Origin: an uncultured Agromyces sp.
Lineage (GTDB): Bacteria > Actinomycetota > Actinomycetes > Actinomycetales > Microbacteriaceae
Direction: 5' to 3'
Length of the DNA: 64,000 nucleotides
NCBI GenBank assembly: GCA_913053875.1
Contig: CAJXGN010000002.1
Coordinates: forward strand, 186,001-250,000
Shown: positions 1 to 64,000 of the stretch, piece after piece
Position numbering within the stretch: position 1 is the first letter of the stretch
How the letters are laid out: every line of letters begins with the position of its first letter
Made by a program: the position numbers and the translations under genes
The notes under the pieces: model-generated
The model's input: only the letters and a program-made list of their open reading frames with translations
Database searches by the model: none
Told to the model about the DNA's origin: nothing

Positions 1-165
1 TTCGGCGCCCACGCCACCCGCACCGAGCGCTACCTCGTGCCGTGGCGCGCCCGCGACACCGTGTTCGTGCTCGCGTTCTGGGCCGTCGCGATCGCCCTCT
101 ACTGGTGGGGCATCTCGTCGGGCGTCGGCGCCCTCACGACCAGCCGCACCGAGATCACCGCCTGA
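1..165 (+). CDS. ECF transporter T component (EcfT-like), C-terminal fragment
   Basis: The window opens inside this gene, so only the last 54 codons are present, ending RTEITA and TGA at 163-165. The fragment carries the arginine-rich linker RYLVPWRARDT and then one hydrophobic segment (VFVLAFWAVAIALYWW). This resembles the C-terminal end of the transmembrane coupling (T) subunit of energy-coupling factor importers. In these systems the T subunit joins the substrate-binding S subunit to two ABC-type ATPases. The call is supported by the S component encoded two genes downstream at 1157-1750. The ATPase genes, if linked, lie upstream of the window. Identification rests on a short fragment and on context. 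Confidence 0.55.
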   Translation, partial: FGAHATRTERYLVPWRARDTVFVLAFWAVAIALYWWGISSGVGALTTSRTEITA

Positions 166-206
166 CGGCGCCCGCCCCGCTCCCTCGACGTTCCCGGAAG
201 GATCCC

Positions 207-1109
207 ATGGCCGACACCCACAGCAAGCAGGTCAAGCCCGAGCGCACCGTGCCGCTGCGGCTCGAGGTGCTGCGCCGCACGCAGGTCAGCCCGCACATCG
301 CGCGCGTCACGCTCGGCGGCGGCGAGATCGACCGGTTCACCCACCGCGGCCGCGACCAGTGGTTCCGGCTGTTCCTGCCGCCCGTCGACGGCGTCGGCAT
401 GAAGCTGCCCGACCGCGACGGCTGGGGCGGCTACTTCCAGCTGCGCACGACCGCGCGCTCGCTGCGCCCCACCATGCGCAACTACACCGTGCGCGGCTAC
501 CGGGCCGCGACCCCCGACCGCGGCGCCGAGCTCGACGTCGACTTCGTGCTGCACGCGTCGCCCGAGACGGGCGAGGTCGAGGGCCTGGCCGCGACCTGGG
601 CGACCCGGTGCGCGCCCGGCGACGCGGTCGGCCTGCTCGACGAGGGCTACGGGTTCGATCCGGCGCCGGATGCCGCGTGGTTCCTGTTCGTCGCCGACGA
701 GACCGGGCTCCCCGCCGTCGCCGGTGCGTGCGCCGCGCTGCCGGCCGACGCACGCGGGCTCGTGTTCGTGGAGCTGCCGTCGGCCGACGACGCGCAGGAC
801 CTCCCCGTGCCCGACGGGGTCGAGGTGCACTGGCTGCCCCGCACCGACGGCGAGCGCATCGGCTCGCTCGCGTACGCCGCGGTGCTCGCGGCACGGATGC
901 CCGGCGACACCGCCGACCCCGGCCACCCCGCGCCCGTGCGCCACGCCTTCGCCGTGGGCGAGCAGGCGCTGGCCACCGGCATCCGCCGCCACCTCGTCGG
1001 CGAGCGCGGCTGGCCGAAGGAATCGATCGACTTCTGCGGCTACTGGCGCCTGCCGAAGGACGCGCCGGCGATCACCGGCGCCGAGGCGCCCGCACGCCGG
1101 GCCGCGTAG
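207..1109 (+). CDS. Siderophore-interacting protein (FAD-dependent ferric-siderophore reductase family)
   Basis: A 300-residue cytoplasmic flavoprotein of the SIP family, which typically uses NAD(P)H and FAD to reduce ferric-siderophore and so release iron after import. The flavin signature RNYTVR lies near residue 90, and the C-terminal GYWR motif typical of the family is at FCGYWRLPK. The ATG at 207 is preferred because GGAAGG sits just upstream at 195-200; the open frame extends further upstream without a ribosome site. It lies between an EcfT fragment and an ECF S component, all on the same strand with short gaps, so the three look like one operon. That context suggests an ECF importer for an iron chelate or another redox-released cargo. 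Substrate specificity cannot be read from the sequence. Confidence 0.85.
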   Translation: MADTHSKQVKPERTVPLRLEVLRRTQVSPHIARVTLGGGEIDRFTHRGRDQWFRLFLPPVDGVGMKLPDRDGWGGYFQLRTTARSLRPTMRNYTVRGYRAATPDRGAELDVDFVLHASPETGEVEGLAATWATRCAPGDAVGLLDEGYGFDPAPDAAWFLFVADETGLPAVAGACAALPADARGLVFVELPSADDAQDLPVPDGVEVHWLPRTDGERIGSLAYAAVLAARMPGDTADPGHPAPVRHAFAVGEQALATGIRRHLVGERGWPKESIDFCGYWRLPKDAPAITGAEAPARRAA

Positions 1110-1156
1110 CCCAGCGGCATCCGCTCGCATTCTCACCCCCCACCCCAGGAGACCCC

Positions 1157-1750
1157 ATGCGATTCACGACCCGACTGCTCATGACGTGCGCCGCGATCGG
1201 CGCGGCCGGCGGCCTGCTGCTCATCCCGGTGAACAACGCCGCGGCCGCACTCGCGAAGGTCGTGCCGCTCGCGTACGCCGCGGGCATCGGGCTGTACCTG
1301 CTGCCGTTCGTCATCGCCCTCGCGCTGCTGCGCCGCCCGGGCGTCGGCGTGCTCACGGCGCTCATCGCCGGGCTCGTGAACGTGCCCTTCACGCCGTACG
1401 GCTTCTCGGCGGTCGTCACGTGCCTCATGATCGGCGTGGCCCTCGAGATCCCGTTCCTGCTGAGCCTCTACCGCTACTGGAAGCCGTGGGTGTTCTACGT
1501 GGGCGCCGGTGCGTTCGCCGCGCTCTACTCGACCGTGTCGATGCGCAGCCTCGGCGTGATCGACTTCGCGCCGGCCGCGCAGGTCGCGTTCGTCGTGCTC
1601 CTCGTGCTGAGCGCCGTGGCGGGCACCTGGCTCGGCCGGTTCCTGGCCGCGCGCCTCGAGCGCACCGGCGTGGTGCGCGGGCTCGCACGGCCCGAGCCGG
1701 TGCGGCGGGCCGAGGCGGCGGAGACCGCGTCCGCCGACGCGACCGCCTGA
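1157..1750 (+). CDS. ECF transporter S (substrate-binding) component
   Basis: A 197-residue membrane protein with about five or six hydrophobic segments and a short charged, Ala-rich C-terminal tail, consistent with a small ECF S subunit. Conserved-looking features include the NNAAAALAKVV start of segment 1 and the FTPYGF turn. Overall it resembles the YkoE-like S components often annotated as hydroxymethylpyrimidine importers, but its linkage here to a siderophore-interacting protein argues for an iron-related cargo. AGGAG at 1147-1151 supports the ATG at 1157. It is the last gene of the operon and is followed by a strong hairpin at 1791-1825. The family call is moderately firm; the substrate is unknown. 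Confidence 0.7.
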   Translation: MRFTTRLLMTCAAIGAAGGLLLIPVNNAAAALAKVVPLAYAAGIGLYLLPFVIALALLRRPGVGVLTALIAGLVNVPFTPYGFSAVVTCLMIGVALEIPFLLSLYRYWKPWVFYVGAGAFAALYSTVSMRSLGVIDFAPAAQVAFVVLLVLSAVAGTWLGRFLAARLERTGVVRGLARPEPVRRAEAAETASADATA

Positions 1751-1790
1751 GCGCGACGGCCACCGACACCGAGACCCACGCCAGACGAAC

Positions 1791-1825
1791 GGAGCCGCCC
1801 ACCCCGACTCGGGGTGGGCGGCTCC
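1791..1825. terminator. Bidirectional hairpin terminator between convergent genes
   Basis: A perfect 15-bp stem (1791-1805 with 1811-1825) closes a 5-nt loop. It lies between the stop of the ECF S gene (plus) and the stop of the FKBP gene (minus) and can serve both directions. Confidence 0.85.
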
Positions 1826-1842
1826 GCTGCGTCGGGCCGGGG

Positions 1843-2796
1843 TCAGCCGGCCGCGGGTGCGGTGTCCTCGATGTCGATGAGGAAGACGAGGGTCTGGCCC
1901 GAGAGCTGCTGCCCCGCGCCCTCCTCGCCGTAGGCGTAGCGCGGCGGGATCGTGACGATCAGCTGGGTGCCGACCGTCTGGCCGACGAGCGCCGCACCGA
2001 AGCCCTCGATGACGCCGGCGGTGCTGAAGCTGATCGGGTCGCCGCCGTAGCTCTGGTCGAAGATCTCGCCGGTGTCCCAGTTGATGCCCTGGTACTGCAC
2101 GGTGACCGTGTCGCCCTCGCCGACCTCGGCGCCGTCGCCCTCCTCGAGCACCGCGATGAGCAGCTCGTCCGACGGCTCGGTGTCGGGAAGCGTCACGGTG
2201 GGCACGCCCGCGTCGTCGAACGACACGTCGGGCACGTCCTCGGTCCACTCCTGCGGCACGGCCGGCTCGATGCGATCGACCAGGTCGGTCACGATGACGA
2301 CGGTGTCGCCGCCCGCGATGCCGATGTCGGGGTTGCCCTCGTCGCCGAAGAGCTCGTCGCTCGGCGCGATGGTGACGGTGCGGGTGCCGACCGGCAGGCA
2401 GTCGATGCCGGCGAGGAACGCCGGGAAGATCGTCTCGTCGGCGACCGTCAGCGTCGCCTCCTGCGAGAACGCGAGCTCGCCGGTGCTGCCCGAGAAGACG
2501 GTGATCTGCGCGGTCACGGCGTCGCCGATCTCGGTCGCGTCGCCGTCACCCTCCTCGACGACGGTGCGCTGCAGCGCATCGGCGTCGAGCGGCACGTCGA
2601 ACTCGGCGGTCGGCTCCACGCCGAAGTCGCCCGAGACCTCGACCGAGTCGCTCTCGGCACCTGCGGCGACCTCGAGGCAGGCGCCCGCCTCGGTCGTGGC
2701 GTCGGGCTCGTCGGGCGTCGACGCGCAGCCGGCGAGCAGCAGTGCGGAGGCGGAGAGCAGTGCGATGGGCGCGGCACGGCGCAGGGTGCGATGCAT
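1843..2796 (-). CDS. FKBP-type peptidyl-prolyl cis-trans isomerase, lipoprotein
   Basis: A 317-residue exported foldase. The N-terminus is a lipoprotein signal: two arginines, a hydrophobic core, and a lipobox LLAGC with the lipidated Cys near residue 24. The C-terminal about 110 residues form a recognisable FKBP domain, with VTVQYQGINWDTGEIFDQSY, a VIEGFGAALVGQ segment, IPPRYAYGEEG and a closing LVFLIDI strand. The preceding region (GDAVTAQITVFSGSTGELAF and onward) looks like a second, degenerate FKBP domain, which makes a tandem arrangement. It probably assists folding of exported proteins on the outer face of the membrane. It is transcribed divergently from the methyltransferase at 2884 and convergently with the ECF operon. 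Confidence 0.9.
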   Translation of the reverse strand: MHRTLRRAAPIALLSASALLLAGCASTPDEPDATTEAGACLEVAAGAESDSVEVSGDFGVEPTAEFDVPLDADALQRTVVEEGDGDATEIGDAVTAQITVFSGSTGELAFSQEATLTVADETIFPAFLAGIDCLPVGTRTVTIAPSDELFGDEGNPDIGIAGGDTVVIVTDLVDRIEPAVPQEWTEDVPDVSFDDAGVPTVTLPDTEPSDELLIAVLEEGDGAEVGEGDTVTVQYQGINWDTGEIFDQSYGGDPISFSTAGVIEGFGAALVGQTVGTQLIVTIPPRYAYGEEGAGQQLSGQTLVFLIDIEDTAPAAG

Positions 2797-2883
2797 GGAG
2801 GTGCGTCTCGATTCGTCGTGGGTGTGCGTCCAGTCTGGCGGCTCCCGCTTTCAATTGCCTGAATCGGATGCCACTGGTTCACA

Positions 2884-3714
2884 ATGGGGCACATGGGGGA
2901 AGCGGCGACGACGCCCGCGTACGCCGAGTCATTCGCCGAGGCGGCGGCCGACTTCGGGGTGCTCGGGCCGCAATTGTGGGAACCGATCTCGACGGCGACG
3001 ATCATGCGCACGAGACCGATGCCGGGCGAGCGCGTGCTCGACGCGTGCTGCGGTGACGGCGCATCGGCCGTGCCTGCGGCCGAGCTCGTCGGCGAGGAGG
3101 GTCGCGTCGACGCGGTGGATGCCGCCCAGGCGATGATCGACCGACTCGTCACGCGCGCCGGGGGCGACCTGCCCCAGCTGCATCCGCACACCGCCGACGT
3201 GCTGGCGTGGGACGCCGACGGCTACGACCTCGTGCAGTGCGTGCTCGGCGTGTTCTTCTTCGACGACCCGCGTGCCGGGGCGGAGCACCTGATCTCGCTC
3301 GCACGTCCCGGTGGGCGCGTCGGATTCACGATCTGGGCGCCGGGCGCGATCGAGCCGCTCGCGGAGGCGTTGTTCGAGGCGCTCCTGCCGTTCCGGCCCG
3401 AGCTGGAGGACCTCGACCTCGACGACATGTCGCCGGTCATGCGGTCGGCGTCGACGCCCGGCGCGCTCGCGGTGTGGATGGGTGGCCTCGGACTGACGCA
3501 GGTGCGCGCCGACGCCGTGCCGCGCACCCTCGAGCTCACGCCCGAGCTCGCGTGGGGCTTCGCGCGCGGCACCGGCATGCGCGCGCTGTTCGGCGACCTC
3601 GGCGCGCGCAAGGTCGAGGAGGTGCGCACGGGGCTCCTCGCGACTATCGCCGAGCGCGAGATCGAGCGCATCGACGCGAGCACGCTGGTCGGGGTGGGCC
3701 GCCGCCCCGAGTAG
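2884..3714 (+). CDS. Class I SAM-dependent methyltransferase
   Basis: A 276-residue cytoplasmic enzyme with a Rossmann-type SAM site: motif I is VLDACCGDGAS near residue 53, followed by the acidic strand end VDAVDAAQ and the post-I region around AWDADGYDLV. The layout resembles UbiE/Methyltransf_11-type small-molecule methyltransferases, but the acceptor is not identifiable. Two in-frame ATGs (2884 and 2893) are possible starts and neither has a clear ribosome-binding site, so the first few residues are uncertain. The gene is divergent from the FKBP gene and its stop lies only 9 bases from the convergent sulfurtransferase. Confidence 0.75.
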   Translation: MGHMGEAATTPAYAESFAEAAADFGVLGPQLWEPISTATIMRTRPMPGERVLDACCGDGASAVPAAELVGEEGRVDAVDAAQAMIDRLVTRAGGDLPQLHPHTADVLAWDADGYDLVQCVLGVFFFDDPRAGAEHLISLARPGGRVGFTIWAPGAIEPLAEALFEALLPFRPELEDLDLDDMSPVMRSASTPGALAVWMGGLGLTQVRADAVPRTLELTPELAWGFARGTGMRALFGDLGARKVEEVRTGLLATIAEREIERIDASTLVGVGRRPE

Positions 3715-3723
3715 CGGCCCCGG

Positions 3724-4560
3724 CTACGCGCCGCCGGTCTCGATCGGGCGGCCGGGAGTGTTCGCCCACTGGCTCCACGAGCCGGGGTAGAGCGCCGCGT
3801 CGACGCCGGCGATCGCGAGGGCGGCGACGGCGTGCGCCGCGGTCACGCCCGACCCGCAGTACGCGGCGACGGGTCGCCCGTCCGCGACGCCGAGCGCGGC
3901 GTAGCGGTTGCGCAGCACGTCGGCGGGGAGGAACCGGTCGTCGGCGTCGAGGTTGCCGGCGGTGGGGGCGGATGCCGCGCCGGGGATGTGTCCCGCGACC
4001 GGATCGACCGGCTCGACCTCGCCGCGGTAGCGGGCGGCGGCACGTGCGTCCAGGAGCACGCCGCTCCGCGGCATCCGCTCGGCCCCGTCGATGTCGAGCA
4101 CGGGCAGGTGTCCGTAGCGGGCGGTCGCGTCGCCGAGCGTCGGCTGCACCTCGCCCGCCTCGAGCGGGAGGCCCGCCGAGCGCCACGCGCCGAGCCCGCC
4201 GTCGAGCAGTCGGACGTCGGCGACGCCCGCGTGGCGCAGCAGCCACCAGGCGCGCGCCGCCGACTGGTTGCCGAGGTCGTCGTAGGCCACGACCGCGTCG
4301 CCTGCGCGGATCCCCCAGCGGCGCATCGCCGCGGTGAACGCGGCTTCCTCGGGCAGCGGATGCCGGCCGTCGGACGGCTCGTGGTCGCGGCGCGCGAGCT
4401 CGGTCTCGAGGTCGACGAACACCGCACCCGGCACGTGCCCGGTTCGGTACGCGGGGCGCCCATCGGGCTCGGCGAGGCTCCAGCGCACGTCGAGCAGCAC
4501 CGGCGGCGTCGGCCCGGCCAGCGCATCGGCGAGCGCGTCGGCGGTGATCGTCACGTCCAT
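3724..4560 (-). CDS. Thiosulfate/3-mercaptopyruvate sulfurtransferase (two rhodanese domains)
   Basis: A 278-residue protein with two rhodanese domains in tandem. The N-terminal domain (VLLDVRWSLAEPDGRPAYRTGHVPGA region) lacks a catalytic Cys and is structural. The C-terminal domain has the active loop CGSGVTA with the catalytic Cys at residue 235. The loop CGSGV(T/S) is the form usual in mercaptopyruvate sulfurtransferases, whereas CRKGVT is typical of thiosulfate-preferring rhodaneses, so 3-mercaptopyruvate is the likelier donor. The length fits the SseA family. Likely roles are sulfur transfer or cyanide detoxification in the cytoplasm. The gene stands alone, divergent from the Mrp operon, with a palindromic repeat (4639-4700) between the two. 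Confidence 0.88.
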   Translation of the reverse strand: MDVTITADALADALAGPTPPVLLDVRWSLAEPDGRPAYRTGHVPGAVFVDLETELARRDHEPSDGRHPLPEEAAFTAAMRRWGIRAGDAVVAYDDLGNQSAARAWWLLRHAGVADVRLLDGGLGAWRSAGLPLEAGEVQPTLGDATARYGHLPVLDIDGAERMPRSGVLLDARAAARYRGEVEPVDPVAGHIPGAASAPTAGNLDADDRFLPADVLRNRYAALGVADGRPVAAYCGSGVTAAHAVAALAIAGVDAALYPGSWSQWANTPGRPIETGGA

Positions 4561-4638
4561 CCCCCCATGCTCGCACCCGCCCGTCCCGCGTCACATCGGG
4601 CACGTGCCGAGGTCGAGTCCGGCACGTGCCGATCACAC

Positions 4639-4700
4639 CGGCCCGTCGAAATCGGTTGGGCACGTCGAAGAACGCGTGCCGGCGCGATTTCGACGGGCCG
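4639..4700. repeat. 62-bp palindromic intergenic element, family I copy 1
   Basis: Perfect 16-bp inverted arms (4639-4654 and 4685-4700, outer sequence CGGCCCGTCGAAATCG) enclose 30 bp with a nested GGCACG/CGTGCC stem. The same outer 12 bp and the same total length of 62 bp recur at 60311-60372. It lies in the divergent gap between the sulfurtransferase and mrpA, upstream of the putative mrpA -10 box TAGGCT at 4721-4726. Confidence 0.85.
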
Positions 4701-4755
4701 AACGCGCAGCGAGCGCCCGGTAGGCTGGTCATCCGCGAATGGTGGGGGAGGCCGG

Positions 4756-7700
4756 ATGCTCGTCAGCCTCGGGCTCTTCGCGCTCGTGTCGCTGCTGACC
4801 CCGTTCGCCACCCGCCTCCTGGGGCGACGCGTCTTCCTGGTCATCGCGATCCTCCCGGCCGCCGTCTTCGCGTGGCTGTGCGCGCAGCTGCCGCTGGTGG
4901 TCGGCGGCAGCGAGGAGACCGGCGCGTCCGGCGAGCTCGTCGAGCAGTTCCGCTGGATCCCCCGCCTCGGCATCGAGCTCGGCTTCCGCCTCGACGCGCT
5001 CTCGCTGCTGCTCGCGCTCGTCGTCACGGGTGTCGGCGCCCTCGTGCTGCTCTACTGCGCCTGGTACTTCCGCGACGACGAGCCGTCGCTCGGGCGCTTC
5101 GCGTCACTGCTGCTGCTCTTCGCGGGCGTGATGTTCGGCCTCGTCACCGCCGACGACGTGTTCGCGCTCTTCATCTTCTGGGAGGCGACGAGCGTGCTCT
5201 CGTACCTCCTCATCGGCCACTACACGGGCCGCCGCGAGAGTCGCGGTGCGGCGCTGCAGGCGCTCACGGTCACGACGTTCGGCGGGCTCGTCATGCTCGT
5301 CGGGCTCGTGCTGCTCGCCGTCGCGGGCGAGACCACCTCGCTCGCGACGCTGCTCGCCACGCCGGTCACGGGCGCCGCCGCCGAGTGGGGCGTCGCGCTC
5401 GTGCTCGTCGGCGCGATCTCGAAGAGCGCGCTCGTGCCGTTCCACTTCTGGCTGCCGGCCGCGATGGCCGCCCCGACCCCGGTCAGCGCCTACCTGCACG
5501 CGGCAGCCATGGTGAAGGCGGGCGTCTACCTCGTGGCCCGCCTCGCGCCCGGGTACGCGGATCTGTCGGTGTGGCATCCGATCGTCATCGGCCTCGGCGT
5601 GCTCACCATGCTCGTCGGCGGCTGGCGCGCGCTGCGGCAGTACGACCTGAAGCTGCTGCTCGCGTACGGCACGGTCAGCCAGCTCGGCTTCATGATCGTG
5701 GTGGTCGGCTTCGGCACGCGGGATGCGGCGCTGGCCGGCGTGGCCCTGCTGCTCGCGCACGCGCTGTTCAAGTCGACGCTGTTCCTCGTGGTGGGCATCG
5801 TCGACCACGCGGCCGGCACCCGCGACTGGCGCGAGCTGTCGGGGGTGGGCAGGCGGATGCCGGTGCTCGCGACGTTCGCGGGCCTCGCGGCCGCATCGAT
5901 GGCCGGGCTGCCGCCGCTCATCGGGTTCGTGGCGAAGGAGGCCGTGTTCGAGGCGTTCCTCGAGGGCGTCGCGCACGGCGAGGCGTGGGCGTGGCTCGCG
6001 CTCGTCGGCGTGGTCGTCGGCTCGATCCTCACGGTCGCCTACACGGTGCGGTTCTTCTGGGGCGCGTTCTGGCGCCGCGACGGGAAGCCCGACACGCCCC
6101 TGCACGACGAGGGCGCGGGCATCCTCGTCTCCCCCGTCGTGCTGTCGACCGCCGGTGTCGTCGCCGCGTTCACGATCGCCGCGATCGAGCCGCTCCTCAC
6201 CGCCTACGCCGACGAGCTGCCCGGGCCGCAGGAGTACCACCTCGCGCTCTGGCACGGGTTCGGGCCGCCGCTGGCGATCTCCGCACTCGTCTTCGGCGTC
6301 GGCGCGCTGCTCGTGTGGCTGCGCCGCCCCGTCGCCCGGTTCCAGGCCGCGACGCCGGAGTGGTTCGACGCGTCGCGCGAATACCTCTCCATCGTGCGCG
6401 GCATCGACCGGTTCGCCGCATCCCTGACGATGTTCATCCAGCGCCGCGGGCTGCCCGGGTACGTCGCGGTGATCGTGCTCGTGCTCGTCGCCGGCCTCGG
6501 CACCGGCCTGCTGCTGAACGGCGCCTGGCCGGAAGAGGTGCGCGCGTGGGACTTCCCCGCGCAGCCGTTCATCGCGGCCGTCATGGCCGTCGCCGCGATC
6601 GCCGCGGCCGTCGCGAGCCATCGGGTCACCGCGATCCTGCTCGTCGGCGTCACCGGGTACGGCCTCGTGATGCTGTTCGGCATGTCCGGAGCGCCCGACC
6701 TCGCGCTCACCCAGGCGCTCGTCGAGTCGCTCACGCTCGTCGCGTTCGTGCTCGTGCTGCGCCGGCTTCCCAAGCAGATCGCACAGCACAACCCGCCGGT
6801 GCGCCGTCGCTTCCGCGCGATCATCGGCATCCTCGCCGGGGCGGTGATGGGCATCGTCGGCCTCGTCGCGCTCGGCGCGCGCATCCAGCCGTCGATCTCG
6901 GGCGGGCTGCCGGAGCTCGCCCTCGAGGCGCACGGCAAGAACATCGTGAACGTCATGCTCGTCGACATCCGCGCCTGGGACACGCTCGGCGAGATCTCGG
7001 TGCTCGTCGCCGTCGCGACCGGCGTCGCGAGCCTCATCTTCGTCAGCGGCCGTACGGGGGCGGCCCCGCGACTCGACTCGTCGGCCGGGCGCCGCGAGCG
7101 CGTGCAGCCGATCGTCGAGCAGTCGAACGTGCGCGACGACCGCGCCACGACCCGCCAGGCGTGGCTGCTCGCCGGCCGCACGCTCGGCCCGCGCAACCGC
7201 TCGATCCTCATCGAGGTGCTCGTGCGGCTGCTCTTCCACCCCGCGATCATCGTGTCGATCTACCTGCTCTTCACCGGCCACAACGCCCCCGGTGGCGGAT
7301 TCGCGGGGGGCCTGCTCGCGGGCCTCGCGCTCGTCGCGCGCTACCTCGCCGCGGGCCGGTACGAGCTCGGCGAGGCCGTGCCGGTCGACGCGGGCAAGCT
7401 GCTCGGGTTCGGCCTGCTGCTCGCCGCGGCCACCGCCACCGCTCCGCTGCTGTTCGGCTCGACCGTGTTCGCGTCGAGCTGGTTCGAGTGGCACGTGCCC
7501 GTGCTCGGCGAGATCTCGTTCGGCACCTCGACGTTCTTCGACATCGGCGTCTACCTCGTGGTGGTCGCGCTCGTGCTCGACATCCTGCGCTCGCTGGGCG
7601 CCGAGGTGGACCGCCACCGCGAGGAGGGCATCGACACCGCCGACGGCAACGACCCGGATGACGGGACCGACGGCGACGAGGCATCCGTCACCGCCGACGA

Positions 7701-7758
7701 CACGGCCGCCACCGGGCCCGTGGACGCCGCGATCACCCCCGGGGAGGCCCGCCCGTGA
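4756..7758 (+). CDS. mrpA: Mrp Na+/H+ antiporter subunit A with fused subunit B domain
   Basis: A 1000-residue polytopic protein, the large proton-pathway subunit of the Mrp multi-subunit Na+/H+ antiporter, related to complex I NuoL/NuoM. The conserved FWEATSVLSYLLIGHY helix, the KSALVPFHFWLPAAM helix with its buried lysine, and NVMLVDIRAWDTLGE near residue 730 are all present. From about residue 816 a second family begins: HPAIIVSIYLLFTGHNAPGG is the signature of the MrpB/MnhB subunit, so A and B are one polypeptide, as in many actinobacteria. The ATG at 4756 has GGGGGAG immediately upstream at 4744-4750. The upstream open frame reads through the intergenic repeat and is not credible. It is the first gene of a six-gene operon with four-base overlaps. 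Confidence 0.95.
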   Translation: MLVSLGLFALVSLLTPFATRLLGRRVFLVIAILPAAVFAWLCAQLPLVVGGSEETGASGELVEQFRWIPRLGIELGFRLDALSLLLALVVTGVGALVLLYCAWYFRDDEPSLGRFASLLLLFAGVMFGLVTADDVFALFIFWEATSVLSYLLIGHYTGRRESRGAALQALTVTTFGGLVMLVGLVLLAVAGETTSLATLLATPVTGAAAEWGVALVLVGAISKSALVPFHFWLPAAMAAPTPVSAYLHAAAMVKAGVYLVARLAPGYADLSVWHPIVIGLGVLTMLVGGWRALRQYDLKLLLAYGTVSQLGFMIVVVGFGTRDAALAGVALLLAHALFKSTLFLVVGIVDHAAGTRDWRELSGVGRRMPVLATFAGLAAASMAGLPPLIGFVAKEAVFEAFLEGVAHGEAWAWLALVGVVVGSILTVAYTVRFFWGAFWRRDGKPDTPLHDEGAGILVSPVVLSTAGVVAAFTIAAIEPLLTAYADELPGPQEYHLALWHGFGPPLAISALVFGVGALLVWLRRPVARFQAATPEWFDASREYLSIVRGIDRFAASLTMFIQRRGLPGYVAVIVLVLVAGLGTGLLLNGAWPEEVRAWDFPAQPFIAAVMAVAAIAAAVASHRVTAILLVGVTGYGLVMLFGMSGAPDLALTQALVESLTLVAFVLVLRRLPKQIAQHNPPVRRRFRAIIGILAGAVMGIVGLVALGARIQPSISGGLPELALEAHGKNIVNVMLVDIRAWDTLGEISVLVAVATGVASLIFVSGRTGAAPRLDSSAGRRERVQPIVEQSNVRDDRATTRQAWLLAGRTLGPRNRSILIEVLVRLLFHPAIIVSIYLLFTGHNAPGGGFAGGLLAGLALVARYLAAGRYELGEAVPVDAGKLLGFGLLLAAATATAPLLFGSTVFASSWFEWHVPVLGEISFGTSTFFDIGVYLVVVALVLDILRSLGAEVDRHREEGIDTADGNDPDDGTDGDEASVTADDTAATGPVDAAITPGEARP

Positions 7759-8288
7759 CCGGCTCGCTCACCCTCGTCGCGCTCGTCGCCGTCATGTTCG
7801 GCGCCGGCATCTACGTGATGCTCGAGCGCAGCCTCACGCGCGTGCTCATCGGGTTCCTGCTCGTCGGCAACGCGGTGAACCTGCTCATCTACGTGATGTC
7901 GGGCGCACCCGGCCTCGCCCCGGTGCTGTACGACGGCGTCGACCCCGACGAGATCAGCGACCCGCTGCCGCAGGTGTTCATGCTCACCGCGATCGTGATC
8001 AACCTCGGCATCACCGCGTTCATGCTCGCCCTCATCTACCGGTCGTGGTGGCTCGCCCGGCTCGGCGACCGCGGCGACCTGGTCGACGACGACCGCGACG
8101 AGCGCGAGTCGGGCGAGGGCGCGGCGGACGTCGCGCGCAGCTCGCGACTCGACGACACGGCGATCCTCGACATCCTCGAGCAGAGCGACGAGGAGTACGA
8201 GGAGCGCGGCTCCGAGGCATCCGCTCGCACCGGCCGCGACGGGGCCGACCCCGCCGACCGCGCCGACCGGGGAGGTGACCGCCGATGA
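7755..8288 (+). CDS. mrpC: Mrp Na+/H+ antiporter subunit C
   Basis: A 177-residue protein with three membrane segments, homologous to NuoK, followed by a long charged cytoplasmic tail. The motif RVLIGFLLVGNAVNLLIYV is typical of MrpC, as is the ITAFMLALIYR end of helix 3. Its tail (from about residue 105) is Asp/Glu/Arg-rich and longer than usual for the family. The GTG start at 7755 overlaps the mrpA stop by four bases, implying translational coupling. It forms part of the membrane arm of the Mrp complex. Confidence 0.93.
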   Translation: MTGSLTLVALVAVMFGAGIYVMLERSLTRVLIGFLLVGNAVNLLIYVMSGAPGLAPVLYDGVDPDEISDPLPQVFMLTAIVINLGITAFMLALIYRSWWLARLGDRGDLVDDDRDERESGEGAADVARSSRLDDTAILDILEQSDEEYEERGSEASARTGRDGADPADRADRGGDRR

Positions 8289-9865
8289 CCGCCCTCGTGC
8301 CCCTCGTCGTGCTGCTCCCCCTGCTGGGCGCAGCCGCGACCCTCGTGCTCGGCCGCAACCGACGCGTGCAGCTGTGGCTCAGCGTCGCCGTGCTCGCAGC
8401 GGTCGCGGTCATCGCGAGCGTGCTGCTGTTCGCGGTCGACGCGACCCGCGGGCTCGTCGTCTACATCGGCGACTGGGATGCCCCCTTCGGCATCACCCTC
8501 GTCGTCGATCGACTCTCGGCCATCCTGCTCGTCATCTCGGCGATCATGCTGCTCGGCGTGCTCGTGTACTCGGTGGGGCAGGGCGTCGCCGACCGCCACC
8601 GCGAGACGCCGGTGTCGATCTTCTACCCCACCTACCTGATCCTCGCCGCGGGCATCTGCAACGCCTTCATCGCGGGCGACCTGTTCAACCTCTACGTCGG
8701 TTTCGAGATCCTGCTGTCGGCGAGCTACGTGCTGCTGACGCTCGGCGGCACCGGCGAGCGCATCCGCGCGGGCGTCACCTACATCGTCGTGAGCCTCGTG
8801 TCGTCGCTGTTCTTCCTCGGCGCGATCGCGCTCATCTACGGCGCGACCGGCACGGCCAACATCGCCCAGCTCTCGGTGCGCATCGCCGAGCTGCCGCAGG
8901 ACGTGCAACTGCTGCTGCACCTCGCGCTCATCACGGCGTTCGGCATCAAGGCCGCGGTCTTCCCGCTGTCGTTCTGGCTGCCCGACTCGTACCCGACCGC
9001 GCCCGCGCCGGTGACGGCGGTGTTCGCGGGCCTGCTGACGAAGGTCGGGGTCTACGCGCTCATCCGGTCGGAGATGACGATCTTCGCCGAGAACGACCTC
9101 ACCACGATGTACCTCGTGCTGGGCGGGCTGACGATGCTCGTGGGCATCCTCGGCGCGCTCGCGCAGGCCGACATCAAGCGGCTGCTGTCGTTCACGCTCG
9201 TCTCGCACATCGGCTACATGCTCTTCGGCATCGGCCTGGCGTCGGAGCTCGGCATCGCGGCGACCGTCTACTACGTCGTGCACCACATCACGGTGCAGAC
9301 CGCATTGTTCCTGACGACGGGCCTCATCGAGCGCGTCGGCGGGGCGACCTCGGTGAACCGACTCTCGGGGTTGCTCGCCGCGTCGCCGTTCGTCGCGATC
9401 CTGTTCTTCATCCCCGCACTGAACCTCGGCGGCATCCCGCCGTTCTCGGGCTTCATCGGTAAGGTCGGCCTGTTCCTCGGCGGCGCCGAGGTCGCCGGCT
9501 CGGGCGAGGGGCCGGCCCCGTGGGTCATCTGGGCGGTCGTCGGCGCCGGGGCGGCGACCTCGCTGCTCACGCTCTACGCCCTCACCCGGTTCTGGAACCT
9601 CGCGTTCTGGCGCGGCCGCGACGAGCTCGAGGGCTACGAGTCGTTCCTCGTCGAGTCGATGCAGGAGGCGCCCGAGGGCGCGACGGTCACCGAGACGCGC
9701 ACCGCACCCGTGCTGATGCTCGCGGCCACGGTCGGCCTGGTCGCCTTCAGCCTGCTGCTCACGGTGCTCGCCGGGCCGTTGTTCGACCTCAGCAGCCGCG
9801 CGGCGACGAACCTGCTCGACCCGGCCGTGTACGTGAACCTGGTCTTCCCCGGAGGCATCCGATGA
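8285..9865 (+). CDS. mrpD: Mrp Na+/H+ antiporter subunit D
   Basis: A 526-residue polytopic antiporter-like subunit related to NuoM/NuoN. Diagnostic segments include FNLYVGFEILLSASYVLL, KAAVFPLSFWLPDSYPTAPA with the conserved lysine, and a second lysine helix at LTKVGVYALIR. About 14 hydrophobic segments are visible. The ATG at 8285 overlaps the mrpC stop in an ATGA junction. Together with MrpA it provides the proton translocation route of the complex. Length and motifs match the family closely and nothing appears missing. Confidence 0.95.
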   Translation: MTALVPLVVLLPLLGAAATLVLGRNRRVQLWLSVAVLAAVAVIASVLLFAVDATRGLVVYIGDWDAPFGITLVVDRLSAILLVISAIMLLGVLVYSVGQGVADRHRETPVSIFYPTYLILAAGICNAFIAGDLFNLYVGFEILLSASYVLLTLGGTGERIRAGVTYIVVSLVSSLFFLGAIALIYGATGTANIAQLSVRIAELPQDVQLLLHLALITAFGIKAAVFPLSFWLPDSYPTAPAPVTAVFAGLLTKVGVYALIRSEMTIFAENDLTTMYLVLGGLTMLVGILGALAQADIKRLLSFTLVSHIGYMLFGIGLASELGIAATVYYVVHHITVQTALFLTTGLIERVGGATSVNRLSGLLAASPFVAILFFIPALNLGGIPPFSGFIGKVGLFLGGAEVAGSGEGPAPWVIWAVVGAGAATSLLTLYALTRFWNLAFWRGRDELEGYESFLVESMQEAPEGATVTETRTAPVLMLAATVGLVAFSLLLTVLAGPLFDLSSRAATNLLDPAVYVNLVFPGGIR

Positions 9866-10572
9866 GCCCGGCACGCGACATCTCGCCCTGGCGGTCGCTC
9901 TGGCGGCAGCTGCCGCTGCTCGTGCTGCTCGTCGCGCTCTGGCTCTTCCTCTGGGACGAGGTCACGGTCATGTCGGTCGTCACCGGCGTGCTGCTCGCGA
10001 TCCTCGTCACCCGCGTGTTCTACCTGCCACCGGTGCTGCTGTCGGGCCGGTTCAACCCGTGGCGGGGCCTGCTGCTCGGCCTGCGGATGATCGTCGACGT
10101 CGCGACCGCGTCGATCGAGGTGGCGTTCCGGGCCGTGAACCCGCGGTACACGCCGACGAACGCGATCATCGCCGTGGAGTTGCACACCCACTCCGACCTG
10201 GTCATGACGCTCACCGCCGAGGCGATCACGGTCGTGCCCGGCACCGTCGTGGTCGACGTCGACCGCGAGCGCGCCGTGCTGTACCTGCACGCGCTCGGCA
10301 CCGTCACCGACGAGGACGTCGAGCGCACCAGGCGCCACGTGCTCGGCACGGAGGAGCGCATCGTGCTCGCCGTCGGCACCCACGAGGAGGCCGAGTCGGT
10401 GCGCGCCGAGCGACGGGCGAGGCGGATGCAGCGGGGCGGCGGCGTGCACGGCGGCGCGCCCGACGGGCTGACCGGCCTCAGCTCCGACGAGGTGTCCACC
10501 GGCGACATCCGGCGTCGCGACGGCGCGCACCGGCTCGACCGGAACGAAGACAGCGGGGAGGGCAGCCGATGA
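9862..10572 (+). CDS. mrpE: Mrp Na+/H+ antiporter subunit E
   Basis: A 236-residue protein with two or three N-terminal membrane segments (LLVLLVALWLFLW and the following helix) and a cytoplasmic domain. Characteristic MrpE features are the VAFRAVNPRYTPTNAII segment and TLTAEAITVVPGTVVVDVD. The C-terminal about 60 residues are a charged Gly/Arg/Asp-rich extension beyond the usual family length. The start is the ATG at 9862, which overlaps the mrpD stop by four bases and is preceded by GGAGG at 9851-9855; the frame that opens earlier inside mrpD is not used. Confidence 0.92.
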   Translation: MSPARDISPWRSLWRQLPLLVLLVALWLFLWDEVTVMSVVTGVLLAILVTRVFYLPPVLLSGRFNPWRGLLLGLRMIVDVATASIEVAFRAVNPRYTPTNAIIAVELHTHSDLVMTLTAEAITVVPGTVVVDVDRERAVLYLHALGTVTDEDVERTRRHVLGTEERIVLAVGTHEEAESVRAERRARRMQRGGGVHGGAPDGLTGLSSDEVSTGDIRRRDGAHRLDRNEDSGEGSR

Positions 10573-10844
10573 GCCTCCTCACCCTGGTGGTCGTGATCAT
10601 CGCCGGCACCATGTTCGGCATCGGCGCGATCTGCGCCGTGTGGCGAGTGATCCGCGGGCCGTCGATCCTCGACCGTGCGCTCGCCGCCGACGTGCTGCTC
10701 GCGATCTCGATGTGCGCCCTCGGCGCGGAGATGGCCGTCAACCGGCACACCGACACGCTCGTCGTGCTGCTCATCCTGGCGATGTTCGCGGTGCTCGGAT
10801 CGATCGCCATCGCGCGGTTCATGGCGAAGGAGGACGACTCGTGA
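10569..10844 (+). CDS. mrpF: Mrp Na+/H+ antiporter subunit F
   Basis: A 91-residue protein with three membrane helices. The signature VWRVIRGPSILDRALAADVL after the first helix identifies MrpF/MnhF, a small subunit needed for a stable complex. It overlaps both neighbours by four bases (ATGA with mrpE, GTGA with mrpG), so translation is coupled. Confidence 0.93.
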   Translation: MSLLTLVVVIIAGTMFGIGAICAVWRVIRGPSILDRALAADVLLAISMCALGAEMAVNRHTDTLVVLLILAMFAVLGSIAIARFMAKEDDS

Positions 10845-11287
10845 GCGCAGCATCCGTCGCCCTGCTCGTGCCCGCCCTGGCCCCCGCCGCCGAGGGGATG
10901 CCACCGCTGCCCGAGGACTTCTCGGTGCGCGACGCGATCGTCGGCGTGCTCATCCTGCTCGGTGCGTTCCTGTCGCTCGCCGCGGGCGTCGGCATCGTGC
11001 GCTTCCCGGACGTGCTCTCGCGCCTGCACGCGGGCACCAAGCCGCAGGTGCTGGGCCTCGTCGCGGTGCTCGCCGCGATCCTCCTCGAGGTGCCGAGCTG
11101 GGGCGTGCTGACCACGATCGTGCTCATCCTCACGTTCCAGCTGCTCACGCAGCCGATGACGGCGCACATGCTCGGCCGCGCGGCCTATCGCACCGACCAC
11201 GTGCGCCGCGACCTGCTCATCGACGACGAGCTCGCCGACGACATCGCCCGGCGCGAGCGCGCCTCCGCTCCCTCCGACGACGACTGA
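10841..11287 (+). CDS. mrpG: Mrp Na+/H+ antiporter subunit G
   Basis: A 148-residue protein with an N-terminal extension, three membrane helices and a charged tail. The segment GIVRFPDVLSRLHAGTKPQ is the family signature of MrpG/MnhG. The GTG start at 10841 overlaps the mrpF stop. It completes the operon; with A and B fused, all seven Mrp functions are present. The stop lies only 11 bases from the convergent alkyl sulfatase gene, with no obvious terminator between them. Confidence 0.93.
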   Translation: MSAASVALLVPALAPAAEGMPPLPEDFSVRDAIVGVLILLGAFLSLAAGVGIVRFPDVLSRLHAGTKPQVLGLVAVLAAILLEVPSWGVLTTIVLILTFQLLTQPMTAHMLGRAAYRTDHVRRDLLIDDELADDIARRERASAPSDDD

Positions 11288-11298
11288 GGTCGGGTCGG

Positions 11299-12966
11299 CT
11301 ACCGCATGTGCATGTAGAAGGTGGTCCAGTCGGTGTCGAGCAGGTCGCGGAAGCGGGACCACGCGGCCGGGTCGCCCGAGACCACCCTCGGGTCCGCCGC
11401 CCCGGCGAGCTGGGCCGCCGTGGCTTCGATGACGACGTCGGCGCCGTCGGCGATGCCGTCCTGCACATGCAGGACGCGGTTGCGCACGCGCACGGTCACC
11501 TCCGCGCCGGAGTCCGCGTCGCGGATGCCGACGGCGAGGTCCACGCCCTTCGCCTTCCCGGCGTCGAGCTGGTAGCGCCACCCGCGCACCGTGTCGACGA
11601 CCGACTTGTCGACCGACATCATGGCTCCGTAGGCGGCGAGCACCTGGCCGGGGTCCATGGCGCCCTCGAGCTCGAGCGCGCCGGTGAGGTACCACGAGCG
11701 CGCGATCGGGTTGAGCTCCTGGTAGCCCCGCGCGCGGAGTGCCGCGGCCTTGACGAGTCGCGCATCCTCGTTCTCGGGGTCGGCGCGCAGCGCGATCTGC
11801 GCCAGCTCGGCGGCCAGCTGGTGGTCGCCCGCGGCGTGGTCGGCCTTCGCGGCATCCAGCAGCTTGTCGACGCCGCCCATCAGCCCGGCGAGCCGCTTGG
11901 CCTTGTGCGCCGGGGGAGACGGCAGCATGTCGGTCGAGTCGCCGGTGAACCAGCTCACCCACCCGGTGAAGAACTCCGGCACGGAGGTGAACGGGGTGCC
12001 GTACATGGGCACGGTGTAGGGGGCGTCCCACAGCTCGTCGGGCAGGTCCTTCAGCGCATGCTGCAGCTCGACCGGCGTGTAGCCCTTGTTGATGAGGCGC
12101 ACCGACTGGTCCCAGAGGTACTTGGTCGCGTCGGCGTACTTCCCGACGTGCTCGGCGATCTCGTCCTTGCCCTGGATCGGGCGGATGTGCGAGCCGACGA
12201 GCCACTCGGGACGGATGTCGAGCACCGTGTTGAGCGCGCCGATGTAGTTGTCGGGGATGCGCGGCTTCGAGCCGCGGATGGTGTGCATGTTCGGGATGCC
12301 CGTGAAGAACTCGTCGGCGATCGCGATCATGTCGAACTCGGGGAGGTACAGACCGAACTCGCTGATCGCCTCACCGCCGGTGTAGAACACACGCACCTCG
12401 AGGCCGGCGATCTGCAGGGTGGCGTCGCCGGAGAGCAGCTTGGTCGGCGGGATGAAGCCGGGCGCACCACCGGTCGGGAGCGTGCCGATGCCGTGGTGGT
12501 GCCGGTCGTCGGGGCTGAGGAAGGCGCCGCCGTAGTAGCCGGCGCCCATCGCCTGACGCTGGAGGATCTCGCCGAACTCGTTGGCCATCTCGGCGCGGAA
12601 GTTCTGCCAGGCGTACACGTCGACCTCGCCCGCCGCGACGGCGGCGGGGTCGACGATGGCGGACGCGCCGTTGTAGTGGTCGGTGTGGTGGTGGGAGTAG
12701 AAGATCGCCTTCACCGGCTTGTCGGAGACCTTCGCGATCTCCGCGGCGATCACCTCGCCCGCGTCGAGGTTCACGCCGGTGTCGTAGACGATGAGGCCGT
12801 CTGGCCCCTCGATGATCGTGCTGTTGCCCAACAGCCCGGCCGGGCAGTAGACGGTCCACACCGGAAGCTCGCCGCACCGGTAGGTGCCCTGCTGCTCGAC
12901 CGTCAGGCGACGATGCTCCAGGAAGTAGTCCGGGAACGATCGTTCGACATCGTACGGATTCGGCAT
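11299..12966 (-). CDS. Alkyl sulfatase-family metallo-beta-lactamase-fold hydrolase (SdsA/BDS1-like)
   Basis: A 555-residue enzyme expected to cleave alkyl sulfate esters to an alcohol and sulfate. The N-terminal metallo-beta-lactamase domain has the zinc motif HHHTDH at residues 92-97. The middle (from about residue 300) matches the alkyl sulfatase dimerisation region, and the last about 120 residues look like an SCP2-like lipid-binding domain (VDTVRGWRYQLDAGKAKG onward), giving the three-domain SdsA order. No export signal is visible, so a cytoplasmic location is likely. The start at 12966 is favoured over the upstream in-frame codon at 12996 because GAGGGGG precedes it at the right distance. 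A SulP anion permease lies directly upstream on the same strand. Specificity beyond the family is inference. Confidence 0.85.
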   Translation of the reverse strand: MPNPYDVERSFPDYFLEHRRLTVEQQGTYRCGELPVWTVYCPAGLLGNSTIIEGPDGLIVYDTGVNLDAGEVIAAEIAKVSDKPVKAIFYSHHHTDHYNGASAIVDPAAVAAGEVDVYAWQNFRAEMANEFGEILQRQAMGAGYYGGAFLSPDDRHHHGIGTLPTGGAPGFIPPTKLLSGDATLQIAGLEVRVFYTGGEAISEFGLYLPEFDMIAIADEFFTGIPNMHTIRGSKPRIPDNYIGALNTVLDIRPEWLVGSHIRPIQGKDEIAEHVGKYADATKYLWDQSVRLINKGYTPVELQHALKDLPDELWDAPYTVPMYGTPFTSVPEFFTGWVSWFTGDSTDMLPSPPAHKAKRLAGLMGGVDKLLDAAKADHAAGDHQLAAELAQIALRADPENEDARLVKAAALRARGYQELNPIARSWYLTGALELEGAMDPGQVLAAYGAMMSVDKSVVDTVRGWRYQLDAGKAKGVDLAVGIRDADSGAEVTVRVRNRVLHVQDGIADGADVVIEATAAQLAGAADPRVVSGDPAAWSRFRDLLDTDWTTFYMHMR

Positions 12967-13075
12967 GCGTCCCCCTCGGATCGACTGCGACGTCACGACC
13001 CTAGCCGTGCGCCGTTCGGCGATTCAATGGCTCGCCGGTGGCGTCGAGGTGAACGCGGTCCCCGCGCCCCGCAAC

Positions 13076-14767
13076 CTAGGCGGACGCCTCGACCCGAAGT
13101 CGCTCGGCGCGGTCGTAGGCCAGGTCGAGCGCCTCGGCGAGGCGCGGGGTGGCGGCGATGACGTTCTCCTCGCCGATGCTCGCGAGTGCGCCGGAACGGG
13201 CGAGGCGACGCCGCACCGCGGGGTCGACGCCGCAGACGACCAATGGGATCCGCTGCTCGCGCAGTGCGGTGATCTCGTGCTCGAACGCCTTGAGGAAGGT
13301 CGCGGACGGCACGCCGATCGCTCCGCGCAGCGAGAGCACGATCGCCGCATCTCGCGCACCGGCGGTGTCCGGCAGGAACTGGCGGACCCGATCGACCTCG
13401 GCGAAGAATCCGACGCCGAGGTAGTGCAGCACGGTGGTCTGCCCGTCGGGAAGCACCTCGGGGACGTCCTCGACCTCCCAGCCGCCGTCCGGCGTGCGGA
13501 CGAACCGGCTCAGCCGTGCGATCCGTGAGATCTCCACCGAGGTGAGCACGATGCTGATGCCCGCGCCGATGAAGATCGCCTGCTGCAGCGGCAGCGCGGT
13601 CGTCGCGACGAAGGTGGCGATCATGGCGATGAGCGAGAGCCAGGAGGTGGTGGCGACGAGCACGATGTCGCGCCGTCGACCCAGCACCAGCTCGGCCCCG
13701 ATGACGATCATCAGCCCGCCGATCACCGCCATCGGGATCTGCCCGGCCAGCGGCCCCACCGCGAGCACGATGACGGCGAGCCAGATGCCGGCGAAGATGC
13801 CCGACCATCGCGTCTGCGCACCGGCGCTGGTGGCCACGCCGGTGCGCGAGAGCGATCCGCCGGTCGGGAGCGCGCCGAAGACGCCGCCGGCGATGTTCGC
13901 GACGCCCTGCGCCGAGAAGTCCTTCGACGCGTCGGACCGCGACCCGTCGGGGTTCGCCACCGCCGCGCTGATACCCGCCGCCTGTGCCAGGGCGACCAGC
14001 GCGATCGCGACGGCGCCGGTCGCGAGCGCAGGGATCGCGGACGGGTCGGGGAGTGTCACCGGGGGCAGCGACCTCGGGATCTCGGCGATGTCGGAGACGA
14101 GTTCCACCGTGGCCCCGACGACGGCGACGCCGATCGAGACGACGAGCAGCGCGATCAGGGTCGCGAGCGCCCGCAGCCGCCGGAAGATCCGGACCACCGC
14201 CCACACGGCGACGGTCGCGGCGGCGATGGCGACCGTCGGAGCATCCCACTGCCCCACGTGGAGCACCGCGTCGACGAGCTTTCCGACCGTGTTCGCGCTG
14301 TCCGGCACGTAGCCGGTGGCGTCGCCGATGACGCCCGCGACGATCTGCACGGCGATCCCGGTCGTGAACCCGGTCATGACCGCGGTCGACACGAACGACA
14401 TCACCGAACCGAGCCGCAGCAACCCCATTGCGAGCATCACGACACCGGTCATCACGGTCATGGTCGCGATCGCCCCGATGTCACCGGGATCGATGCCCGC
14501 CTGCGCGAGCACGCTGCTCGAGGTCAGCGCGATCGCGCTCGTCAGCGTCGTGACCATGAGCACCGTGCGGGCGAACACCGACCCGATGATCGTCGGCACG
14601 ATGCCCGACCACAGCCCGAGCGGAGCCGCGAACCCGCCGATGCTCGCGTACGCCATGCCCTCGGGGATCGAGAACAGCCCCGTCACGAAGCCCGAGATCG
14701 CGTCGCGCACGGTCGGCCTGCCGAAGCGCGGACGAGTGCGGGCTGAGCCAGGTCGCTCCTCGGCCAT
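13076..14767 (-). CDS. SulP family inorganic anion transporter with STAS domain
   Basis: A 563-residue permease. The N-terminal region has the SulP hallmark SIPEGMAYASIGG near residue 33, followed by about ten hydrophobic segments up to about residue 425. The C-terminal about 130 residues form a cytoplasmic STAS domain (TTVLHYLGVGFFAEVDRV onward, with IVLSLRGAIGVPSATF). It probably moves sulfate, bicarbonate or a related anion. The ATG at 14767 is chosen for the GGAGGGG just upstream; the open frame continues far upstream across another gene and is not real there. It lies just upstream of the alkyl sulfatase on the same strand, which fits export or uptake of sulfate, though the 109-bp gap may hold a separate promoter. 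Confidence 0.88.
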   Translation of the reverse strand: MAEERPGSARTRPRFGRPTVRDAISGFVTGLFSIPEGMAYASIGGFAAPLGLWSGIVPTIIGSVFARTVLMVTTLTSAIALTSSSVLAQAGIDPGDIGAIATMTVMTGVVMLAMGLLRLGSVMSFVSTAVMTGFTTGIAVQIVAGVIGDATGYVPDSANTVGKLVDAVLHVGQWDAPTVAIAAATVAVWAVVRIFRRLRALATLIALLVVSIGVAVVGATVELVSDIAEIPRSLPPVTLPDPSAIPALATGAVAIALVALAQAAGISAAVANPDGSRSDASKDFSAQGVANIAGGVFGALPTGGSLSRTGVATSAGAQTRWSGIFAGIWLAVIVLAVGPLAGQIPMAVIGGLMIVIGAELVLGRRRDIVLVATTSWLSLIAMIATFVATTALPLQQAIFIGAGISIVLTSVEISRIARLSRFVRTPDGGWEVEDVPEVLPDGQTTVLHYLGVGFFAEVDRVRQFLPDTAGARDAAIVLSLRGAIGVPSATFLKAFEHEITALREQRIPLVVCGVDPAVRRRLARSGALASIGEENVIAATPRLAEALDLAYDRAERLRVEASA

Positions 14768-14882
14768 CGGATCCCCTCCCCGCTCTCGGCGTCCGTCCAC
14801 GCTCGTCCGATGCTGTCGGCCGCGCCGCATCCGCGTCAAGGCGTCGGCGGGGAGTCGGCCGCCGACGTGTGCAGCGACGGCC

Positions 14883-14911
14883 CTGACACGCCGCCCGAAC
14901 GGCGGTACGGT
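14883..14911 (+). promoter_or_regulatory. Candidate promoter for the DUF1254/DUF1214 gene
   Basis: A CTGACA -35-like box at 14883-14888 and a TACGGT -10-like box at 14906-14911 are separated by 17 bp, about 30 bases before the ATG at 14945. Confidence 0.5.
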
Positions 14912-14944
14912 GAACGTGTTCCACGCACGGATGGGGGATCCGAG

Positions 14945-15898
14945 ATGGGCACGCACGTCAACGTCGACAACTTCGCGGTCGCGGAGACCGCGCGCATGTT
15001 CCTCGACCTGCAACGCGACGCCGGAGGCGTCAACCGGCTGCTGCACCATCGGGCACCCGCCCCGATCGAGCACCAGACCGTGATCCGCATGAACCGCGAC
15101 ACGCTGTACAGCTTCGTCGTCGTCGACGTCTCGGGCGGGGCGACACTGACGCTGCCCGATGCCGGTGGGCGCTACCTGTCGGCGATGGTCGTGACGATCG
15201 AGCACTACATCCCGAGGATCTTCCACGACCCCGGCGAGTACCGGATCGACGCCGACCTGGCGGAGGGCTCGCACTGCTTCCTGGCGGTGCGCACGCTCGT
15301 CGACCCGAACGACCCCGACGACGTCGCCGCGGTCGGCGCGCTGCAGGACGCGATCGGGCTGGACGCGGCATCCGCCGAGCCGTTCGAGTCGGAGGAGTTC
15401 GACCGGGCGAGCCTCGACGCGACGCGCAACGCGCTGCTGCAGCTGGCCGCGGGCATCGGCGGGTTCGAGCGCACCTTCGGCTCGCGCGAGGAAGTCGACC
15501 CGGTGCGGCACCTGATCGGCACGGCCGCCGGCTGGGGCGGGCTGCCGTCGCACGAAGCGTCGTACGTCGGCGTCGCGCCCGACGAGGCGACGGGTACCTT
15601 CTCGCTGCGCATGGCCGACGTGCCGGTCGACGCGTTCTGGTCGATCTCGGTGTACGACGCGAAGGGGTTCTTCGTGCCGAACGAGAGCGGCCGGTACACC
15701 GTGAACAGCGTGACCGGGGTGCCCGACGAGGACGGCGCGATCACCGTGCACTTCGTGCACGACGACGGGGTGCGCGACCTGCCGAACGCCATCCCGATCC
15801 CCGAGGGGTGGAACTTCATCGTGCGGCTCTACCGCCCGCGCCAGGAGTACTTCGACGGGACGTGGTCGCTGCCCGACCTGACGCCGGTGCTGCGCTGA
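14945..15898 (+). CDS. DUF1254/DUF1214 domain protein
   Basis: A 317-residue protein with the DUF1254 N-terminal part (NVDNFAVAETARMFLDLQ, then VIRMNRDTLYSFVVVD) and the DUF1214 C-terminal part (FWSISVYDAKGFFVPN, then GWNFIVRLYRPRQEYFDGTW). Members are widespread, of unknown biochemical role, and often fold as two beta-sandwich domains. There is no signal peptide, so this copy appears cytoplasmic. The ATG at 14945 follows a plausible ribosome site (GGGGGATCCGAG) and a promoter at 14883-14911; an upstream in-frame start at 14810 would run through that promoter. It is divergent from the SulP gene. Confidence 0.8.
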   Translation: MGTHVNVDNFAVAETARMFLDLQRDAGGVNRLLHHRAPAPIEHQTVIRMNRDTLYSFVVVDVSGGATLTLPDAGGRYLSAMVVTIEHYIPRIFHDPGEYRIDADLAEGSHCFLAVRTLVDPNDPDDVAAVGALQDAIGLDAASAEPFESEEFDRASLDATRNALLQLAAGIGGFERTFGSREEVDPVRHLIGTAAGWGGLPSHEASYVGVAPDEATGTFSLRMADVPVDAFWSISVYDAKGFFVPNESGRYTVNSVTGVPDEDGAITVHFVHDDGVRDLPNAIPIPEGWNFIVRLYRPRQEYFDGTWSLPDLTPVLR

Positions 15899-15944
15899 GG
15901 GTCTGCCGCAGGGCCATGTCGGCCGGGTGCGAGAGGGTGGAGGG

Positions 15945-18056
15945 GTGACGACCGCCACCACCACCCGCGACGACGCCCTCGACGTGCTGCGCGCCCTGGT
16001 CGGGCGCGACGACGCCGAGTTCCACGACGGCCAGTTCGAGGCGATCTCGACGCTCGTCGACGACCGGCGACGGGCGCTCGTCGTGCAGCGCACCGGCTGG
16101 GGCAAGTCGGCGGTGTACTTCGTCGCGACGCTGCTGCGCCGCCGGCAGGGCGCCGGGCCGACAGTGCTCGTCTCGCCGCTGCTCGCGCTCATGCGCGACC
16201 AGATCGCGGCCGCCGAGCGCGCCGGCGTGCGCGCGGTCGCGATCAACTCGACCAACGCGCACGAGTGGGGCGACGTGCTCGCCGACCTCGACCGCGACGA
16301 GGTCGACGTGCTGCTCGTCTCCCCCGAGCGCCTGAACAACCCGTCGTTCCGCGACGAGCGCCTGCCCGTGCTCGTGCGCCGCATGGGCATGCTCGTCGTC
16401 GACGAGGCGCACTGCATCAGCGACTGGGGCCACGACTTCCGGCCCGACTACCGGCGCCTGGCCGAGCTCATCGCCCAGCTGCCCGACGAGGTGCCCGTAC
16501 TCGCGACCACCGCGACCGCGAACAGCCGGGTGGTGACGGATGTCGCCGAGCAGCTCGAGCACGCCGCCGACGGGGGTGCCGTGGAGGTCGTGACGATCCG
16601 TGGGCCGCTCGCGCGAGCATCCCTGCGCCTCGGAGTCCTGCGCCTGCCTGAGGCCCGTGGCCGGCTGGGCTGGCTGCTCAGCCACCTCGACGACCTGCCC
16701 GGCTCGGGCATCGTCTACGCCCTCACGGTGAGCGCCGCGAACGACACGGCACGGATGCTGCGCGACGCCGGGCACGAGGTGCGCGCCTACACGGGGCAGA
16801 CCGATCCGGCCGAGCGCGAGGAGTCGGAGCGCCTGCTGAAGGAGAACCGGGTCAAGGCGCTCGTGGCGACCTCGGCGCTCGGCATGGGCTTCGACAAGCC
16901 CGACCTGGGCTTCGTCGTGCACCTGGGCGCGCCGTCGTCGCCGGTGGCGTACTACCAGCAGGTGGGGCGCGCCGGCCGCGCGACCGAGAACGCCGACGTG
17001 CTGCTCATGCCCGGCCGCGAGGACCCCGACATCTGGCACCACTTCGCGACCGCCGCGATGCCGACCGAGGAGCGCGCGTCGCGCGTGATCGCCGCCCTGT
17101 CGCCCGACGAACCGCTGTCGACGCCCGCACTCGAGTCGATCGTCGACATCCGCCGCTCACCGCTCGAGCTGCTGCTGAAGGTGCTCGATGTCGACGGGGC
17201 CGTGCGGCGCGTGCGCGGCGGCTGGGTGTCGACCGGGCAGCCGTGGGTGTACGACGCCGACCGGTATGACCGCATCGCCGCCGAGCGCCGCGCCGAGCAG
17301 CAGCACATGGTCGAGTACGAGCAGACCGACAGCTGCCGCATGGAGTTCCTGCAGCGTTCGCTCGACGACGCGACGGCGGCGCCGTGCGGGCGGTGCGACA
17401 ACTGCACCGAGCCGTGGTTCCCGACCTCGATCGACTCGGTCGCCGCCGACACGGCCGCCGCATCGCTCGACCGGGTCGGCGTGCCGATCGAGCCGCGCGC
17501 CCAGTGGCCGACCGGCGCCGACCGCCTCGGCGTGCCCGTGAAGGGACGCATCGCGCTCGACGAGCGCGCCGCGGAGGGGCGGGCCCTGGCCCGGCTCACC
17601 GACCTCGGCTGGGGCGGTGCGCTCCGCGAGGTCTTCGCCGAGTCGGCACCGGATGCCCCGGTCAGCGGCGCCCTCCGCGACGCGGTCGTGCGCGTGCTGG
17701 CCGACTGGCCGTGGGACGAGCGGCCGGTCGCGGTCGTCTCGATGCCCGCGCGGCGCCGGCCGCTGCTCGTGGAGTCGCTCGCGCGCGGGCTCGCCGACGT
17801 CGGGCGGCTCCCCTACCTCGGCGCGCTCGGCCTGGTCGACGGTGGCCCGACCGGCGATGCCGGCGGCAACAGCGCCTACCGGCTGGCGGGGGTGTGGGGG
17901 CGCTTCGAGGCATCCACCCTCGACCTGCCCGACGGGCCCGTGCTGCTCGTCGACGACCTCGCCGACAGCCGGTGGACCCTCACGGTCGCCGCGCGCGAAC
18001 TGCGCCGGGCCGGGGCGAGCGCCGTGCTGCCGTTCGCGCTCGCGCTGCGCGGGTAG
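15945..18056 (+). CDS. RecQ-like ATP-dependent DNA helicase with C-terminal phosphoribosyltransferase-like domain
   Basis: A 703-residue superfamily 2 helicase. Walker A is TGWGKS near residue 47. The Walker B and RecQ signature is VVDEAHCISDWGHDFRPDYRRL, motif III is ATTATA, and motif VI is YYQQVGRAGR. A Cys cluster (CRMEFLQ and CGRCDNC near residues 465-485) is the RecQ zinc site. Past about residue 520 no HRDC domain is seen; instead the end carries VLLVDDLADSRWT, the phosphoribosyl-pyrophosphate-binding type motif of PRTases. The fusion suggests a nucleotide-linked role or sensor in DNA repair. The GTG at 15945, preceded by GGTGGAGG, is chosen over the upstream start at 15927. Confidence 0.88.
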   Translation: MTTATTTRDDALDVLRALVGRDDAEFHDGQFEAISTLVDDRRRALVVQRTGWGKSAVYFVATLLRRRQGAGPTVLVSPLLALMRDQIAAAERAGVRAVAINSTNAHEWGDVLADLDRDEVDVLLVSPERLNNPSFRDERLPVLVRRMGMLVVDEAHCISDWGHDFRPDYRRLAELIAQLPDEVPVLATTATANSRVVTDVAEQLEHAADGGAVEVVTIRGPLARASLRLGVLRLPEARGRLGWLLSHLDDLPGSGIVYALTVSAANDTARMLRDAGHEVRAYTGQTDPAEREESERLLKENRVKALVATSALGMGFDKPDLGFVVHLGAPSSPVAYYQQVGRAGRATENADVLLMPGREDPDIWHHFATAAMPTEERASRVIAALSPDEPLSTPALESIVDIRRSPLELLLKVLDVDGAVRRVRGGWVSTGQPWVYDADRYDRIAAERRAEQQHMVEYEQTDSCRMEFLQRSLDDATAAPCGRCDNCTEPWFPTSIDSVAADTAAASLDRVGVPIEPRAQWPTGADRLGVPVKGRIALDERAAEGRALARLTDLGWGGALREVFAESAPDAPVSGALRDAVVRVLADWPWDERPVAVVSMPARRRPLLVESLARGLADVGRLPYLGALGLVDGGPTGDAGGNSAYRLAGVWGRFEASTLDLPDGPVLLVDDLADSRWTLTVAARELRRAGASAVLPFALALRG

Positions 18057-18071
18057 GGCTGCGCGGGGCGT

Positions 18072-18479
18072 CTACGCCCCGCCGCGCACGCGGTCGGTGC
18101 GGGCGAGGAAGCTCGCGGTCACGATGCTCACCAGGCAGAACACGGCGGCGCCGGCGGCGAGCCCCCAGTCCTCCTGCACGGCGAAGACGAACACATCGAT
18201 GCCCTGCACGATGACCGTGACTACGGCGAGCGCGAGCAGGGCCCCATCCGCCGGGAAGAGCGGCACGATGAGCGCCACCACCAGGATCGCGACCGCACGC
18301 GACGCGAGGAACAGCGCGTTCGCGTCCTCGAGACCGCCGTCGATCACCCGGGTCACGGCACCGAACGTGCTGACCGCCGAGGCGAGCAGGATGACCGCGA
18401 AGCACCACCAGTACGCGGCGCCGCGCGGTGGGGTGGGGCGGGCTGCGGGCATCGCGCCGGTACTCGTCATGCCACCCAC
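18072..18479 (-). CDS. Small four-helix membrane protein of unknown function
   Basis: A 135-residue protein with four hydrophobic segments (beginning at AAYWWCFAVILLASA, ALFLASRAVAILVVAL, ALLALAVVTVIVQGIDVF and GAAVFCLVSIVTASFLA) and short loops. No catalytic motif is visible. It is convergent with the RecQ-like gene (15 bases between stops) and divergent from the LLM oxidoreductase. A second in-frame ATG three codons in could be the true start. I do not recognise the family. Confidence 0.6.
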   Translation of the reverse strand: MGGMTSTGAMPAARPTPPRGAAYWWCFAVILLASAVSTFGAVTRVIDGGLEDANALFLASRAVAILVVALIVPLFPADGALLALAVVTVIVQGIDVFVFAVQEDWGLAAGAAVFCLVSIVTASFLARTDRVRGGA

Positions 18480-18551
18480 ACTGGCCGCGCCCGAGCGGCC
18501 CGGTCAAGGGCGGGCGGGAATGCGGAGCATCCGCTCTGCGCTGCAGCCCGT

Positions 18552-19574
18552 GTGAAGCACATCGGATTCCTCTCGTTCGGACACTGGCAGCCCTCGCCCC
18601 AGTCGGGCACGCGCTCGGCAGGCGACGCCCTGCTGCAGTCGATCGACCTCGCCGTCGCGGCGGAGGAGCTCGGCGCCGACGGCGCGTACTTCCGTGTGCA
18701 CCACTTCGCCCGGCAGCTCGCGAGCCCGTTCCCGCTGCTCGCGGCGATCGGCGCGCGCACGAACCGCATCGAGATCGGCACGGGCGTGATCGACATGCGG
18801 TACGAGAACCCGCTCTACATGGCGGAGGACGCGGGCGCTGCCGACCTCATCTCGGGCGGGCGGCTGCAGCTCGGCGTGAGCCGCGGGTCACCCGAGCAGG
18901 TCATCGACGGGTACCGCTACTTCGGGTACGAGGCGCCCGAGGGCAAGACGATGTCTGACGTCGCGCGCGAGCAGACCGAGTTGTTCCTGAAGGTCATCGA
19001 GGGGGCGCGCTTCGCCGAGCCGAACCCGCGGCCGATGTTCGCCAACCCGTACCCCGGCCCGCTGCCGATCGAGCCGCAGTCGCCGGGCCTGCGCGACCGC
19101 ATCTGGTGGGGCGCCGGGTCGGATGCCACGGCGGTGTGGGCCGCCGAGCGCGGCATGCACCTCATGAGCTCGACGCTCAAGGAGGACGAGTCGGGCGAGC
19201 CGCTGCACGTGCAGCAGCGGAAGCAGATCGAGCGCTACCGCGAGGCGTGGGCGTCGGCGGGGCACTCGCGCGAGCCGCGCGTGTCGGTGAGTCGGTCGAT
19301 CTTCCCCATCGTCGACGACCGTGACCGCGCGTACTTCGTGGGCGGCGGCGAGGCGAGCGACCAGTTCGGCGCGATCGACGGCTACCGTGCGGTGTTCGGG
19401 CGGAGCTACTCCGACGAGCCCGACCGGTTGGTCGAGCAGCTGCGCGACGACGAGGCGATCGCCGCGGCCGACACGCTGCTGCTCACCGTGCCCACGCAGC
19501 TCGGCGTCGACTACAACGCCCACGTGCTCGAGTCGGTGCTGACGCACGTGGCGCCGGCGCTCGGTTGGCGCTGA
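18552..19574 (+). CDS. LLM class flavin-dependent oxidoreductase
   Basis: A 340-residue luciferase-like monooxygenase-fold protein. The start IGFLSFGHW, the segment EELGADGAYFRVHHFARQLASPFPLLAAIGARTN (strands 1-2 of the barrel) and LISGGRLQLGVSRGS are typical of this F420/FMN-using superfamily. Many actinobacterial members have no known substrate. The GTG at 18552 is the only early start and lacks a ribosome site, so a leaderless or weakly translated message is possible. The downstream GNAT gene is separated by 40 bases and has its own -10-like box. Confidence 0.85.
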   Translation: MKHIGFLSFGHWQPSPQSGTRSAGDALLQSIDLAVAAEELGADGAYFRVHHFARQLASPFPLLAAIGARTNRIEIGTGVIDMRYENPLYMAEDAGAADLISGGRLQLGVSRGSPEQVIDGYRYFGYEAPEGKTMSDVAREQTELFLKVIEGARFAEPNPRPMFANPYPGPLPIEPQSPGLRDRIWWGAGSDATAVWAAERGMHLMSSTLKEDESGEPLHVQQRKQIERYREAWASAGHSREPRVSVSRSIFPIVDDRDRAYFVGGGEASDQFGAIDGYRAVFGRSYSDEPDRLVEQLRDDEAIAAADTLLLTVPTQLGVDYNAHVLESVLTHVAPALGWR

Positions 19575-19614
19575 GACTGACGCTGAGGGGGAGCATCCGC
19601 CATAGGCTGACGCC

Positions 19615-20058
19615 ATGATCGACATCACCGCGGTCACCGCGCAGGACCGTGCCGAGTGGGACGTGCTCTGGGACGGGTACCTGACCTTCTACGAGACCGT
19701 GCTCGACGATGCGACGACGGATGCCACGTTCGCGACGCTCCTCGACCCCGAGTCGGCCGTGCACGGCGCCCTCGCGCGCGACGAGGCGGGGCGTGCGATC
19801 GGGCTCGTGCACTGGCTGACGCACCCCGGCACCTGGTCGACGCACGCTTCCTGCTACCTGGAGGACCTGTTCGTCGCACCCGACACGAGAGTCGGCGGTG
19901 CGGGCCGGGCGCTGATCGCGCACGTGCGCGACTGGGCCGCGAAGCACGACTGCGCGAAGGTCTACTGGCTCACGGCCGAGACCAACGCGGTCGCGCGCGG
20001 GCTCTACGATCGGGTCGCCGAGCGCACGGGCTTCATCCACTACGAGATCGAGCTGTAG
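19615..20058 (+). CDS. GNAT family N-acetyltransferase
   Basis: A 147-residue acetyltransferase. The acetyl-CoA-binding motif A is visible as LEDLFVAPDTRVGGAGRALIAHVRDW (Q/RxxGxG/A form), and motif B is VYWLTAETNAVARGLYDRVAERTGF. The acceptor is unknown. A TAGGCT hexamer at 19603-19608 lies only six bases before the ATG, which would place the transcript start at or next to the start codon and suggests a leaderless mRNA. Confidence 0.85.
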   Translation: MIDITAVTAQDRAEWDVLWDGYLTFYETVLDDATTDATFATLLDPESAVHGALARDEAGRAIGLVHWLTHPGTWSTHASCYLEDLFVAPDTRVGGAGRALIAHVRDWAAKHDCAKVYWLTAETNAVARGLYDRVAERTGFIHYEIEL

Positions 20059-20078
20059 CGCCGACCCGCTCGCGTCGC

Positions 20079-20534
20079 TCAGCTCTGGATTCGGACGAAC
20101 GCGCGCAACTGCCGCGGCCGCACGTCGTGCGCCTCCGCGAACCCGAGCGACTCGTAGAACGCCCGCTGGCCCGGCTCGTCGTCGGTGAGCAGCACGTGCT
20201 GCCGCACGTCGCCGAACGGCGCGAACGCGGCGGCGACGAGTCGCGACCCCAACCCGGAGCGTCGATGCTCCGGGTGCACCAGCACGTCCTGCAGGTACGC
20301 GATGGTCGCGCCGTCGCCGACGATGCGGGCGAGGCCGACGAGATGCTCGCCGTGCCACGCCGTCACCACGCGGAGCGATCCCGCGAGGGCGGCGACGAGC
20401 GTCTCGGGCGCGGCGGTGTACGCCGACCAACCGACCGCGTCGTACAGCGCGATGAGCGCCTCGCTGCCGGGCATCCGGTCGTCGCGCAGCTCGAGCGACG
20501 CCGGCATCTCGCGTGGTGTTGCGGGCTCGACCAT
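20079..20534 (-). CDS. GNAT family N-acetyltransferase
   Basis: A 151-residue acetyltransferase with motif A at YLQDVLVHPEHRRSGLGSRLVAAA and a C-terminal AFYESLGF motif. The architecture matches small-molecule or antibiotic-type GNATs; the substrate is unknown. It is convergent with the preceding GNAT and divergent from the YpeA-like gene at 20606, which makes three GNATs in about 1.4 kb. Sequence differences between the three are large, so this is not a recent tandem duplication. Confidence 0.85.
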   Translation of the reverse strand: MVEPATPREMPASLELRDDRMPGSEALIALYDAVGWSAYTAAPETLVAALAGSLRVVTAWHGEHLVGLARIVGDGATIAYLQDVLVHPEHRRSGLGSRLVAAAFAPFGDVRQHVLLTDDEPGQRAFYESLGFAEAHDVRPRQLRAFVRIQS

Positions 20535-20605
20535 GCAGCCGACCGTACCGCGAGCCGCCCGATCCGGCCGGTGACCGCACGCCGGTCGTCTGCCACAGTG
20601 TGGTG

Positions 20606-21022
20606 ATGGAGATCCGACCGTTCCGCACCGACGACACCGAGGCGGTCGTCGCGCTGTGGGAGGCGTCCGGGCTGACGCGGCCGTGGAACGACCCGCGGAA
20701 GGACATCGCCCGCAAGCTCGCCGTGCAGCCGGAGCTGTTCGTGGTGGCGGTCGACGGCGGCCGGGTGGTCGGGTCGGTGATGGCCGGATACGACGGTCAC
20801 CGCGGCTGGATGAATTACCTGGCCACCGCGCCGGATGCCCGCGGGATCGGGATCGGACGCGCGCTCGTCGACCATGTCGAGGAGTCCCTGCAGGCGATCG
20901 GATGCCCCAAGGTGAACCTGCAGGTGCGCGCGACGAACCGCGAGGCTGTCGCCTTCTACGAGCGACTCGGCTACCGGGTCGACGAGACGATCGACCTGGG
21001 CAAGCGCCTCATCGACGACTGA
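20606..21022 (+). CDS. GNAT family acetyltransferase, YpeA-like
   Basis: A 138-residue acetyltransferase close in pattern to E. coli YpeA. Features are IRPFRTDDTEAVVALWEASGL at the start, the WNDPRKDIARKL segment, motif A APDARGIGIGRALVDHVE, and the ending NREAVAFYERLGYRVDE. The ATG at 20606 is chosen; the frame opens earlier, but only within the divergent promoter. YpeA-type enzymes are conserved but lack an assigned substrate. A 128-bp inverted-repeat element follows the stop codon. Confidence 0.87.
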   Translation: MEIRPFRTDDTEAVVALWEASGLTRPWNDPRKDIARKLAVQPELFVVAVDGGRVVGSVMAGYDGHRGWMNYLATAPDARGIGIGRALVDHVEESLQAIGCPKVNLQVRATNREAVAFYERLGYRVDETIDLGKRLIDD

Positions 21023-21041
21023 CCCCCGGCGAAGTGCGGCA

Positions 21042-21169
21042 CTTTTCAGGAGCCGACCTGCGCCTGGCGGCGGAATCCTGCGCGGCGCCAGCCGGTCACG
21101 ACCGAACCGGTCGGAATCCGGCCCGGCCCGCACGATCCGTGCGCGGCCGCCCAGCCGACTCCTGAAAAG
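21042..21169. repeat. 128-bp inverted-repeat intergenic element
   Basis: Arms CTTTTCAGGAG at 21042-21052 and its exact complement at 21159-21169 fill the gap between convergent genes. Beyond the 11-bp match the next bases also pair with a few changes, and inside lies a nested CCGGTC...GACCGG-type palindrome. GCGGAAT and CTTTTC motifs within it recall the family I elements near 49.7 kb. Confidence 0.7.
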
Positions 21170-21176
21170 CGACGCC

Positions 21177-22253
21177 CTAACCGGCGTAGGGCGAGTACGG
21201 CCACGTGATCGCGGCGAGGGTCGTCTGCCCCGAGACGCTCGGATGGAAGTAGTCGTACGTCGAGATGTGCGACGAGCTGAACTGGAAGTCCGCCACGGCG
21301 TAGTCGTCGAAGCTGCATCGCTCGAGCGCCGCGCAGATGGACGCGAGCTGGTCGTTGTACTCGTCGACCCGCGCCTGCACGGCGTCGCGACGCTCCTCGC
21401 TCGCGGTGGTCGTCGAGGTCGGGTTCTGCAGCATCGACTGGCAGACGTCGCCGATCGCCCAGATGAACCTCGCCCAGCCGTTGTCCTTGCTGAGCGCCCA
21501 CATGCGCTTCAGGTTCGGCACCGTCGTCAGCAGGATCTCCGCGTCGGGCCGTGCGTCGGCGAACGCGGCGAGCGCGCCGGAGATGCTCGCTGCGTACGCG
21601 CTCGTCGGGGTCATCGCGCCCACCGTGTCGGTGCACGCGTCGTTGGCGCCGATCTGCACGGTCAGGTAGTCGGCCTCGGCCGCGATCGCCTGGTTCACCT
21701 GCGCGGCGAGGCCCGATGCCGTCGCACCGACCACCGCGGCGTTCACGGCCACGAGATCGGATGCCCCGGCTGCGCGCAACCGGGTCGCATGCGACTGCAC
21801 GCTCGACGAGGAACCCGTCGACCAGCTGTACTGCGGGTACGCGCCGCTGCCGACGGCGTCGTACGCGACGGTGATCGAGTCGCCGACGCCGACGATGACC
21901 GACGGGAGGCCGGCCGGGTCGGTGCCCGGGGTGGTGGGCGGCGGGCTCGTCTCGGTCGGGGGCGGCGTGGTCTCCGTCGGGGGCGGGGTCGTCTCCGTGG
22001 GTGGCGGAGTCGTCTCGGTGGGCGGCGGCGATGACGGCGGCGGGCTGGTGGTCGTGGGGGGCGGGGTCGTCGTGCTCGGCGGCGGCGTGCTCGTCGCGGT
22101 CGGCTTCCCGTTCCCCTTGCCGTTGCCGTTGCCGCCGCCCTTGCCCTCGGGCGGTGCGCCGAGCGCGGGGCTCGCGATGAGACCGACCGCGATCACAGCC
22201 GAGATGACGACGGCGACGGCTGCGGGAGCGCCGGCCGGACGATGACGGGACAT
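21177..22253 (-). CDS. Secreted SGNH/GDSL-type esterase with Pro/Thr-rich linker
   Basis: A 358-residue exported protein. An N-terminal signal peptide ends near the GAPPEG segment, a Gly/Asn/Lys patch follows, and then a low-complexity linker with repeated PPPTETT units occupies about residues 50-110. The catalytic domain has block I GVGDSIT, block III IGANDAC and block V DYFHPS, so Ser, Gly, Asn and His of the SGNH set are all present. It probably acts on ester substrates outside the cell, with the linker spacing it from the wall. The start at 22253 is supported by GGAGG upstream. It is downstream of the mycofactocin operon but separated from it by hairpins. Confidence 0.88.
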   Translation of the reverse strand: MSRHRPAGAPAAVAVVISAVIAVGLIASPALGAPPEGKGGGNGNGKGNGKPTATSTPPPSTTTPPPTTTSPPPSSPPPTETTPPPTETTPPPTETTPPPTETSPPPTTPGTDPAGLPSVIVGVGDSITVAYDAVGSGAYPQYSWSTGSSSSVQSHATRLRAAGASDLVAVNAAVVGATASGLAAQVNQAIAAEADYLTVQIGANDACTDTVGAMTPTSAYAASISGALAAFADARPDAEILLTTVPNLKRMWALSKDNGWARFIWAIGDVCQSMLQNPTSTTTASEERRDAVQARVDEYNDQLASICAALERCSFDDYAVADFQFSSSHISTYDYFHPSVSGQTTLAAITWPYSPYAG

Positions 22254-22384
22254 CGGTCCTCCGTTGGACGAATGCGAACGTTCGATCCGGGACGACCCGG
22301 CACGTGGTGCGTCGGCTGTGCGCGTCCGACGGCGGGCGACGAGCGCGTCAGCGGGCCGCGACAGCGGGCCCACGCGGCACGCTA

Positions 22385-22426
22385 GTCCTGCCGCAGGACG
22401 GCGACAACACCCCACTTCGCGGGGTG
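22385..22426 (-). terminator. Hairpins downstream of mftF (probable end of the mycofactocin operon)
   Basis: Reading the minus strand after the mftF stop, a CACCCC/GGGGTG stem (22408-22413 with 22421-22426) is followed by a second stem, GTCCTG/CAGGAC with a 3-nt loop (22385-22399). There is no clear T-run. Confidence 0.5.
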
Positions 22427-22434
22427 AGCCTCCC

Positions 22435-23841
22435 TCAGCTCTCCCGACGCGCCCGCAGGTCGGGCAGCAGCGCCCGCAGCGAGCGCCCCCGCATCGCGCT
22501 CGTCCACACGCCCCACCCGTAGGCGAGATCGTCGAGCCGCCGCGCGATGCCGAACCGCACCGGGTCGAGGCGAGGCCGCGTTCTGGCGTACTCCCACGCG
22601 GTGTCGGCGACGACCGCGACCACGACCGCCCGGCGGAGGCGGCGCGACACGAGGCATCCGATCGCCGTCAGCGGCCACCAGTGCCGCAGCAGCAGTGCGA
22701 CCCCCTGGGCCGACGCGCCGACGAGACCGTAGCCGGTGAGCCGCACGCCGAGCCGGTACGGATGCCGCACGCCCGACGCCCGTCGCCCGATGCGCACCGC
22801 GGTCACCGCGCCGAGCGCCGCGACCACCGGAACCGACCAACGCCGCTGCGCCAACAGCGCGCCGAGCGAGACCGCGGCCCAGGGCGCGAGCACCACCGGC
22901 GCGATGTCGTGGGGATGACGAGTACCGAGCGGGTGCGCGCCGGTACCGTAGAACGCCTTGCGCCCGAGCCACGCTCGCAGCGTGGTGCGGTGCTCGTGCC
23001 GCACGACGGCGGCGGGCTCGAACCGCACGCGCCGGCCCTCCGCCACGAGGCGCCAGACGAGGTCGACGTCCTCCCCCACGCGCATCGAGCCGTCGAACCC
23101 CTCCCCGAGCGCGTCGACCCGCGCGACCAGGCACGTGCTCGACACCCACGACACCGGCGAGCGCGGCCGCACGCTCGCGGCGTCGTCGCCGAGGTCGAGC
23201 GAGGAGCGGGCGTCCTCGTAGCGCGTGATCCAGTTCGGACGATCGGTCTCGAGTCCCAGCACCCGCGGCGCGGCCATCGCGAGGGCCGGGTCGGCGAAGT
23301 GCCGCAGCAGCAGTTCGAGAGCGGATGCCTCGGCCACGACGTCGGAGTCGATGAACGCGACGAACGGGGTGTCGACCCGCGCGAGACCGGCGTTGCGCGC
23401 GCCCGCTGGGCCGACGTTCGCGCCGAGCGCCACCAGCTCGGCGCCGTGCCGCGCGGCCACGGCGGCCGTGGCCACGGGGTCGTCGGAGGCGTCGTCGACG
23501 ACGAGCACGCGCACCTCGCCCGCGAGGCCGCCGAGCAGCCGGTCGAGCTGGCGCGGCCGGTCGCGGACCGGGACCACGACGGTCAGGGCCTCGAGCGACG
23601 CCGCGGGGAGTGCCGCGACGACCGGGTCGGCGAGCCCGGTGGCGAGCAGGTGCTCGGCGAGCGCCCGGCCGCTCGCGTCCTCGACCACCACGTCGCGCCC
23701 GCGCAGGCGGTCGCGCGCGGCCGGCTTCAGCCGCGCGATGCGCGTGGGTGCGCCACCCACGAGTACGGCTCCGTCGTCGAGCACGCGGGTGTGACGGCCC
23801 AGCCGCACGGTGAACCCGTCGGGCAGGCGGGGCGCCGGCAT
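22435..23841 (-). CDS. mftF: Mycofactocin glycosyltransferase MftF
   Basis: A 468-residue family 2 glycosyltransferase that attaches glucose units to the mycofactocin redox core. The GT-A core has VVVPVRDRPRQLDRLL, VLVVDDASDDP, and the acidic motif FIDSDVV, with RVGEDVDLVWRL further on. The N-terminal about 90 residues form the MftF-specific extension, and the C-terminal portion is hydrophobic (VVAALGAVTA, WWPLTAIGCLV), suggesting membrane association. The ATG at 23841 overlaps the mftE stop by one base, which fixes the start despite a longer open frame. It is the last gene of the minus-strand mft operon. Confidence 0.92.
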   Translation of the reverse strand: MPAPRLPDGFTVRLGRHTRVLDDGAVLVGGAPTRIARLKPAARDRLRGRDVVVEDASGRALAEHLLATGLADPVVAALPAASLEALTVVVPVRDRPRQLDRLLGGLAGEVRVLVVDDASDDPVATAAVAARHGAELVALGANVGPAGARNAGLARVDTPFVAFIDSDVVAEASALELLLRHFADPALAMAAPRVLGLETDRPNWITRYEDARSSLDLGDDAASVRPRSPVSWVSSTCLVARVDALGEGFDGSMRVGEDVDLVWRLVAEGRRVRFEPAAVVRHEHRTTLRAWLGRKAFYGTGAHPLGTRHPHDIAPVVLAPWAAVSLGALLAQRRWSVPVVAALGAVTAVRIGRRASGVRHPYRLGVRLTGYGLVGASAQGVALLLRHWWPLTAIGCLVSRRLRRAVVVAVVADTAWEYARTRPRLDPVRFGIARRLDDLAYGWGVWTSAMRGRSLRALLPDLRARRES

Positions 23842-24662
23842 CAGGTGTCCGTCGATCCGTCGTGCGCGTGCACCTCGGCCCCGGAACCGGTTGGTCCGCG
23901 GCGCCCGGTCGGCACGAGGCATCCGCGCCCGTCGACCTGCCCGCCCGCGATGCGCGCCCACGCATCGTCGACCATGCCCGCCAGCAGCCGCTCCCCCTCG
24001 ACGGCGTTGGCACCCGACGGGTCGCCGAGCACCCCGTTCGGCGCGACCTGCCGCACTCCACCCGCCCGCAGGGCCGGCATGAGGTCGGCGAGCGATGATG
24101 CCGTGTTGCCCGGCTCGGCCCGCGCCCGACGCACGAGGTCGGGTGCGATCGCGAGCACGAGCGACGTCTCGACCCGGCCCGCGTGCGCGTCGCCCGTGCC
24201 GCCCGCATCGAGCAGCCCGGCCGCAGGCCCGCACGGCAGCCACGACACCGGCCGCTCCTCGTCGCGCAGCACCGGCACCGCGGTCGCGAGCGCCTCGACG
24301 TTGCCGCCGTGGCCGTTCACGAGCACGATGCGCCCGGCCCATCCGCTCATCGACCGCCCCAGTTCGAGCAGCGCGAACGTCAGCGCCTGCGTGCCGATCG
24401 AGGACGTGCCGGGGAAGTCCTGGTGCTCGCCGCTCGCACCGTAGGCGAGCGCGGGCGCGGCGAGCGCCTCGACGCCGTCGGCACGGGCTCTGGCGACCAC
24501 GCCGTCGACCACGGCGGATGCCACGAGCGTGTCGGTCCCGAAGGGCAGGTGCGGCCCGTGCTGCTCGGTCGAGCCGACCGGCACGACGACGAGCGGGCGG
24601 TCGATCGCCGTCCACACGGCGTCGCCGAGCGCGCCCGGCCGCGCCCGGCCGCCCCTCACCAC
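23841..24662 (-). CDS. mftE: Mycofactocin precursor peptide peptidase MftE (creatininase family)
   Basis: A 273-residue metal-dependent amidohydrolase of the creatininase family. In mycofactocin synthesis it cleaves the modified C-terminal Val-Tyr unit from MftA. The metal-binding motif STEQHGPHLPFGTD (Glu33, His35, Asp44) is intact, and LVNGHGGN and DAHAGRVETS supply the other ligands. The frame begins with tandem GTG codons at 24662; an exact N-terminus is not certain. It lies 18 bases after mftD and overlaps mftF, so the three are co-translated. Confidence 0.93.
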   Translation of the reverse strand: MVRGGRARPGALGDAVWTAIDRPLVVVPVGSTEQHGPHLPFGTDTLVASAVVDGVVARARADGVEALAAPALAYGASGEHQDFPGTSSIGTQALTFALLELGRSMSGWAGRIVLVNGHGGNVEALATAVPVLRDEERPVSWLPCGPAAGLLDAGGTGDAHAGRVETSLVLAIAPDLVRRARAEPGNTASSLADLMPALRAGGVRQVAPNGVLGDPSGANAVEGERLLAGMVDDAWARIAGGQVDGRGCLVPTGRRGPTGSGAEVHAHDGSTDT

Positions 24663-24680
24663 GCCGGCCCCCGACTCGCG

Positions 24681-25940
24681 TCAGGCGCCCGCAGCGGTCG
24701 ACTTCCGTGCACCCGATGCGGCCGGCCGCTTCGCAGCGGAACGTGACCGCGCACCGCTTCCAGCGGCCCCCGCCCCGAGATCGCGCCGGAACCCCTCGGG
24801 CATGAAGAGGTCCGCGGGCGACAGCTCGGAGATCGACGAGTGCCCGAGGCCGAGCACGGCCGAGTCGAGCCCGCCGCGCAGGATGTCGAGCACGTTCTCG
24901 ACGCCCGCCTGTCCATTCGCCGCCAACCCCCAGAGGTACGCTCGCCCGATCATGACCGCCCGCGCGCCGAGCGCGAGCGCCTTCGCCACGTCGCCGCCGC
25001 GGCGGACGCCGCCGTCGAGCAGCACCTCGACCTGGTCGCCCACGGCCTCGGCGATGCCCGGCAGCATCCGGATCGACGCCGGCGTCGTGTCAAGGTTATT
25101 GCCGCCGTGGTTCGACACCGAGATGGCGGTGACGCCCGCGTCGACCGCGCGCTTCGCGTCGTCGATGCGGCCCACGCCCTTCAGCATGAACGGTCCGCCC
25201 CAGGTCTCGCGGAGCCAGGCGACGTCCTCCCACGACGGCGGCGGGGTCGACATCCACTCGCCGTACGCGCCGAAGAAGGTGGGCGGGTCGCCGTCGGGCG
25301 GGGCGAGGTTCGGCGCCGTGAGGTCGGGCACGCGACCGGTCTTCAGGAAGTCGAGCAGCCACGACGGCTTCGTCACCGCCTGCGGGGCGAACCGCATCGC
25401 GGCCTGCAGGGTGAGCTTCTCGGGGATCCACGGGCTGCCCCAGTCGCGCCCGTTCGAGAACGACCAGTCGAGCGTGGCGATGAGCCCCTTCGCCCCCGCC
25501 GCACGCGCGCGCTCCATGCGCTGCACCATGGCCTCGCGCGAGCCGCTCCAGTACAGCTGGAAGAACGTGTTGCCGTTCGCCGCGGCGACCTCCTCGACCG
25601 GCTTCGACGCGAACGAGCTGAGGCCCATGATCGTGCCCCGGTTCGCCGCGGCGCGCGCGACCGCGACCTCGCCCTCGGGGTGCACGGCCTGCACGCCCGT
25701 CGGCGAGATGAGCACAGGCAGCGAGATCGGGATGCCCATGACGGACGTGTCGAGCGACCGCTCCGGCTGGTGCCCGGCGACGTGCGGGGCGAACTGGAGC
25801 TCGGCGAACGCGCGCATGTTGTCGTCGATCGTCGCGCCGCGCTCCGAGCCCGCGACCAGTGCGCCGTACACCGAGCCCGGCAGTCGCCTCTTCGCGCGTC
25901 GCTGCGCCTCGGCCACCGTCTCGAACCATGTCCCGGCCAT
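24681..25940 (-). CDS. mftD: Pre-mycofactocin synthase MftD (FMN-dependent)
   Basis: A 419-residue flavoenzyme of the alpha-hydroxy-acid oxidase family that oxidatively deaminates the released MftE product to pre-mycofactocin. Visible features are FMN-barrel segments PVLISPTGVQAVHPEGE, FFQLYWSGSREAM, the Lys-containing PFMLKGVG, and ISVSNHGGNNLD with the catalytic His. The NN following the HGG is the MftD-type replacement of the Arg found in lactate oxidases. The C-terminal about 30 residues are a basic, Ala/Ser-rich tail. It sits 75 bases after the VWA gene and 18 before mftE. Confidence 0.93.
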   Translation of the reverse strand: MAGTWFETVAEAQRRAKRRLPGSVYGALVAGSERGATIDDNMRAFAELQFAPHVAGHQPERSLDTSVMGIPISLPVLISPTGVQAVHPEGEVAVARAAANRGTIMGLSSFASKPVEEVAAANGNTFFQLYWSGSREAMVQRMERARAAGAKGLIATLDWSFSNGRDWGSPWIPEKLTLQAAMRFAPQAVTKPSWLLDFLKTGRVPDLTAPNLAPPDGDPPTFFGAYGEWMSTPPPSWEDVAWLRETWGGPFMLKGVGRIDDAKRAVDAGVTAISVSNHGGNNLDTTPASIRMLPGIAEAVGDQVEVLLDGGVRRGGDVAKALALGARAVMIGRAYLWGLAANGQAGVENVLDILRGGLDSAVLGLGHSSISELSPADLFMPEGFRRDLGAGAAGSGARSRSAAKRPAASGARKSTAAGA

Positions 25941-26015
25941 CAGCGGCCTCCCCTCGTGTCGTCGGTCATGTCCACTCCTTCCTCGGGCGGCATCGCCGCC
26001 GAACTCCCGGCGGCA

Positions 26016-26993
26016 TCAGCCACCGAACATCTCGCTGATCGCGGGCGCCACCGCCCGCACGTCGCGCACCACGTGCAGCGTGCCCCGGCCGAGTCGGGCG
26101 AGCTCGCGCCCCAGCTCGACGTCGCGCTCCCCCGTCGAGTCGAGCAGCACGTCGAGCCGGGGCAGCCGCGCCGCGATCGGCCGGGGGTCGGGTCCGGCGT
26201 TGTGCACGCAGTCCGACAGCAGCACGACCCGCGAGTCGCGCAGCGGCGCTCCGGCGAGCTCCTTCGCGGCCAGCTCGAGCGGGAACGCCACGTTCGTGAG
26301 CCCCTGTGCGGGCAGCCGCATGATCGTGTCGACGAGTTCCATGGGCTGCACCGGCGCGCCGAGGTGCTGCAGCACCGCGGCATCCGACCAGAACGCGACG
26401 ACCGCCAGGTCGTCGTGCTGCAGCTCGCCCGCGAGCGCCCCCACCGTCGCGGCGGCGGTCAGGATGCGCTCGCCCTTCATCGACCCCGACACGTCGACGA
26501 CGAGCACGACCGAGCGCGTGGTGCGGATGCGCTCGCGCACCACGATGTCCTCGTCGTCGGGCACCGGCCGCTCGGCCAGCACCTCGATGGTCGCGTCGAG
26601 GTCGATCTCGTCGGACCCGCCCCGGTACGGCATGCTCCCGAGCTCGCCCATCCCCCGTCGCGAGGTCGCATCGCGCCGTGGCCGGGGCACGGCCAGCCGT
26701 GCGGCGATCTGGCGGGCGCGCTTCCGGGCGACCGGGTCGACGGATGCCTCGAGCTCGGGCGCGACCACGGCACCCTGCTCGTCCGTGAAGTCGCCGGCCA
26801 CCGATCCCGCACGAGCGGTCGCCCGCGAACGCGACCGACCGCCGGCGCGCAGCAGCATGCCGCCGGCGCCGGGGGTCGCATCGAACACGGTGGGGTCCTC
26901 CTGGAGCTGCTTCGGCTTGCGGCGCAAGGGCGTGCCCTGCTCCGTGCGGCGCTCGCGGCCCGACTCCCGCTGGATCGGCGAGTCGGCCGGCAC
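26016..26993 (-). CDS. VWA domain protein (CoxE-like) in the mycofactocin operon
   Basis: A 325-residue protein with a basic, low-complexity first half and a von Willebrand factor A domain from about residue 165. The metal-ion-dependent adhesion site is DVSGS in VVDVSGSMKGER, followed by the expected Thr (QGLTNV) and Asp (LLSDCVH) positions. Such proteins partner MoxR ATPases as chaperone or metal-insertion modules for redox enzymes. The GTG at 26993 begins six bases after the MoxR stop, so the pair is coupled. Within this operon it may mature MftD or an MFT-dependent enzyme; that is inference, as the pair is not part of the known mft set. Confidence 0.85.
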   Translation of the reverse strand: MPADSPIQRESGRERRTEQGTPLRRKPKQLQEDPTVFDATPGAGGMLLRAGGRSRSRATARAGSVAGDFTDEQGAVVAPELEASVDPVARKRARQIAARLAVPRPRRDATSRRGMGELGSMPYRGGSDEIDLDATIEVLAERPVPDDEDIVVRERIRTTRSVVLVVDVSGSMKGERILTAAATVGALAGELQHDDLAVVAFWSDAAVLQHLGAPVQPMELVDTIMRLPAQGLTNVAFPLELAAKELAGAPLRDSRVVLLSDCVHNAGPDPRPIAARLPRLDVLLDSTGERDVELGRELARLGRGTLHVVRDVRAVAPAISEMFGG

Positions 26994-26999
26994 GGCCCT

Positions 27000-27959
27000 T
27001 CATCCCGGCGCGGCAGTCGCCGGCTCGAGCACGAAGCGGTCCTCCCAGATCTCGCGCAGCACCCGCTCGGGCGTCGTCTCGGCGGCCTCGTCGAGGTGGA
27101 TGCGGCCCGAGAGCGACACGATCATCGCGTCGAGCACCATGGCCGGGTACTGCTCCTGCTCGGGCGAGCGGATGCCCCGCATCTCGGCGAGTTCGGTGCC
27201 GACGAGCACGCAGTCGATCGCGCCGCGCACGCTCGACCCCTGCCGCACGTCGGGGTGGGTGCGGGTCGCGCGGGTCACGGCGACCGCGTCGCGCACGAGC
27301 CGTTCGCCCACCGCGCCCCGCGCGCCCGAGCGGAGTGCGGCGATGCGCTCCTCGGCCTCGGCGTCCTGGTAGTCGACGGCGAGCCGGTTGAGCCGGTCGT
27401 GCACGCTCGTCGAGAGGCGCGTGGTGCCGATGTTGTCGTACGGGTTCATCGACGCGATGACCCGGAAGGTCGCCTTGGCGCGGATGCGCCCGACCCGCGG
27501 CACCGCGATCGACCGGTCGGCCATCGCGGTGAGCAGCGTGTTGATGGTGTCCTCGGGCGCGCGGTTGAACTCCTCGATGTAGAGGAACCCGCCCTGCTGC
27601 ATCGCCTCCACGAGGGGCCCGGCGACGAAGTTGTCGGCGCTGTAGTCCTCGCGCAGCACGCGCGCCGGGTTGTGGTGGCCGACGAGCTTCGCCGGCGTGA
27701 GGTCGGCGTTGCCCTCGACGAAGAGCAGGGGGATGCCCCAGTCGGCCGTGATCGCGGTGAGCATCGTGGTCTTGCTCGTGCCGGGCGGTCCCTCGAGCAG
27801 GATGTCCCGCCCGGCGGCGACCGCCGCGAGCGTCAGCTCGAGCTCCCGTTCCCGGCCCACGATGTTCGCCGCGATGCGCCGGCGCCGTTCGGCGAGATCG
27901 CCGCCCGTCGCCGCGCGATCGACGTCCGTCGGGGCATCCGTCACCTGTTCCTCGCCCAT
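27000..27959 (-). CDS. MoxR-family AAA+ ATPase in the mycofactocin operon
   Basis: A 319-residue AAA+ ATPase. Walker A is GPPGTSKT at residues 57-64, Walker B is FLYIEEFNRA, sensor 1 is VIASMNPYDN, and the DRLNRLAVDY segment follows, all as in MoxR proteins. MoxR ATPases work with VWA proteins to activate or load cofactors into enzymes, and the VWA partner follows directly. The ATG at 27959 has GGAGGGGAG immediately upstream and lies 11 bases after the SDR gene. Its position between MFT-coupled dehydrogenases and mftD suggests that some step of MFT enzyme maturation needs ATP-driven remodelling; no target can be named. Confidence 0.9.
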   Translation of the reverse strand: MGEEQVTDAPTDVDRAATGGDLAERRRRIAANIVGRERELELTLAAVAAGRDILLEGPPGTSKTTMLTAITADWGIPLLFVEGNADLTPAKLVGHHNPARVLREDYSADNFVAGPLVEAMQQGGFLYIEEFNRAPEDTINTLLTAMADRSIAVPRVGRIRAKATFRVIASMNPYDNIGTTRLSTSVHDRLNRLAVDYQDAEAEERIAALRSGARGAVGERLVRDAVAVTRATRTHPDVRQGSSVRGAIDCVLVGTELAEMRGIRSPEQEQYPAMVLDAMIVSLSGRIHLDEAAETTPERVLREIWEDRFVLEPATAAPG

Positions 27960-27970
27960 GCGCTCCCCTC

Positions 27971-28804
27971 CTACTTCACCGCCGCGCCGGCGTCGACCGG
28001 CAGCGGGACGCCGGTGATGTACCGGGCCTCGTCGGATGCCAGGAACAGCACCGCGTTCGAGATGTCGACGGCCTCGACCCACGGGATGGGCAGCGCATTG
28101 ATCGCGCCCGCGCCCTCGGCGAAGTCGTCCTTCGTCGGGTTCTCGAGGTCGGGCCGGAACAGCCGGTAGATGGCGTCGTTCTGCACCATCGGCGTGTCCA
28201 CGACCGTGGGGTGCACGCTGTTCACGCGGATCATGTCGGGCGCCAGCTCGAGGGCGAGCGTCTTCATGAGCCCGACCACGCCGTGCTTGGCCGACACGTA
28301 GTGCGAGATGTTCTCGAACGCGAACAGCCCGGCGTCGGAGCTCGTCAGGATCATCGACCCGCCGTTGCCGCCGGCGCGGATGTGCGGAATGGCCGCCTTG
28401 CAGCTGCGCCACACCCCGTTGAGGTTGATGTCGGTCATGTTGACCCACTCGTCCTCGGGGATGTCCTCGGCCCGGTTGAACCGGCCCGCGATGCCCGCGT
28501 TGGCGCACACGATGTCGAGCCGGCCGAGCTGGGCGACGCCCTCGTCGACGGCCCGCTTTACCTGGTCGAAGTCGCGCACGTCGGCCTTCGACGCGACGAT
28601 GCGCCGGTCGAGTGCCTCGACCTGGCGCACGGTCTCCGCGAGGTCCTCCTCGGTCGCCGGATCGTACGGGTTCTCCTCGAACCGCTCGCACGCGTCGATC
28701 GCGATGATGTCGGCGCCCTCCTGGGCCAGTCGCACCGCGTGGCTGCGACCCTGTCCTCGTGCGGCGCCCGTGATGAACGCCACCTTCCCCTCCACACGCC
28801 CCAT
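27971..28804 (-). CDS. Mycofactocin-coupled SDR family oxidoreductase (third paralog)
   Basis: A 277-residue short-chain dehydrogenase. The nucleotide site is TGAARGQG near residue 13, with CANAG, a catalytic Ser in ILTSSDAG, and the YVSAKHG catalytic Tyr/Lys. The segment around residues 40-70 (ACERFEENPYDPATEEDLAE) is the insertion typical of MFT-coupled SDRs, which hold NAD tightly and pass electrons to mycofactocin instead of exchanging NAD(H). The substrate is probably an alcohol. It is separated from the second paralog by a strong hairpin and followed 11 bases later by the MoxR gene. Confidence 0.9.
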   Translation of the reverse strand: MGRVEGKVAFITGAARGQGRSHAVRLAQEGADIIAIDACERFEENPYDPATEEDLAETVRQVEALDRRIVASKADVRDFDQVKRAVDEGVAQLGRLDIVCANAGIAGRFNRAEDIPEDEWVNMTDINLNGVWRSCKAAIPHIRAGGNGGSMILTSSDAGLFAFENISHYVSAKHGVVGLMKTLALELAPDMIRVNSVHPTVVDTPMVQNDAIYRLFRPDLENPTKDDFAEGAGAINALPIPWVEAVDISNAVLFLASDEARYITGVPLPVDAGAAVK

Positions 28805-28845
28805 CGCGTGCTCCTTCCCTCATGGCGGGGGTCGCCCGCCGGTTC

Positions 28846-28882
28846 CGGATGCCTCGGGGCGGGTGCCGCCCCGAGGCATCCG
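28846..28882 (-). terminator. Strong hairpin inside the mft operon, built from GGATGCC/GGCATCC inverted pair
   Basis: A perfect 17-bp stem (28846-28862 with 28866-28882) has a 3-nt loop. It starts four bases after the stop of the second SDR gene and precedes the third SDR gene. There is no T-run, so it could terminate, attenuate or stabilise transcripts. Confidence 0.7.
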
Positions 28883-28886
28883 CGGT

Positions 28887-29696
28887 TCAGTACTGCGTGT
28901 TGCCCGCGTCGACGGTCATCGCCATCGCGGTGACGTACCGCGACTCGTCGGAGGCGAGGAACAGCACGGCGTTCGACTGGTCGCGCGGCTCGGTCACCTC
29001 GATCGGCAGCGAGTTGGTGAGCATGCCGGCGAGGCGCGGGTTGGCTTCGAGCATGCGCGGGTACTCGGCGCCCATCTGCCCCATGTCGGTGGCGACACCG
29101 GTCGGATGCAGCGAGTTGACGCGGATGTTGTGCATCGCCAGCTCGTGCGCGAACGCCTTCGTCAGCCCGGTCACGCCGAACTTCGACGCGACGTACGGCG
29201 TGATGAACGGCAACCCCTTGAGGCCCGCCGCAGAGCTGGTGAGGATGATCGAGCCGCCGCCGGCCGCGATCAGGTGCGGCGCGGTGAGGCGCACGGTGTT
29301 CCAGACGCCCTTGAGGTTGGTGTCGACCGTGTCGTCCCAGATCTCCTCGGTCACCTCGTCCCACGGGGCGACGATGCAGATGCCCGCGTTGCCGACGACG
29401 ATGTCGAGGTGGCCGAGCTCGGCCACGCCCTCGTCGACGGCCGCCTTCATGGCCGCCGCGTCGCGCACGTCGGCCTCCCTGGCGACGATGCGCCGGTCGA
29501 GCGCCTCGACCTGCCGGACGGTCTCCTCGAGGTCCTCCGGGGTCGCGTGCGGGTACTGGAGGTTCGGGATCGGCCCGCAGACGTCGACCGCGATGATGTC
29601 GGCGCCCTCTTCGGCGAGTCGCAGCGCGTGGCTGCGCCCCTGCCCGCGGGCCGCTCCGGTGACGAAGGCGACCTTGCCTTCCACTCGTCCTGCCAT
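28887..29696 (-). CDS. Mycofactocin-coupled SDR family oxidoreductase (second paralog)
   Basis: A 269-residue SDR paralog. TGAARGQG is the dinucleotide-binding loop, VVGNAGI replaces the usual NNAG, the catalytic set is ILTSSAAG with YVASKFG, and the family insertion (VCGPIPNLQYPHATPEDLEE) is present. It differs from its neighbours in the substrate-side loop near residues 190-220, so it probably accepts a different alcohol. It lies 33 bases after the first paralog and is followed by the hairpin at 28846-28882. Confidence 0.9.
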   Translation of the reverse strand: MAGRVEGKVAFVTGAARGQGRSHALRLAEEGADIIAVDVCGPIPNLQYPHATPEDLEETVRQVEALDRRIVAREADVRDAAAMKAAVDEGVAELGHLDIVVGNAGICIVAPWDEVTEEIWDDTVDTNLKGVWNTVRLTAPHLIAAGGGSIILTSSAAGLKGLPFITPYVASKFGVTGLTKAFAHELAMHNIRVNSLHPTGVATDMGQMGAEYPRMLEANPRLAGMLTNSLPIEVTEPRDQSNAVLFLASDESRYVTAMAMTVDAGNTQY

Positions 29697-29729
29697 GTTC
29701 GTTCGTTCCTTCCTGTCGGTTCGGTCGGG

Positions 29730-30548
29730 TCAGCGCTTGTTGAGGAATCCTGCGTCCACCGGCAGCGTGACGCCGGTCACGTAGCGGGCGGCGTCGGAGG
29801 CGAGCCAGACGATCGCGTTCGAGATGTCGACCGCTTCGATCATCGGCACCGGCAGCGCGTTCGCCATGGCGTTCGAGAGGCTGGGATCGGACTCCAGGAA
29901 CTCCTGCATCACGTCGTTCACGACCATCGGCGTGTTCACGCCGGTGGGGTGCACGGTGTTCACGCGGATCGAGTGCTCGGCCAGCTGGTTCGCGTAGCTG
30001 CGCATGAGGCCGACCACGCCGTGCTTCGCCGCCGTGTAGCCGAGCCCGCCAGGGGTGTTGCCGCCGATGCCGGCGATGCCCGCAGTCGAGCTGGTCAGCA
30101 CGATCGCGCCGCCCTTGCCGTGCGCGATCATCGACGGCTTGACGACCTCGACCGTGTGGTAGACACCGGTGAGGTTGACGTCGATGACGTCCTGCCACTC
30201 CTCCGGTACCGGATTCATCGACAGCGGCGCGATGCCGGCGTTGGCCGACACGATCTGCACGTCGCCGAGCTCGGCGACGCCCGCGTCGAAGGCCGCCTGC
30301 ATCGCGTCGCGGTCGCGCACGTCGGCCTCGACGGCGTGGATGCGCCGGTCGAGCGCCTCGACCTGTGCGACCGTCTCCGCGAGGTCCTCCGGCGTCGACA
30401 TCGGGTATCCGACGGTCTCGATCTGCTTGCAGAGGTCGATCGCGATGATGTCGGCGCCCTCCTCGGCGAGGCGAACCGCGTGCGCCCTGCCCTGGCCGCG
30501 CGCGGCGCCCGTGATGAAGGCGACCTTGCCCTCGAGTTGTCCTGCCAT
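29730..30548 (-). CDS. Mycofactocin-coupled SDR family oxidoreductase (first paralog)
   Basis: A 272-residue SDR directly after mftC. It has [15 protein letters not shown], a Ser in VLTSSTAG and YTAAKHG as the catalytic set, and the MFT-SDR insertion around [19 protein letters not shown]. The ATG at 30548 is chosen over the longer open frame because a ribosome-like GGAAAGG lies just upstream on the minus strand and alignment with the other two paralogs begins here (MAG.LEGKVAF). The 96-bp gap to mftC contains a hairpin, so it may have its own level of expression. Confidence 0.9.
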
Positions 30549-30595
30549 GGTGTTGCACCCTTTCCTTCCGGGCGCGCCGGACGGCCCGTGGACAC

Positions 30596-30632
30596 GCACG
30601 GCCGCACCACGACCGCGTCGTCGCGGCCGTGC
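30596..30632 (-). terminator. Hairpin between mftC and the first SDR gene
   Basis: Inverted arms GCACGGCCGC (30596-30605) and GCGGCCGTGC (30623-30632) enclose a 17-nt region that can pair further. It lies 12 bases after the mftC stop on the minus strand and may limit read-through from mftABC or shape the mRNA end. Confidence 0.5.
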
Positions 30633-30644
30633 CGTGGTCGGGTC

Positions 30645-32003
30645 TCACGCGAGTCGGGGCGGAGCGCCTCCCTCGTGGCGCCGGTCGGCGCCGCTCTGCT
30701 TCGTGTCGAAGTCGTTCCCCTGCGCCTGGGCGAGCGTCGCGGCGAAGCCCGCGAGCGGGCTCTCGGCGCACGCGCTGACCGGCGGTGCCTGGAGGTCCTC
30801 CCGGCGCGAGAGCGTGAGGCGTACCGGTCCCATGCCGTTCGGGCCCGTACGCGGGCGGGGCGGCGAGGTGCGGTGCGAGTGGTCGCCGGAGTGCTTCGGG
30901 AGGTCCGCGGCGGCCGCGCGCTGCTCGAGCGCCTGCTCGCCGTAGCCCTGCACGCACTCGGGGTCGGGCCCGTCGAGCGGCAGGCCGGTGAAGAACTTCG
31001 CCGCCATGCATCCGCCCTTGCACGTGTCGTAGAACTGGCAGGACGAGCACGCGCCGCCCGACTGCGGCGAGCGCAGTCGGCCGAACAGCTCCGACTCGCG
31101 CCAGACCTGCTGGAAGCCCCCGACCTCGCGCACGTTGCCGGCGAGGAACTCGTCGTGGATCGCGAACGGGCAGGCGTAGACGTCGCCGATCGGATCGATC
31201 AGGCACACCACGCGGCCGGCCCCGCAGAGGTTCAGCCCGGGCAGCGCCTGGCCGTACGCGGAGAGGTGGAAGAACGAGTCGCCGGTCAGCACGTCCTCGC
31301 CGTGCGCAACGAGCCAGTCGTAGAGCTCGCGCTGCTGGTCGGCGGTGGGGTGCAGTTCGTCCCACACGTCGGCGCCGCGGCCCGAGGGCCGCAGGCGCGT
31401 GAGGCGCAGCTGCGCGCCGTACTCGTCGGCGATGGCCTTGAAGTCGTCGAGCTGCGAGATGTTCTGCCGGGTGCAGACCACCGAGAGCTTGAAGTTGCGC
31501 ATGCCCGCGTCGCGGAGGTTCCGCATGGCGCGGACCGCCGTGTCGTACGAGCCGGGGCCGCGGACGTGGTCGTTCACGTCGGGCGTCGCGCCGTCGAGCG
31601 AGACCTGCACGTCGACGTAGTCGTTCGCGGCGAGGCGCTCGGCGACCTCGGGCGTGATCTTCACCCCGTTGGTGGAGAACTTCACGCCCACGTGGTGCGC
31701 GGTCGCGTAGTCGACCAGCTCCCAGAAGTCGCTGCGCACGGTCGGCTCGCCGCCGCCGATGTTCACGTAGAACACCTGCATCCGCTCGAGCTCGTCGATG
31801 ACCGCCTTGCACTCCTCGGTCGAGAGTTCGCGCGGGTCGCGGCGGCCCGAGCTCGACAGGCAGTGCACGCACGAGAGGTTGCACGCGTAGGTGAGCTCCC
31901 AGGTGAGGCAGATCGGGGCGTCGAGCCCGAGCTCGAAGTGGTCGACCAGGCGCTTGGGCGCAGGCGGGGGGGCGGCCTGGACCGGGGCATCCGTCAGTGT
32001 CAT
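30645..32003 (-). CDS. mftC: Mycofactocin radical SAM maturase MftC
   Basis: A 452-residue radical SAM/SPASM enzyme that acts on the C-terminal Val-Tyr of MftA, first decarboxylating the tyrosine and then forming a carbon-carbon crosslink. The radical SAM cluster motif is CNLSCVHC (Cys41, Cys45, Cys48), with the GGGEP motif nearby. The SPASM domain near residues 260-360 supplies further Cys, including GDVYACPF and CSSCQFYDTCKGGC. The last about 85 residues are a low-complexity extension. The ATG at 32003 overlaps the mftB stop as ATGA. Confidence 0.95.
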   Translation of the reverse strand: MTLTDAPVQAAPPPAPKRLVDHFELGLDAPICLTWELTYACNLSCVHCLSSSGRRDPRELSTEECKAVIDELERMQVFYVNIGGGEPTVRSDFWELVDYATAHHVGVKFSTNGVKITPEVAERLAANDYVDVQVSLDGATPDVNDHVRGPGSYDTAVRAMRNLRDAGMRNFKLSVVCTRQNISQLDDFKAIADEYGAQLRLTRLRPSGRGADVWDELHPTADQQRELYDWLVAHGEDVLTGDSFFHLSAYGQALPGLNLCGAGRVVCLIDPIGDVYACPFAIHDEFLAGNVREVGGFQQVWRESELFGRLRSPQSGGACSSCQFYDTCKGGCMAAKFFTGLPLDGPDPECVQGYGEQALEQRAAAADLPKHSGDHSHRTSPPRPRTGPNGMGPVRLTLSRREDLQAPPVSACAESPLAGFAATLAQAQGNDFDTKQSGADRRHEGGAPPRLA

Positions 32004-32290
32004 GCGGCCCGCTCCCCTGCGTCGCGCGGCGCGATCATGCGCGACTCGGCGAGCGTGCCGAGTGCGCGCAGGTACGTCGGCAGGTGCGTCTCGGCCACCC
32101 CGGCGTCGATGCAGGCGGCGCGGGCGCTCGGGGCATCCGCCAGCCGTTCGACCACGTCGAGCAGCGTGCGGTCCTTCAGGAACGACAGCCGGCGCGTGCC
32201 GAAGTGGTAGAGCAGCGCGCCGAACGGTTCGGGGCGTACGGAGACCTGCGGATGCAGGGTCCAGGTGGAGTCGGGATCGATCGAAGCCAT
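32000..32290 (-). CDS. mftB: Mycofactocin precursor-binding chaperone MftB (PqqD-like)
   Basis: A 96-residue PqqD-like RiPP recognition protein that binds the MftA leader and presents it to MftC. The segment WTLHPQVSVRPEPFGALLYHFGTRRLSFLKDRTL is the family core. The ATG at 32290 is 11 bases after the mftA stop; a longer in-frame start at 32317 would overlap mftA and is less likely. There is no strong ribosome site, so coupling to mftA translation is probable. Confidence 0.92.
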   Translation of the reverse strand: MASIDPDSTWTLHPQVSVRPEPFGALLYHFGTRRLSFLKDRTLLDVVERLADAPSARAACIDAGVAETHLPTYLRALGTLAESRMIAPRDAGERAA

Positions 32291-32301
32291 GGCGAGCGCG
32301 G

Positions 32302-32412
32302 TCAGTAGACGCCGCACATGCCGTCGATCGAGACCTCCTCGACGAGCGAATCGGCTTCGACGATGTCGTCGGCTGCCTGCTGGGAGTCGTCGACCGGGTT
32401 CATTCGAGTCAT
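32302..32412 (-). CDS. mftA: Mycofactocin precursor peptide MftA
   Basis: A 36-residue ribosomal precursor peptide. The C-terminus IDGMCGVY is the diagnostic mycofactocin core, and the terminal Val-Tyr becomes the cofactor; the acidic N-terminal part is the leader. The ATG at 32412 is preceded by GAGGAG at the right distance, and the next ATG (32403) would remove three residues. It is the first gene of the minus-strand operon, with mftB and mftC following directly. Confidence 0.96.
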   Translation of the reverse strand: MTRMNPVDDSQQAADDIVEADSLVEEVSIDGMCGVY

Positions 32413-32466
32413 GGGATGCTCCTCATGTGCGGGTCGCCCTCGTTGGCGTCCCCTCGCGATGTGGAC

Positions 32467-32491
32467 GATACTAATGGCACTCGGTGCCGAT
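32467..32491. promoter_or_regulatory. Divergent mftA/mftR promoter with candidate MftR operator
   Basis: In the 96-bp gap, GATACT (32467-32472) is a -10-like box for mftR, and the overlapping TAGTAT on the minus strand (32468-32473) is one for mftA. Next to them lies the dyad GGCAC-TCG-GTGCC (32476-32488), which falls in the spacer of the mftA promoter. That position suits repression by the adjacent TetR-family MftR. Confidence 0.55.
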
Positions 32492-32508
32492 GGGAAGGGG
32501 GTGCGACG

Positions 32509-33150
32509 ATGACCCTGCCGGAGGAGGCCCCGACGCGCCCCCGGATGGGCCGTGCGCCGTCGACGACCCACGCCGAGCTGAGCCACACCGCGCTGCGCCT
32601 GTTCATGGACAACGGCTTCGACGAGACCACCATCGACGACATCGCCCGCGAGGCGGGCATCGGGCGGCGCACCTTCTTCCGCTACTTCCCGTCGAAGAAC
32701 GACCTCCCGTGGGGCGAGTTCGACGCGATGCTCGACGGCATGCGCACGCACCTCGGCGGCATGCCCGACGAGATGCCGCTCATGGAACAGCTGCGCGTCG
32801 CGATCCTCGACTTCAACCGCGTGCCCGCGGAGGAGGCCGAGTACCACCGCCGGCGCATGGAGCTGCTCCTGCACGTGCCGACGCTGCTCGCGCACTCGAC
32901 CTTGCGGTACACGGCGTGGCGGGAGGTGGTCGCCGAGCACGTCGCCGGTCGCCTCGACCTCCCGTCGGAGGACCTCGTGCCGCAGACCATGGCCTGGACC
33001 TGCCTCGGCGTGTGCCTCGCCGCGTACGAGCAGTGGCTGCGCGAGCCCGAGTCCGACCTCATCGACCAGCTCGACCAGGCGTTCGGCATGATCGACGAGC
33101 GCATCGATCCGCGCGTCGTGCAGGCGCACCGGCGGCCGCGGCGGGCATGA
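32509..33150 (+). CDS. mftR: TetR-family regulator MftR of the mycofactocin locus
   Basis: A 213-residue TetR-type repressor. The N-terminal helix-turn-helix is clear (FMDNGFDETTIDDIAREAGIGRRTFFRYF, residues about 30-60), followed by a ligand-binding helical domain. The MftR subfamily shows the same ELSHTALRLF and PSKNDLPWGEFD segments. It is divergent from mftA across 96 bp with a dyad candidate operator, and its stop overlaps the mftG start as ATGA. In mycobacteria MftR binds acyl-CoA; whether this one does is unknown. The ATG at 32509 follows a GGGAAGGGGG ribosome-like site, and the longer open frame crosses the promoter. Confidence 0.9.
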   Translation: MTLPEEAPTRPRMGRAPSTTHAELSHTALRLFMDNGFDETTIDDIAREAGIGRRTFFRYFPSKNDLPWGEFDAMLDGMRTHLGGMPDEMPLMEQLRVAILDFNRVPAEEAEYHRRRMELLLHVPTLLAHSTLRYTAWREVVAEHVAGRLDLPSEDLVPQTMAWTCLGVCLAAYEQWLREPESDLIDQLDQAFGMIDERIDPRVVQAHRRPRRA

Positions 33151-34808
33151 CCCGGCGGGTCGTCGTGGTCGGCGCGGGCGCGGCGGGCGCTCCGCTGGCC
33201 GCGCGGCTGAGCGAGGACGCCGATGTCGACGTGACCGTGCTCGAGGCCGGGGCGGTGCCGGCGCGGCGTGCCGAGTTCCCGCCCGAGCTGCTCGACGCGT
33301 CGACCGTGCAGGGCGCGATGCCCGGGCACCCGGCGAACTGGTCGTACCTCGGGCACCTCACCGAGGACCTGCCGTACACGATCGCGCGCGGCCGCATCAT
33401 CGGCGGCTCGTCGACCATCAACGGGGCCTACTTCGTGCGTGCCACGCCGGCCGACTTCGCGCGCTGGGCGACGGTCGGCGGCGACGACTGGGGCTACGAG
33501 CGGATGCTCCCCCGCATGCGCGCGCTCGAGCGCGACCTCGACCTCGGGGCGGGGCCGCTGCACGGCGACGCGGGGCCGATGCCGGTGCGGCGCGCGGCCC
33601 AGGGGCATCCGGCCGCCGAGGCCTTCAGCGCGGCGGCGCGCGACCTCGGCTTCGCCGACGAGCCCGACAAGAACGCCGGCGGGGCGGCGGGGGTCGGGCC
33701 GGTGCCGCTGAACGTGGTCGACGGGGTGCGGGTCAACACGGGCGAGGCGTACCTGAACCCGGCGCGCGGGCGGCCGAACCTGCGGGTGGTGGGCGGATGC
33801 CGCGTGCTGCGCGTCGTGCTCGACGGGACGCGCGCGACCGGGGTCGAGGTGCTCCGCGACGGTGCGCGCGAGACCGTGCCCGCCGACGAGGTGGTGCTCT
33901 GCGCCGGGGGCATCGGCACGCCGCACCTGCTGCTCGCCTCCGGCATCGGCCCGGCCGACCAGTTGCGGGCTGCCGGCGTGCCCGTGGTCGTCGACTCGCC
34001 CGGCGTGGGGGCCGCGTTCAGCGACCACCCCGACCTGTCGATCGGCTGGCGTGCGCGGCGCGACCTCATGGACCCGCGCACGCCCGAGACCTTCACGACC
34101 GCGCTCAACCTGTCGTCGGGGGAGCCGGTGCCGGATGCCTCGGGGGCACCCGGCGCGCCCGCCGACGACCTCGAGGTCATGGTGTGCGTGAAGTCGATGA
34201 GCTGGCTGCTCACCGGGCGGCGCAGCATGTTCGCGGGCGGCGCGCGAACCGCCCTGCGGCACCCGATCGACACCCTGCGCGCGCTGCGCGGTACCTCGCT
34301 CGCCCGGGTGCGCGAGCAGGCGGCGCACGGCCGCGACCTGTCGGTGCTCGTCGGCCTGCAGCGCGAACAGGCGCGCGGGTCGATCACGCTCGCCTCGGCC
34401 GACCCGACCGTGGCGCCGCACATCGACTACCGCTACCTGTCGACCGCGTCCGACCGTGCGCGGTTGCGGGTCGGCGTGCGCACCGCGGTGGCGCTGCTGC
34501 GCAGCCGACCGTTCGCGCCGCTCGTCGAGCGGCTCACCGAGCTGGACGACGCGACCGTCGCAGACGACGACGCGCTCGACGCGTGGATGCGCGCGCACCT
34601 CGGCACGGCCATCCACCTCTGCGGCAGCGCCCCGATGGGGCCGGCGGATGCCCCGGGCTCGGTCGTCGACGCGCACGGTCGAGTGCACGGGGCGACCGGG
34701 CTGCGCGTCGCCGACACGTCGATGCTGCCCGACACCCCGTCGCGCGGTCCGGCGGCGACCGCCGTGCTCATCGGGGAGTCGGTGGCCGCGTGGATGCGCG
34801 CGGAGTAG
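33147..34808 (+). CDS. mftG: GMC-family oxidoreductase MftG
   Basis: A 553-residue FAD enzyme of the glucose-methanol-choline family. The FAD loop is VVVGAGAAGAPLAARL at the N-terminus, GRIIGGSSTINGAYFVR is GMC signature 1, and the C-terminal catalytic region has IHLCGSAPMG and DTPSRGPAATAVLIGE. In MFT-using actinobacteria this protein is thought to reoxidise reduced mycofactocin and hand electrons to the respiratory chain. Start by ATGA overlap with mftR. Location beside mftR in the divergent arm is as in other MFT loci. Confidence 0.9.
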   Translation: MTRRVVVVGAGAAGAPLAARLSEDADVDVTVLEAGAVPARRAEFPPELLDASTVQGAMPGHPANWSYLGHLTEDLPYTIARGRIIGGSSTINGAYFVRATPADFARWATVGGDDWGYERMLPRMRALERDLDLGAGPLHGDAGPMPVRRAAQGHPAAEAFSAAARDLGFADEPDKNAGGAAGVGPVPLNVVDGVRVNTGEAYLNPARGRPNLRVVGGCRVLRVVLDGTRATGVEVLRDGARETVPADEVVLCAGGIGTPHLLLASGIGPADQLRAAGVPVVVDSPGVGAAFSDHPDLSIGWRARRDLMDPRTPETFTTALNLSSGEPVPDASGAPGAPADDLEVMVCVKSMSWLLTGRRSMFAGGARTALRHPIDTLRALRGTSLARVREQAAHGRDLSVLVGLQREQARGSITLASADPTVAPHIDYRYLSTASDRARLRVGVRTAVALLRSRPFAPLVERLTELDDATVADDDALDAWMRAHLGTAIHLCGSAPMGPADAPGSVVDAHGRVHGATGLRVADTSMLPDTPSRGPAATAVLIGESVAAWMRAE

Positions 34809-34817
34809 GGGCGCCGG

Positions 34818-36968
34818 CTACTCGGTCGGGGCCGCCGCCGAGGCATCCGTCGCCGTCGAGTCCTTCGGGTCGGGCTGCGACTCGGGCTCCGGCGCCGCGA
34901 GCGTGAACGCGTCGCCGCGCGCGAACTCGTCGAACTCGGCCGCGATCTCGGCGCGCTCGAGCAGCTCGGTCATGCGGCGGTGGCGCCCGCGGGGGATGAG
35001 CGTCACCACGACACCGCGCTTGCCGGCACGGCCGGTGCGACCGGAGCGGTGCAGGTAGGTCTTGTACTCGTCCGGGGCATCCGCCTGGATCACGAGGTCG
35101 ATGTCGTCGACGTGGATGCCTCGTGCCGCCACGTCGGTCGCGACCAGCACGTCGACCTTGCCGCTCGTGAGCTGCTGGAGGTTGCGCGTGCGGCGGGCCT
35201 GGTTGAGGTCGCCGTGCAGGGCGACGGCGAAGACGCCGCGGTCCTCGAGGTGCTCGACGAGGTCCTCCGCGAAGGCGCGCGTGCGCGAGAACACGAGGGT
35301 CTTGCCGCGGTGCCGGGCCAGCTGCGCGACGATGTCGCGCTTCTGGTCGTTGCGGATCACGAGCACGCGGTGCTCGATCGTGCCCGACGCCTGGTCCTCG
35401 CCCGCGACCTCGTGCACGGCCGGGTCGACGAGGAACTCGTCGACGAGCGCGGCGACGCCCGTGTCGAGGGTCGCCGAGAAGAGCAGCTTCTGCCCGCCCG
35501 CACGGGTGCGGCGGAGGATGCGCTGCACCGGCTCGAGGAAGCCGAGGTCGCACATGTGGTCGGCCTCGTCGAGCACGGTGATCTCGACCTCGCTGAGGTC
35601 GAGGCGGCGCTGCTCGATGAGGTCCTCGATGCGACCGGGCGTGCCGATCACGATGTCGACGCCGCGCTGCAGCGCACCGACCTGGCGACCCTGCGGCACG
35701 CCGCCGTAGATCTGCGTGGTGAACAGGCCCACGCTCTGCGCGATCGGCTGCACGGTGCGGTCGATCTGCAGGGCGAGCTCGCGGGTCGGCGCGAGGATCA
35801 GCGCGCGCGGGGCACGGCCGAGCTTGCGCTTCTCGCCGCTCTTGCCCTTCGCGGCCCACATCTGCATGAGGCGCTCGACCGTGGGGGCGCCGAACGCGAT
35901 CGTCTTGCCCGAACCGGTGCGACCGCGGCCCAGCACGTCGCGCCCCTCGAGCACGACCGGGATGGTCGCGGCCTGGATCGGGAACGGATGCTCCGCGCCG
36001 AGGTCGCCCAGGGCGCGCACGATGTTGCCGCCGAGACCGAGGTCGGCGAACGTCACGCCCTCGACGGCGTCCGCCTGGATCGCCTCGGCTTCGAGGCGCT
36101 CGAGCACGACGTCGTCCTCGGGCGTGTACGGCGCGCGGTCGTCCTTCGCGGGGAAGTACGTCGACGGCCGACGCTCCGACTCGCGGAAGCCCGGGCGGTC
36201 GGTGCGGTCGTATCGATCGGTGCGGTCGTAGCCGCGGCGGTCGTCCCGATCGTTGCGGTCGTACCCGCGGCCGGCGACCCGGCGGTCGTCGTGGTCGCGG
36301 CGGGGGCGCTCGCCCCGGTCGCGGTCGCGCTTGCGGGCGTCGTCGTGGTCGTAGCCGCGGCCGGCGACGCGCTGGCTGCGATCGCGGTCGTCACGGCGGG
36401 GTGCGCGGTCGTCGCGGTCGTACCGGCGACCGGAGTCGCGGCGGTCCCGGTCGTCACGACGCGGACGGTCGTCACGGTCGTACCCGCGCGAACCTCCACG
36501 CTGGTCGCGGTCGTCCCGACGGGGCCGGTCGTCCCGGTCGTACCGGCGACCGCCATCGCGGCGGTCACGGTCGTCACGGTCGTACCCGCGGCCGCCGTCG
36601 CGGCGGTCACGGTCGTCACGGCGCTGGCGGTCGTCACGGTCGTACCCGCGCGAACCTCCGCGCTGGTCGCGGTCGCCCTTCCGGGATGCGCGGTCGTCCC
36701 GCTCGTAGCGGCCCCCGTCGCGGTCATCTCGGCGCGACGAGCTCGAGCGGCGCGGCGAACGACCGGCCGCCTCGCGCTCCTCGCGGGTCCAGCGCTGCTT
36801 GGGCTCGGCCTCCTCGGCGCGGTAGCCGCGGTGGCCCGGGCTGCGCGAGCCGGGCTTGCGCGTGCTGCCGGAGGCATCCGATCGCTTGGGCTTCTTCGAC
36901 TTCTTCGCGTACGACGGGTCGAAGTTCTTGGCGGGTCGGCCGCCGGCGGGCTTCTTGTTCTTGGGCAT
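34818..36968 (-). CDS. DEAD-box RNA helicase with long RGYDRDD-rich N-terminal tail
   Basis: A 716-residue ATP-dependent RNA helicase. The core begins near residue 290 (TFADLGLGGNIVRALGDLG, the Q-motif region). Motif I is GRGRTGSGKT, motif II is DEAD in VLDEADHMCDLGF, motif III is SAT, and motif VI is HRSGRTGRAGKRG. The first about 280 residues are intrinsically disordered: Lys-rich at first, then many near-identical copies of RGYDRDD/RRDDRDRRDGG. RG and RD repeats of this kind bind RNA and promote condensates in other DEAD-box proteins. The likely role is ribosome assembly or RNA decay. The final about 30 residues are acidic. It is convergent with mftG, with 9 bases between stops. Confidence 0.9.
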   Translation of the reverse strand: MPKNKKPAGGRPAKNFDPSYAKKSKKPKRSDASGSTRKPGSRSPGHRGYRAEEAEPKQRWTREEREAAGRSPRRSSSSRRDDRDGGRYERDDRASRKGDRDQRGGSRGYDRDDRQRRDDRDRRDGGRGYDRDDRDRRDGGRRYDRDDRPRRDDRDQRGGSRGYDRDDRPRRDDRDRRDSGRRYDRDDRAPRRDDRDRSQRVAGRGYDHDDARKRDRDRGERPRRDHDDRRVAGRGYDRNDRDDRRGYDRTDRYDRTDRPGFRESERRPSTYFPAKDDRAPYTPEDDVVLERLEAEAIQADAVEGVTFADLGLGGNIVRALGDLGAEHPFPIQAATIPVVLEGRDVLGRGRTGSGKTIAFGAPTVERLMQMWAAKGKSGEKRKLGRAPRALILAPTRELALQIDRTVQPIAQSVGLFTTQIYGGVPQGRQVGALQRGVDIVIGTPGRIEDLIEQRRLDLSEVEITVLDEADHMCDLGFLEPVQRILRRTRAGGQKLLFSATLDTGVAALVDEFLVDPAVHEVAGEDQASGTIEHRVLVIRNDQKRDIVAQLARHRGKTLVFSRTRAFAEDLVEHLEDRGVFAVALHGDLNQARRTRNLQQLTSGKVDVLVATDVAARGIHVDDIDLVIQADAPDEYKTYLHRSGRTGRAGKRGVVVTLIPRGRHRRMTELLERAEIAAEFDEFARGDAFTLAAPEPESQPDPKDSTATDASAAAPTE
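36190..36720 (-). repeat. Tandem coding repeat in the DEAD-box helicase tail
   Basis: Degenerate units of about 24-30 bases (plus-strand pattern GGTCGTCACGGTCGTACC) repeat many times and encode RGYDRDD-type peptides. The repeats keep long open frames in other phases on both strands, which are artefacts. Unit number is likely to vary between strains. Confidence 0.75.
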
Positions 36969-37120
36969 GGCGATGCTTCCTGGGTTGTCCTCGAGTACAT
37001 GGGAAGCCGCCCGGCGAGCGCGCGTCGGCTTCAGAACCCGGGCTGTCCTCGACCGGGGCCGTCACATACGGTGATGCTCCCCGCCACCGCGGCGGGGATC
37101 CGGCCCACGGGACTCACAAA

Positions 37121-37400
37121 CCCATCCGCGCGCTGCGCGCGGTGTCCCAGACCGACGTGTCGATGCTAGCGGGCCTTGCTGGGAGGATGCCCGGGCGGCG
37201 TGCCCTGCACGGCGCGAACACCCCGCGTGCGAACCGTAGGAGAAACGCACCGGCGGGCCCGCGCAGCGCGGCGTGTCGCCCATCGAGTCCTCCGTTTCGC
37301 CCGCACCCCGCCGACCCCGGTGTGCGAACCGTAGGAGATTCGCGGCCTCCGGCCGGCCCGCCGCGGCGTGTCGCCCATCCGGTCCTCCGTTTCGCCCGGC
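37121..37400. repeat. 96-bp-period direct repeats in the 36969-37481 intergenic gap
   Basis: The 513-bp gap holds no convincing conserved gene but has two close copies (37226-37303 and 37322-37400) and a degenerate third (about 37121-37160). Each close copy starts GTGCGAACCGTAGGAGA and ends with a partly complementary CCTCCGTTTCGC, so it can fold back. Read on the minus strand, each carries GGAGGAC, a 3-base spacer, then ATGGGCGACACGCCGC, encoding MGDTPR, and later SYGSH. Frames of about 70 codons follow each ATG, but they are out of phase with each other. Confidence 0.7.
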
Positions 37401-37481
37401 GCCACCGCCCCGGCGCCGCATTCGGCGGGTGAGCCCGCCTCGGGTAGCATCGCCCCACCCCGAATTCCCCGGAGCGCGCCC

Positions 37482-38573
37482 GTGACCCCCACCCGAGCCA
37501 CCGACGGCGGCCCGGGCCGCGGCGCCGCACCCGACGGGCGCCGGGCGCCACGCCGCCGCCGCTGGCGAGCCCTCATCGTCACCGCCGCCGCGGGCGCAGC
37601 GGTCGCGACGGCCGCCGCACTCAGCGGCTTCCATCTCGGCCTGCGCGCGATCGACCCGGCCGGCCCGAACGACGTGAGCGAACTGGCGGGCGATGCGATC
37701 ACGGGCATCCGCACCTTCACCGCCCCGGCCGCCGGCGTCCTCATCGACGAGGACGTCGAGTACGGCGCGCGCGCCGACGGCACGCTGCTGACCCTCGATG
37801 TCTGCAGCCCCGCGGGCCCCGCGGCGAGCCGACCGGCGGTGCTGTCGATCCACGGCGGCAGCTGGGCGCGCGGCGACAAGGCGAGCGACGACTGGCGGCT
37901 CGTGTGCGAGTGGCTCGCGTCGCAGGGGTTCGTGGCGGTGTCGGTGAACTACCGGCTCGTGCCCGACGTGACGTTCCCGGCGGCGATCGACGACGTGTCG
38001 CTCGCCGTGCAGTGGCTGCGCGAGCCCGAGCAGGTCGCGGCGTACGGCATCGACCCTGCGCGCATCGGCGCGTTCGGCGGATCGGCGGGCGGCAACCTCG
38101 CCGCGCTGCTCGGCACGGCCGGCGCCGGAGCACTCGACGCGGGGTCGCGGGTCGCGGCGGTCGTGGAGCTCAGCGCGCCGATCACCCTCGACGCCGTCAC
38201 GCTCGGCGCCGACCAGGCGACGACCTGGCTGCACGGCATCGTGACCGACTACCTCGGCTGCGACCGCGCCTCCGAGTGCCCCGAGGCGGATGCCGCGTCG
38301 CCGACGTCGCACGTCGACGCAAGCGATCCCCCGGTGTTCATCGCCCACGCCGACGACGAGATCATCCCGCTCGCGCAGGCCGAGCGCTTCGCCCGCACGC
38401 TCGACGAGGCGGGGGTGCCCGTCGAGCTCGCCGTGGTCGCTGGCGACGGGCACTCGATCGGCATCCTCGACGCCTGGCTCCGCGAGCGCATCGCGGCGTT
38501 CCTGCACGCGCACCTCGGCTGGGCGGAGGAGCTCCCGGCGGAGCAGCCCGTCGACGCGTCGGCCGAGGGGTAG
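37482..38573 (+). CDS. Alpha/beta hydrolase (HSL-type esterase/lipase) with N-terminal membrane anchor
   Basis: A 363-residue protein. After a basic, Pro/Arg-rich start comes one hydrophobic segment (residues about 29-45) that serves as signal anchor. The esterase domain has the oxyanion motif SIHGGSWARGD, the nucleophile elbow FGGSAGGN, and late Asp and His (FIAHADDE, AGDGHSIG). It is a carboxylesterase acting outside or at the membrane; the substrate is unknown. The GTG at 37482 is supported by GGAGCG upstream. The upstream open frame reads through the repeat region and is rejected. It is convergent with the OhrR-like gene, with a palindromic element between. Confidence 0.85.
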   Translation: MTPTRATDGGPGRGAAPDGRRAPRRRRWRALIVTAAAGAAVATAAALSGFHLGLRAIDPAGPNDVSELAGDAITGIRTFTAPAAGVLIDEDVEYGARADGTLLTLDVCSPAGPAASRPAVLSIHGGSWARGDKASDDWRLVCEWLASQGFVAVSVNYRLVPDVTFPAAIDDVSLAVQWLREPEQVAAYGIDPARIGAFGGSAGGNLAALLGTAGAGALDAGSRVAAVVELSAPITLDAVTLGADQATTWLHGIVTDYLGCDRASECPEADAASPTSHVDASDPPVFIAHADDEIIPLAQAERFARTLDEAGVPVELAVVAGDGHSIGILDAWLRERIAAFLHAHLGWAEELPAEQPVDASAEG

Positions 38574-38583
38574 CCGCTCGGAG

Positions 38584-38670
38584 CGCAGCGAATACATGCA
38601 GATCTGCGCGATGGCGGCGAATACATGCAGACACGCCGCGCGCCGAGCGACGTTGCATGTATTCGCTGCG
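38584..38670. repeat. 87-bp palindromic intergenic element, family II copy 1
   Basis: Perfect 17-bp arms (38584-38600 and 38654-38670, CGCAGCGAATACATGCA) lie between convergent genes. An internal third copy of GCGAATACATGCAG (38617-38630) has the same orientation as the left arm, so the right arm could pair with either. The palindrome GCAGATCTGC follows the left arm, as in the other two copies (39508 and 40977). Confidence 0.9.
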
Positions 38671-38701
38671 GCCGGCCGATCGCGAGTGACGGGAGCGCGG
38701 C

Positions 38702-39130
38702 TCAGTCGCGCGCGCCCGCGAACGGCGCGAGCGCATCGCGCAGTGCCGTCAGCTGGTCCACGTCGAGTCCGGTGATCGCCATGATCTGCTCGGGCACCCG
38801 CTCGGCACGTGCCCGCAGCGCCGTGCCCTCGGCGGTCAGCGAGATGTCGAGCACGCGCTCGTCGCTCGCGCGCCGGCGTCGCTCGACGAGCCCCTGCGCC
38901 TCGAGCCGCTTGACGAGCGGCGAGAGCGTCGCGGGCTCCATCGCGAGCTCGGCCGCGAGCTCGGTCAGCGAGCGCGGCGACCGCTCCCAGAGCGCGAGCA
39001 TGACGAGGTACTGCGGGTGCGTCAGGCCGAGCGGCGCGAGCACCGGCCGGTAGATCGAGACGACGTTGCGCGCCGCCGTCACGATCGCGAAGCACACCTG
39101 GTTGTCGAGCTTCAGCAGGTCGTCGGTCAC
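38702..39130 (-). CDS. OhrR-like MarR-family redox-sensing regulator
   Basis: A 142-residue winged-helix repressor. The N-terminal segment [15 protein letters not shown] carries a Cys at residue 13 in the position of the peroxide-sensing Cys of OhrR, and [23 protein letters not shown] matches OhrR, including tyrosines that contact that Cys. The wing and recognition helix are in [23 protein letters not shown]. It probably responds to organic peroxides by thiol oxidation. No ohr gene is adjacent; the divergent gene encodes a small zinc-ribbon protein. The GTG at 39130 is chosen because the longer frame would run through the shared promoter. Confidence 0.82.
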
Positions 39131-39134
39131 GGGA

Positions 39135-39167
39135 TTGATGCTACCGCTGATTGTTCGTACACTAATC
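39135..39167. promoter_or_regulatory. Divergent promoter with imperfect dyad, leaderless start for the plus-strand gene
   Basis: TTGATG (39135-39140) and TACACT (39158-39163) with a 17-bp spacer form a good plus-strand promoter whose start would fall at about the GTG at 39171. An imperfect dyad GATTGTTCGTACACTAATC (39149-39167) centred on GTAC covers the -10 and is a candidate site for the adjacent OhrR-like repressor. Confidence 0.55.
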
Positions 39168-39170
39168 ATC

Positions 39171-39410
39171 GTGACACGAAGCGAATCCGAGCGGATGCCC
39201 CTCCGCGAACGCGCCCGCGCCGCCGGCGGCTGGTACTGGCTCGTCAATCGCTGGCTCGTGCGCATCGCCGGGCCCGCGACCGTCGGCCCCTACGAGACCG
39301 AGCCCCCGCCCGCGAGCGCCGCCCGCCCGTGTCCGCTCTGCGGCGCCACGATGGACGCCCACACCTTCGACCGCTCGGGTCCGAAGCCGCTCATGCACTG
39401 CCCGCGCTGA
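39171..39410 (+). CDS. Small protein with zinc-ribbon-like Cys motif
   Basis: A 79-residue protein of unknown function. A basic, Trp-rich N-terminal half ([19 protein letters not shown]) is followed by CPLCGATM and, near the end, MHCPR, leaving three Cys and nearby His that could bind one zinc. It is divergent from the OhrR-like gene and probably expressed from a leaderless transcript starting at the GTG. The pairing suggests the regulator may control it, which is inference. A longer open frame extends upstream through the regulator and is not used. Confidence 0.6.
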
Positions 39411-39507
39411 TCGCGTCGGCCTGTCGCCCCGCGGCATCCGCTCGCCCTGCCCCTCGTCACGCCGCCACCGCCCGACGCGCCGCCCCGCAGCATCCGCTCG
39501 CCCCACC

Positions 39508-39595
39508 CCTCCCGAAAACATGCAGATCTGCGCGATCCGCCGCGAATGCATGCACCAACGCGGTGCGTCGCACGCCGTTGCATGTTCTCGGGAGG
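39508..39595. repeat. 88-bp palindromic intergenic element, family II copy 2
   Basis: Arms CCTCCCGAAAACATGCA (39508-39524) and its complement with one mismatch (39579-39595) lie upstream of the arginine deiminase gene. The outer stem sequence differs from copies 1 and 3 but still pairs. GCAGATCTGC and the internal GCGAATGCATGCA copy are conserved. Apart from this element, the 39411-39721 gap shows only CATCCGCTCG-rich sequence and the deiminase ribosome site. Confidence 0.88.
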
Positions 39596-39721
39596 CGCTC
39601 CAGCACCGGCACGGCGCTTGAACGCTCGCCGACCGATGCGCTAGACACGAGACACCGCCCGAGACACGCGACGGCGCCGAGACGGATGCTCCACGCCGCA
39701 CGGCTCCGGGAGGGGACGCAC

Positions 39722-40960
39722 ATGTCGGAGACGTCGTACGGAGTGCACTCCGAGGTCGGCCGCCTGCACAAGGTGCTCGTCTGCCGGCCCGGCCTCGGGC
39801 ACGAGCGCCTGACGCCGAGCAACAGCGACGCGCTGCTGTTCGACGACGTGCTCTGGGTGCAGAACGCGCAGCGCGACCACGCCGACTTCGTCGACAAGCT
39901 GCGGGCCCGCGACGTCGAGGTCGTCGAGCTGCACGACCTGCTCACCGAGACGCTCGCCGTGCCGGGCGCCCGCGACTGGCTGCTCGACCGCAAGATCACC
40001 GCGGCCGAGGTGGGCGGCGGGCTGGTGGCCGACACGCGTGCCTTCCTCGACTCCCTCGCCGACGAGGTGCTGACCGAGTACCTCATCGGCGGGCTGTCGA
40101 CGCGCGACCTGCCCGAGGAGTTCCGCTCCGCCGAGCTCGCCCTCGTGCGCGAGTCCGCGGGGCTCACCGAGTACCTCATGGCGCCGCTGCCGAACACGAT
40201 CTACACGCGCGACACCACCTGCTGGATCTACGGCGGCCTGACGCTCAACCCGCTCTTCTGGCCCGCCCGCCACGGCGAGACGCTGCTCATGCAGGCGATC
40301 TACGCGTTCCACCCCGACTACACGGGCAGCACCGTCTGGTGGGGCGACGCCGAGGCCGACTGGGGTCGCGCGACGCTCGAGGGCGGCGACGTCATGCCCG
40401 TCGGCAACGGCGTCGTGCTCATCGGCATGAGCGAGCGCACCTCGCGGCAGGCGATCACGTCGGTCGCCGAGCGCCTCTTCGCGGCGGGCGCCGCCGAGCG
40501 GGTCGTCGTCGCGGGCATGCCGAAGCTGCGCGCCGCGATGCACCTCGACACCGTGTTCACGTTCGCCGACCGCGACCTCGTCACGTACTACCCCGACATC
40601 GTCGACGGCATCCACACCTTCTCGCTCAGGCCCGCGGATGCCGGTGGGCTCGACATCACCGAGGAGCAGTCGCCGTTCATCGACGTCGTCGCCTCGTCGC
40701 TCGGGCTGCCGAGGCTGCGCGCGGTCGAGCCCGGCGGCGGTTGGTACGCCGGCGAGCGCCAGCAGTGGGACAGCGGCAACAACGCCGTCGCGGTCGAGCC
40801 GGGCGTCGTGTTCACGTACGACCGCAACACGTACACCAACGAGCTGCTGCGCAACCAGGGCGTCGAGGTGATCGAGATCGTCGGCGGCGAGCTCGGCCGC
40901 GGGCGGGGCGGCGGGCACTGCATGACCTGCCCGATCGTGCGCGACCCGGTCGACTACTGA
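39722..40960 (+). CDS. arcA: Arginine deiminase
   Basis: A 412-residue enzyme converting arginine to citrulline and ammonia. The N-terminal [20 protein letters not shown], the middle [33 protein letters not shown] and the catalytic Cys loop GGHCMTCPI near the C-terminus are all present. The ATG at 39722 has GGGAGGGG upstream. No arcB or arcC is adjacent, so this is a stand-alone gene; it may serve acid resistance or nitrogen supply instead of the full ATP-forming pathway. It is flanked on both sides by family II palindromic elements. Confidence 0.93.
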
Positions 40961-40976
40961 GGACCCACGCTCGCAT

Positions 40977-41061
40977 GTAGCGAATACATGCAGATCTGCA
41001 CGATGGCGGCGAATGCATGCAGACACGCCGCGGAGCGGGCGGGACTGCATGTATTCGCTAC
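40977..41061. repeat. 85-bp palindromic intergenic element, family II copy 3
   Basis: Perfect 17-bp arms GTAGCGAATACATGCAG (40977-40993 and 41045-41061) begin 17 bases after the arcA stop. It contains GCAGATCTGC and the internal GCGAATGCATGCAG copy. It may double as an arcA terminator. Confidence 0.9.
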
Positions 41062-41153
41062 GCGCCCGCAACCCCCTGCGGGCACGCGCAGCGCTCGCCT
41101 ACGCTCGAAGCGACGTGATTCGCGGGCGCGGGGCGCACGGGAGGGGAGCGGGC

Positions 41154-42353
41154 ATGTTCGGACGGGGCAAGGCGAAGCGAGCGGATGCCGCTGAGGAGGC
41201 ATCCGCCGAGGCCACCACCCAGGACGTGGTCGACGCGCTCGCACAGGGGCGCGACCGCGGTCAGGCCGATGCTGCGGCCGCGACGCTCGGCGCGCGCGGC
41301 GGGCCCAGGCGGCTCACCTGGCCGGCGTGGAAGCTCGCCCTGTCGCGCACGGTCCGCGAGTTCTCGCGCGACAAGGCGACCGACCTGGCCGCCGGCATGA
41401 CGTACTTCGCGGTGCTGGCGCTCTTCCCGGGTCTGCTCGCGATCGTGTCGCTGCTCGGCCTGATCGGGCAGGCCGACGAGACCACCGACGCGGTCTTCGG
41501 CCTCATCGAGGAACTGGGCGGGGCGAGCATCATCGAGGCGGTGCGGGGCCCCGTCGAGGGCCTCACGGCATCGCCGTCGGCCGGGTGGACGTTCGTGATC
41601 GGCCTCGTCGGCGCCCTCTGGTCGGCATCGGGGTACGTCGGCGCGTTCGGCCGCTCGATGAATCGCATCGTCGGCGTCGAGGAGGGTCGCGCGTTCTGGA
41701 AGCTTCGCCCCCAGATGCTGCTCGTGACCGTCGTCATCGTGCTGCTCGCGGCGAGCGCCGGACTGCTGCTGGTCGTCTCGGGTCCGCTCGCGGCGGCGAT
41801 CGGAGCGGTCGTCGGCCTCTCCGACACGGCGGTGGCGGTGTGGAACGCGGTGAAGCTGCCGGCGCTCGCGCTGATCGCCGTGATCGCGATCGCGATCCTC
41901 TACTACGCGACGCCGAACGTGCGCCAACGCTTCCGCATCCTGAGCGTGGGCGCGTTCCTCGCGATCGTGGTCTGGGGCCTGGCATCGGCCGGGTTCGGTT
42001 TCTACGTGTCCAACTTCGCCAACTACGACGCCACCTACGGCGTGCTCGGCGGGGTCATCGTGTTCCTGCTGTGGATGTGGATCTCGAACCTCGCGGTGCT
42101 CGTCGGCGCCGAGCTCGACACGGAGCTCGAGCGGGCGCGGGAGCTGCAGATGGGCGTCGAGTCCGAGGTCGCCGTGCAACTGCCGCTCCGCGACCGCTCG
42201 GGCATCGAGAAGCAGGCGCAGAAGGTGCGCGACGACGTCGCCCGCGCGATCGAGTTCCGGCTCGAGTCGGCGCAGAGCGCCAAGGTCGCGCGGCGGCGCG
42301 CCGAACTCGCCGATCAGCAGGAGCAGGAGCAGCAGGACTCCGCGAAGCGCTGA
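41154..42353 (+). CDS. YihY/virulence factor BrkB family membrane protein
   Basis: A 399-residue inner membrane protein. After an about 60-residue hydrophilic N-terminus, six hydrophobic segments follow. The family markers are DKATDLAAGMTYFAVLALFPGLLAIVSLLG, ASGYVGAFGRSMNRI and ATYGVLGGVIVFLLWMWISNLAVLVGAELD. The about 70-residue C-terminal tail is charged. Once called ribonuclease BN, this family is now regarded as membrane proteins of unsettled, possibly transport, function. TACGCT at 41100-41105 is a possible -10, and GAGGGGAG precedes the ATG. Confidence 0.88.
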   Translation: MFGRGKAKRADAAEEASAEATTQDVVDALAQGRDRGQADAAAATLGARGGPRRLTWPAWKLALSRTVREFSRDKATDLAAGMTYFAVLALFPGLLAIVSLLGLIGQADETTDAVFGLIEELGGASIIEAVRGPVEGLTASPSAGWTFVIGLVGALWSASGYVGAFGRSMNRIVGVEEGRAFWKLRPQMLLVTVVIVLLAASAGLLLVVSGPLAAAIGAVVGLSDTAVAVWNAVKLPALALIAVIAIAILYYATPNVRQRFRILSVGAFLAIVVWGLASAGFGFYVSNFANYDATYGVLGGVIVFLLWMWISNLAVLVGAELDTELERARELQMGVESEVAVQLPLRDRSGIEKQAQKVRDDVARAIEFRLESAQSAKVARRRAELADQQEQEQQDSAKR

Positions 42354-42442
42354 CCGTCGCTTGTGGAGCGATTCGCGTCGGGCGCCGACGCGGGCACTAC
42401 TCTTGCGCAGGCGCCGCGCCGACCGCGGCCGGAGGGGCGAGC

Positions 42443-42817
42443 GTGGACGAGACGACCGAGCACGAGACGACCGCCGTCGACCCGGCACCGCGCCCCGGAG
42501 CCGGCCACGTCGTGGCGACGCTGCTGCTGCTCGCACTGTTCCTCGTCGTCACCGCGACCGTGAGCCTCGGCGGCGTGTTCCTGCCGTCGTTCACCGAGGA
42601 CTGCGTGACGGATGCCGCGTGCGACCGCGCACGCATCGGCTGGGGCTCGCTCCTGGCGATCTTCGGCCCGTGGCTCGTCGCGCTCGTCGTCGTGATCTGG
42701 ACGACGGTGCGGATGCTGCAGCGCCGCGCCGCCCGACGGGTGCCGATCCTCGGCACCTTCGCGAACCTCGCCCTGTTCGCGCTCGGGCTCTGGCTCGCTG
42801 CATCCGGAGTGGGCTGA
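42443..42817 (+). CDS. Small membrane protein, DUF6264-like
   Basis: A 124-residue protein with an acidic N-terminus and three hydrophobic segments (VVATLLLLALFLVVTATV, LLAIFGPWLVALVVVIW and FANLALFALGLWLA). Between the first two is an extracytoplasmic loop with two Cys (EDCVTDAACDRA), which could form a disulfide. The GTG at 42443 has GGAGGGG nearby. Function is unknown, and the DUF assignment is a resemblance only. Confidence 0.6.
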   Translation: MDETTEHETTAVDPAPRPGAGHVVATLLLLALFLVVTATVSLGGVFLPSFTEDCVTDAACDRARIGWGSLLAIFGPWLVALVVVIWTTVRMLQRRAARRVPILGTFANLALFALGLWLAASGVG

Positions 42818-42876
42818 CCGGCCGCCGGACCGCGCTTCCGTCGCGCACCCAGCCGGCATGCGATGCAATAGGAGGC

Positions 42877-43449
42877 ATGCCCGCCCAGCCGATCACCGTG
42901 TCCATCCGCCGCGAGGTCGACCCCGACCGCATCCCCGAGGTGACGGCGTGGGTGCAGGCCGGCGTGAACCTGGCGAACCGCTACCCCGGGTTCCTCGGCT
43001 CCGGGTGGATCCGCCAGGGCGCCGACTCGCACGTGTGGCACATGCTCTACCGCTTCGCGAGCGAGCGGACGCTTGCCGCGTGGGAGGACTCGTCGGAGCG
43101 ACAGTGGTGGCTCTCGACGGGCGAGGGGCTCATCCGCTCGGAGCGCAGCACGCGCCGCACGGGGATCGAGGGCTGGTTCGACGAGCCGACGGGCTCGACC
43201 CCCACCGTGGACGAGCCCGCGCTGCCGCCCGCCCCGCCGCGCTGGAAGCAGGCGGTCGCCATCTGGCTGGGCTTCTTCCCCGTGAACCTCGTGTTCTCGT
43301 ACCTCGTCGGCGGCATCCCGGGCTGGGAGGCGCTGCCGATCTGGCTGCACTCACTGGCGCTGACGCTCGTGCTCACCCCGCTCATGACGTACTTCGTGCT
43401 GCCGTGGGTGACGCGGCTGCTGCAGCCGTGGCTGCATCGCAGGCGCTGA
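42877..43449 (+). CDS. Antibiotic biosynthesis monooxygenase (ABM)-like domain protein with membrane tail
   Basis: A 190-residue protein. The first about 100 residues have the dimeric alpha/beta-barrel pattern of ABM proteins (VSIRREVDPDRIPEVTAWVQ, FLGSGWIRQG, WHMLYRFASERTLAAWEDS). Two hydrophobic segments follow (AVAIWLGFFPVNLVFSYLV and LALTLVLTPLMTYFVLPW). Such ABM-membrane fusions are common in actinobacteria and uncharacterised. AGGAGG sits only one base before the ATG, too close for normal use, so the start or the initiation mode is uncertain; a GTG seven codons in is an alternative. Confidence 0.75.
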   Translation: MPAQPITVSIRREVDPDRIPEVTAWVQAGVNLANRYPGFLGSGWIRQGADSHVWHMLYRFASERTLAAWEDSSERQWWLSTGEGLIRSERSTRRTGIEGWFDEPTGSTPTVDEPALPPAPPRWKQAVAIWLGFFPVNLVFSYLVGGIPGWEALPIWLHSLALTLVLTPLMTYFVLPWVTRLLQPWLHRRR

Positions 43450-43512
43450 GGGGCTTCCGACGAACGGCGGCGGGCGAACAGCTGAGCGGATGCCCCTGAG
43501 CCGCACCCGCGC

Positions 43513-44352
43513 TCAGGCCGGCGTGGTCTCCGATGGCGACGCACCCGACGGCGCCGCGCGGTGGCCGATGCCGCGGATGCGGCGCGACAGTTCCGTCGCC
43601 GCGCGATCGACCTCGGCGACGAGCGCCGCGCGGCGCGACTCGTCGGCCCGCTCGACCGGGAACGTGACCGCGATCGCCGCCGCCGGCCAGCCCGTGTGGT
43701 CGAGCACCGCGACGCCGACCGAGGCGAGCCCCGCGGTCACCTCGCCGTCCTCGGCGGCGAACCCGTGCTCGCGCACCTCGGCGAGCACGGTGCGCAGCCG
43801 CCGCAGGCTCCAGGCACCCGATGCCTCGCCGGCAGCGCCCGGCGCGTACGCGGACGCGTCGGGGTAGAGCGCGCGCACCTGCGCCGCGGGCAGCTCCGCG
43901 AGCATCGCCCGACCGGTCGCGGTGAGGTGCGCGGGCAGGCGCACCCCGACATCGGAGACGAGCGACGGGCGGCGCGGCGCGCGCTCCTCGACGAGGTAGA
44001 GCACGTCCCGCCCGTGCAGCACCGCGAGGTGCCCGCTCTCGGCGACCGTGTCGACGAGCCCCGCGACGAGCGGCGCGCCGAGCCGGGCGAGCGGTTGCTG
44101 CCTGCTGAACCCCGAGCTCAGCTCGAAGGCGGCCACGCCGAGCCCGTACCGGCGCTCCTCGGGCAGGTGCACCACGTAGCCGTGCTCGACCAGGGTCGCG
44201 AGCAGGTGGTAGACGGTCGAGCGCGGCAGGTCGAGCGCCGTGGCGATCGACGCGGCGGGCGCCGGCCCGCGCAGCGTGGCGAGGTGCGACAGGATGCGCA
44301 GCGTGGCATCCGCCGCCGGCACCTTCGGAGCGCGCGAACCGTCCGGGATCAC
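43513..44352 (-). CDS. IclR-family transcriptional regulator of the hut region
   Basis: A 279-residue regulator. The N-terminal winged helix covers about residues 10-70 (ATLRILSHLATLRGPAPAASIATALDLPRSTVYHLLATL), and the ligand domain follows (GFSRQQPLARLGAPLV, LPAHLTATGRAMLAELP, SVGVAVLDHTGWPAAAIAVTFP). It is divergent from hutH with 58 bp between starts, so it probably controls histidine degradation in response to histidine or urocanate. The effector is inferred from position, not sequence. Confidence 0.87.
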   Translation of the reverse strand: MIPDGSRAPKVPAADATLRILSHLATLRGPAPAASIATALDLPRSTVYHLLATLVEHGYVVHLPEERRYGLGVAAFELSSGFSRQQPLARLGAPLVAGLVDTVAESGHLAVLHGRDVLYLVEERAPRRPSLVSDVGVRLPAHLTATGRAMLAELPAAQVRALYPDASAYAPGAAGEASGAWSLRRLRTVLAEVREHGFAAEDGEVTAGLASVGVAVLDHTGWPAAAIAVTFPVERADESRRAALVAEVDRAATELSRRIRGIGHRAAPSGASPSETTPA

Positions 44353-44410
44353 AGACTGAGGCTACTCCCGCTGCGGTTCCGGATGCCCCGTGGCGGGGTT
44401 GGATCGGAGC

Positions 44411-46000
44411 ATGCGCACCACCCCCGCCCTGCACCTCGCCGGCCCCGAGGCATCCGCCCGCCCCGCCGCCGTCACGATCGGCACCGGCCCGTTGACGATC
44501 GACGAGGTCGTCGCCGTCGCCCGCCACGACGCACGGGTCGACCTCGACCAGGACGCGCTCGCCGCCGTCGACGCGAGCCGCGCCGTCGTCGACGGGCTGG
44601 CCGCCGACCCCGAGCCGCACTACGGCATCTCGACGGGCTTCGGCGCGCTGGCGACCACGTTCATCCCGGGCGACCGCCGGGCGCAGCTGCAGGCGAGCCT
44701 CGTGCGCTCGCACGCCGCGGGCTCGGGCACGGAGGTCGAGCGCGAGGTCGCGCGCGCGCTCGTGCTGCTGCGCCTGTCGACGCTCATGACCGGCCGCACC
44801 GGCGTGCGGTCGGTCGTCTGCGAGACGTACGCCGCCATGCTGAACGCCGGCATCACGCCGGTCGTGCACGAGTTCGGCTCGCTCGGCTGCTCGGGCGACC
44901 TCGCCCCGCTCGCGCACGTCGCGCTGGCCGCGATGGGCGAGGGCGAGGTGACGGATGCCACGGACGAGCGCGTCCCCGCGGCATCCGCTCTCGAGTCCGC
45001 CGGCATCGCGCCGCTCGTGCTCCGGGAGAAGGAGGGCCTCGCCCTCATCAACGGCACCGACGGCATGCTCGGGATGCTCGCGCTCGCGATCCACGACCTG
45101 GGCGCGCTGCTGACCGCCGCCGACGTCGCCGCGGCGATGAGCGTCGAGGGGCTGCTCGGCACCGACGCCGTGTTCGCCGACGACCTGCAGGCGCTGCGCC
45201 CGCACCCCGGGCAGGCCGCGTCGGCACAGAACCTGCGCGCGATGCTCGCGGGCTCGCCGATCATGCAGAGCCACCGCGGCCCGGAGTGCACGCGCGTGCA
45301 GGACGCGTACTCGCTGCGCTGCGCGCCCCAGGTGCACGGCGCGGCGCGCGACACGGTCGCCCACGCGGCATCCGTCGCCCGTGCCGAGCTCGCGAGCGCG
45401 GTCGACAACCCCGTGCTCACGCCCGACGGGCGGGTCGAGTCGAACGGCAACTTCCACGGGGCGCCGGTCGCGTACGTGCTCGACTTCCTGGCGATCGCGG
45501 TGGCCGACGTCGCATCGATGAGCGAGCGGCGCACCGACCGCTTCCTCGACCGGGCGCGCAACCACGGCCTGCCGCCGTTCCTGGCCCACGAGGTGGGCGT
45601 CGACTCGGGGCTCATGATCGCGCAGTACACGGCAGCGGGCATCGTGTCGGAGCTGAAGCGCCTGGCGGTGCCCGCGTCGGTCGACTCGATCCCGTCGTCG
45701 GCCATGCAGGAGGACCACGTGTCGATGGGCTGGGCGGCGGCGCGCAAGCTCCGGCGCGCGCTCGACGGGTTGACGCGGGTGCTCGCGATCGAGGTCATGA
45801 CGGCGACGCGCGGGCTCGCGTTGCGGGCGCCGCTGCGCCCGGCGGCCGGCACCGGCGCGGTCGCGGCGCTCGTGGGCGGCGTGGTGCCCGGCCCCGGTCC
45901 GGACCGGTTCCTCGCGCCCGAGATCGACGCCGTGGTCGGGCTCGTGGCGCGCGGCGAGGTCGCTGCGGCGGCGGGCTCGGCGGTCGGAACACTGCGCTGA
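44411..46000 (+). CDS. hutH: Histidine ammonia-lyase
   Basis: A 529-residue enzyme that converts histidine to urocanate, the first step of the hut pathway. YGISTGFGALAT (from residue 71) is the catalytic Tyr loop. The cofactor-forming tripeptide lies in GSLGCSGDLAPLAH, where the usual Ala-Ser-Gly reads Cys-Ser-Gly (160-162); the Ser and Gly needed for the MIO group are kept. NGTDGMLGML, the ESNGNFHGAPVAY motif and the SSAMQEDHVSMGW loop are as expected. The ATG at 44411 overlaps none of the divergent IclR gene. An 8-bp G+C hairpin follows the stop. Confidence 0.93.
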   Translation: MRTTPALHLAGPEASARPAAVTIGTGPLTIDEVVAVARHDARVDLDQDALAAVDASRAVVDGLAADPEPHYGISTGFGALATTFIPGDRRAQLQASLVRSHAAGSGTEVEREVARALVLLRLSTLMTGRTGVRSVVCETYAAMLNAGITPVVHEFGSLGCSGDLAPLAHVALAAMGEGEVTDATDERVPAASALESAGIAPLVLREKEGLALINGTDGMLGMLALAIHDLGALLTAADVAAAMSVEGLLGTDAVFADDLQALRPHPGQAASAQNLRAMLAGSPIMQSHRGPECTRVQDAYSLRCAPQVHGAARDTVAHAASVARAELASAVDNPVLTPDGRVESNGNFHGAPVAYVLDFLAIAVADVASMSERRTDRFLDRARNHGLPPFLAHEVGVDSGLMIAQYTAAGIVSELKRLAVPASVDSIPSSAMQEDHVSMGWAAARKLRRALDGLTRVLAIEVMTATRGLALRAPLRPAAGTGAVAALVGGVVPGPGPDRFLAPEIDAVVGLVARGEVAAAAGSAVGTLR

Positions 46001-46004
46001 GGGC

Positions 46005-46025
46005 GGCGGCGGCTGCCCCGCCGCC
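46005..46025 (+). terminator. Candidate hutH terminator
   Basis: GGCGGCGG (46005-46012) pairs with CCGCCGCC (46018-46025) across a 5-nt loop, five bases after the stop; no T-run. The rest of the gap up to 46178 shows only a weak promoter-like pair (TTGTGC 46115-46120, CAGACT 46138-46143). Confidence 0.45.
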
Positions 46026-46178
46026 GGGGGATCAACACAGCGGGCCGCGACGCTGCGGGCGGCGCACACGGCATCCGCTGCCTGACCGATCCGCGCCATT
46101 CACCGAACCGGCCATTGTGCGGCTCTCACGGGGCTGTCAGACTGAGCCCGACGGTTCCCCGAACCCGACGATAGGCAG

Positions 46179-47852
46179 ATGTGCACAGTGGCACCCAGTG
46201 AAGGCGACGCACACCGCCGGCTGAGGTACGGCCGGCGGTCGCTCCCTGTCACGGCGAGCCTCGCGGCCGCCGCGCTCGTGCTGGTCGGTGCCCCACTCGC
46301 TGCCGCTGAGGAGACCGGCACCGCCGAGACGCAGACCGAGTCGACCGCGACGCCGACGCCTGCGCCCACCGAGACGTCGAGCCCGGCGCCGACCCAGACC
46401 TCGACGCCCTCGCCGGACCCGTCGCCGACGCCCACCGAAACGTCATCGCCCACGCCGACCGAGACGTCCACGCCGACGCCGACCACCGAGCCCTCCCCGA
46501 GTCCGACGGGCACCCCGCCGGCGCCGCCCGAGGAGACGAGCACGCCGACGCCGTCGCCCACGGGAACGCCGACCCCGTCGCCCACCGGCACGCCGACGCC
46601 GTCGCCCACCGGCACCCCGTCGCCCACCGGCACCCCGTCGCCCACCGGCACCCCGTCGCCGACGGGCACGCCGTCACCCACGGGCACGCCGTCGCCGAGC
46701 GGCACGCCGACGCCCACGCCCACCCCGAGCCCGGTCGCACCGCCGTCGCCGTTCTCGTACTCCTACTCGCTCTACCAGCCGCTGCTGTTCACCGGCACCG
46801 GCACCACCCGAACGACGGTCGACACCGGCCCCTCGCCCCGACTCGTCGCCGCGCAGCAGCGCCTCGTCGACGCCCGCTCGGCACTCCAGGACGCGCGCGA
46901 CGCACTCGCCGCCGGCCTCGCCGAGGTCGAGCGCGCGCAGGCCGTCGCCGACCGGCTCCAGCTCGCGGCCGATGTGGCCGCCGAGGAGGCCGACGAGGTC
47001 GCCGGGCTCTACCTGCACGCGGTGCGCGGCAGCCTCGACACCTCGACGAGCGCACTGGACGTGCTCTTCGACACCGAGTCCGACCTGCTCGGCGGCCTCG
47101 CCTCGGTCGACCGCGTGTCGGGCCTCACCGCCGACGTGTCCGCCCTCGCCGAGCTCGCCGAAGCCGCGCGCGATGCGGCGGACCGCGCCCAGGCCCGCGC
47201 CGACGCCGCCTCCGAGGCGGTCGACGCGGTCGGCATCCCGGCCCTCCGCCAGGCCGTCGCCGACGCAGAGGACGCGGTCGACGCGGCGAAGGACGCCGTC
47301 GACGACGCCCGCGACGAGATGGAGGCCGAGGCGAACGAGGTCGTGCTCGCCAACACGACGACGGCCTTCCAGTTCGAGAACCTGCCGACCGACTCGGGCC
47401 AGCTGAGCGAGCAGGGCTGGTCGGCCCCGGCGTCGGGCTACCTGACCGACGGGTTCGGCCACCGCCCCGTGAAGCCACTGCCCAGCGTGCAGGACTTCCA
47501 CCGCGGCACCGACATCGCGAGCGCCTGCGCGAGCCCCGTCTTCGCGGCGACCGACGGCATCGTCGTGCAGGTCGGGCCGAACGGCACCTACGGCAACTGG
47601 ATCCTGATCCAGCACGGCGACGGCGTCTCGACCGGCTACGCCCACCTCGCCACCGGCTCGTCGCTCGTCGCGCCCGGCGACGAGGTCGTCGCCGGCCAGA
47701 CGATCGCTGCGGTCGGCAGCACGGGCGCGTCGACCGGATGCCACCTGCACTACGAGGTGCGCCTCGACAACACGGCCATCGACGCGGTGCCGTTCATGGA
47801 GGCGCGCGGCGTCGTGCTCGGGTCGGCCTTCCTCGGGAACTTCGGGGGCTGA
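46179..47852 (+). CDS. Secreted M23-family peptidoglycan endopeptidase with Pro/Thr/Ser-repeat and coiled-coil regions
   Basis: A 557-residue exported cell-wall hydrolase. After the signal peptide (cut near PLAAAEE, residue about 45) comes a low-complexity SPTGTP/TPTP repeat to about residue 188. A long Ala/Asp-rich coiled coil follows (about 220-390), then a LytM/M23 domain (about 405-550). Zinc ligands are in DFHRGTDIAS and CHLHYEVR, so the domain looks active. The order resembles envelope hydrolases whose coiled coil acts in regulation. It sits between hutH and hutU without an obvious link to histidine metabolism. Confidence 0.9.
   Translation: MCTVAPSEGDAHRRLRYGRRSLPVTASLAAAALVLVGAPLAAAEETGTAETQTESTATPTPAPTETSSPAPTQTSTPSPDPSPTPTETSSPTPTETSTPTPTTEPSPSPTGTPPAPPEETSTPTPSPTGTPTPSPTGTPTPSPTGTPSPTGTPSPTGTPSPTGTPSPTGTPSPSGTPTPTPTPSPVAPPSPFSYSYSLYQPLLFTGTGTTRTTVDTGPSPRLVAAQQRLVDARSALQDARDALAAGLAEVERAQAVADRLQLAADVAAEEADEVAGLYLHAVRGSLDTSTSALDVLFDTESDLLGGLASVDRVSGLTADVSALAELAEAARDAADRAQARADAASEAVDAVGIPALRQAVADAEDAVDAAKDAVDDARDEMEAEANEVVLANTTTAFQFENLPTDSGQLSEQGWSAPASGYLTDGFGHRPVKPLPSVQDFHRGTDIASACASPVFAATDGIVVQVGPNGTYGNWILIQHGDGVSTGYAHLATGSSLVAPGDEVVAGQTIAAVGSTGASTGCHLHYEVRLDNTAIDAVPFMEARGVVLGSAFLGNFGG
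46500..46700 (+). repeat. Tandem coding repeat (SPTGTP units) in the M23 peptidase
   Basis: About 18- to 24-base units of the form CCGTCGCCCACCGGCAC repeat at least seven times with near identity. The nucleotide-level identity suggests recent expansion or slippage and a length that may vary between strains. Confidence 0.75.
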
Positions 47853-47859
47853 CCCGATG

Positions 47860-47877
47860 CGTCCGGGATCCCGGACG
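47860..47877 (+). terminator. 18-bp perfect palindrome after the M23 peptidase gene
   Basis: CGTCCGGGATCCCGGACG is exactly self-complementary, 8 bases after the stop codon. It may be a terminator core or a protein-binding site; there is no T-run. Confidence 0.45.
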
Positions 47878-47930
47878 ACCTCCGAGGCATCCGCTCACCG
47901 CAGGCCCACCCGCCGGTGTGTGATCGGAAG

Positions 47931-49640
<1,710 letters not shown>

Positions 49641-49680
49641 TCCCCGTGCCCGCGCCCCGCTCCTCCACGTCCCTCAGGTT

Positions 49681-49742
49681 CCCAGACCCGTCAATTCCCT
49701 GCCCTCTGGGCCCGCATTCCGCACCTTTTCGACGGGTCTGGG
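49681..49742. repeat. 62-bp palindromic intergenic element, family I copy 2
   Basis: Exact 12-bp arms CCCAGACCCGTC (49681-49692) and the complement (49731-49742) give the same 62-bp length as the elements at 4639 and 60311. The inner part contains GGGCCCGCATTCCGCA, shared with the next element. Confidence 0.8.
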
Positions 49743-49754
49743 TTCGGCGCGGCG

Positions 49755-49814
49755 CGAGACCCGTCAGAAGGCTGCGCTTCGCGCCCGTATTCCGCAGGGA
49801 ATCGACGGATCTCG
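49755..49814. repeat. 60-bp palindromic intergenic element, family I copy 3
   Basis: Arms CGAGACCCGTC (49755-49765) and GACGGATCTCG (49804-49814) match with one mismatch. The interior CTGCGCTTCGCGCCCGTATT is close to the preceding element's. The two elements stand 12 bp apart between hutU and hutI. Confidence 0.75.
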
Positions 49815-49842
49815 GGAGCGCGGGGGCGGGGAGGGGGCGCGT

Positions 49843-51090
49843 ATGAGACGCGATCGCATGCTGCTGGTCGGCGTGGGTGAGCTGGTCACCAACGTCCCGG
49901 CGGAGGGGCGCGAGGGCGGTGCGCTCGGCATCGTGCGCGACGCGGCGGTGCTGGTCGACGGCGACCGCATCGCCTGGGTCGGCGCCGACACGCACGCGCG
50001 CGAGCGCGTCGCCCGGCACCCGGGCCGCGACGATCGCGAAGAGGGCGAGGAGCACCGCGAGCTCTGGGACGATCCGGTCGACGTGGTCGATATGGCGGGC
50101 GGATGCCTCGTGCCGGGGTTCGTCGACGCCCACACGCACCTCGTGTTCGGCGGCGACCGCGCCGACGAGTTCGCGGCCCGCATGGCCGGGCGGGCGTACG
50201 AGGCCGGTGGCATCCGCTCGACCGTCGCGGCGACCCGCGCCGCGAGCGACGACGCCTTGCGCGCCCGGCTCGCCGCGTTCGTCGCCGAGCTGCGCGGGCA
50301 GGGCACCACGACGTTCGAGGTGAAGACCGGCTACGGGCTCACCGTCGCCGACGAGGAGCGCCTTGCCCGGCTCGCTGCCGAGGTCACGCCCGAGGTCACC
50401 TTCCTCGGGGCGCACGTCGTACCGGCCGAGTACGCCGACCGCCCCGACGACTACGTCGACCTCGTGGCCGGCGAGATGCTCGACGCCTGCGCACCGCACG
50501 CGCGCTGGATCGACGCGTTCTGCGAGCGCGGCGCCTTCACGCCGGAGCAGTCCCGGCGCGTGCTCGAGGCGGGCTCCGCCCGCGGGCTCGGCGTGCGCGT
50601 GCACGGCAACCAGCTCGGCCCGGGCGAGGGGGTGCGGCTCGCGACCGCGCTCGGCGCGGCATCCGTCGACCACTGCACGTACCTGAGCGATGCGGACGTG
50701 GCCGCCCTCGCGGCATCCGGCACCGTCGCGACCCTGCTGCCGGGCGTCGAGTTCTCGACCCGGCAGCCCTACCCCGACGCGCGCCGCCTCATCGACGCGG
50801 GCGTGCGCGTGGCGCTCGCGAGCGACTGCAACCCGGGCTCGAGCTTCACGAGCTCGATGCCGTTCTGCATCGCGGTCGCGGTGCGCGAGATGGGCATGAC
50901 GCCGGGTGAGGCGCTGCACGCGGCGACCGCCGGCGGGGCGGCTGCGCTGCGGCGCGACGACGTGGGCGTCATCCGCGCCGGCGCGCGGGCCGACCTCGTC
51001 GAGCTCGCCGCGCCGAGCCACGTGCACCTGGCCTACCGCCCCGGCGTGCCAATCGTGCGCCGGGTCTGGAAGGACGGCGCGGCGGCGTAG
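49843..51090 (+). CDS. hutI: Imidazolonepropionase
   Basis: A 415-residue amidohydrolase that opens the imidazolone ring to give N-formimidoylglutamate. The metal site begins with [29 protein letters not shown] is the conserved Lys segment, [11 protein letters not shown] gives another metal His, and [17 protein letters not shown] holds the late Asp and substrate loop. The ATG at 49843 has GGGAGGGGG upstream. Its product is the substrate of the HutG-like enzyme at 52105-53124. It is convergent with the HigA-like gene. Confidence 0.94.
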
Positions 51091-51135
51091 CGCAGAGTGG
51101 GCCGACCCCACGTCCGAGGTCAGGCGGATCGGAAC

Positions 51136-51417
51136 TCAGGCGACGACGAGCGGGAGCACCTCGTGGTCGCGGCTCTCGAGCTCGCGGGCGAGGTCGTAGT
51201 TCGTCTGCATTGCGAGCCACGCTCGAGCTGTGCCGACGCCGGCGCGCTCCAGGCGCACCGCGAGATTCGGACTCACTCCCGAGTGCCCGTGGATCACGCG
51301 GCTCAGCGTCACGCGAGATACGCCGAGGCGCGCCGCGGCCTCGGCGACCGTCAGACCCAGCTCGCCCAACACGTCCTCCCCGATGATCTCGCCGGGGTGC
51401 GGGGGGTGCTTCATCAT
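51136..51417 (-). CDS. HigA-family antitoxin-like helix-turn-helix protein (no toxin partner)
   Basis: A 93-residue DNA-binding protein of the HigA/VapI family. HPGEIIGEDVLGELGLTVAEAAARLGVSRVTLSRVIHGHSGVSPNLAVRLERA covers the typical start and helix-turn-helix. In HigBA modules a HigB toxin of about 90 residues precedes HigA. Here only 95 bases separate it from the sixA gene, and no HigB-like frame is present, so this copy is an orphan. The ATG at 51417 is chosen because AAGGAG lies five bases upstream; a GTG two codons earlier is possible. It may act as a simple autoregulator. Confidence 0.82.
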   Translation of the reverse strand: MMKHPPHPGEIIGEDVLGELGLTVAEAAARLGVSRVTLSRVIHGHSGVSPNLAVRLERAGVGTARAWLAMQTNYDLARELESRDHEVLPLVVA

Positions 51418-51518
51418 GTCCACTCCTTCCTTCGAACCCGTCTGCAGAAGTTCACGATCACCGAGTCAGTGTGTCGCGCATGCGTTGCACGCATCAAGGG
51501 GTCAGTGTGCTCCCGCCG

Positions 51519-52004
51519 TCACCCCTTGGGCGTGTCGAGGCGCACGTCGACCGGGATGGCCGCGACGGTGTCGGCCCAGTGCGTGACGTCGAAGTCGAAC
51601 TCGGCGACCGCGCAGGTCGGCATGCGGCCGATCGAGCCCGAGAGGGCGTATGCCAGATCCGACATGCCGGGGTCGTGGGCCACGATCATGCCCGTGCCGA
51701 CCGACTCGTCGAACTCCTCGGCGACCAGTCGAAGGGTCGCGGCGGATGCCCCGTAGAGCCGCTCCTCGAGCACCAGCCGGTCCGCGGCGAGGCCGAGCGC
51801 CTCGGCGAGCGCCGCCGCCGTGGTGCGCGCCCGCACCGCGGTGCTCGACCGGATCGCGTCGGGGACGACCCCGCGCTCGGCGAGTCGGCGGCCCATCTCG
51901 GGGGCGTCCCGCTGCCCGCGCTCGTTCAGCGGGCGCTCGTGGTCGTCGAGGCGTGCGTCGCCCCAGTCGGACTTCGCGTGCCGCACCAGGATGAGCGTCT
52001 TCAC
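51519..52004 (-). CDS. SixA-like histidine phosphatase
   Basis: A 161-residue phosphatase of the histidine phosphatase superfamily. The catalytic motif is LVRHAKSDWGD (RHG-type with RHAKS as in SixA), and the second His is in VAHDPGMSDLA. SixA removes phosphate from phosphohistidine proteins, and small actinobacterial members are of uncertain target. It lies 100 bases after the HutG-like gene on the same strand, and its stop is close to the orphan HigA gene. Confidence 0.88.
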   Translation of the reverse strand: MKTLILVRHAKSDWGDARLDDHERPLNERGQRDAPEMGRRLAERGVVPDAIRSSTAVRARTTAAALAEALGLAADRLVLEERLYGASAATLRLVAEEFDESVGTGMIVAHDPGMSDLAYALSGSIGRMPTCAVAEFDFDVTHWADTVAAIPVDVRLDTPKG

Positions 52005-52104
52005 GGCCTGCTCCCCTCGCCGAGATCCGCGGCCCGTCGCCGCGGCGGTACGCAGATCCTTTCACGCGGCTCGCGTCGCCGCGACCGGCACCGCGGGCGC
52101 GGCC

Positions 52105-53124
52105 TCACCGCAGCGCGACCCCGGCGAGCCACTCGAGCACGCACAACGCTGCGAGGCGCACGGTGCGTCCGTCGGGGGCATCCGTCGTCGCGTCGATCTC
52201 GACCAGGTCGGCGGTGCGCACCCGGATGTCGGACGCCGCCGCGCGCACCAGCGCCCGCAGCTCCCACGCCTGCAGGCCGCCCGGCACCGACGCCGGGCAC
52301 GCGGGCGCCACCGACCGGTCGCACGCGTCGACGTCGACGTCGAGGTGCACCGGCCCACCGCCGGCCCCGGCGATCGACACCGCCTCAGCCATGACGTCGG
52401 CCGGTCGCCGGCCGTGCAGCTCGTCGCGATGGATCACCGTGATGCCGAGGTCGGCCGCCCGCTGCGCGTAGGCAGCCGAGTTCGCGAAGTCGGCGATGCC
52501 GACCTGCACGATGCGCCGCGGGTCGAGCCCGGCCTCCACGAGCCGCCGCACGGGCGAGCCGTTCGAGACGCCGTCGCGCAGGTCGTAGTGCGCGTCGATC
52601 GTGACGAGCCCGGCCCGCCCGAGCTGATCGCCCCATGCCCCGAGCGCGGTCGCGTACGTGACCGAGTTGTCGCCGCCGAGCGCCATCAGCGTCGACGACC
52701 GTCGCAGCGCCGCCGCGACCGCCGCGACCGTCGCCGCCTCGCCGGCCTCGCCGTCGGGTTCCTCGATGTCGCCGAGGTCGGTGCAGCGCATGGCCCCGAG
52801 GTCGAGCGGGGCGGATGCCTCGGGCCGATGCGCGACCCCCTGCCCCTGCACGTGCACCCCCGAGCGCGTGGCCCGATGCTCGACCGAGGCCGCCGTCCCT
52901 TCGTGCCGCCGGTCGGGCACGAGCGCTGGGCTGTAGCGCCGCAGCGCCTCGCGCACGGCCGTGGGCGTCGTGTCGGCACGCGTCGGCGACAGCGAGGTGC
53001 GGAACGCGGGCACGCCGAGGAGCGCGAGGTCGAAGCGTGCGTCCGGCCCCGTGGCATCCGCCCCCGGCCAGCCGCCCGCGCGCGGCCAGAGCGGGTCGTG
53101 CGACAGGCTCGCGCCGGCGCTCAT
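52105..53124 (-). CDS. hutG: Probable formimidoylglutamase (arginase/ureohydrolase family)
   Basis: A 339-residue manganese ureohydrolase-fold enzyme. Metal motifs are TIDAHYDLRDG (HutG-like DAHxDLR) and HLDVDVDACDRS. The first metal site usually reads GGDHS, but here it is GGDNS, so a ligand His is replaced by Asn. Its place next to hutH, hutU and hutI suggests hydrolysis of N-formimidoylglutamate to glutamate and formamide; arginase or agmatinase activity cannot be excluded. The ATG at 53124 overlaps the stop of the upstream epimerase gene as ATGA. Confidence 0.78.
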   Translation of the reverse strand: MSAGASLSHDPLWPRAGGWPGADATGPDARFDLALLGVPAFRTSLSPTRADTTPTAVREALRRYSPALVPDRRHEGTAASVEHRATRSGVHVQGQGVAHRPEASAPLDLGAMRCTDLGDIEEPDGEAGEAATVAAVAAALRRSSTLMALGGDNSVTYATALGAWGDQLGRAGLVTIDAHYDLRDGVSNGSPVRRLVEAGLDPRRIVQVGIADFANSAAYAQRAADLGITVIHRDELHGRRPADVMAEAVSIAGAGGGPVHLDVDVDACDRSVAPACPASVPGGLQAWELRALVRAAASDIRVRTADLVEIDATTDAPDGRTVRLAALCVLEWLAGVALR

Positions 53125-54095
53125 GCGACCCTCCCCAGCAGCTCGCGCTCGCGCTCGGCGGGCATGCCCGCGGGTCGAGTGGCGTGCAGGCCCTCCTCGC
53201 GCTCCCACGCGAGCACGTCCGCGAGCAGTTCGCGAGGTGCCCGCAGCCGGAGACCCGCCGCTTCGGCCGCGGCGGTCGACCGCGAGAAGAAGCCCGCGAC
53301 CTCGTCGCCGGGCAGCCAGAGCGGCAGCTCGAGCGGGCCCACCTCCTGCTCGACCAGCCACTCCGACGAGACCCGCACGACCTCGCCGGTGTGGCCGCCG
53401 ACCTCGCGCGAGTCCTCGACCCAGTGCGCGAACGGCACGATCGGCCCGTCGGCGTTGAACGTGCCGACGATGCCCCGCTCGGCGGCGTCGAGCAGCCACG
53501 CGACGAGGTCGCGCACGTCGATCACCTGGGTCGCGGCGGCCGGCGTGTCGGGCACGAGCAGCGGTGCCTCGGGGTCTCGGGCCGCTCGGCGCACCCAGTA
53601 TCCGGACCGCCCGGTGTGGTCGCCCGGCCCGCCGATGATGCCCGGCCGCGACAGGTGCAGCCGGTCGCCGACCACCTCGGCGGTCGCCAGTTCGCACGCG
53701 ACCTTCGCGGCGCCGTACACCTCGCGATCGGCCGTGTCGCCGTCGTGCGGCGCGAGCACGTCGGCCGTCTCGTCCTCCCCCGCCACGTCGTTGCGCGCGT
53801 ACACGCTGCCCGACGAGACGTAGGTCCAGTGCCGGGCGCGCGGCCCGATCGCGCGCACCGCATCGCGCACGAAGCCCGGCTGCCACGACACCTCGAACAC
53901 GGCGTCCCAATCGCGCCCGGCGACGTCGTCGTACGCTCCGGGTGCGGTGCGGTCGGATGCCACGAGCTCGGCGCCGTCGGCCACCGACCCCGCCTCGCCG
54001 CGCGCCAGGCAGGTCACCGAGTGCCCGCGCTCCAGGGCCGTCGCCGCGATCGTCTGCCCGAGCCAGGCGGTGCCGCCCAGGATGAGGATCTCCAT
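53121..54095 (-). CDS. NAD-dependent epimerase/dehydratase family protein
   Basis: A 324-residue extended SDR. The cofactor loop is ILGGTAWLGQTIA (GGTxxxG), with YVSSGSVYA and a YGAAKVACE catalytic Tyr/Lys pair. The substrate is unknown; the pattern resembles reductases or epimerases without a clear nucleotide-sugar signature. The ATG at 54095 (MEILILGG) is chosen over a longer frame lacking a ribosome site. The four-base overlap with the HutG-like gene suggests co-translation, and the P-type ATPase gene lies 7 bases upstream, so the three genes may be one transcript. Confidence 0.82.
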   Translation of the reverse strand: MEILILGGTAWLGQTIAATALERGHSVTCLARGEAGSVADGAELVASDRTAPGAYDDVAGRDWDAVFEVSWQPGFVRDAVRAIGPRARHWTYVSSGSVYARNDVAGEDETADVLAPHDGDTADREVYGAAKVACELATAEVVGDRLHLSRPGIIGGPGDHTGRSGYWVRRAARDPEAPLLVPDTPAAATQVIDVRDLVAWLLDAAERGIVGTFNADGPIVPFAHWVEDSREVGGHTGEVVRVSSEWLVEQEVGPLELPLWLPGDEVAGFFSRSTAAAEAAGLRLRAPRELLADVLAWEREEGLHATRPAGMPAERERELLGRVA

Positions 54096-54102
54096 GCCCC
54101 CA

Positions 54103-56988
54103 TCAGAGCAGGTCGGCGGATGCCGCGCCAGCACGCGCCCGGTCGCGCGCCCGCAGCGCGACCTTCTGCACCTCCGACACCCAGAGCACGAGGGTCGCGG
54201 CGACCACGCACGCGATCCAGTGCTCGGCCGACAGGTGCGCGGTGCCGAACGCCACCTGCAGGAACGGCACCTCCACGACCGCGACCTGCAGCACGACGCT
54301 GAGCGCCACCGCGCCGAGCAGCCAGCGGTTGCTGAACGGGCGGAAGAACGCGCTGTGCGTCTCCGACCGCGCGTTGAACGCGGTGAGCATCGCGGCGAAC
54401 ACCAGCGTGGTGAAGGCCGCCGTGCGCGCGACCTCGATCGAGTCGTCGCCGCCCGGGATGAGCCCGCCGGGCAGGAACAGGTCCATCACGCCGAGGGCGG
54501 CGACGGCCATGACCGCACCGGTGATGAAGATGCCGACCCACATGCGTCCGTCGATCGCCCGGTCGTCGACGCCGCGCGGCTTCCGGGCCATCACGTCGTC
54601 GATCTCGGGGTCGACGCCCATCGCGAGCGCCGGGCCGGAGTCGGTGATGAGGTTCATCCAGAGGATCTGCGTCGCGAGCAGCGGGGCCACGACGGCCTCA
54701 TCGGTCGCGCCCGCGAGGCCGAGCACCCCGGCGAACACCACGCCGAAGAACACGGTCATGACCTCGCCCATGTTGGAGAAGAGCAGGTAGCGCAGGAACT
54801 TCTTGATGTTGTCGAAGATCACGCGACCCTCGCGCACGGCCGCGACGATCGTGGCGAAGTCGTCGTCGCCGAGGATCATCTTGGCCGCCTGCTTGGTCAC
54901 CTCGGTGCCCGTGATCCCCATGGCGACGCCGATGTCGGCCGACTTCAGCGCGGGGGCGTCGTTCACCCCGTCGCCGGTCATCGCGATCACCTGCCCGTCG
55001 GCCTGCAGCGCGTCGACGATGCGCAGCTTGTGCTCGGGCGCGACGCGCGCGTACACCGAGTGGTCGTGCACGGTGCGACGCAGCGCCTCGTCGTCCAGCT
55101 CGCCGAGCTCGCGCCCGACCACCGCCTCCGCTCCGGGCTCGACGATGCCGAGGTCGGCCGCGATGCGCGCCGCCGTCTCGGGATGATCGCCCGTGATCAT
55201 GAGCACGCGGATGCCCGCGCGATGCGCCTCGGCGATCGACGGCTTCGCCTCCGGACGCGCGGGGTCGATGATGCCGACGACGCCCACGTAGATCAGGTCG
55301 TGCTCGACGGACTCGTCGAGCTCGGGGGCATCCGTCTCGATCGGGAGGTCGGGCTGCTCGCGGTAGGCGACGCCGAGGGTGCGGTACGCCTGCCGGGTGA
55401 GGCCGTGCACGTCGGCGAGCGCCTGCTCCCGCCGCTCGTCGGTCAGCGGCACCGCGTCGTCCCCGATGCGGATCGCGGTGCAGCGCTCGAGCAGCACGTC
55501 GGGCGCGCCCTTGCTGAACAGCACCGACACGTCCTCGTCGAGGTGGCGGTTCGCGGTCGACATCATCTTGCGCTCGGAGTCGAACGGCACGGATGCGACG
55601 CGCTCGAACCGCTCGGCCCGCTCGACCGTGCCCGCGAGCTTGCGCGCCGCGACGAGGAACGCGGCCTCGGTCGGGTCGCCCTGGATGCTCCACTCGCCGT
55701 CGTGCTCGGTGAGCGCGGCGTCGTTCGCGAGCGATCCCGCGGCGAGCACCACCTGCGCCTCCTCGCGCAGCGGCCCGTCGCCGATCGGCTCGCCGCCGGA
55801 CGTGACGTCGCCCACCGGCGCGTAGCCGACGCCCGCGAGCTCGACGGTGCCCGACGCGGTCACGATCCGCTGCACCGTCATCTCGTTGGTGGTGAGCGTG
55901 CCGGTCTTGTCGGAGCAGATGGCGGATGCGGCGCCCAGCGTCTCGACGCTCGACAGCTGGCGCACGACGGCCTTGCGCTTCGCCATGCGCTGCACGCCCA
56001 GCGCGAGCACGACGGACATGATCGCCGGCAGCCCCTCGGGCACGGCCGCCACTGCGAGCGAGACGCCGAGCAGCAGCACGGTGACCAGGTCGGCGGGCTG
56101 GGTCACGCCCTCGACGATGATGATGGTCGCCATGACCACGATCGCGATGGCGATCACGACGATCCCGAGCATCCGCCCGACCCGCCCGATCTCGCGCTGC
56201 AGCGGGGTCTTCTCCTCCTGCGTCTGCTCGAGCATGGTCGCGATGGAGCCCATCTGGGTGTCCATGCCCGTGGCCGTGACGACGGCGAGGCCCGTGCCGC
56301 GGTTCACGGCGGTGCCCTTGAACACCATGTTCGTGCGGTCGCCCAGCTCGGCGGGCCCCTCGAGGGCACGCGGGTGCTTGTCGACCGGCTGGCTCTCGCC
56401 GGTGAGGGATGCCTCGGCCACGCGCAGCCCGCTCGACTCGACGAGTCGCGCGTCGGCGCCGACCTGGTCGCCCTCGCCCAGCACGATCACGTCGCCGCGC
56501 ACCAGTTCGCTGCTCGGCACGGTGCCGCGCTCCCCGTCGCGCAGCACGAGGGAGTTCGCCTCCGTCATCCGCGAGAGCGCGGCGACGGCCTCGTCGGCGC
56601 GGGCCTCCTGCACGACGCCGATGATCGCGTTGATGATGACGATCGCGCCGATCACGATCACGTCGATCGGCAGGCCCTCGGCGCCCTCGAGCACCCAGGC
56701 GAGCAGGGCGACGAGCAGCGCACCGAGCAGCAGGTAGATCAGCGGGTCCTGGAACTGGGAGAGGATGCGGCGCCAGAGCGGGGTCGCGCGCGCCTCCCGC
56801 AGCTCGTTCGGGCCGTCGGCCTCGAGGCGGCGGGCGGCCTCGGCCGCGGTCAGCCCGACCGTCGGTTCGACGCCGAGCGCATCCGCCACCTCAACGGCAC
56901 GCGCGAGCGTGGGGTCGTCGGAGGATCGGAGCGCGGTCGCGTCGGTCGCACGGTCGGTCGGCTGGTCGGTCCGTTCGTCGCTCGCCAC
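54103..56988 (-). CDS. P2A-type cation-transporting ATPase (calcium/cation pump family)
   Basis: A 961-residue P-type ATPase. After a hydrophilic N-terminus come ELREARATPLWRRILSQFQDPLIYLLL (cation ATPase N domain), the actuator motif SLTGESQPVDK, and PEGLPAIMSVVLALGV in membrane helix 4, which is typical of calcium pumps. The phosphorylation site CSDKTGTLTTNE, the nucleotide-domain SKGAPDVLLERC, the hinge MTGDGVNDAPALK, and MNLITDSGPALAMG in helix 6 follow. Ten membrane helices are visible. It resembles mycobacterial CtpF-type pumps. The GTG at 56988 is the best start; the longer frame would read through the Nudix gene. Calcium is the likely but unproven cargo. Confidence 0.9.
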   Translation of the reverse strand: MASDERTDQPTDRATDATALRSSDDPTLARAVEVADALGVEPTVGLTAAEAARRLEADGPNELREARATPLWRRILSQFQDPLIYLLLGALLVALLAWVLEGAEGLPIDVIVIGAIVIINAIIGVVQEARADEAVAALSRMTEANSLVLRDGERGTVPSSELVRGDVIVLGEGDQVGADARLVESSGLRVAEASLTGESQPVDKHPRALEGPAELGDRTNMVFKGTAVNRGTGLAVVTATGMDTQMGSIATMLEQTQEEKTPLQREIGRVGRMLGIVVIAIAIVVMATIIIVEGVTQPADLVTVLLLGVSLAVAAVPEGLPAIMSVVLALGVQRMAKRKAVVRQLSSVETLGAASAICSDKTGTLTTNEMTVQRIVTASGTVELAGVGYAPVGDVTSGGEPIGDGPLREEAQVVLAAGSLANDAALTEHDGEWSIQGDPTEAAFLVAARKLAGTVERAERFERVASVPFDSERKMMSTANRHLDEDVSVLFSKGAPDVLLERCTAIRIGDDAVPLTDERREQALADVHGLTRQAYRTLGVAYREQPDLPIETDAPELDESVEHDLIYVGVVGIIDPARPEAKPSIAEAHRAGIRVLMITGDHPETAARIAADLGIVEPGAEAVVGRELGELDDEALRRTVHDHSVYARVAPEHKLRIVDALQADGQVIAMTGDGVNDAPALKSADIGVAMGITGTEVTKQAAKMILGDDDFATIVAAVREGRVIFDNIKKFLRYLLFSNMGEVMTVFFGVVFAGVLGLAGATDEAVVAPLLATQILWMNLITDSGPALAMGVDPEIDDVMARKPRGVDDRAIDGRMWVGIFITGAVMAVAALGVMDLFLPGGLIPGGDDSIEVARTAAFTTLVFAAMLTAFNARSETHSAFFRPFSNRWLLGAVALSVVLQVAVVEVPFLQVAFGTAHLSAEHWIACVVAATLVLWVSEVQKVALRARDRARAGAASADLL

Positions 56989-57031
56989 CGTTCCATACTC
57001 GGGCGCGTGGCGGGGTGGGCACAACGGGTGC

Positions 57032-57049
57032 GGATGCCCCGGGGCATCC
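57032..57049 (-). terminator. 18-bp perfect palindrome GGATGCCCC/GGGGCATCC after the Nudix gene
   Basis: The palindrome 57032-57049 is fully self-complementary and built from an inverted pair of the over-represented GGATGCC motif. It lies 30 bases after the Nudix stop codon on the minus strand, before the P2A ATPase start. A terminator or attenuator role is inferred. Confidence 0.5.
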
Positions 57050-57079
57050 ACTCGGCCCTGCCCGCGTCTCGGGTGGCGG

Positions 57080-57556
57080 TCAGGCCTCGAATCGCGCCGC
57101 GACCTCGTCGGAGGCCGCAGCACGCACGCGCGCCTTCTGGTCGTCGGGCATGTCGTCGAGCTCGTCGAGCCGGGCGAGGGTGTGCCAGAACACCTCGGAT
57201 GCCTCGCCGTCGGCCGGGTACGGATCGCCCGAGACATAGCGGCAGCGGAACGTGAGATCGAGGTACGAGGTGCGGTCGCCGTTCGGGTACGTGATCTCGG
57301 GGGTCGTGTGCACCCAGGCGAGTCGCTCGACCTCGATCTGCACGTTCGCCTCCTCGAGCGCCTCGCGCACGGCGGTCGTCGCAGGCTCCTCGCCCGGCTC
57401 GATGATGCCCGAGATCGGCGCGAGCCGGCCGTTGTCGCTGCGGCGGCCGAGCAGCACGTCGTCACCTCGGATGATGACCGCGGTGACGCCCGAGAGCCAG
57501 AGCGGGGCGGTGCCGATCGAGCGGCGCAGGTCGACGATGAACTCGGGGATGGGCAT
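57080..57556 (-). CDS. Nudix hydrolase
   Basis: A 158-residue pyrophosphohydrolase. The Nudix box reads GIIEPGEEPATTAVREALEE (G, E, REx2EE all in place, final Gly replaced by Asn), with VTAVIIRGDDVLLGRR before it. The substrate is not predictable; the DLTFRCRY and EASEVFWHTL segments suggest a nucleotide-type substrate as in MutT/ADP-ribose pyrophosphatases. It is divergent from the copper ATPase with a CsoR-like operator between. Confidence 0.88.
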   Translation of the reverse strand: MPIPEFIVDLRRSIGTAPLWLSGVTAVIIRGDDVLLGRRSDNGRLAPISGIIEPGEEPATTAVREALEEANVQIEVERLAWVHTTPEITYPNGDRTSYLDLTFRCRYVSGDPYPADGEASEVFWHTLARLDELDDMPDDQKARVRAAASDEVAARFEA

Positions 57557-57623
57557 GGTCCGAGCGTAGGGGAGACATTCGGAGCGGATCGCGGGAACAT
57601 CGGGGGAGGCGTTCGCGTTGGCG

Positions 57624-57650
57624 TTGACTGATACCCCCTAGGGGTATAGG
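57624..57650 (+). promoter_or_regulatory. Copper-ATPase promoter with CsoR-like operator
   Basis: TTGACT (57624-57629) and TATAGG (57645-57650) flank the dyad ATACCCC-CTA-GGGGTAT (57631-57647), which matches the G/C-tract palindrome bound by CsoR-type copper repressors. The operator lies in the spacer, so copper release of the repressor would open the promoter. No csoR gene is in the window. Confidence 0.7.
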
Positions 57651-57671
57651 TTGCGAAGCGAGGGAGCGATC

Positions 57672-59834
57672 ATGGCACACGCACACGAACCGCAGGCCGG
57701 CACGGAGCACGACCTGCACGAGCACGAGCACGAGCACGAGGCGCACCAGCACTCGGCGCACGAGCACCACGAGCACGACATGCACGCGGAGCACGAGGGC
57801 CACGACATGCACTCCGGCCACTCGGACCACTCCGGGCACGGCGGGCACGGCGACCACGTCGGCCAGTTCCGCCGCCTGTTCTGGATCATGCTGGCGCTCG
57901 CCGTCCCCACCGTCGCGCTGAGCCCGATGTTCGGGATGCTCCTCGGCTACGAGGTGCCCACCACCGGTCCGATCGCGTGGATCGCCCCCGTGCTCGGCAC
58001 CGTCATGTACGCCTGGGGCGGCTGGCCGTTCCTCTCGGGCGCGGTCGGCGAGCTCCGCGCGAAGTCGCCGGGCATGATGCTCCTCATCGGCCTCGCGATC
58101 ACGGTCGCGTACGTCGCGTCGCTCGGCGCGAGCCTCGGCCTGCTCGACCACCGGCTCGAGTTCTGGTGGGAGCTCGCGCTGCTGATCGTGATCATGCTGC
58201 TCGGGCACTGGATCGAGATGCGCTCGATCATGCAGGCCTCGTCGGCCCTCGACGAGCTCGCGAAGCTCCTCCCCGACGCGGCCGAGCGCGTCACCGACGA
58301 CAGCACCGAGACGGTCTCCCCCGCCGACCTGGCGGTGGACGACGTGGTCGTCGTCCGCCCGGGCGGACGCGTGCCCGCGGACGGCGAGGTCACCGAGGGC
58401 ACGGCCGAGATGGACGAGTCGATGATCACGGGCGAGTCGACGACGGTCTCGCGCGGCCCGGGCACCACGGTCGTCGCGGGCACCGTCGCGACCGACACCG
58501 CGATCCGCGTACGGGTCACGGCCGTCGGCGACGACACCGCACTCGCCGGCATCCAGCGGCTGGTGTCCGACGCGCAGGCGTCGAGCTCGCGTGCACAGCG
58601 CCTCGCCGACCGCGCCGCCGGCTGGCTGTTCTGGTTCGCGCTCGGCGCTGCAGTGCTGACCGCCGCCGCGTGGACCATCGTCGGCAGCCCCGATGACGCC
58701 GTGGTGCGCACCATCACGGTGCTGGTCATCGCGTGCCCGCACGCGCTCGGACTCGCCATTCCGCTCGTCGTCTCGATCGCGACCGAGCGCGCGGCGAAGG
58801 GCGGCGTGCTCGTGACCGACCGCATGGCGCTCGAGCAGATGCGCACGATCGACTCCGTGCTCTTCGACAAGACCGGCACCCTGACGAAGGGCGAGCCGAC
58901 GGTGACGGATGCCGCCGCGGCGGACGGCCACGACACCGACCAGGTGCTGGCGATCGCGGCTGCGGCGGAGGCCGACTCGGAGCATCCGCTCGCCCGCGCC
59001 ATCGTCGCCCACGCCGACGAGCACGGCGTCGACGTGCCGCGCGCGACGGACTTCTCCTCGGCTCCGGCGGTGGGCGTGCGCGCCACGGTCGACGGCCGCA
59101 CGGTGCGGGTCGGCGGGCCCGCGCTGCTCGAGGAGGAGGGACTCGATCCGCTCGGGGCATCCGCCGACTGGGCCGAGCGCGGCGCGACCGTGCTGCACGT
59201 GGTCGCCGACGGGGAGGTCGTCGGGGCGCTCGCGCTGGCCGACGAGGTGCGCGAGGAGTCGCGCGAGGCGATCGACGCACTGCACGCGCTCGGCATCGGC
59301 GTGGTGATGATCACGGGCGACGCGGAGCCGGTCGCGCAGGCGGTCGCCGACGACCTCGGCATCGACCGGGTGTTCGCGCAGGTGCGGCCGGAGGACAAGG
59401 CCGACCGGGTCGAGACGCTGCAGCGCGAGGGTCGGAGCGTCGCGATGGTCGGCGACGGCGTGAACGACGCACCCGCGCTCGCGCAGGCCGACGTCGGGCT
59501 CGCGATCGGCGCCGGCACCGACGTGGCGATCGCGTCGGCGGGCGTCGTGCTCGCGTCGTCCGACCCGCGCTCGGTGCTCTCGGTGATCGAGCTCTCGCGG
59601 GCGTCCTACCGCAAGATGCGGCAGAACCTGTGGTGGGCGGCCGGCTACAACCTGGTGTCGGTGCCGCTCGCGGCGGGCGTGCTCGCGCCGATCGGGTTCG
59701 TGCTGCCGATGTCGGTCGGCGCGATCCTCATGTCGGCGTCGGCCGTGGTGGTCGCGGTCAACGCGCAGCTGCTGCGCCGCCTCGACCTGCGTCCCGAGGT
59801 GTCCACGCGCGCCGTGCTCGACCGCGAGGGGTAG
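57672..59834 (+). CDS. Heavy-metal P1B-type ATPase with CPH motif (CopB-like copper exporter)
   Basis: A 720-residue metal-exporting P-type ATPase. The first about 70 residues are a His/Glu-rich segment (HEHEHEHEAHQHSAHEHH) in place of CxxC metal domains. The membrane motif CPH in VLVIACPHALGLAIPL marks subgroup P1B-3 (copper or silver). TGEST, DKTGTLTKGE, the SEHPLARAIV His-Pro motif and MVGDGVNDAPALAQAD are intact. AGGGAG at 57661-57666 supports the ATG at 57672. Control by a CsoR-like repressor is suggested by the operator upstream. The cytoplasmic His-rich tail probably collects the metal. Confidence 0.93.
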   Translation: MAHAHEPQAGTEHDLHEHEHEHEAHQHSAHEHHEHDMHAEHEGHDMHSGHSDHSGHGGHGDHVGQFRRLFWIMLALAVPTVALSPMFGMLLGYEVPTTGPIAWIAPVLGTVMYAWGGWPFLSGAVGELRAKSPGMMLLIGLAITVAYVASLGASLGLLDHRLEFWWELALLIVIMLLGHWIEMRSIMQASSALDELAKLLPDAAERVTDDSTETVSPADLAVDDVVVVRPGGRVPADGEVTEGTAEMDESMITGESTTVSRGPGTTVVAGTVATDTAIRVRVTAVGDDTALAGIQRLVSDAQASSSRAQRLADRAAGWLFWFALGAAVLTAAAWTIVGSPDDAVVRTITVLVIACPHALGLAIPLVVSIATERAAKGGVLVTDRMALEQMRTIDSVLFDKTGTLTKGEPTVTDAAAADGHDTDQVLAIAAAAEADSEHPLARAIVAHADEHGVDVPRATDFSSAPAVGVRATVDGRTVRVGGPALLEEEGLDPLGASADWAERGATVLHVVADGEVVGALALADEVREESREAIDALHALGIGVVMITGDAEPVAQAVADDLGIDRVFAQVRPEDKADRVETLQREGRSVAMVGDGVNDAPALAQADVGLAIGAGTDVAIASAGVVLASSDPRSVLSVIELSRASYRKMRQNLWWAAGYNLVSVPLAAGVLAPIGFVLPMSVGAILMSASAVVVAVNAQLLRRLDLRPEVSTRAVLDREG

Positions 59835-59836
59835 CG

Positions 59837-60268
59837 TCAGCGCGCGTCGGGCGTGACCTCGCGCGCGCGACGGATCATCTCGTCGAACGCGTCGAGTTCG
59901 AGCGCATCGAGCCGGGTGATGTTCACCGCGGCCGAGCCGACCTTCACTCGCCCGAGCCGCGGCGCGAACGCCTGCACGAGGTACGCGCCGTCGTCGACCG
60001 CGTTGACGTAGACGCTCACGTGCTGCTGCTGTGCGGCGAGTCCCACGAGGAACCATTCCACGTCGGCGCCGCGCGGCCGCGGCTGCGTGATCGCGCCGTA
60101 CCCGACGATGCGCTGCTCGGTGCCGCCCCAGAAGACGCCCTCCCAGAGCACGCGCTCGAGCCCGTCGAACGCCGCCGCGATCCGCGCATCGAGCGCCCGC
60201 ATCGCGTCGCCGCGCTCCCCCTCGAGCGACGCCAGGAACTCGTCGACGTACGTCCCGGTTCGCTCCAT
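59837..60268 (-). CDS. DUF1801 domain protein
   Basis: A 143-residue cytoplasmic protein. The pattern TYVDEFLASLEGERGDAMRALDARI at the start, VLWEGVFWGG and the ending LDALELDAFDEMIRRAREV are as in DUF1801 (YdhG/YjbR-like fold) proteins. Function is unknown. GGAGG precedes the ATG at 60268. It is convergent with the copper ATPase (2 bases between the stops) and has a family I palindromic element upstream of its start. Confidence 0.78.
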   Translation of the reverse strand: MERTGTYVDEFLASLEGERGDAMRALDARIAAAFDGLERVLWEGVFWGGTEQRIVGYGAITQPRPRGADVEWFLVGLAAQQQHVSVYVNAVDDGAYLVQAFAPRLGRVKVGSAAVNITRLDALELDAFDEMIRRAREVTPDAR

Positions 60269-60310
60269 GGCGACCTCCTTCACGTGCCCGACCAGTGTCC
60301 CAGACGAGTT

Positions 60311-60372
60311 CGGCCCGTCGAAGGCACGCCGGCCCGCGTTCGAACACGGGCCGATGCGACTTCGACGGGCCG
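60311..60372. repeat. 62-bp palindromic intergenic element, family I copy 4
   Basis: Outer arms CGGCCCGTCGAA (60311-60322) and the exact complement (60361-60372) are identical to those at 4639-4700. The interior has its own stem CGGCCCG/CGGGCCG around GTTCGAAC. It lies between the DUF1801 start and the RND stop. Confidence 0.85.
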
Positions 60373-60394
60373 GTGCGAGCGAGGGCGAGCGGAT

Positions 60395-60427
60395 GCCCCG
60401 GGCTGACGTCGCTCGCCGACCCGGGGC
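60395..60427 (-). terminator. Candidate terminator of the RND exporter gene
   Basis: GCCCCGGG (60395-60402) pairs with CCCGGGGC (60420-60427), five bases downstream of the RND stop on the minus strand; loop 17 nt, no T-run. Confidence 0.5.
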
Positions 60428-60432
60428 GGCGC

Positions 60433-63400
60433 CTACTCGGCCGGCGAGCCCGACGCGGCGGCTGCCGCCGCGGCCTCCTCGTCGGCCCGCTTCTGCGCCC
60501 GCTTCAGCTCGCGCTTCGCGCGCCGCTTCTCGCGACCGCCCTCGACGAGGAAGTAGAGCACCGGCAGCACGATGAGCGTCAGCACGGTCGACGACAGCAG
60601 GCCGCCGATCACGACGATCGCGAGCGGCTGCGAGATGAACCCGCCGGTGCCCGTGATGCCGCTGGCCATCGGGATGAGCGCGAAGATCGTCGCGAGCGCC
60701 GTCATGAGGATCGGGCGCAGACGGCGGGACGCACCGTGCAGCAAGGCATCGCGAACGTCGTAGCCGCGATCTCGATACTGGTTCACGAGGTCGATGAGCA
60801 CGATCGCGTTCGTCACCACGATGCCGACGAGCATGAGCACGCCGATGAGCGACGAGACGCCGAACGGGATGCCGACCGCGAGCTGCAGCAGGATGGCACC
60901 GGTCGCCGCGAACGGCACCGACACGAGCAGCAGCAGCGGCTGCAGCAGCGAGCGGAACGTCGCCACCATCACGATGTACACGATGAGGATCGCCGCGAGC
61001 AGTGCGAGCCCGAGCTGCGTGAACGCCTCCTCCTGGTCGCTCGTGACGCCGCCCACGGTGGCGCTGGTGCCGGCCGGCAGGTCGGCCTCCTCGAGCGCGG
61101 TGGTCACGGCGAACGACGCCGCGCCGACGTCGGCCTGGTCGGGCGAAGCGGTGATGGTCGCACTGCGCAGTCCCTGCACCGTGGTGATCGACGCGGGGCC
61201 GTCGGTCTCGTCGACGTCCGCGAGCTCGTCGAGCTCGACCGTGCCGGCCGGCGTCGGCACGGGCAGCTCGCGCAGCTCCTCGACCGTCGCGGGCGGGTCG
61301 TCGCTCTGCACGTAGATCGTGAGGAGGTCCTCGTCGATCTGCACGCTGCCCGCGGCCTGCGGCTGCATGGCGGATGCCACGAGCGAGCTCAGCGCGAACT
61401 CCGAGTACCCGGCGTCCGCCGCCGCCTCGCGGTCGACGACCACGCCGATGAACGGGCGGGTCTCCGACAGGTTCGAGGTCACCTCGACGATCTCGGGCAG
61501 CCCGTCGAGCGCCTCGACGACGGACTCCGACGCCTCGCGCAGGTCCGCGTCGTTGCCGGCGGTGACGTCGATGAGGATGTCGCTCGAGAACCCGCCCTGC
61601 TGTGCGGCGAGCGTGAGCTCGCCCACGTCGTCGAGCGCGTCGAGCTCCTCGCGCACCTCGGCCTGGAGGGCGTCCTGATCGGCGTGCTCGTCGGTCGTGA
61701 TCGCGTAGGTGATGGTGCTGCCCGCGCCGCCGCCGAGCCCGAGCTGGATGTCGGAGCCGCCGCCGATGGAGGTCTGCACGATCTCGATCCCCTCGGTGTC
61801 GCGCAGGGTCTCCTCGACCTCGGTCGAGGCCGCATCCATCTCCTCCAGCGACGTGCCCGCGGGCAGCTCCTGCGTCACCTGGAACGTGTTCTGCCCCGTG
61901 GCGCCGATGAAGTTCGTCGGCATCAGCGGGTAGAGCGCGAAGGTGCCCACGAGCACGAGCACCGCGGCGACGAGCGTGAGCCAGCCGTGGCGGAGCGTCC
62001 AGCCGATGATGGGCAGGTAGCCCTTCTGCAGGCGGCCGGGGTGCTCGAGCTCGTCCTCGCCGGTCTCCTCGGCGAGCGCCTCGGTCGAGACCGTGCCGTC
62101 CTTGCGGGTGAGCTTGGCGGGCTTCAGGAACCAGTACGCGAGCACCGGCACGATCGTGAGCGACACGAAGAGGGATGCCGCGAGGGCGATCGCCACGGTC
62201 AGCGCGAAGGGTCGGAAGAGCTCGCCCGTCGGTCCGCCGACGAGCGCGACCGGCAGGAAGACGGCGATGGTCGTGACGGTCGACGCCGTGATCGCGCCGG
62301 CAACCTCGCGCACGGCCTTCACGATGGTCGGCACCTTCTCGACGCCCTCGACGAGATGGCGCTTGATGTTCTCGATGACGACGATCGAGTCGTCGACCAC
62401 GCGACCGACCGAGATGGTGAGCGCGCCGAGGGTCAGGATGTTCAGGCTGTAGTCGGTCGCCCAGAGCCCGATGAACGTGATGAGCACCGAGGTCGGGATC
62501 GAGATCGCGGTGACGAGCGTCGCCCGCACCGACAGCAGGAACACGAGGATGACGAGCACCGCCATCACGAGGCCGAGCATGCCCTCGACGGCGAGAGTCT
62601 CGATCGACTCCTCGATGAACGGCGCCTGGTCGAAGACCACCGTGAACTCCGCGCCGGGGAACTGCGAGGCGATGTTCGCCTCGAGGTCGGCCATCGCCTC
62701 CTGCACGGCCGTGGACACGTCGACTGTGTTCGCGGCGGGCAGCTTGGTGATCGAGAGCGTGAGTGCGGGCTCGCCGTTCACGCGCGAGATCGAGGTCTCG
62801 GGGTTGTCGACGAGCTCGACGGATGCCACGTCGCCGATCGTCGGCGCGGGCGAGACGGGCACCGTGACGGTGCCCGTCGACGTGCCGAGGCCCGTGCCGG
62901 CACCGGCATCCGCCCCCGCTCCGGCCTCGAGCCCGGTGCCCGCACCGGCATCCGCGCCCGGCACCTGGCCCGCGCCCGCGTCGGTGCTCGGCGCGGCGAC
63001 CTGCTCGGTCGCGCCGAGCAGGGGGAGGTCGGCGATGTCGTCGACGGAGGTGAGGCGTTCGCCCGACTGCACGGCGTAGGAGATGCCGTCCTCGGTGATG
63101 TCGCCGGCGGGCAGGAGCACGCCGTTCTGCTGGAGGGCGCTCGTGATCGCCTGCGTGGTGAGGCCGAGGGCGGCGAGTTCCTCCTGGTCGGGCACGATGG
63201 TGACGCGCTGGCCGATCTCGCCGATGACGCTCGCCTCGCGCACGCCGTCGATCTCGTTCAGCTCGCCGACCGTGGTGCGGTTCAGCGCGTCGGAGAGCGC
63301 GGAGGTGTCGTCGGTGCCGCTCACCGCGATCGCGATGACCGGGAAGTCGTCGAAGCTGAAGGCGACCACGGCCGGGTCGACGTCGTCGGGCAACTGCGAC

Positions 63401-63750
63401 GAGATGCGGTTGATCGCGGTCGTCATCTTCTGCTCGGCCGTCGCGAGGTCGGTCTCGTAGTCGAACGTCGCCGTGACCACCGAGATGTTGGTCGAGCTCG
63501 TCGAGCTGGTCGATTCGAGGCCCGCGATGCCGCGCAGCGACGTCTCGATCGGCGTGGAGACGTCGTTCTCGACGACCTCGGGCGCCGCGCCCGGGTACGT
63601 GGTGACGACCGAGAGCTGCGGGAACGCGATCGAGGGGATGAGCTCCTGCTTGAGCAGCGTCAGCGAGACTCCGCCGAAGATCGCGACCACGATCGTGACG
63701 AGTGCGATGAGGGCGCGGTTCTTCAGGCTGGCCTGCGCGAGGAGATGCAT
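60433..63750 (-). CDS. RND-family efflux transporter permease
   Basis: A 1105-residue membrane exporter of the AcrB/HAE type. The start LLAQASLKNRALIALVTIVVAIFGG is helix 1, and YPGAAPEVVENDVSTPIE the conserved porter motif. The two halves repeat, with a second extracytoplasmic domain (EEMDAASTEVEETLRDTEG) and the pair of Asp-containing helices (SVGRVVDDSIVVIENIKRHLVEG and its second-half partner IGVLMLVGIVVTNAIVLID). About residues 245-285 hold a Gly/Ala/Asp-rich insertion unlike the rest. The ATG at 63750 is chosen; an earlier TTG at 63780 is possible. No periplasmic adaptor gene is visible. The substrate is unknown. Confidence 0.92.
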   Translation of the reverse strand: MHLLAQASLKNRALIALVTIVVAIFGGVSLTLLKQELIPSIAFPQLSVVTTYPGAAPEVVENDVSTPIETSLRGIAGLESTSSTSSTNISVVTATFDYETDLATAEQKMTTAINRISSQLPDDVDPAVVAFSFDDFPVIAIAVSGTDDTSALSDALNRTTVGELNEIDGVREASVIGEIGQRVTIVPDQEELAALGLTTQAITSALQQNGVLLPAGDITEDGISYAVQSGERLTSVDDIADLPLLGATEQVAAPSTDAGAGQVPGADAGAGTGLEAGAGADAGAGTGLGTSTGTVTVPVSPAPTIGDVASVELVDNPETSISRVNGEPALTLSITKLPAANTVDVSTAVQEAMADLEANIASQFPGAEFTVVFDQAPFIEESIETLAVEGMLGLVMAVLVILVFLLSVRATLVTAISIPTSVLITFIGLWATDYSLNILTLGALTISVGRVVDDSIVVIENIKRHLVEGVEKVPTIVKAVREVAGAITASTVTTIAVFLPVALVGGPTGELFRPFALTVAIALAASLFVSLTIVPVLAYWFLKPAKLTRKDGTVSTEALAEETGEDELEHPGRLQKGYLPIIGWTLRHGWLTLVAAVLVLVGTFALYPLMPTNFIGATGQNTFQVTQELPAGTSLEEMDAASTEVEETLRDTEGIEIVQTSIGGGSDIQLGLGGGAGSTITYAITTDEHADQDALQAEVREELDALDDVGELTLAAQQGGFSSDILIDVTAGNDADLREASESVVEALDGLPEIVEVTSNLSETRPFIGVVVDREAAADAGYSEFALSSLVASAMQPQAAGSVQIDEDLLTIYVQSDDPPATVEELRELPVPTPAGTVELDELADVDETDGPASITTVQGLRSATITASPDQADVGAASFAVTTALEEADLPAGTSATVGGVTSDQEEAFTQLGLALLAAILIVYIVMVATFRSLLQPLLLLVSVPFAATGAILLQLAVGIPFGVSSLIGVLMLVGIVVTNAIVLIDLVNQYRDRGYDVRDALLHGASRRLRPILMTALATIFALIPMASGITGTGGFISQPLAIVVIGGLLSSTVLTLIVLPVLYFLVEGGREKRRAKRELKRAQKRADEEAAAAAAASGSPAE

Positions 63751-63840
63751 TCGTCGATTCTCGCATTGCAGCGAGTGCAAGAAGTAACGGGAAGCTGTGA
63801 GCGGCGCGCGCAGTGGGGGCGAGGGCCCCGCCGACGACGA

Positions 63841-63879
63841 GCGCCGGCCGGGCGGCGTGGTTCGCCACCCGGCCGGCGC
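63841..63879 (-). terminator. Hairpin terminator after the phytase-like gene
   Basis: A 17-bp stem (63841-63857 with 63863-63879, one G-T pair) with a 5-nt loop lies downstream of the stop at 63898 on the minus strand. Confidence 0.8.
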
Positions 63880-63897
63880 CGGTCATGCCCCGCGGGT

Positions 63898-64000
63898 TCA
63901 GCGGAACGCGGGGATCACCTTCTTGGCATCGCCGAGCCGCAGGAACACGGTCTCGCCGGTGGCGTCGTCGACGCCGTCGTTGTCGGTGACCGCGTAGACC
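63898..64000 (-). CDS. Esterase-like phytase-family protein, C-terminal fragment
   Basis: Only the last about 33 codons lie in the window, reading VYAVTDNDGVDDATGETVF and ending AKKVIPAFR before TGA. The TDNDGVDDATGET segment resembles the C-terminal region of secreted phytase-like/esterase-like proteins of actinobacteria. The start and most of the gene are beyond the window edge. The call rests on a short motif. Confidence 0.55.
   Translation of the reverse strand, partial: VYAVTDNDGVDDATGETVFLRLGDAKKVIPAFR

Follow-up and report, generated by a model that had tools for sequence, protein, structure and literature searches.

CbbQ/CbbO, a Rubisco activase that joins a MoxR motor to a VWA (von Willebrand) adaptor, resets inhibited Rubisco. 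NorQ/NorD is an iron-insertion chaperone of cNOR, and in CoxD/CoxE of CO dehydrogenase the same combination of an AAA+ ATPase with a CoxE-like VWA protein occurs in a context of cofactor maturation. The canonical mycofactocin cluster, for its part, consists of mftABCDEF/R/G; we know of no account of how nicotinoproteins acquire their non-exchanging cofactor or of how the sugar-decorated peptide cofactor reaches it. Within the open-licence PMC literature, covered partly by title and the start of the abstract, we found no publication on a mycofactocin-linked MoxR-VWA pair. In the article parts available, mycofactocin and MoxR appeared together only in an expression table that gives each separately, mycofactocin and von Willebrand together returned nothing, and a word search of the available portions of two mycofactocin cluster papers (PMC3023750 and PMC11778925) gave no mention of the pair.

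A MoxR-VWA pair within a complete mycofactocin locus

The window (the whole stretch of DNA analyzed here, 64,000 nucleotides) holds the complete canonical mycofactocin set, to which a MoxR-VWA pair is an addition. The genes of the locus are as follows (coordinates, strand, and assignment):

22435..23835, minus strand: mftF glycosyltransferase, start provisional (TIGR03965, above cut-off)
23841..24662, minus strand: mftE creatininase-family peptidase (TIGR03964, above cut-off)
24681..25940, minus strand: mftD pre-mycofactocin synthase (TIGR03966, 691 bits)
26016..26993, minus strand: VWA-domain protein with complete MIDAS, 325 amino acids, GTG start (ORF, Pfam VWA_2/VWA_CoxE)
27000..27959, minus strand: MoxR-type AAA+ ATPase, 319 amino acids, ATG start inside a longer frame (ORF, Pfam, motifs)
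27971..28804, minus strand: mycofactocin-coupled SDR, the third, adjoining MoxR on its 5′ side (TIGR03971, 405 bits, cut-off 300)
28887..29696, minus strand: mycofactocin-coupled SDR (TIGR03971, 374 bits, cut-off 300)
29730..30599, minus strand: mycofactocin-coupled SDR (TIGR03971, 383 bits, cut-off 300)
30645..32003, minus strand: mftC radical SAM maturase (TIGR03962, 662 bits)
32000..32317, minus strand: mftB peptide chaperone ORF, start probably the ATG at 32290 (TIGR03967, above cut-off)
32302..32412, minus strand: mftA precursor peptide ending in IDGMCGVY (TIGR03969, at the end of a longer frame)
32509..33150, plus strand: mftR TetR regulator, divergent (TIGR03968, above cut-off)
33147..34808, plus strand: mftG GMC mycofactocin dehydrogenase, ATGA overlap with mftR (TIGR03970, above cut-off)

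The start and stop of mftA and the starts of mftB and mftG were set from the sequence. The C terminus of MftA, MftB through MftF, MftR, MftG, and the three TIGR03971 SDRs all score above their NCBIfam cut-offs. Read from the ORFs of the window, the third SDR gene stops at 27971, 11 bases before the MoxR start at 27959; 6 bases separate the MoxR stop (27000) from the VWA start (26993), and 75 bases separate the VWA stop (26016) from the mftD start (25940). The position of the pair between the third SDR gene and mftD, with these gaps, is as the first-pass annotation had given it. This arrangement is not a product of chance, since it was found again in many genomes.

Sequence motifs and predicted folds

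The MoxR protein is matched above the gathering score by Pfam models AAA_5 (3.8e-23) and AAA_3 (2e-14), in agreement with its initial assignment as a MoxR AAA+ ATPase bearing GPPGTSKT and IEEFNRA; both motifs are present, as Walker A (GPPGTSKT) and a Walker B-like FLYIEEFNRA. The Walker B motif of MoxR reads IEE, the usual form being DE. Residues G57-P-P-G-T-x-K, E129-E130, N172, and R245 are invariant in alignments of 15 and of 31 sequences, and putative sensor motifs are among the conserved residues. AlphaFold models of MoxR and of the VWA protein were single-chain. For the MoxR model (pLDDT 88.3), the top VIA matches were CbbQ2 (AfCbbQ2, 6l1q; rmsd 2.3 Å over 250 residues, 23% identity over the aligned part) and NorQ (9qh9), each with a Z of 23.5. 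NorQ and CbbQ structures fill ranks 1 to 10 (Z 20.1 to 23.5), and the next match falls at Z 18.1. Rejected assignments were GvpN (TIGR02640; 72.5 bits versus a curated cut-off of 266.8), the MadB ATPase (NF047784; 51.8 bits versus a curated cut-off of 475), and a role in a defense system, for which PADLOC returned only weak IetA matches to the MoxR P-loop region (E values of 2.8e-4 and 5.1e-4) and no match to the VWA protein.

For the VWA protein, VWA_2 (2.2e-11) and VWA_CoxE (2.5e-7) likewise exceed the gathering score. The intact DVSGS site noted at first pass proved to be accompanied by the downstream MIDAS threonine and aspartate, the full set being D167-x-S169-x-S171 (DVSGS), T233, and D261. 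These residues are invariant in all 31 aligned VWA proteins. Within the phylum-sample set, which takes in the window protein and one non-mycofactocin pair (L059), DxSxS and the threonine are kept in 25 of 25 sequences and the MIDAS aspartate in all 24 with letters at that site. The CoxE-like VWA domain (PF05762) was detected in 31 of 31 members at an E value of ≤0.01. Foldseek placed first, for the VWA model, chain G of 9qhd, a NorQD complex (E value of 4.4e-10, TM 0.45/0.53); we take this chain to be NorD because NorQ occupies six chains per entry. NorD was absent from the 50 VIA matches listed for the model, generic VWA domains being present there. Over residues 1 to 67, the VWA model is unreliable.

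Co-occurrence with mycofactocin genes

With a cut of E ≤ 1e-70, chosen after inspection of the data, the MoxR subfamily occurs in 22 of 296 genomes from a sample of one phylum, with scoring confined to the top 7 candidates of each genome. mftC is present in 21 of these 22 genomes versus 15 of the 274 others (Fisher p 1.6e-21) and, at a looser cut of E ≤ 1e-20, in 21 of 25. One genome that holds the pair (G173, 89% complete) has neither mftC nor mftD above cut-off. The pair is missing from 15 of the 36 mftC genomes in the sample and is therefore not essential. In family f6 it is absent from all eight mftC genomes, seven of which match both TIGR03989 and TIGR03971 (in G288, the SDR match lies just below cut-off); these enzyme families can therefore exist without the pair. 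At the sampled loci, window included, mftC lies within the stretch read for only 13 of 26 MoxR genes. A further search covered 31 genomes whose locus is without mftC: 29 carry mftC at another site, and the other 2 carry at least mftD.

Checked by genome and by neighborhood, the distribution of the pair with respect to mft genes is not random, and its co-occurrence supports the first-pass view of a module that is outside mftABCDEF/R/G yet recurrently associated with mycofactocin. The expected link holds as a nonrandom one, but not as a constant one, given the 15 mftC genomes without the pair and the presence of mftC near 13 of 26 MoxR genes.

Dehydrogenase genes adjoining the pair

The pair follows a dehydrogenase rather than the biosynthetic genes. 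Among the 26 MoxR genes sampled from the 22 genomes (E ≤ 1e-70), the gene directly 5′ of MoxR encodes a TIGR03989 NDMA-type alcohol dehydrogenase (ADH) in 19 cases and a mycofactocin-coupled SDR in 5; the other 2 are second copies behind the first MoxR of a tandem. Locus genes were called with a custom codon-usage caller, and at L045, where the linked ADH was merged into a longer ORF and MoxR went uncalled, both were counted from genome and profile matches. At least 8 of the 26 MoxR genes encode MoxR-VWA fusion proteins, and L045 is a possible ninth. The 80 named loci, which are the top-ranking ones among at least 553 relatives and are thus biased toward close kin, place an SDR gene directly upstream of MoxR on the same strand in 66 cases (median gap of 15 bases; ≤10 in 27 of 66), against a background of 17 in 1,051 genes other than those for MoxR and SDRs. 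At 11 of these 80 loci, the upstream gene is neither such a dehydrogenase nor an mft gene; one of the nine inspected is OYE-like by eye.

On Rhodococcus qingshengii plasmid RQCS_2, a mycofactocin-coupled SDR gene overlaps MoxR by 4 bases and the VWA gene follows, and the annotation of the 14.9-kb stretch around the pair includes no gene for mft biosynthesis; on R. ruber pmega_1, the mycofactocin-coupled SDR genes nearest to the pair are on the opposite strand. In each of two genomes, G053 and G237, there are two paralogous pairs, of which one follows SDRs and the other an ADH. By contig coordinates, >1 Mb separates the two pairs, and their distance to the mftC match (part-length in G237) exceeds 0.5 Mb even with a circular contig.

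All trees were of a quick type with several weak forks, built from loci hand-picked for spread (29 of the 80 named loci for MoxR, 24 of 80 for one SDR/ADH tree). In the MoxR tree, the partner type switches between ADH and two SDR subfamilies. In the SDR and ADH trees, whose unlinked rows come from loci returned by the genome search and not from every match, MoxR-linked enzymes form no clade separate from unlinked ones. With linked and unlinked enzymes intermingled, a single MoxR-dependent SDR or ADH clade was rejected, which argues against a simple rule whereby one dehydrogenase clade needs the pair. In the genome of the window, a search with four dehydrogenase profiles (TIGR03971, TIGR03989, TIGR04266, and TIGR04504) matched TIGR03971 at E ≤ 1e-60 in the three window SDRs only and returned nothing above cut-off for TIGR03989 (Rxyl_3153-type ADH; best 241 bits versus 440), TIGR04266 (NDMA-methanol dehydrogenase), or TIGR04504.

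Proposed role of the pair

The pair stands behind mycofactocin dehydrogenases in many bacteria and therefore probably reshapes enzymes rather than serving cofactor synthesis. On balance, we favor a NorQD/CbbQO-like AAA+ remodeling machine for mycofactocin-dependent nicotinoprotein dehydrogenases, with the three upstream SDRs as its clients here. That the client is a dehydrogenase we hold with greater confidence; the SDR at 27971..28804 is the most likely one, and those at 28887..29696 and 29730..30599 are possible. The pairing is conserved, fusions occur, the ATPase and MIDAS motifs are complete, the folds are NorQ/CbbQ- and NorD-like, and the pair lies directly behind two unrelated mycofactocin-linked dehydrogenase families.

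By analogy with described systems, the pair would act as a putative ATP-dependent remodeler of its client. A MoxR hexamer would spend ATP on moving the VWA protein, and the latter would grip the dehydrogenase and open it transiently, on the model of the CbbQO reset of inhibited Rubisco; NAD could then be loaded, or a dead-end NADH or damaged cofactor replaced. Alternatively, opening might give mycofactocin, a bulky glycosylated molecule, access to the buried nicotinamide. We suggest this exact step (cofactor loading or reset, or mycofactocin admission) only tentatively. Just as speculative is a broader ATP-driven activase class for nicotinoproteins, which would open dehydrogenases with non-exchangeable NAD, load or reset NAD(H) or admit mycofactocin, and comprise paralogous pairs for each superfamily within one cell.

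A rather unlikely alternative is that the pair couples the mycofactocin-dependent dehydrogenase to an electron sink (MftG, OYE/ETF partners, or a membrane complex), assembling a complex instead of opening a pocket. The mftG gene lies in this part of the window, a mycofactocin OYE-type gene lies near the pair at one f29 locus (L044) and an ETF-beta gene at one f44 locus (L058), and RavA-ViaA with fumarate reductase offers a precedent (available part of PMC10585395). The RQCS_2 pair, however, adjoins a dehydrogenase in a stretch whose annotation lists no MftG, OYE, or ETF gene, and no OYE or ETF cluster member was called at L036 to L038.

Maturation of mycofactocin itself or of the enzymes that make it (MftD, MftE, or another step) is less probable still. 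The pair does lie directly upstream of mftD at many Microbacteriaceae-type loci and three f18 loci, and the 31 genomes with an mftC-less locus all keep mftC or mftD elsewhere; yet 15 of 36 mftC genomes manage without it, the two pairs in each of G053 and G237 sit beside dehydrogenases and distant from mftC, and the nine f29 loci read have an ADH directly upstream and no mftD found in the stretch. The first-pass annotation had named MftD, MftE, or a mycofactocin-dependent dehydrogenase as possible clients: gene neighborhoods favor the dehydrogenase, directly upstream in 24 of 26 cases, and MftD and MftE are less well supported.

Metal insertion of the CoxD/CoxE or NorQD kind, for example of zinc into an Rxyl_3153-type ADH or of a metal into MftE, is improbable. 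The TIGR03989 ADHs, which precede 19 of the 26 sampled MoxR genes, are a zinc-dependent family. A CoxE-like Pfam match is present in the VWA protein, and NorQD inserts iron (available part of PMC13036017). In the genome of the window, however, no TIGR03989 or TIGR04266 enzyme exceeds cut-off and the only TIGR03971 SDRs are the three candidate clients, so the CoxD/CoxE-like loading raised at first pass is weakened; metal loading as a general role is unlikely because enzymes of the Zn and Fe types are absent from this genome, and it was set aside. SDRs, to which the pair is linked at 66 of the 80 named loci (the top-ranking ones among at least 553), have no catalytic metal.

Finally, a general chaperone pair without a specific client, traveling in catabolic operons by chance, is highly improbable: the 15 of 36 mycofactocin genomes without the pair and the 11 of 80 loci (best 80 of at least 553) where the immediate upstream neighbor is neither a dehydrogenase nor an mft gene would suit it, but the MoxR subfamily (E ≤ 1e-70) is nearly restricted to mycofactocin genomes (21 of 22), and 24 of 26 MoxR genes directly follow one for a mycofactocin-type dehydrogenase, the other 2 being tandem copies.

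On the reading that we favor, a dedicated AAA+ machine encoded behind these dehydrogenases in several of the phylum's families would be an accessory part so far missing from the mycofactocin system, and it could help explain why some such dehydrogenases are seen to work only with artificial dyes. The Rhodococcus plasmid modules flag alcohol dehydrogenases that may need coexpression with MoxR-VWA.

Comparison with described MoxR-VWA systems

NorQ/NorD serves cNOR, whereas the proposed client of the window pair is a dehydrogenase, and SDR clients would need no metal. The MIDAS threonine and aspartate are spaced 28 residues apart both in the window VWA protein and in NorD, where they are T534 and D562 (available part of PMC9976466). 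CoxD/CoxE sits with the Mo/Cu CO dehydrogenase, CoxD being a membrane protein (available part of PMC3471820); the neighbors in the window are instead mycofactocin-coupled SDRs and mft genes. CbbQ/CbbO acts on Rubisco, and the window pair would act on a client other than Rubisco. A. ferrooxidans has two CbbQO isoform sets for two Rubisco forms (available part of PMC4660213), an arrangement that resembles G053 and G237, where each of two dehydrogenase types has a pair of its own.

The pair within the mycofactocin operon

The window derives from a 3.5-Mb genome of 99.98% completeness and contains the following features:

Minus strand, mycofactocin (MFT) operon: mftA-mftB-mftC-SDR-SDR-SDR-moxR-vwa-mftD-mftE-mftF
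27000-27959, minus strand: moxR (Pfam AAA_5/AAA_3)
26016-26993, minus strand: vwa (Pfam VWA_2/VWA_CoxE)
21180-22415, minus strand, downstream of mftF: reading frame with a Pro/Thr-rich segment, then a GDSI motif
Plus strand, divergent from the operon: mftR and mftG

Upon rereading of the ORFs, the gaps of 11, 6, and 75 bases that the first-pass annotation had reported around moxR and vwa proved exact. NCBIfam (June 2026) has no family for the MoxR or the VWA protein, as no model exceeds its cutoff for either. Among the best 80 loci from named genomes, the closest relatives of the window MoxR are in Agromyces (83 to 86% identity), and the source is therefore probably a Microbacteriaceae-like actinomycete. 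The GDSI motif of frame 21180-22415 is presumably SGNH-hydrolase-like; this frame gave no NCBIfam match at E ≤ 0.01.

Co-occurrence with mycofactocin

Using the window MoxR protein as the query against 296 genomes drawn from the phylum, matches were obtained in 25 genomes at E ≤ 1e-20, 22 of which also passed E ≤ 1e-70, a cutoff chosen after the list was seen and taken here to delimit the MoxR subfamily. The model for mftC, the radical SAM maturase, matched 36 of the same genomes at E ≤ 1e-60: 21 of the 22 subfamily genomes (the match in G237 being part-length) versus 15 of the remaining 274 (Fisher P = 1.6e-21, a descriptive value only, as species are not independent). The subfamily is thus recurrent and tied to mycofactocin. 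The single exception, G173 (89% complete, 580 contigs), has no mftD over the cutoff either. Three genomes with weaker MoxR matches only (G032, G043, and G044; E values of 1.5e-29 to 2.9e-63) gave no mftC match, and this absence marks an edge of the subfamily. The sample contained two more congeneric genomes, and both lack the pair as well as mftC.

The pair is absent from 15 of the 36 genomes with mftC, among them all eight from one family (f6). Seven of these eight have matches to both TIGR03971 (MFT-coupled SDR) and TIGR03989 (NDMA-dependent alcohol dehydrogenase [ADH]); one SDR match lies just below the cutoff. Because of these pairless genomes, and because MoxR-linked and unlinked enzymes are intermixed in both the SDR and ADH trees, the pair is an accessory and not universally required; it may be important for some substrates, some conditions, or stability.

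A dehydrogenase gene precedes moxR

Reading the surroundings of the MoxR matches (≤20 kb) gave 26 subfamily genes in the 22 genomes. Directly upstream and on the same strand, 19 of the 26 have a TIGR03989 ADH, all recovered over the cutoff at matching coordinates by an independent search for that family; 13 of the 18 ADH-MoxR gaps called are ≤10 bases or overlaps. Five others follow an MFT-coupled SDR, of TIGR03971 (window, L036, and L037) or TIGR04504 (L049 and L058), and two are second copies in tandem behind the first MoxR gene (L036 and L037). The stretch read included mftC for 13 of the 26 genes (12 loci and the window). ADH and SDR are unrelated families; according to Haft 2011 (PMC3023750) and, for SDRs, Haft 2017 (PMC5264612), they have in common a mycofactocin link and an NAD that is not exchanged.

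In L036 (G237) and L037 (G053), the tandem MoxR genes, the second fused to VWA, lie behind a run of MFT-SDRs and could possibly form a mixed MoxR ring. Each of these genomes has two paralogous pairs, one behind the SDRs (with the extra MoxR) and the other behind an ADH. By contig coordinates, >1 Mb separates the two pairs, and they lie >0.5 Mb away from the mftC match even on the assumption of a circular contig, a placement apart from biosynthesis. In a tree of 56 MoxR proteins, those linked to ADH, TIGR03971, and TIGR04504 cluster according to their partner, which has changed several times (in total, 10 changes of label; none of 200 shuffles was as low). Separately, L058 encodes at 7580-9566 a ferredoxin-like protein (by eye), a mycofactocin-associated ETF beta (TIGR04503), and a TIGR04504 SDR adjoining MoxR-VWA; L052 also has members of these small protein clusters.

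Named genomes and plasmids

GTDB genomes were scanned with the MoxR alignment, and the best 80 loci of at least 553 relatives were kept; they include Agromyces, Microbacterium, Cryobacterium, Arthrobacter, Streptomyces, Gordonia, Rhodococcus, Williamsia, Blastococcus, Klenkia, Jiangella, and other genera. In 66 of the 80, a window-like SDR lies directly upstream of MoxR in the same orientation (median gap, 15 bases), against a background of 17 of 1,051 non-MoxR, non-SDR genes in these loci. VWA follows directly in 76; three of the four MoxR genes without it are the last called on their contig. Forty-two loci contain mftC. With L068, L078, L085, L090, L094, and L136 set aside, 32 further loci were taken to a genome search that covered 31 genomes (all but that of L113): 29 were mftC positive, and both remaining genomes (Cryobacterium sp. 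Y50 and Leucobacter sp. wl10) have mftD over the cutoff. For 11 of the 80 (9 of the 11 inspected), the gene directly upstream is not an mft gene and encodes no dehydrogenase of these types; the pair can stand alone.

Only two records of a plasmid collection matched at E ≤ 1e-30, both Rhodococcus plasmids with the pair. On R. ruber pmega_1, it is flanked by MFT-SDR genes on the opposite strand; on R. qingshengii RQCS_2, an MFT-SDR overlaps moxR by 4 bases. In the latter (486 kb, linear; NZ_AP023173.1, 116254-131138), MFT-SDR-MoxR-VWA is accompanied by flavin reductase, VOC, and acyl-CoA dehydrogenase-like genes, surroundings that look like a catabolic cluster. Two loci (L129, 4711-5025; L133, 11808-12122) encode a 104-residue protein between VWA and mftD, antibiotic-biosynthesis-monooxygenase-like by eye. 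Loci very similar to the actinobacterial ones occur in MAG records titled Mucilaginibacter and Acidobacteria (L090 and L114).

Protein features and structure models

In each of the two MoxR alignments (15 and 31 proteins), the P-loop, E129-E130, N172, and R245 do not vary. Walker B of the window protein reads LYIEE (residues 126 to 130), both glutamates being invariant; the position of the first is usually an aspartate. The VWA metal site (MIDAS; DxSxS, T, and D) is invariant in 31/31 VWA proteins and is also kept in the phylum sample. At least 8 of the 26 MoxR genes share a single ORF with VWA, strong evidence that the two proteins act together.

AlphaFold gave a mean pLDDT of 88.3 for MoxR and 75.8 for VWA (<50 for residues 1 to 67). 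The MoxR model aligned to CbbQ2 and NorQ with Z scores of 20.1 to 23.5 over 231 to 253 residues; dynein scored lower (18.1). For the VWA model, the first Foldseek match was NorQD chain 9qhd_G (E = 4.4e-10; TM, 0.45/0.53; RMSD, 8.3 Å). VIA-align returned generic VWA domains at Z scores of 18 to 19 and no NorD among the 50 matches listed; NorD was also absent when PDB sequences were searched with a profile built from the VWA alignment. A conserved VWA stretch at residues ∼107 to 150, preceding the DxSxS strand, may correspond, by position only, to the NorD finger (residues 403 to 448; PMC13036017).

Candidate client and comparison with known systems

Among the clients that the first-pass annotation had considered, an MFT-dependent dehydrogenase is well supported by genomics as the probable one (ADH, 19/26; SDR, 5/26; SDR directly upstream, 66/80). 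In the known systems, the MoxR ring is bound by a VWA partner whose action on a client releases inhibitor from Rubisco in CbbQO (PMC4660213) or lets iron into cNOR in NorQD (PMC13036017). Metal insertion, as a general role, is the weaker account, because the candidate clients in the window genome are SDRs and no Zn- or Fe-type MFT enzymes exceed the cutoff there. Joining the two precedents with further background, we propose instead that MoxR-VWA would open the dehydrogenase; as the exact step, we hypothesize that NAD(H) would then be loaded or reset, or that mycofactocin would dock. No publication on MoxR-VWA being paired with mycofactocin-dependent dehydrogenases was among the matches listed from the open-licence PMC literature; in kind, MoxR-VWA pairs are already known.
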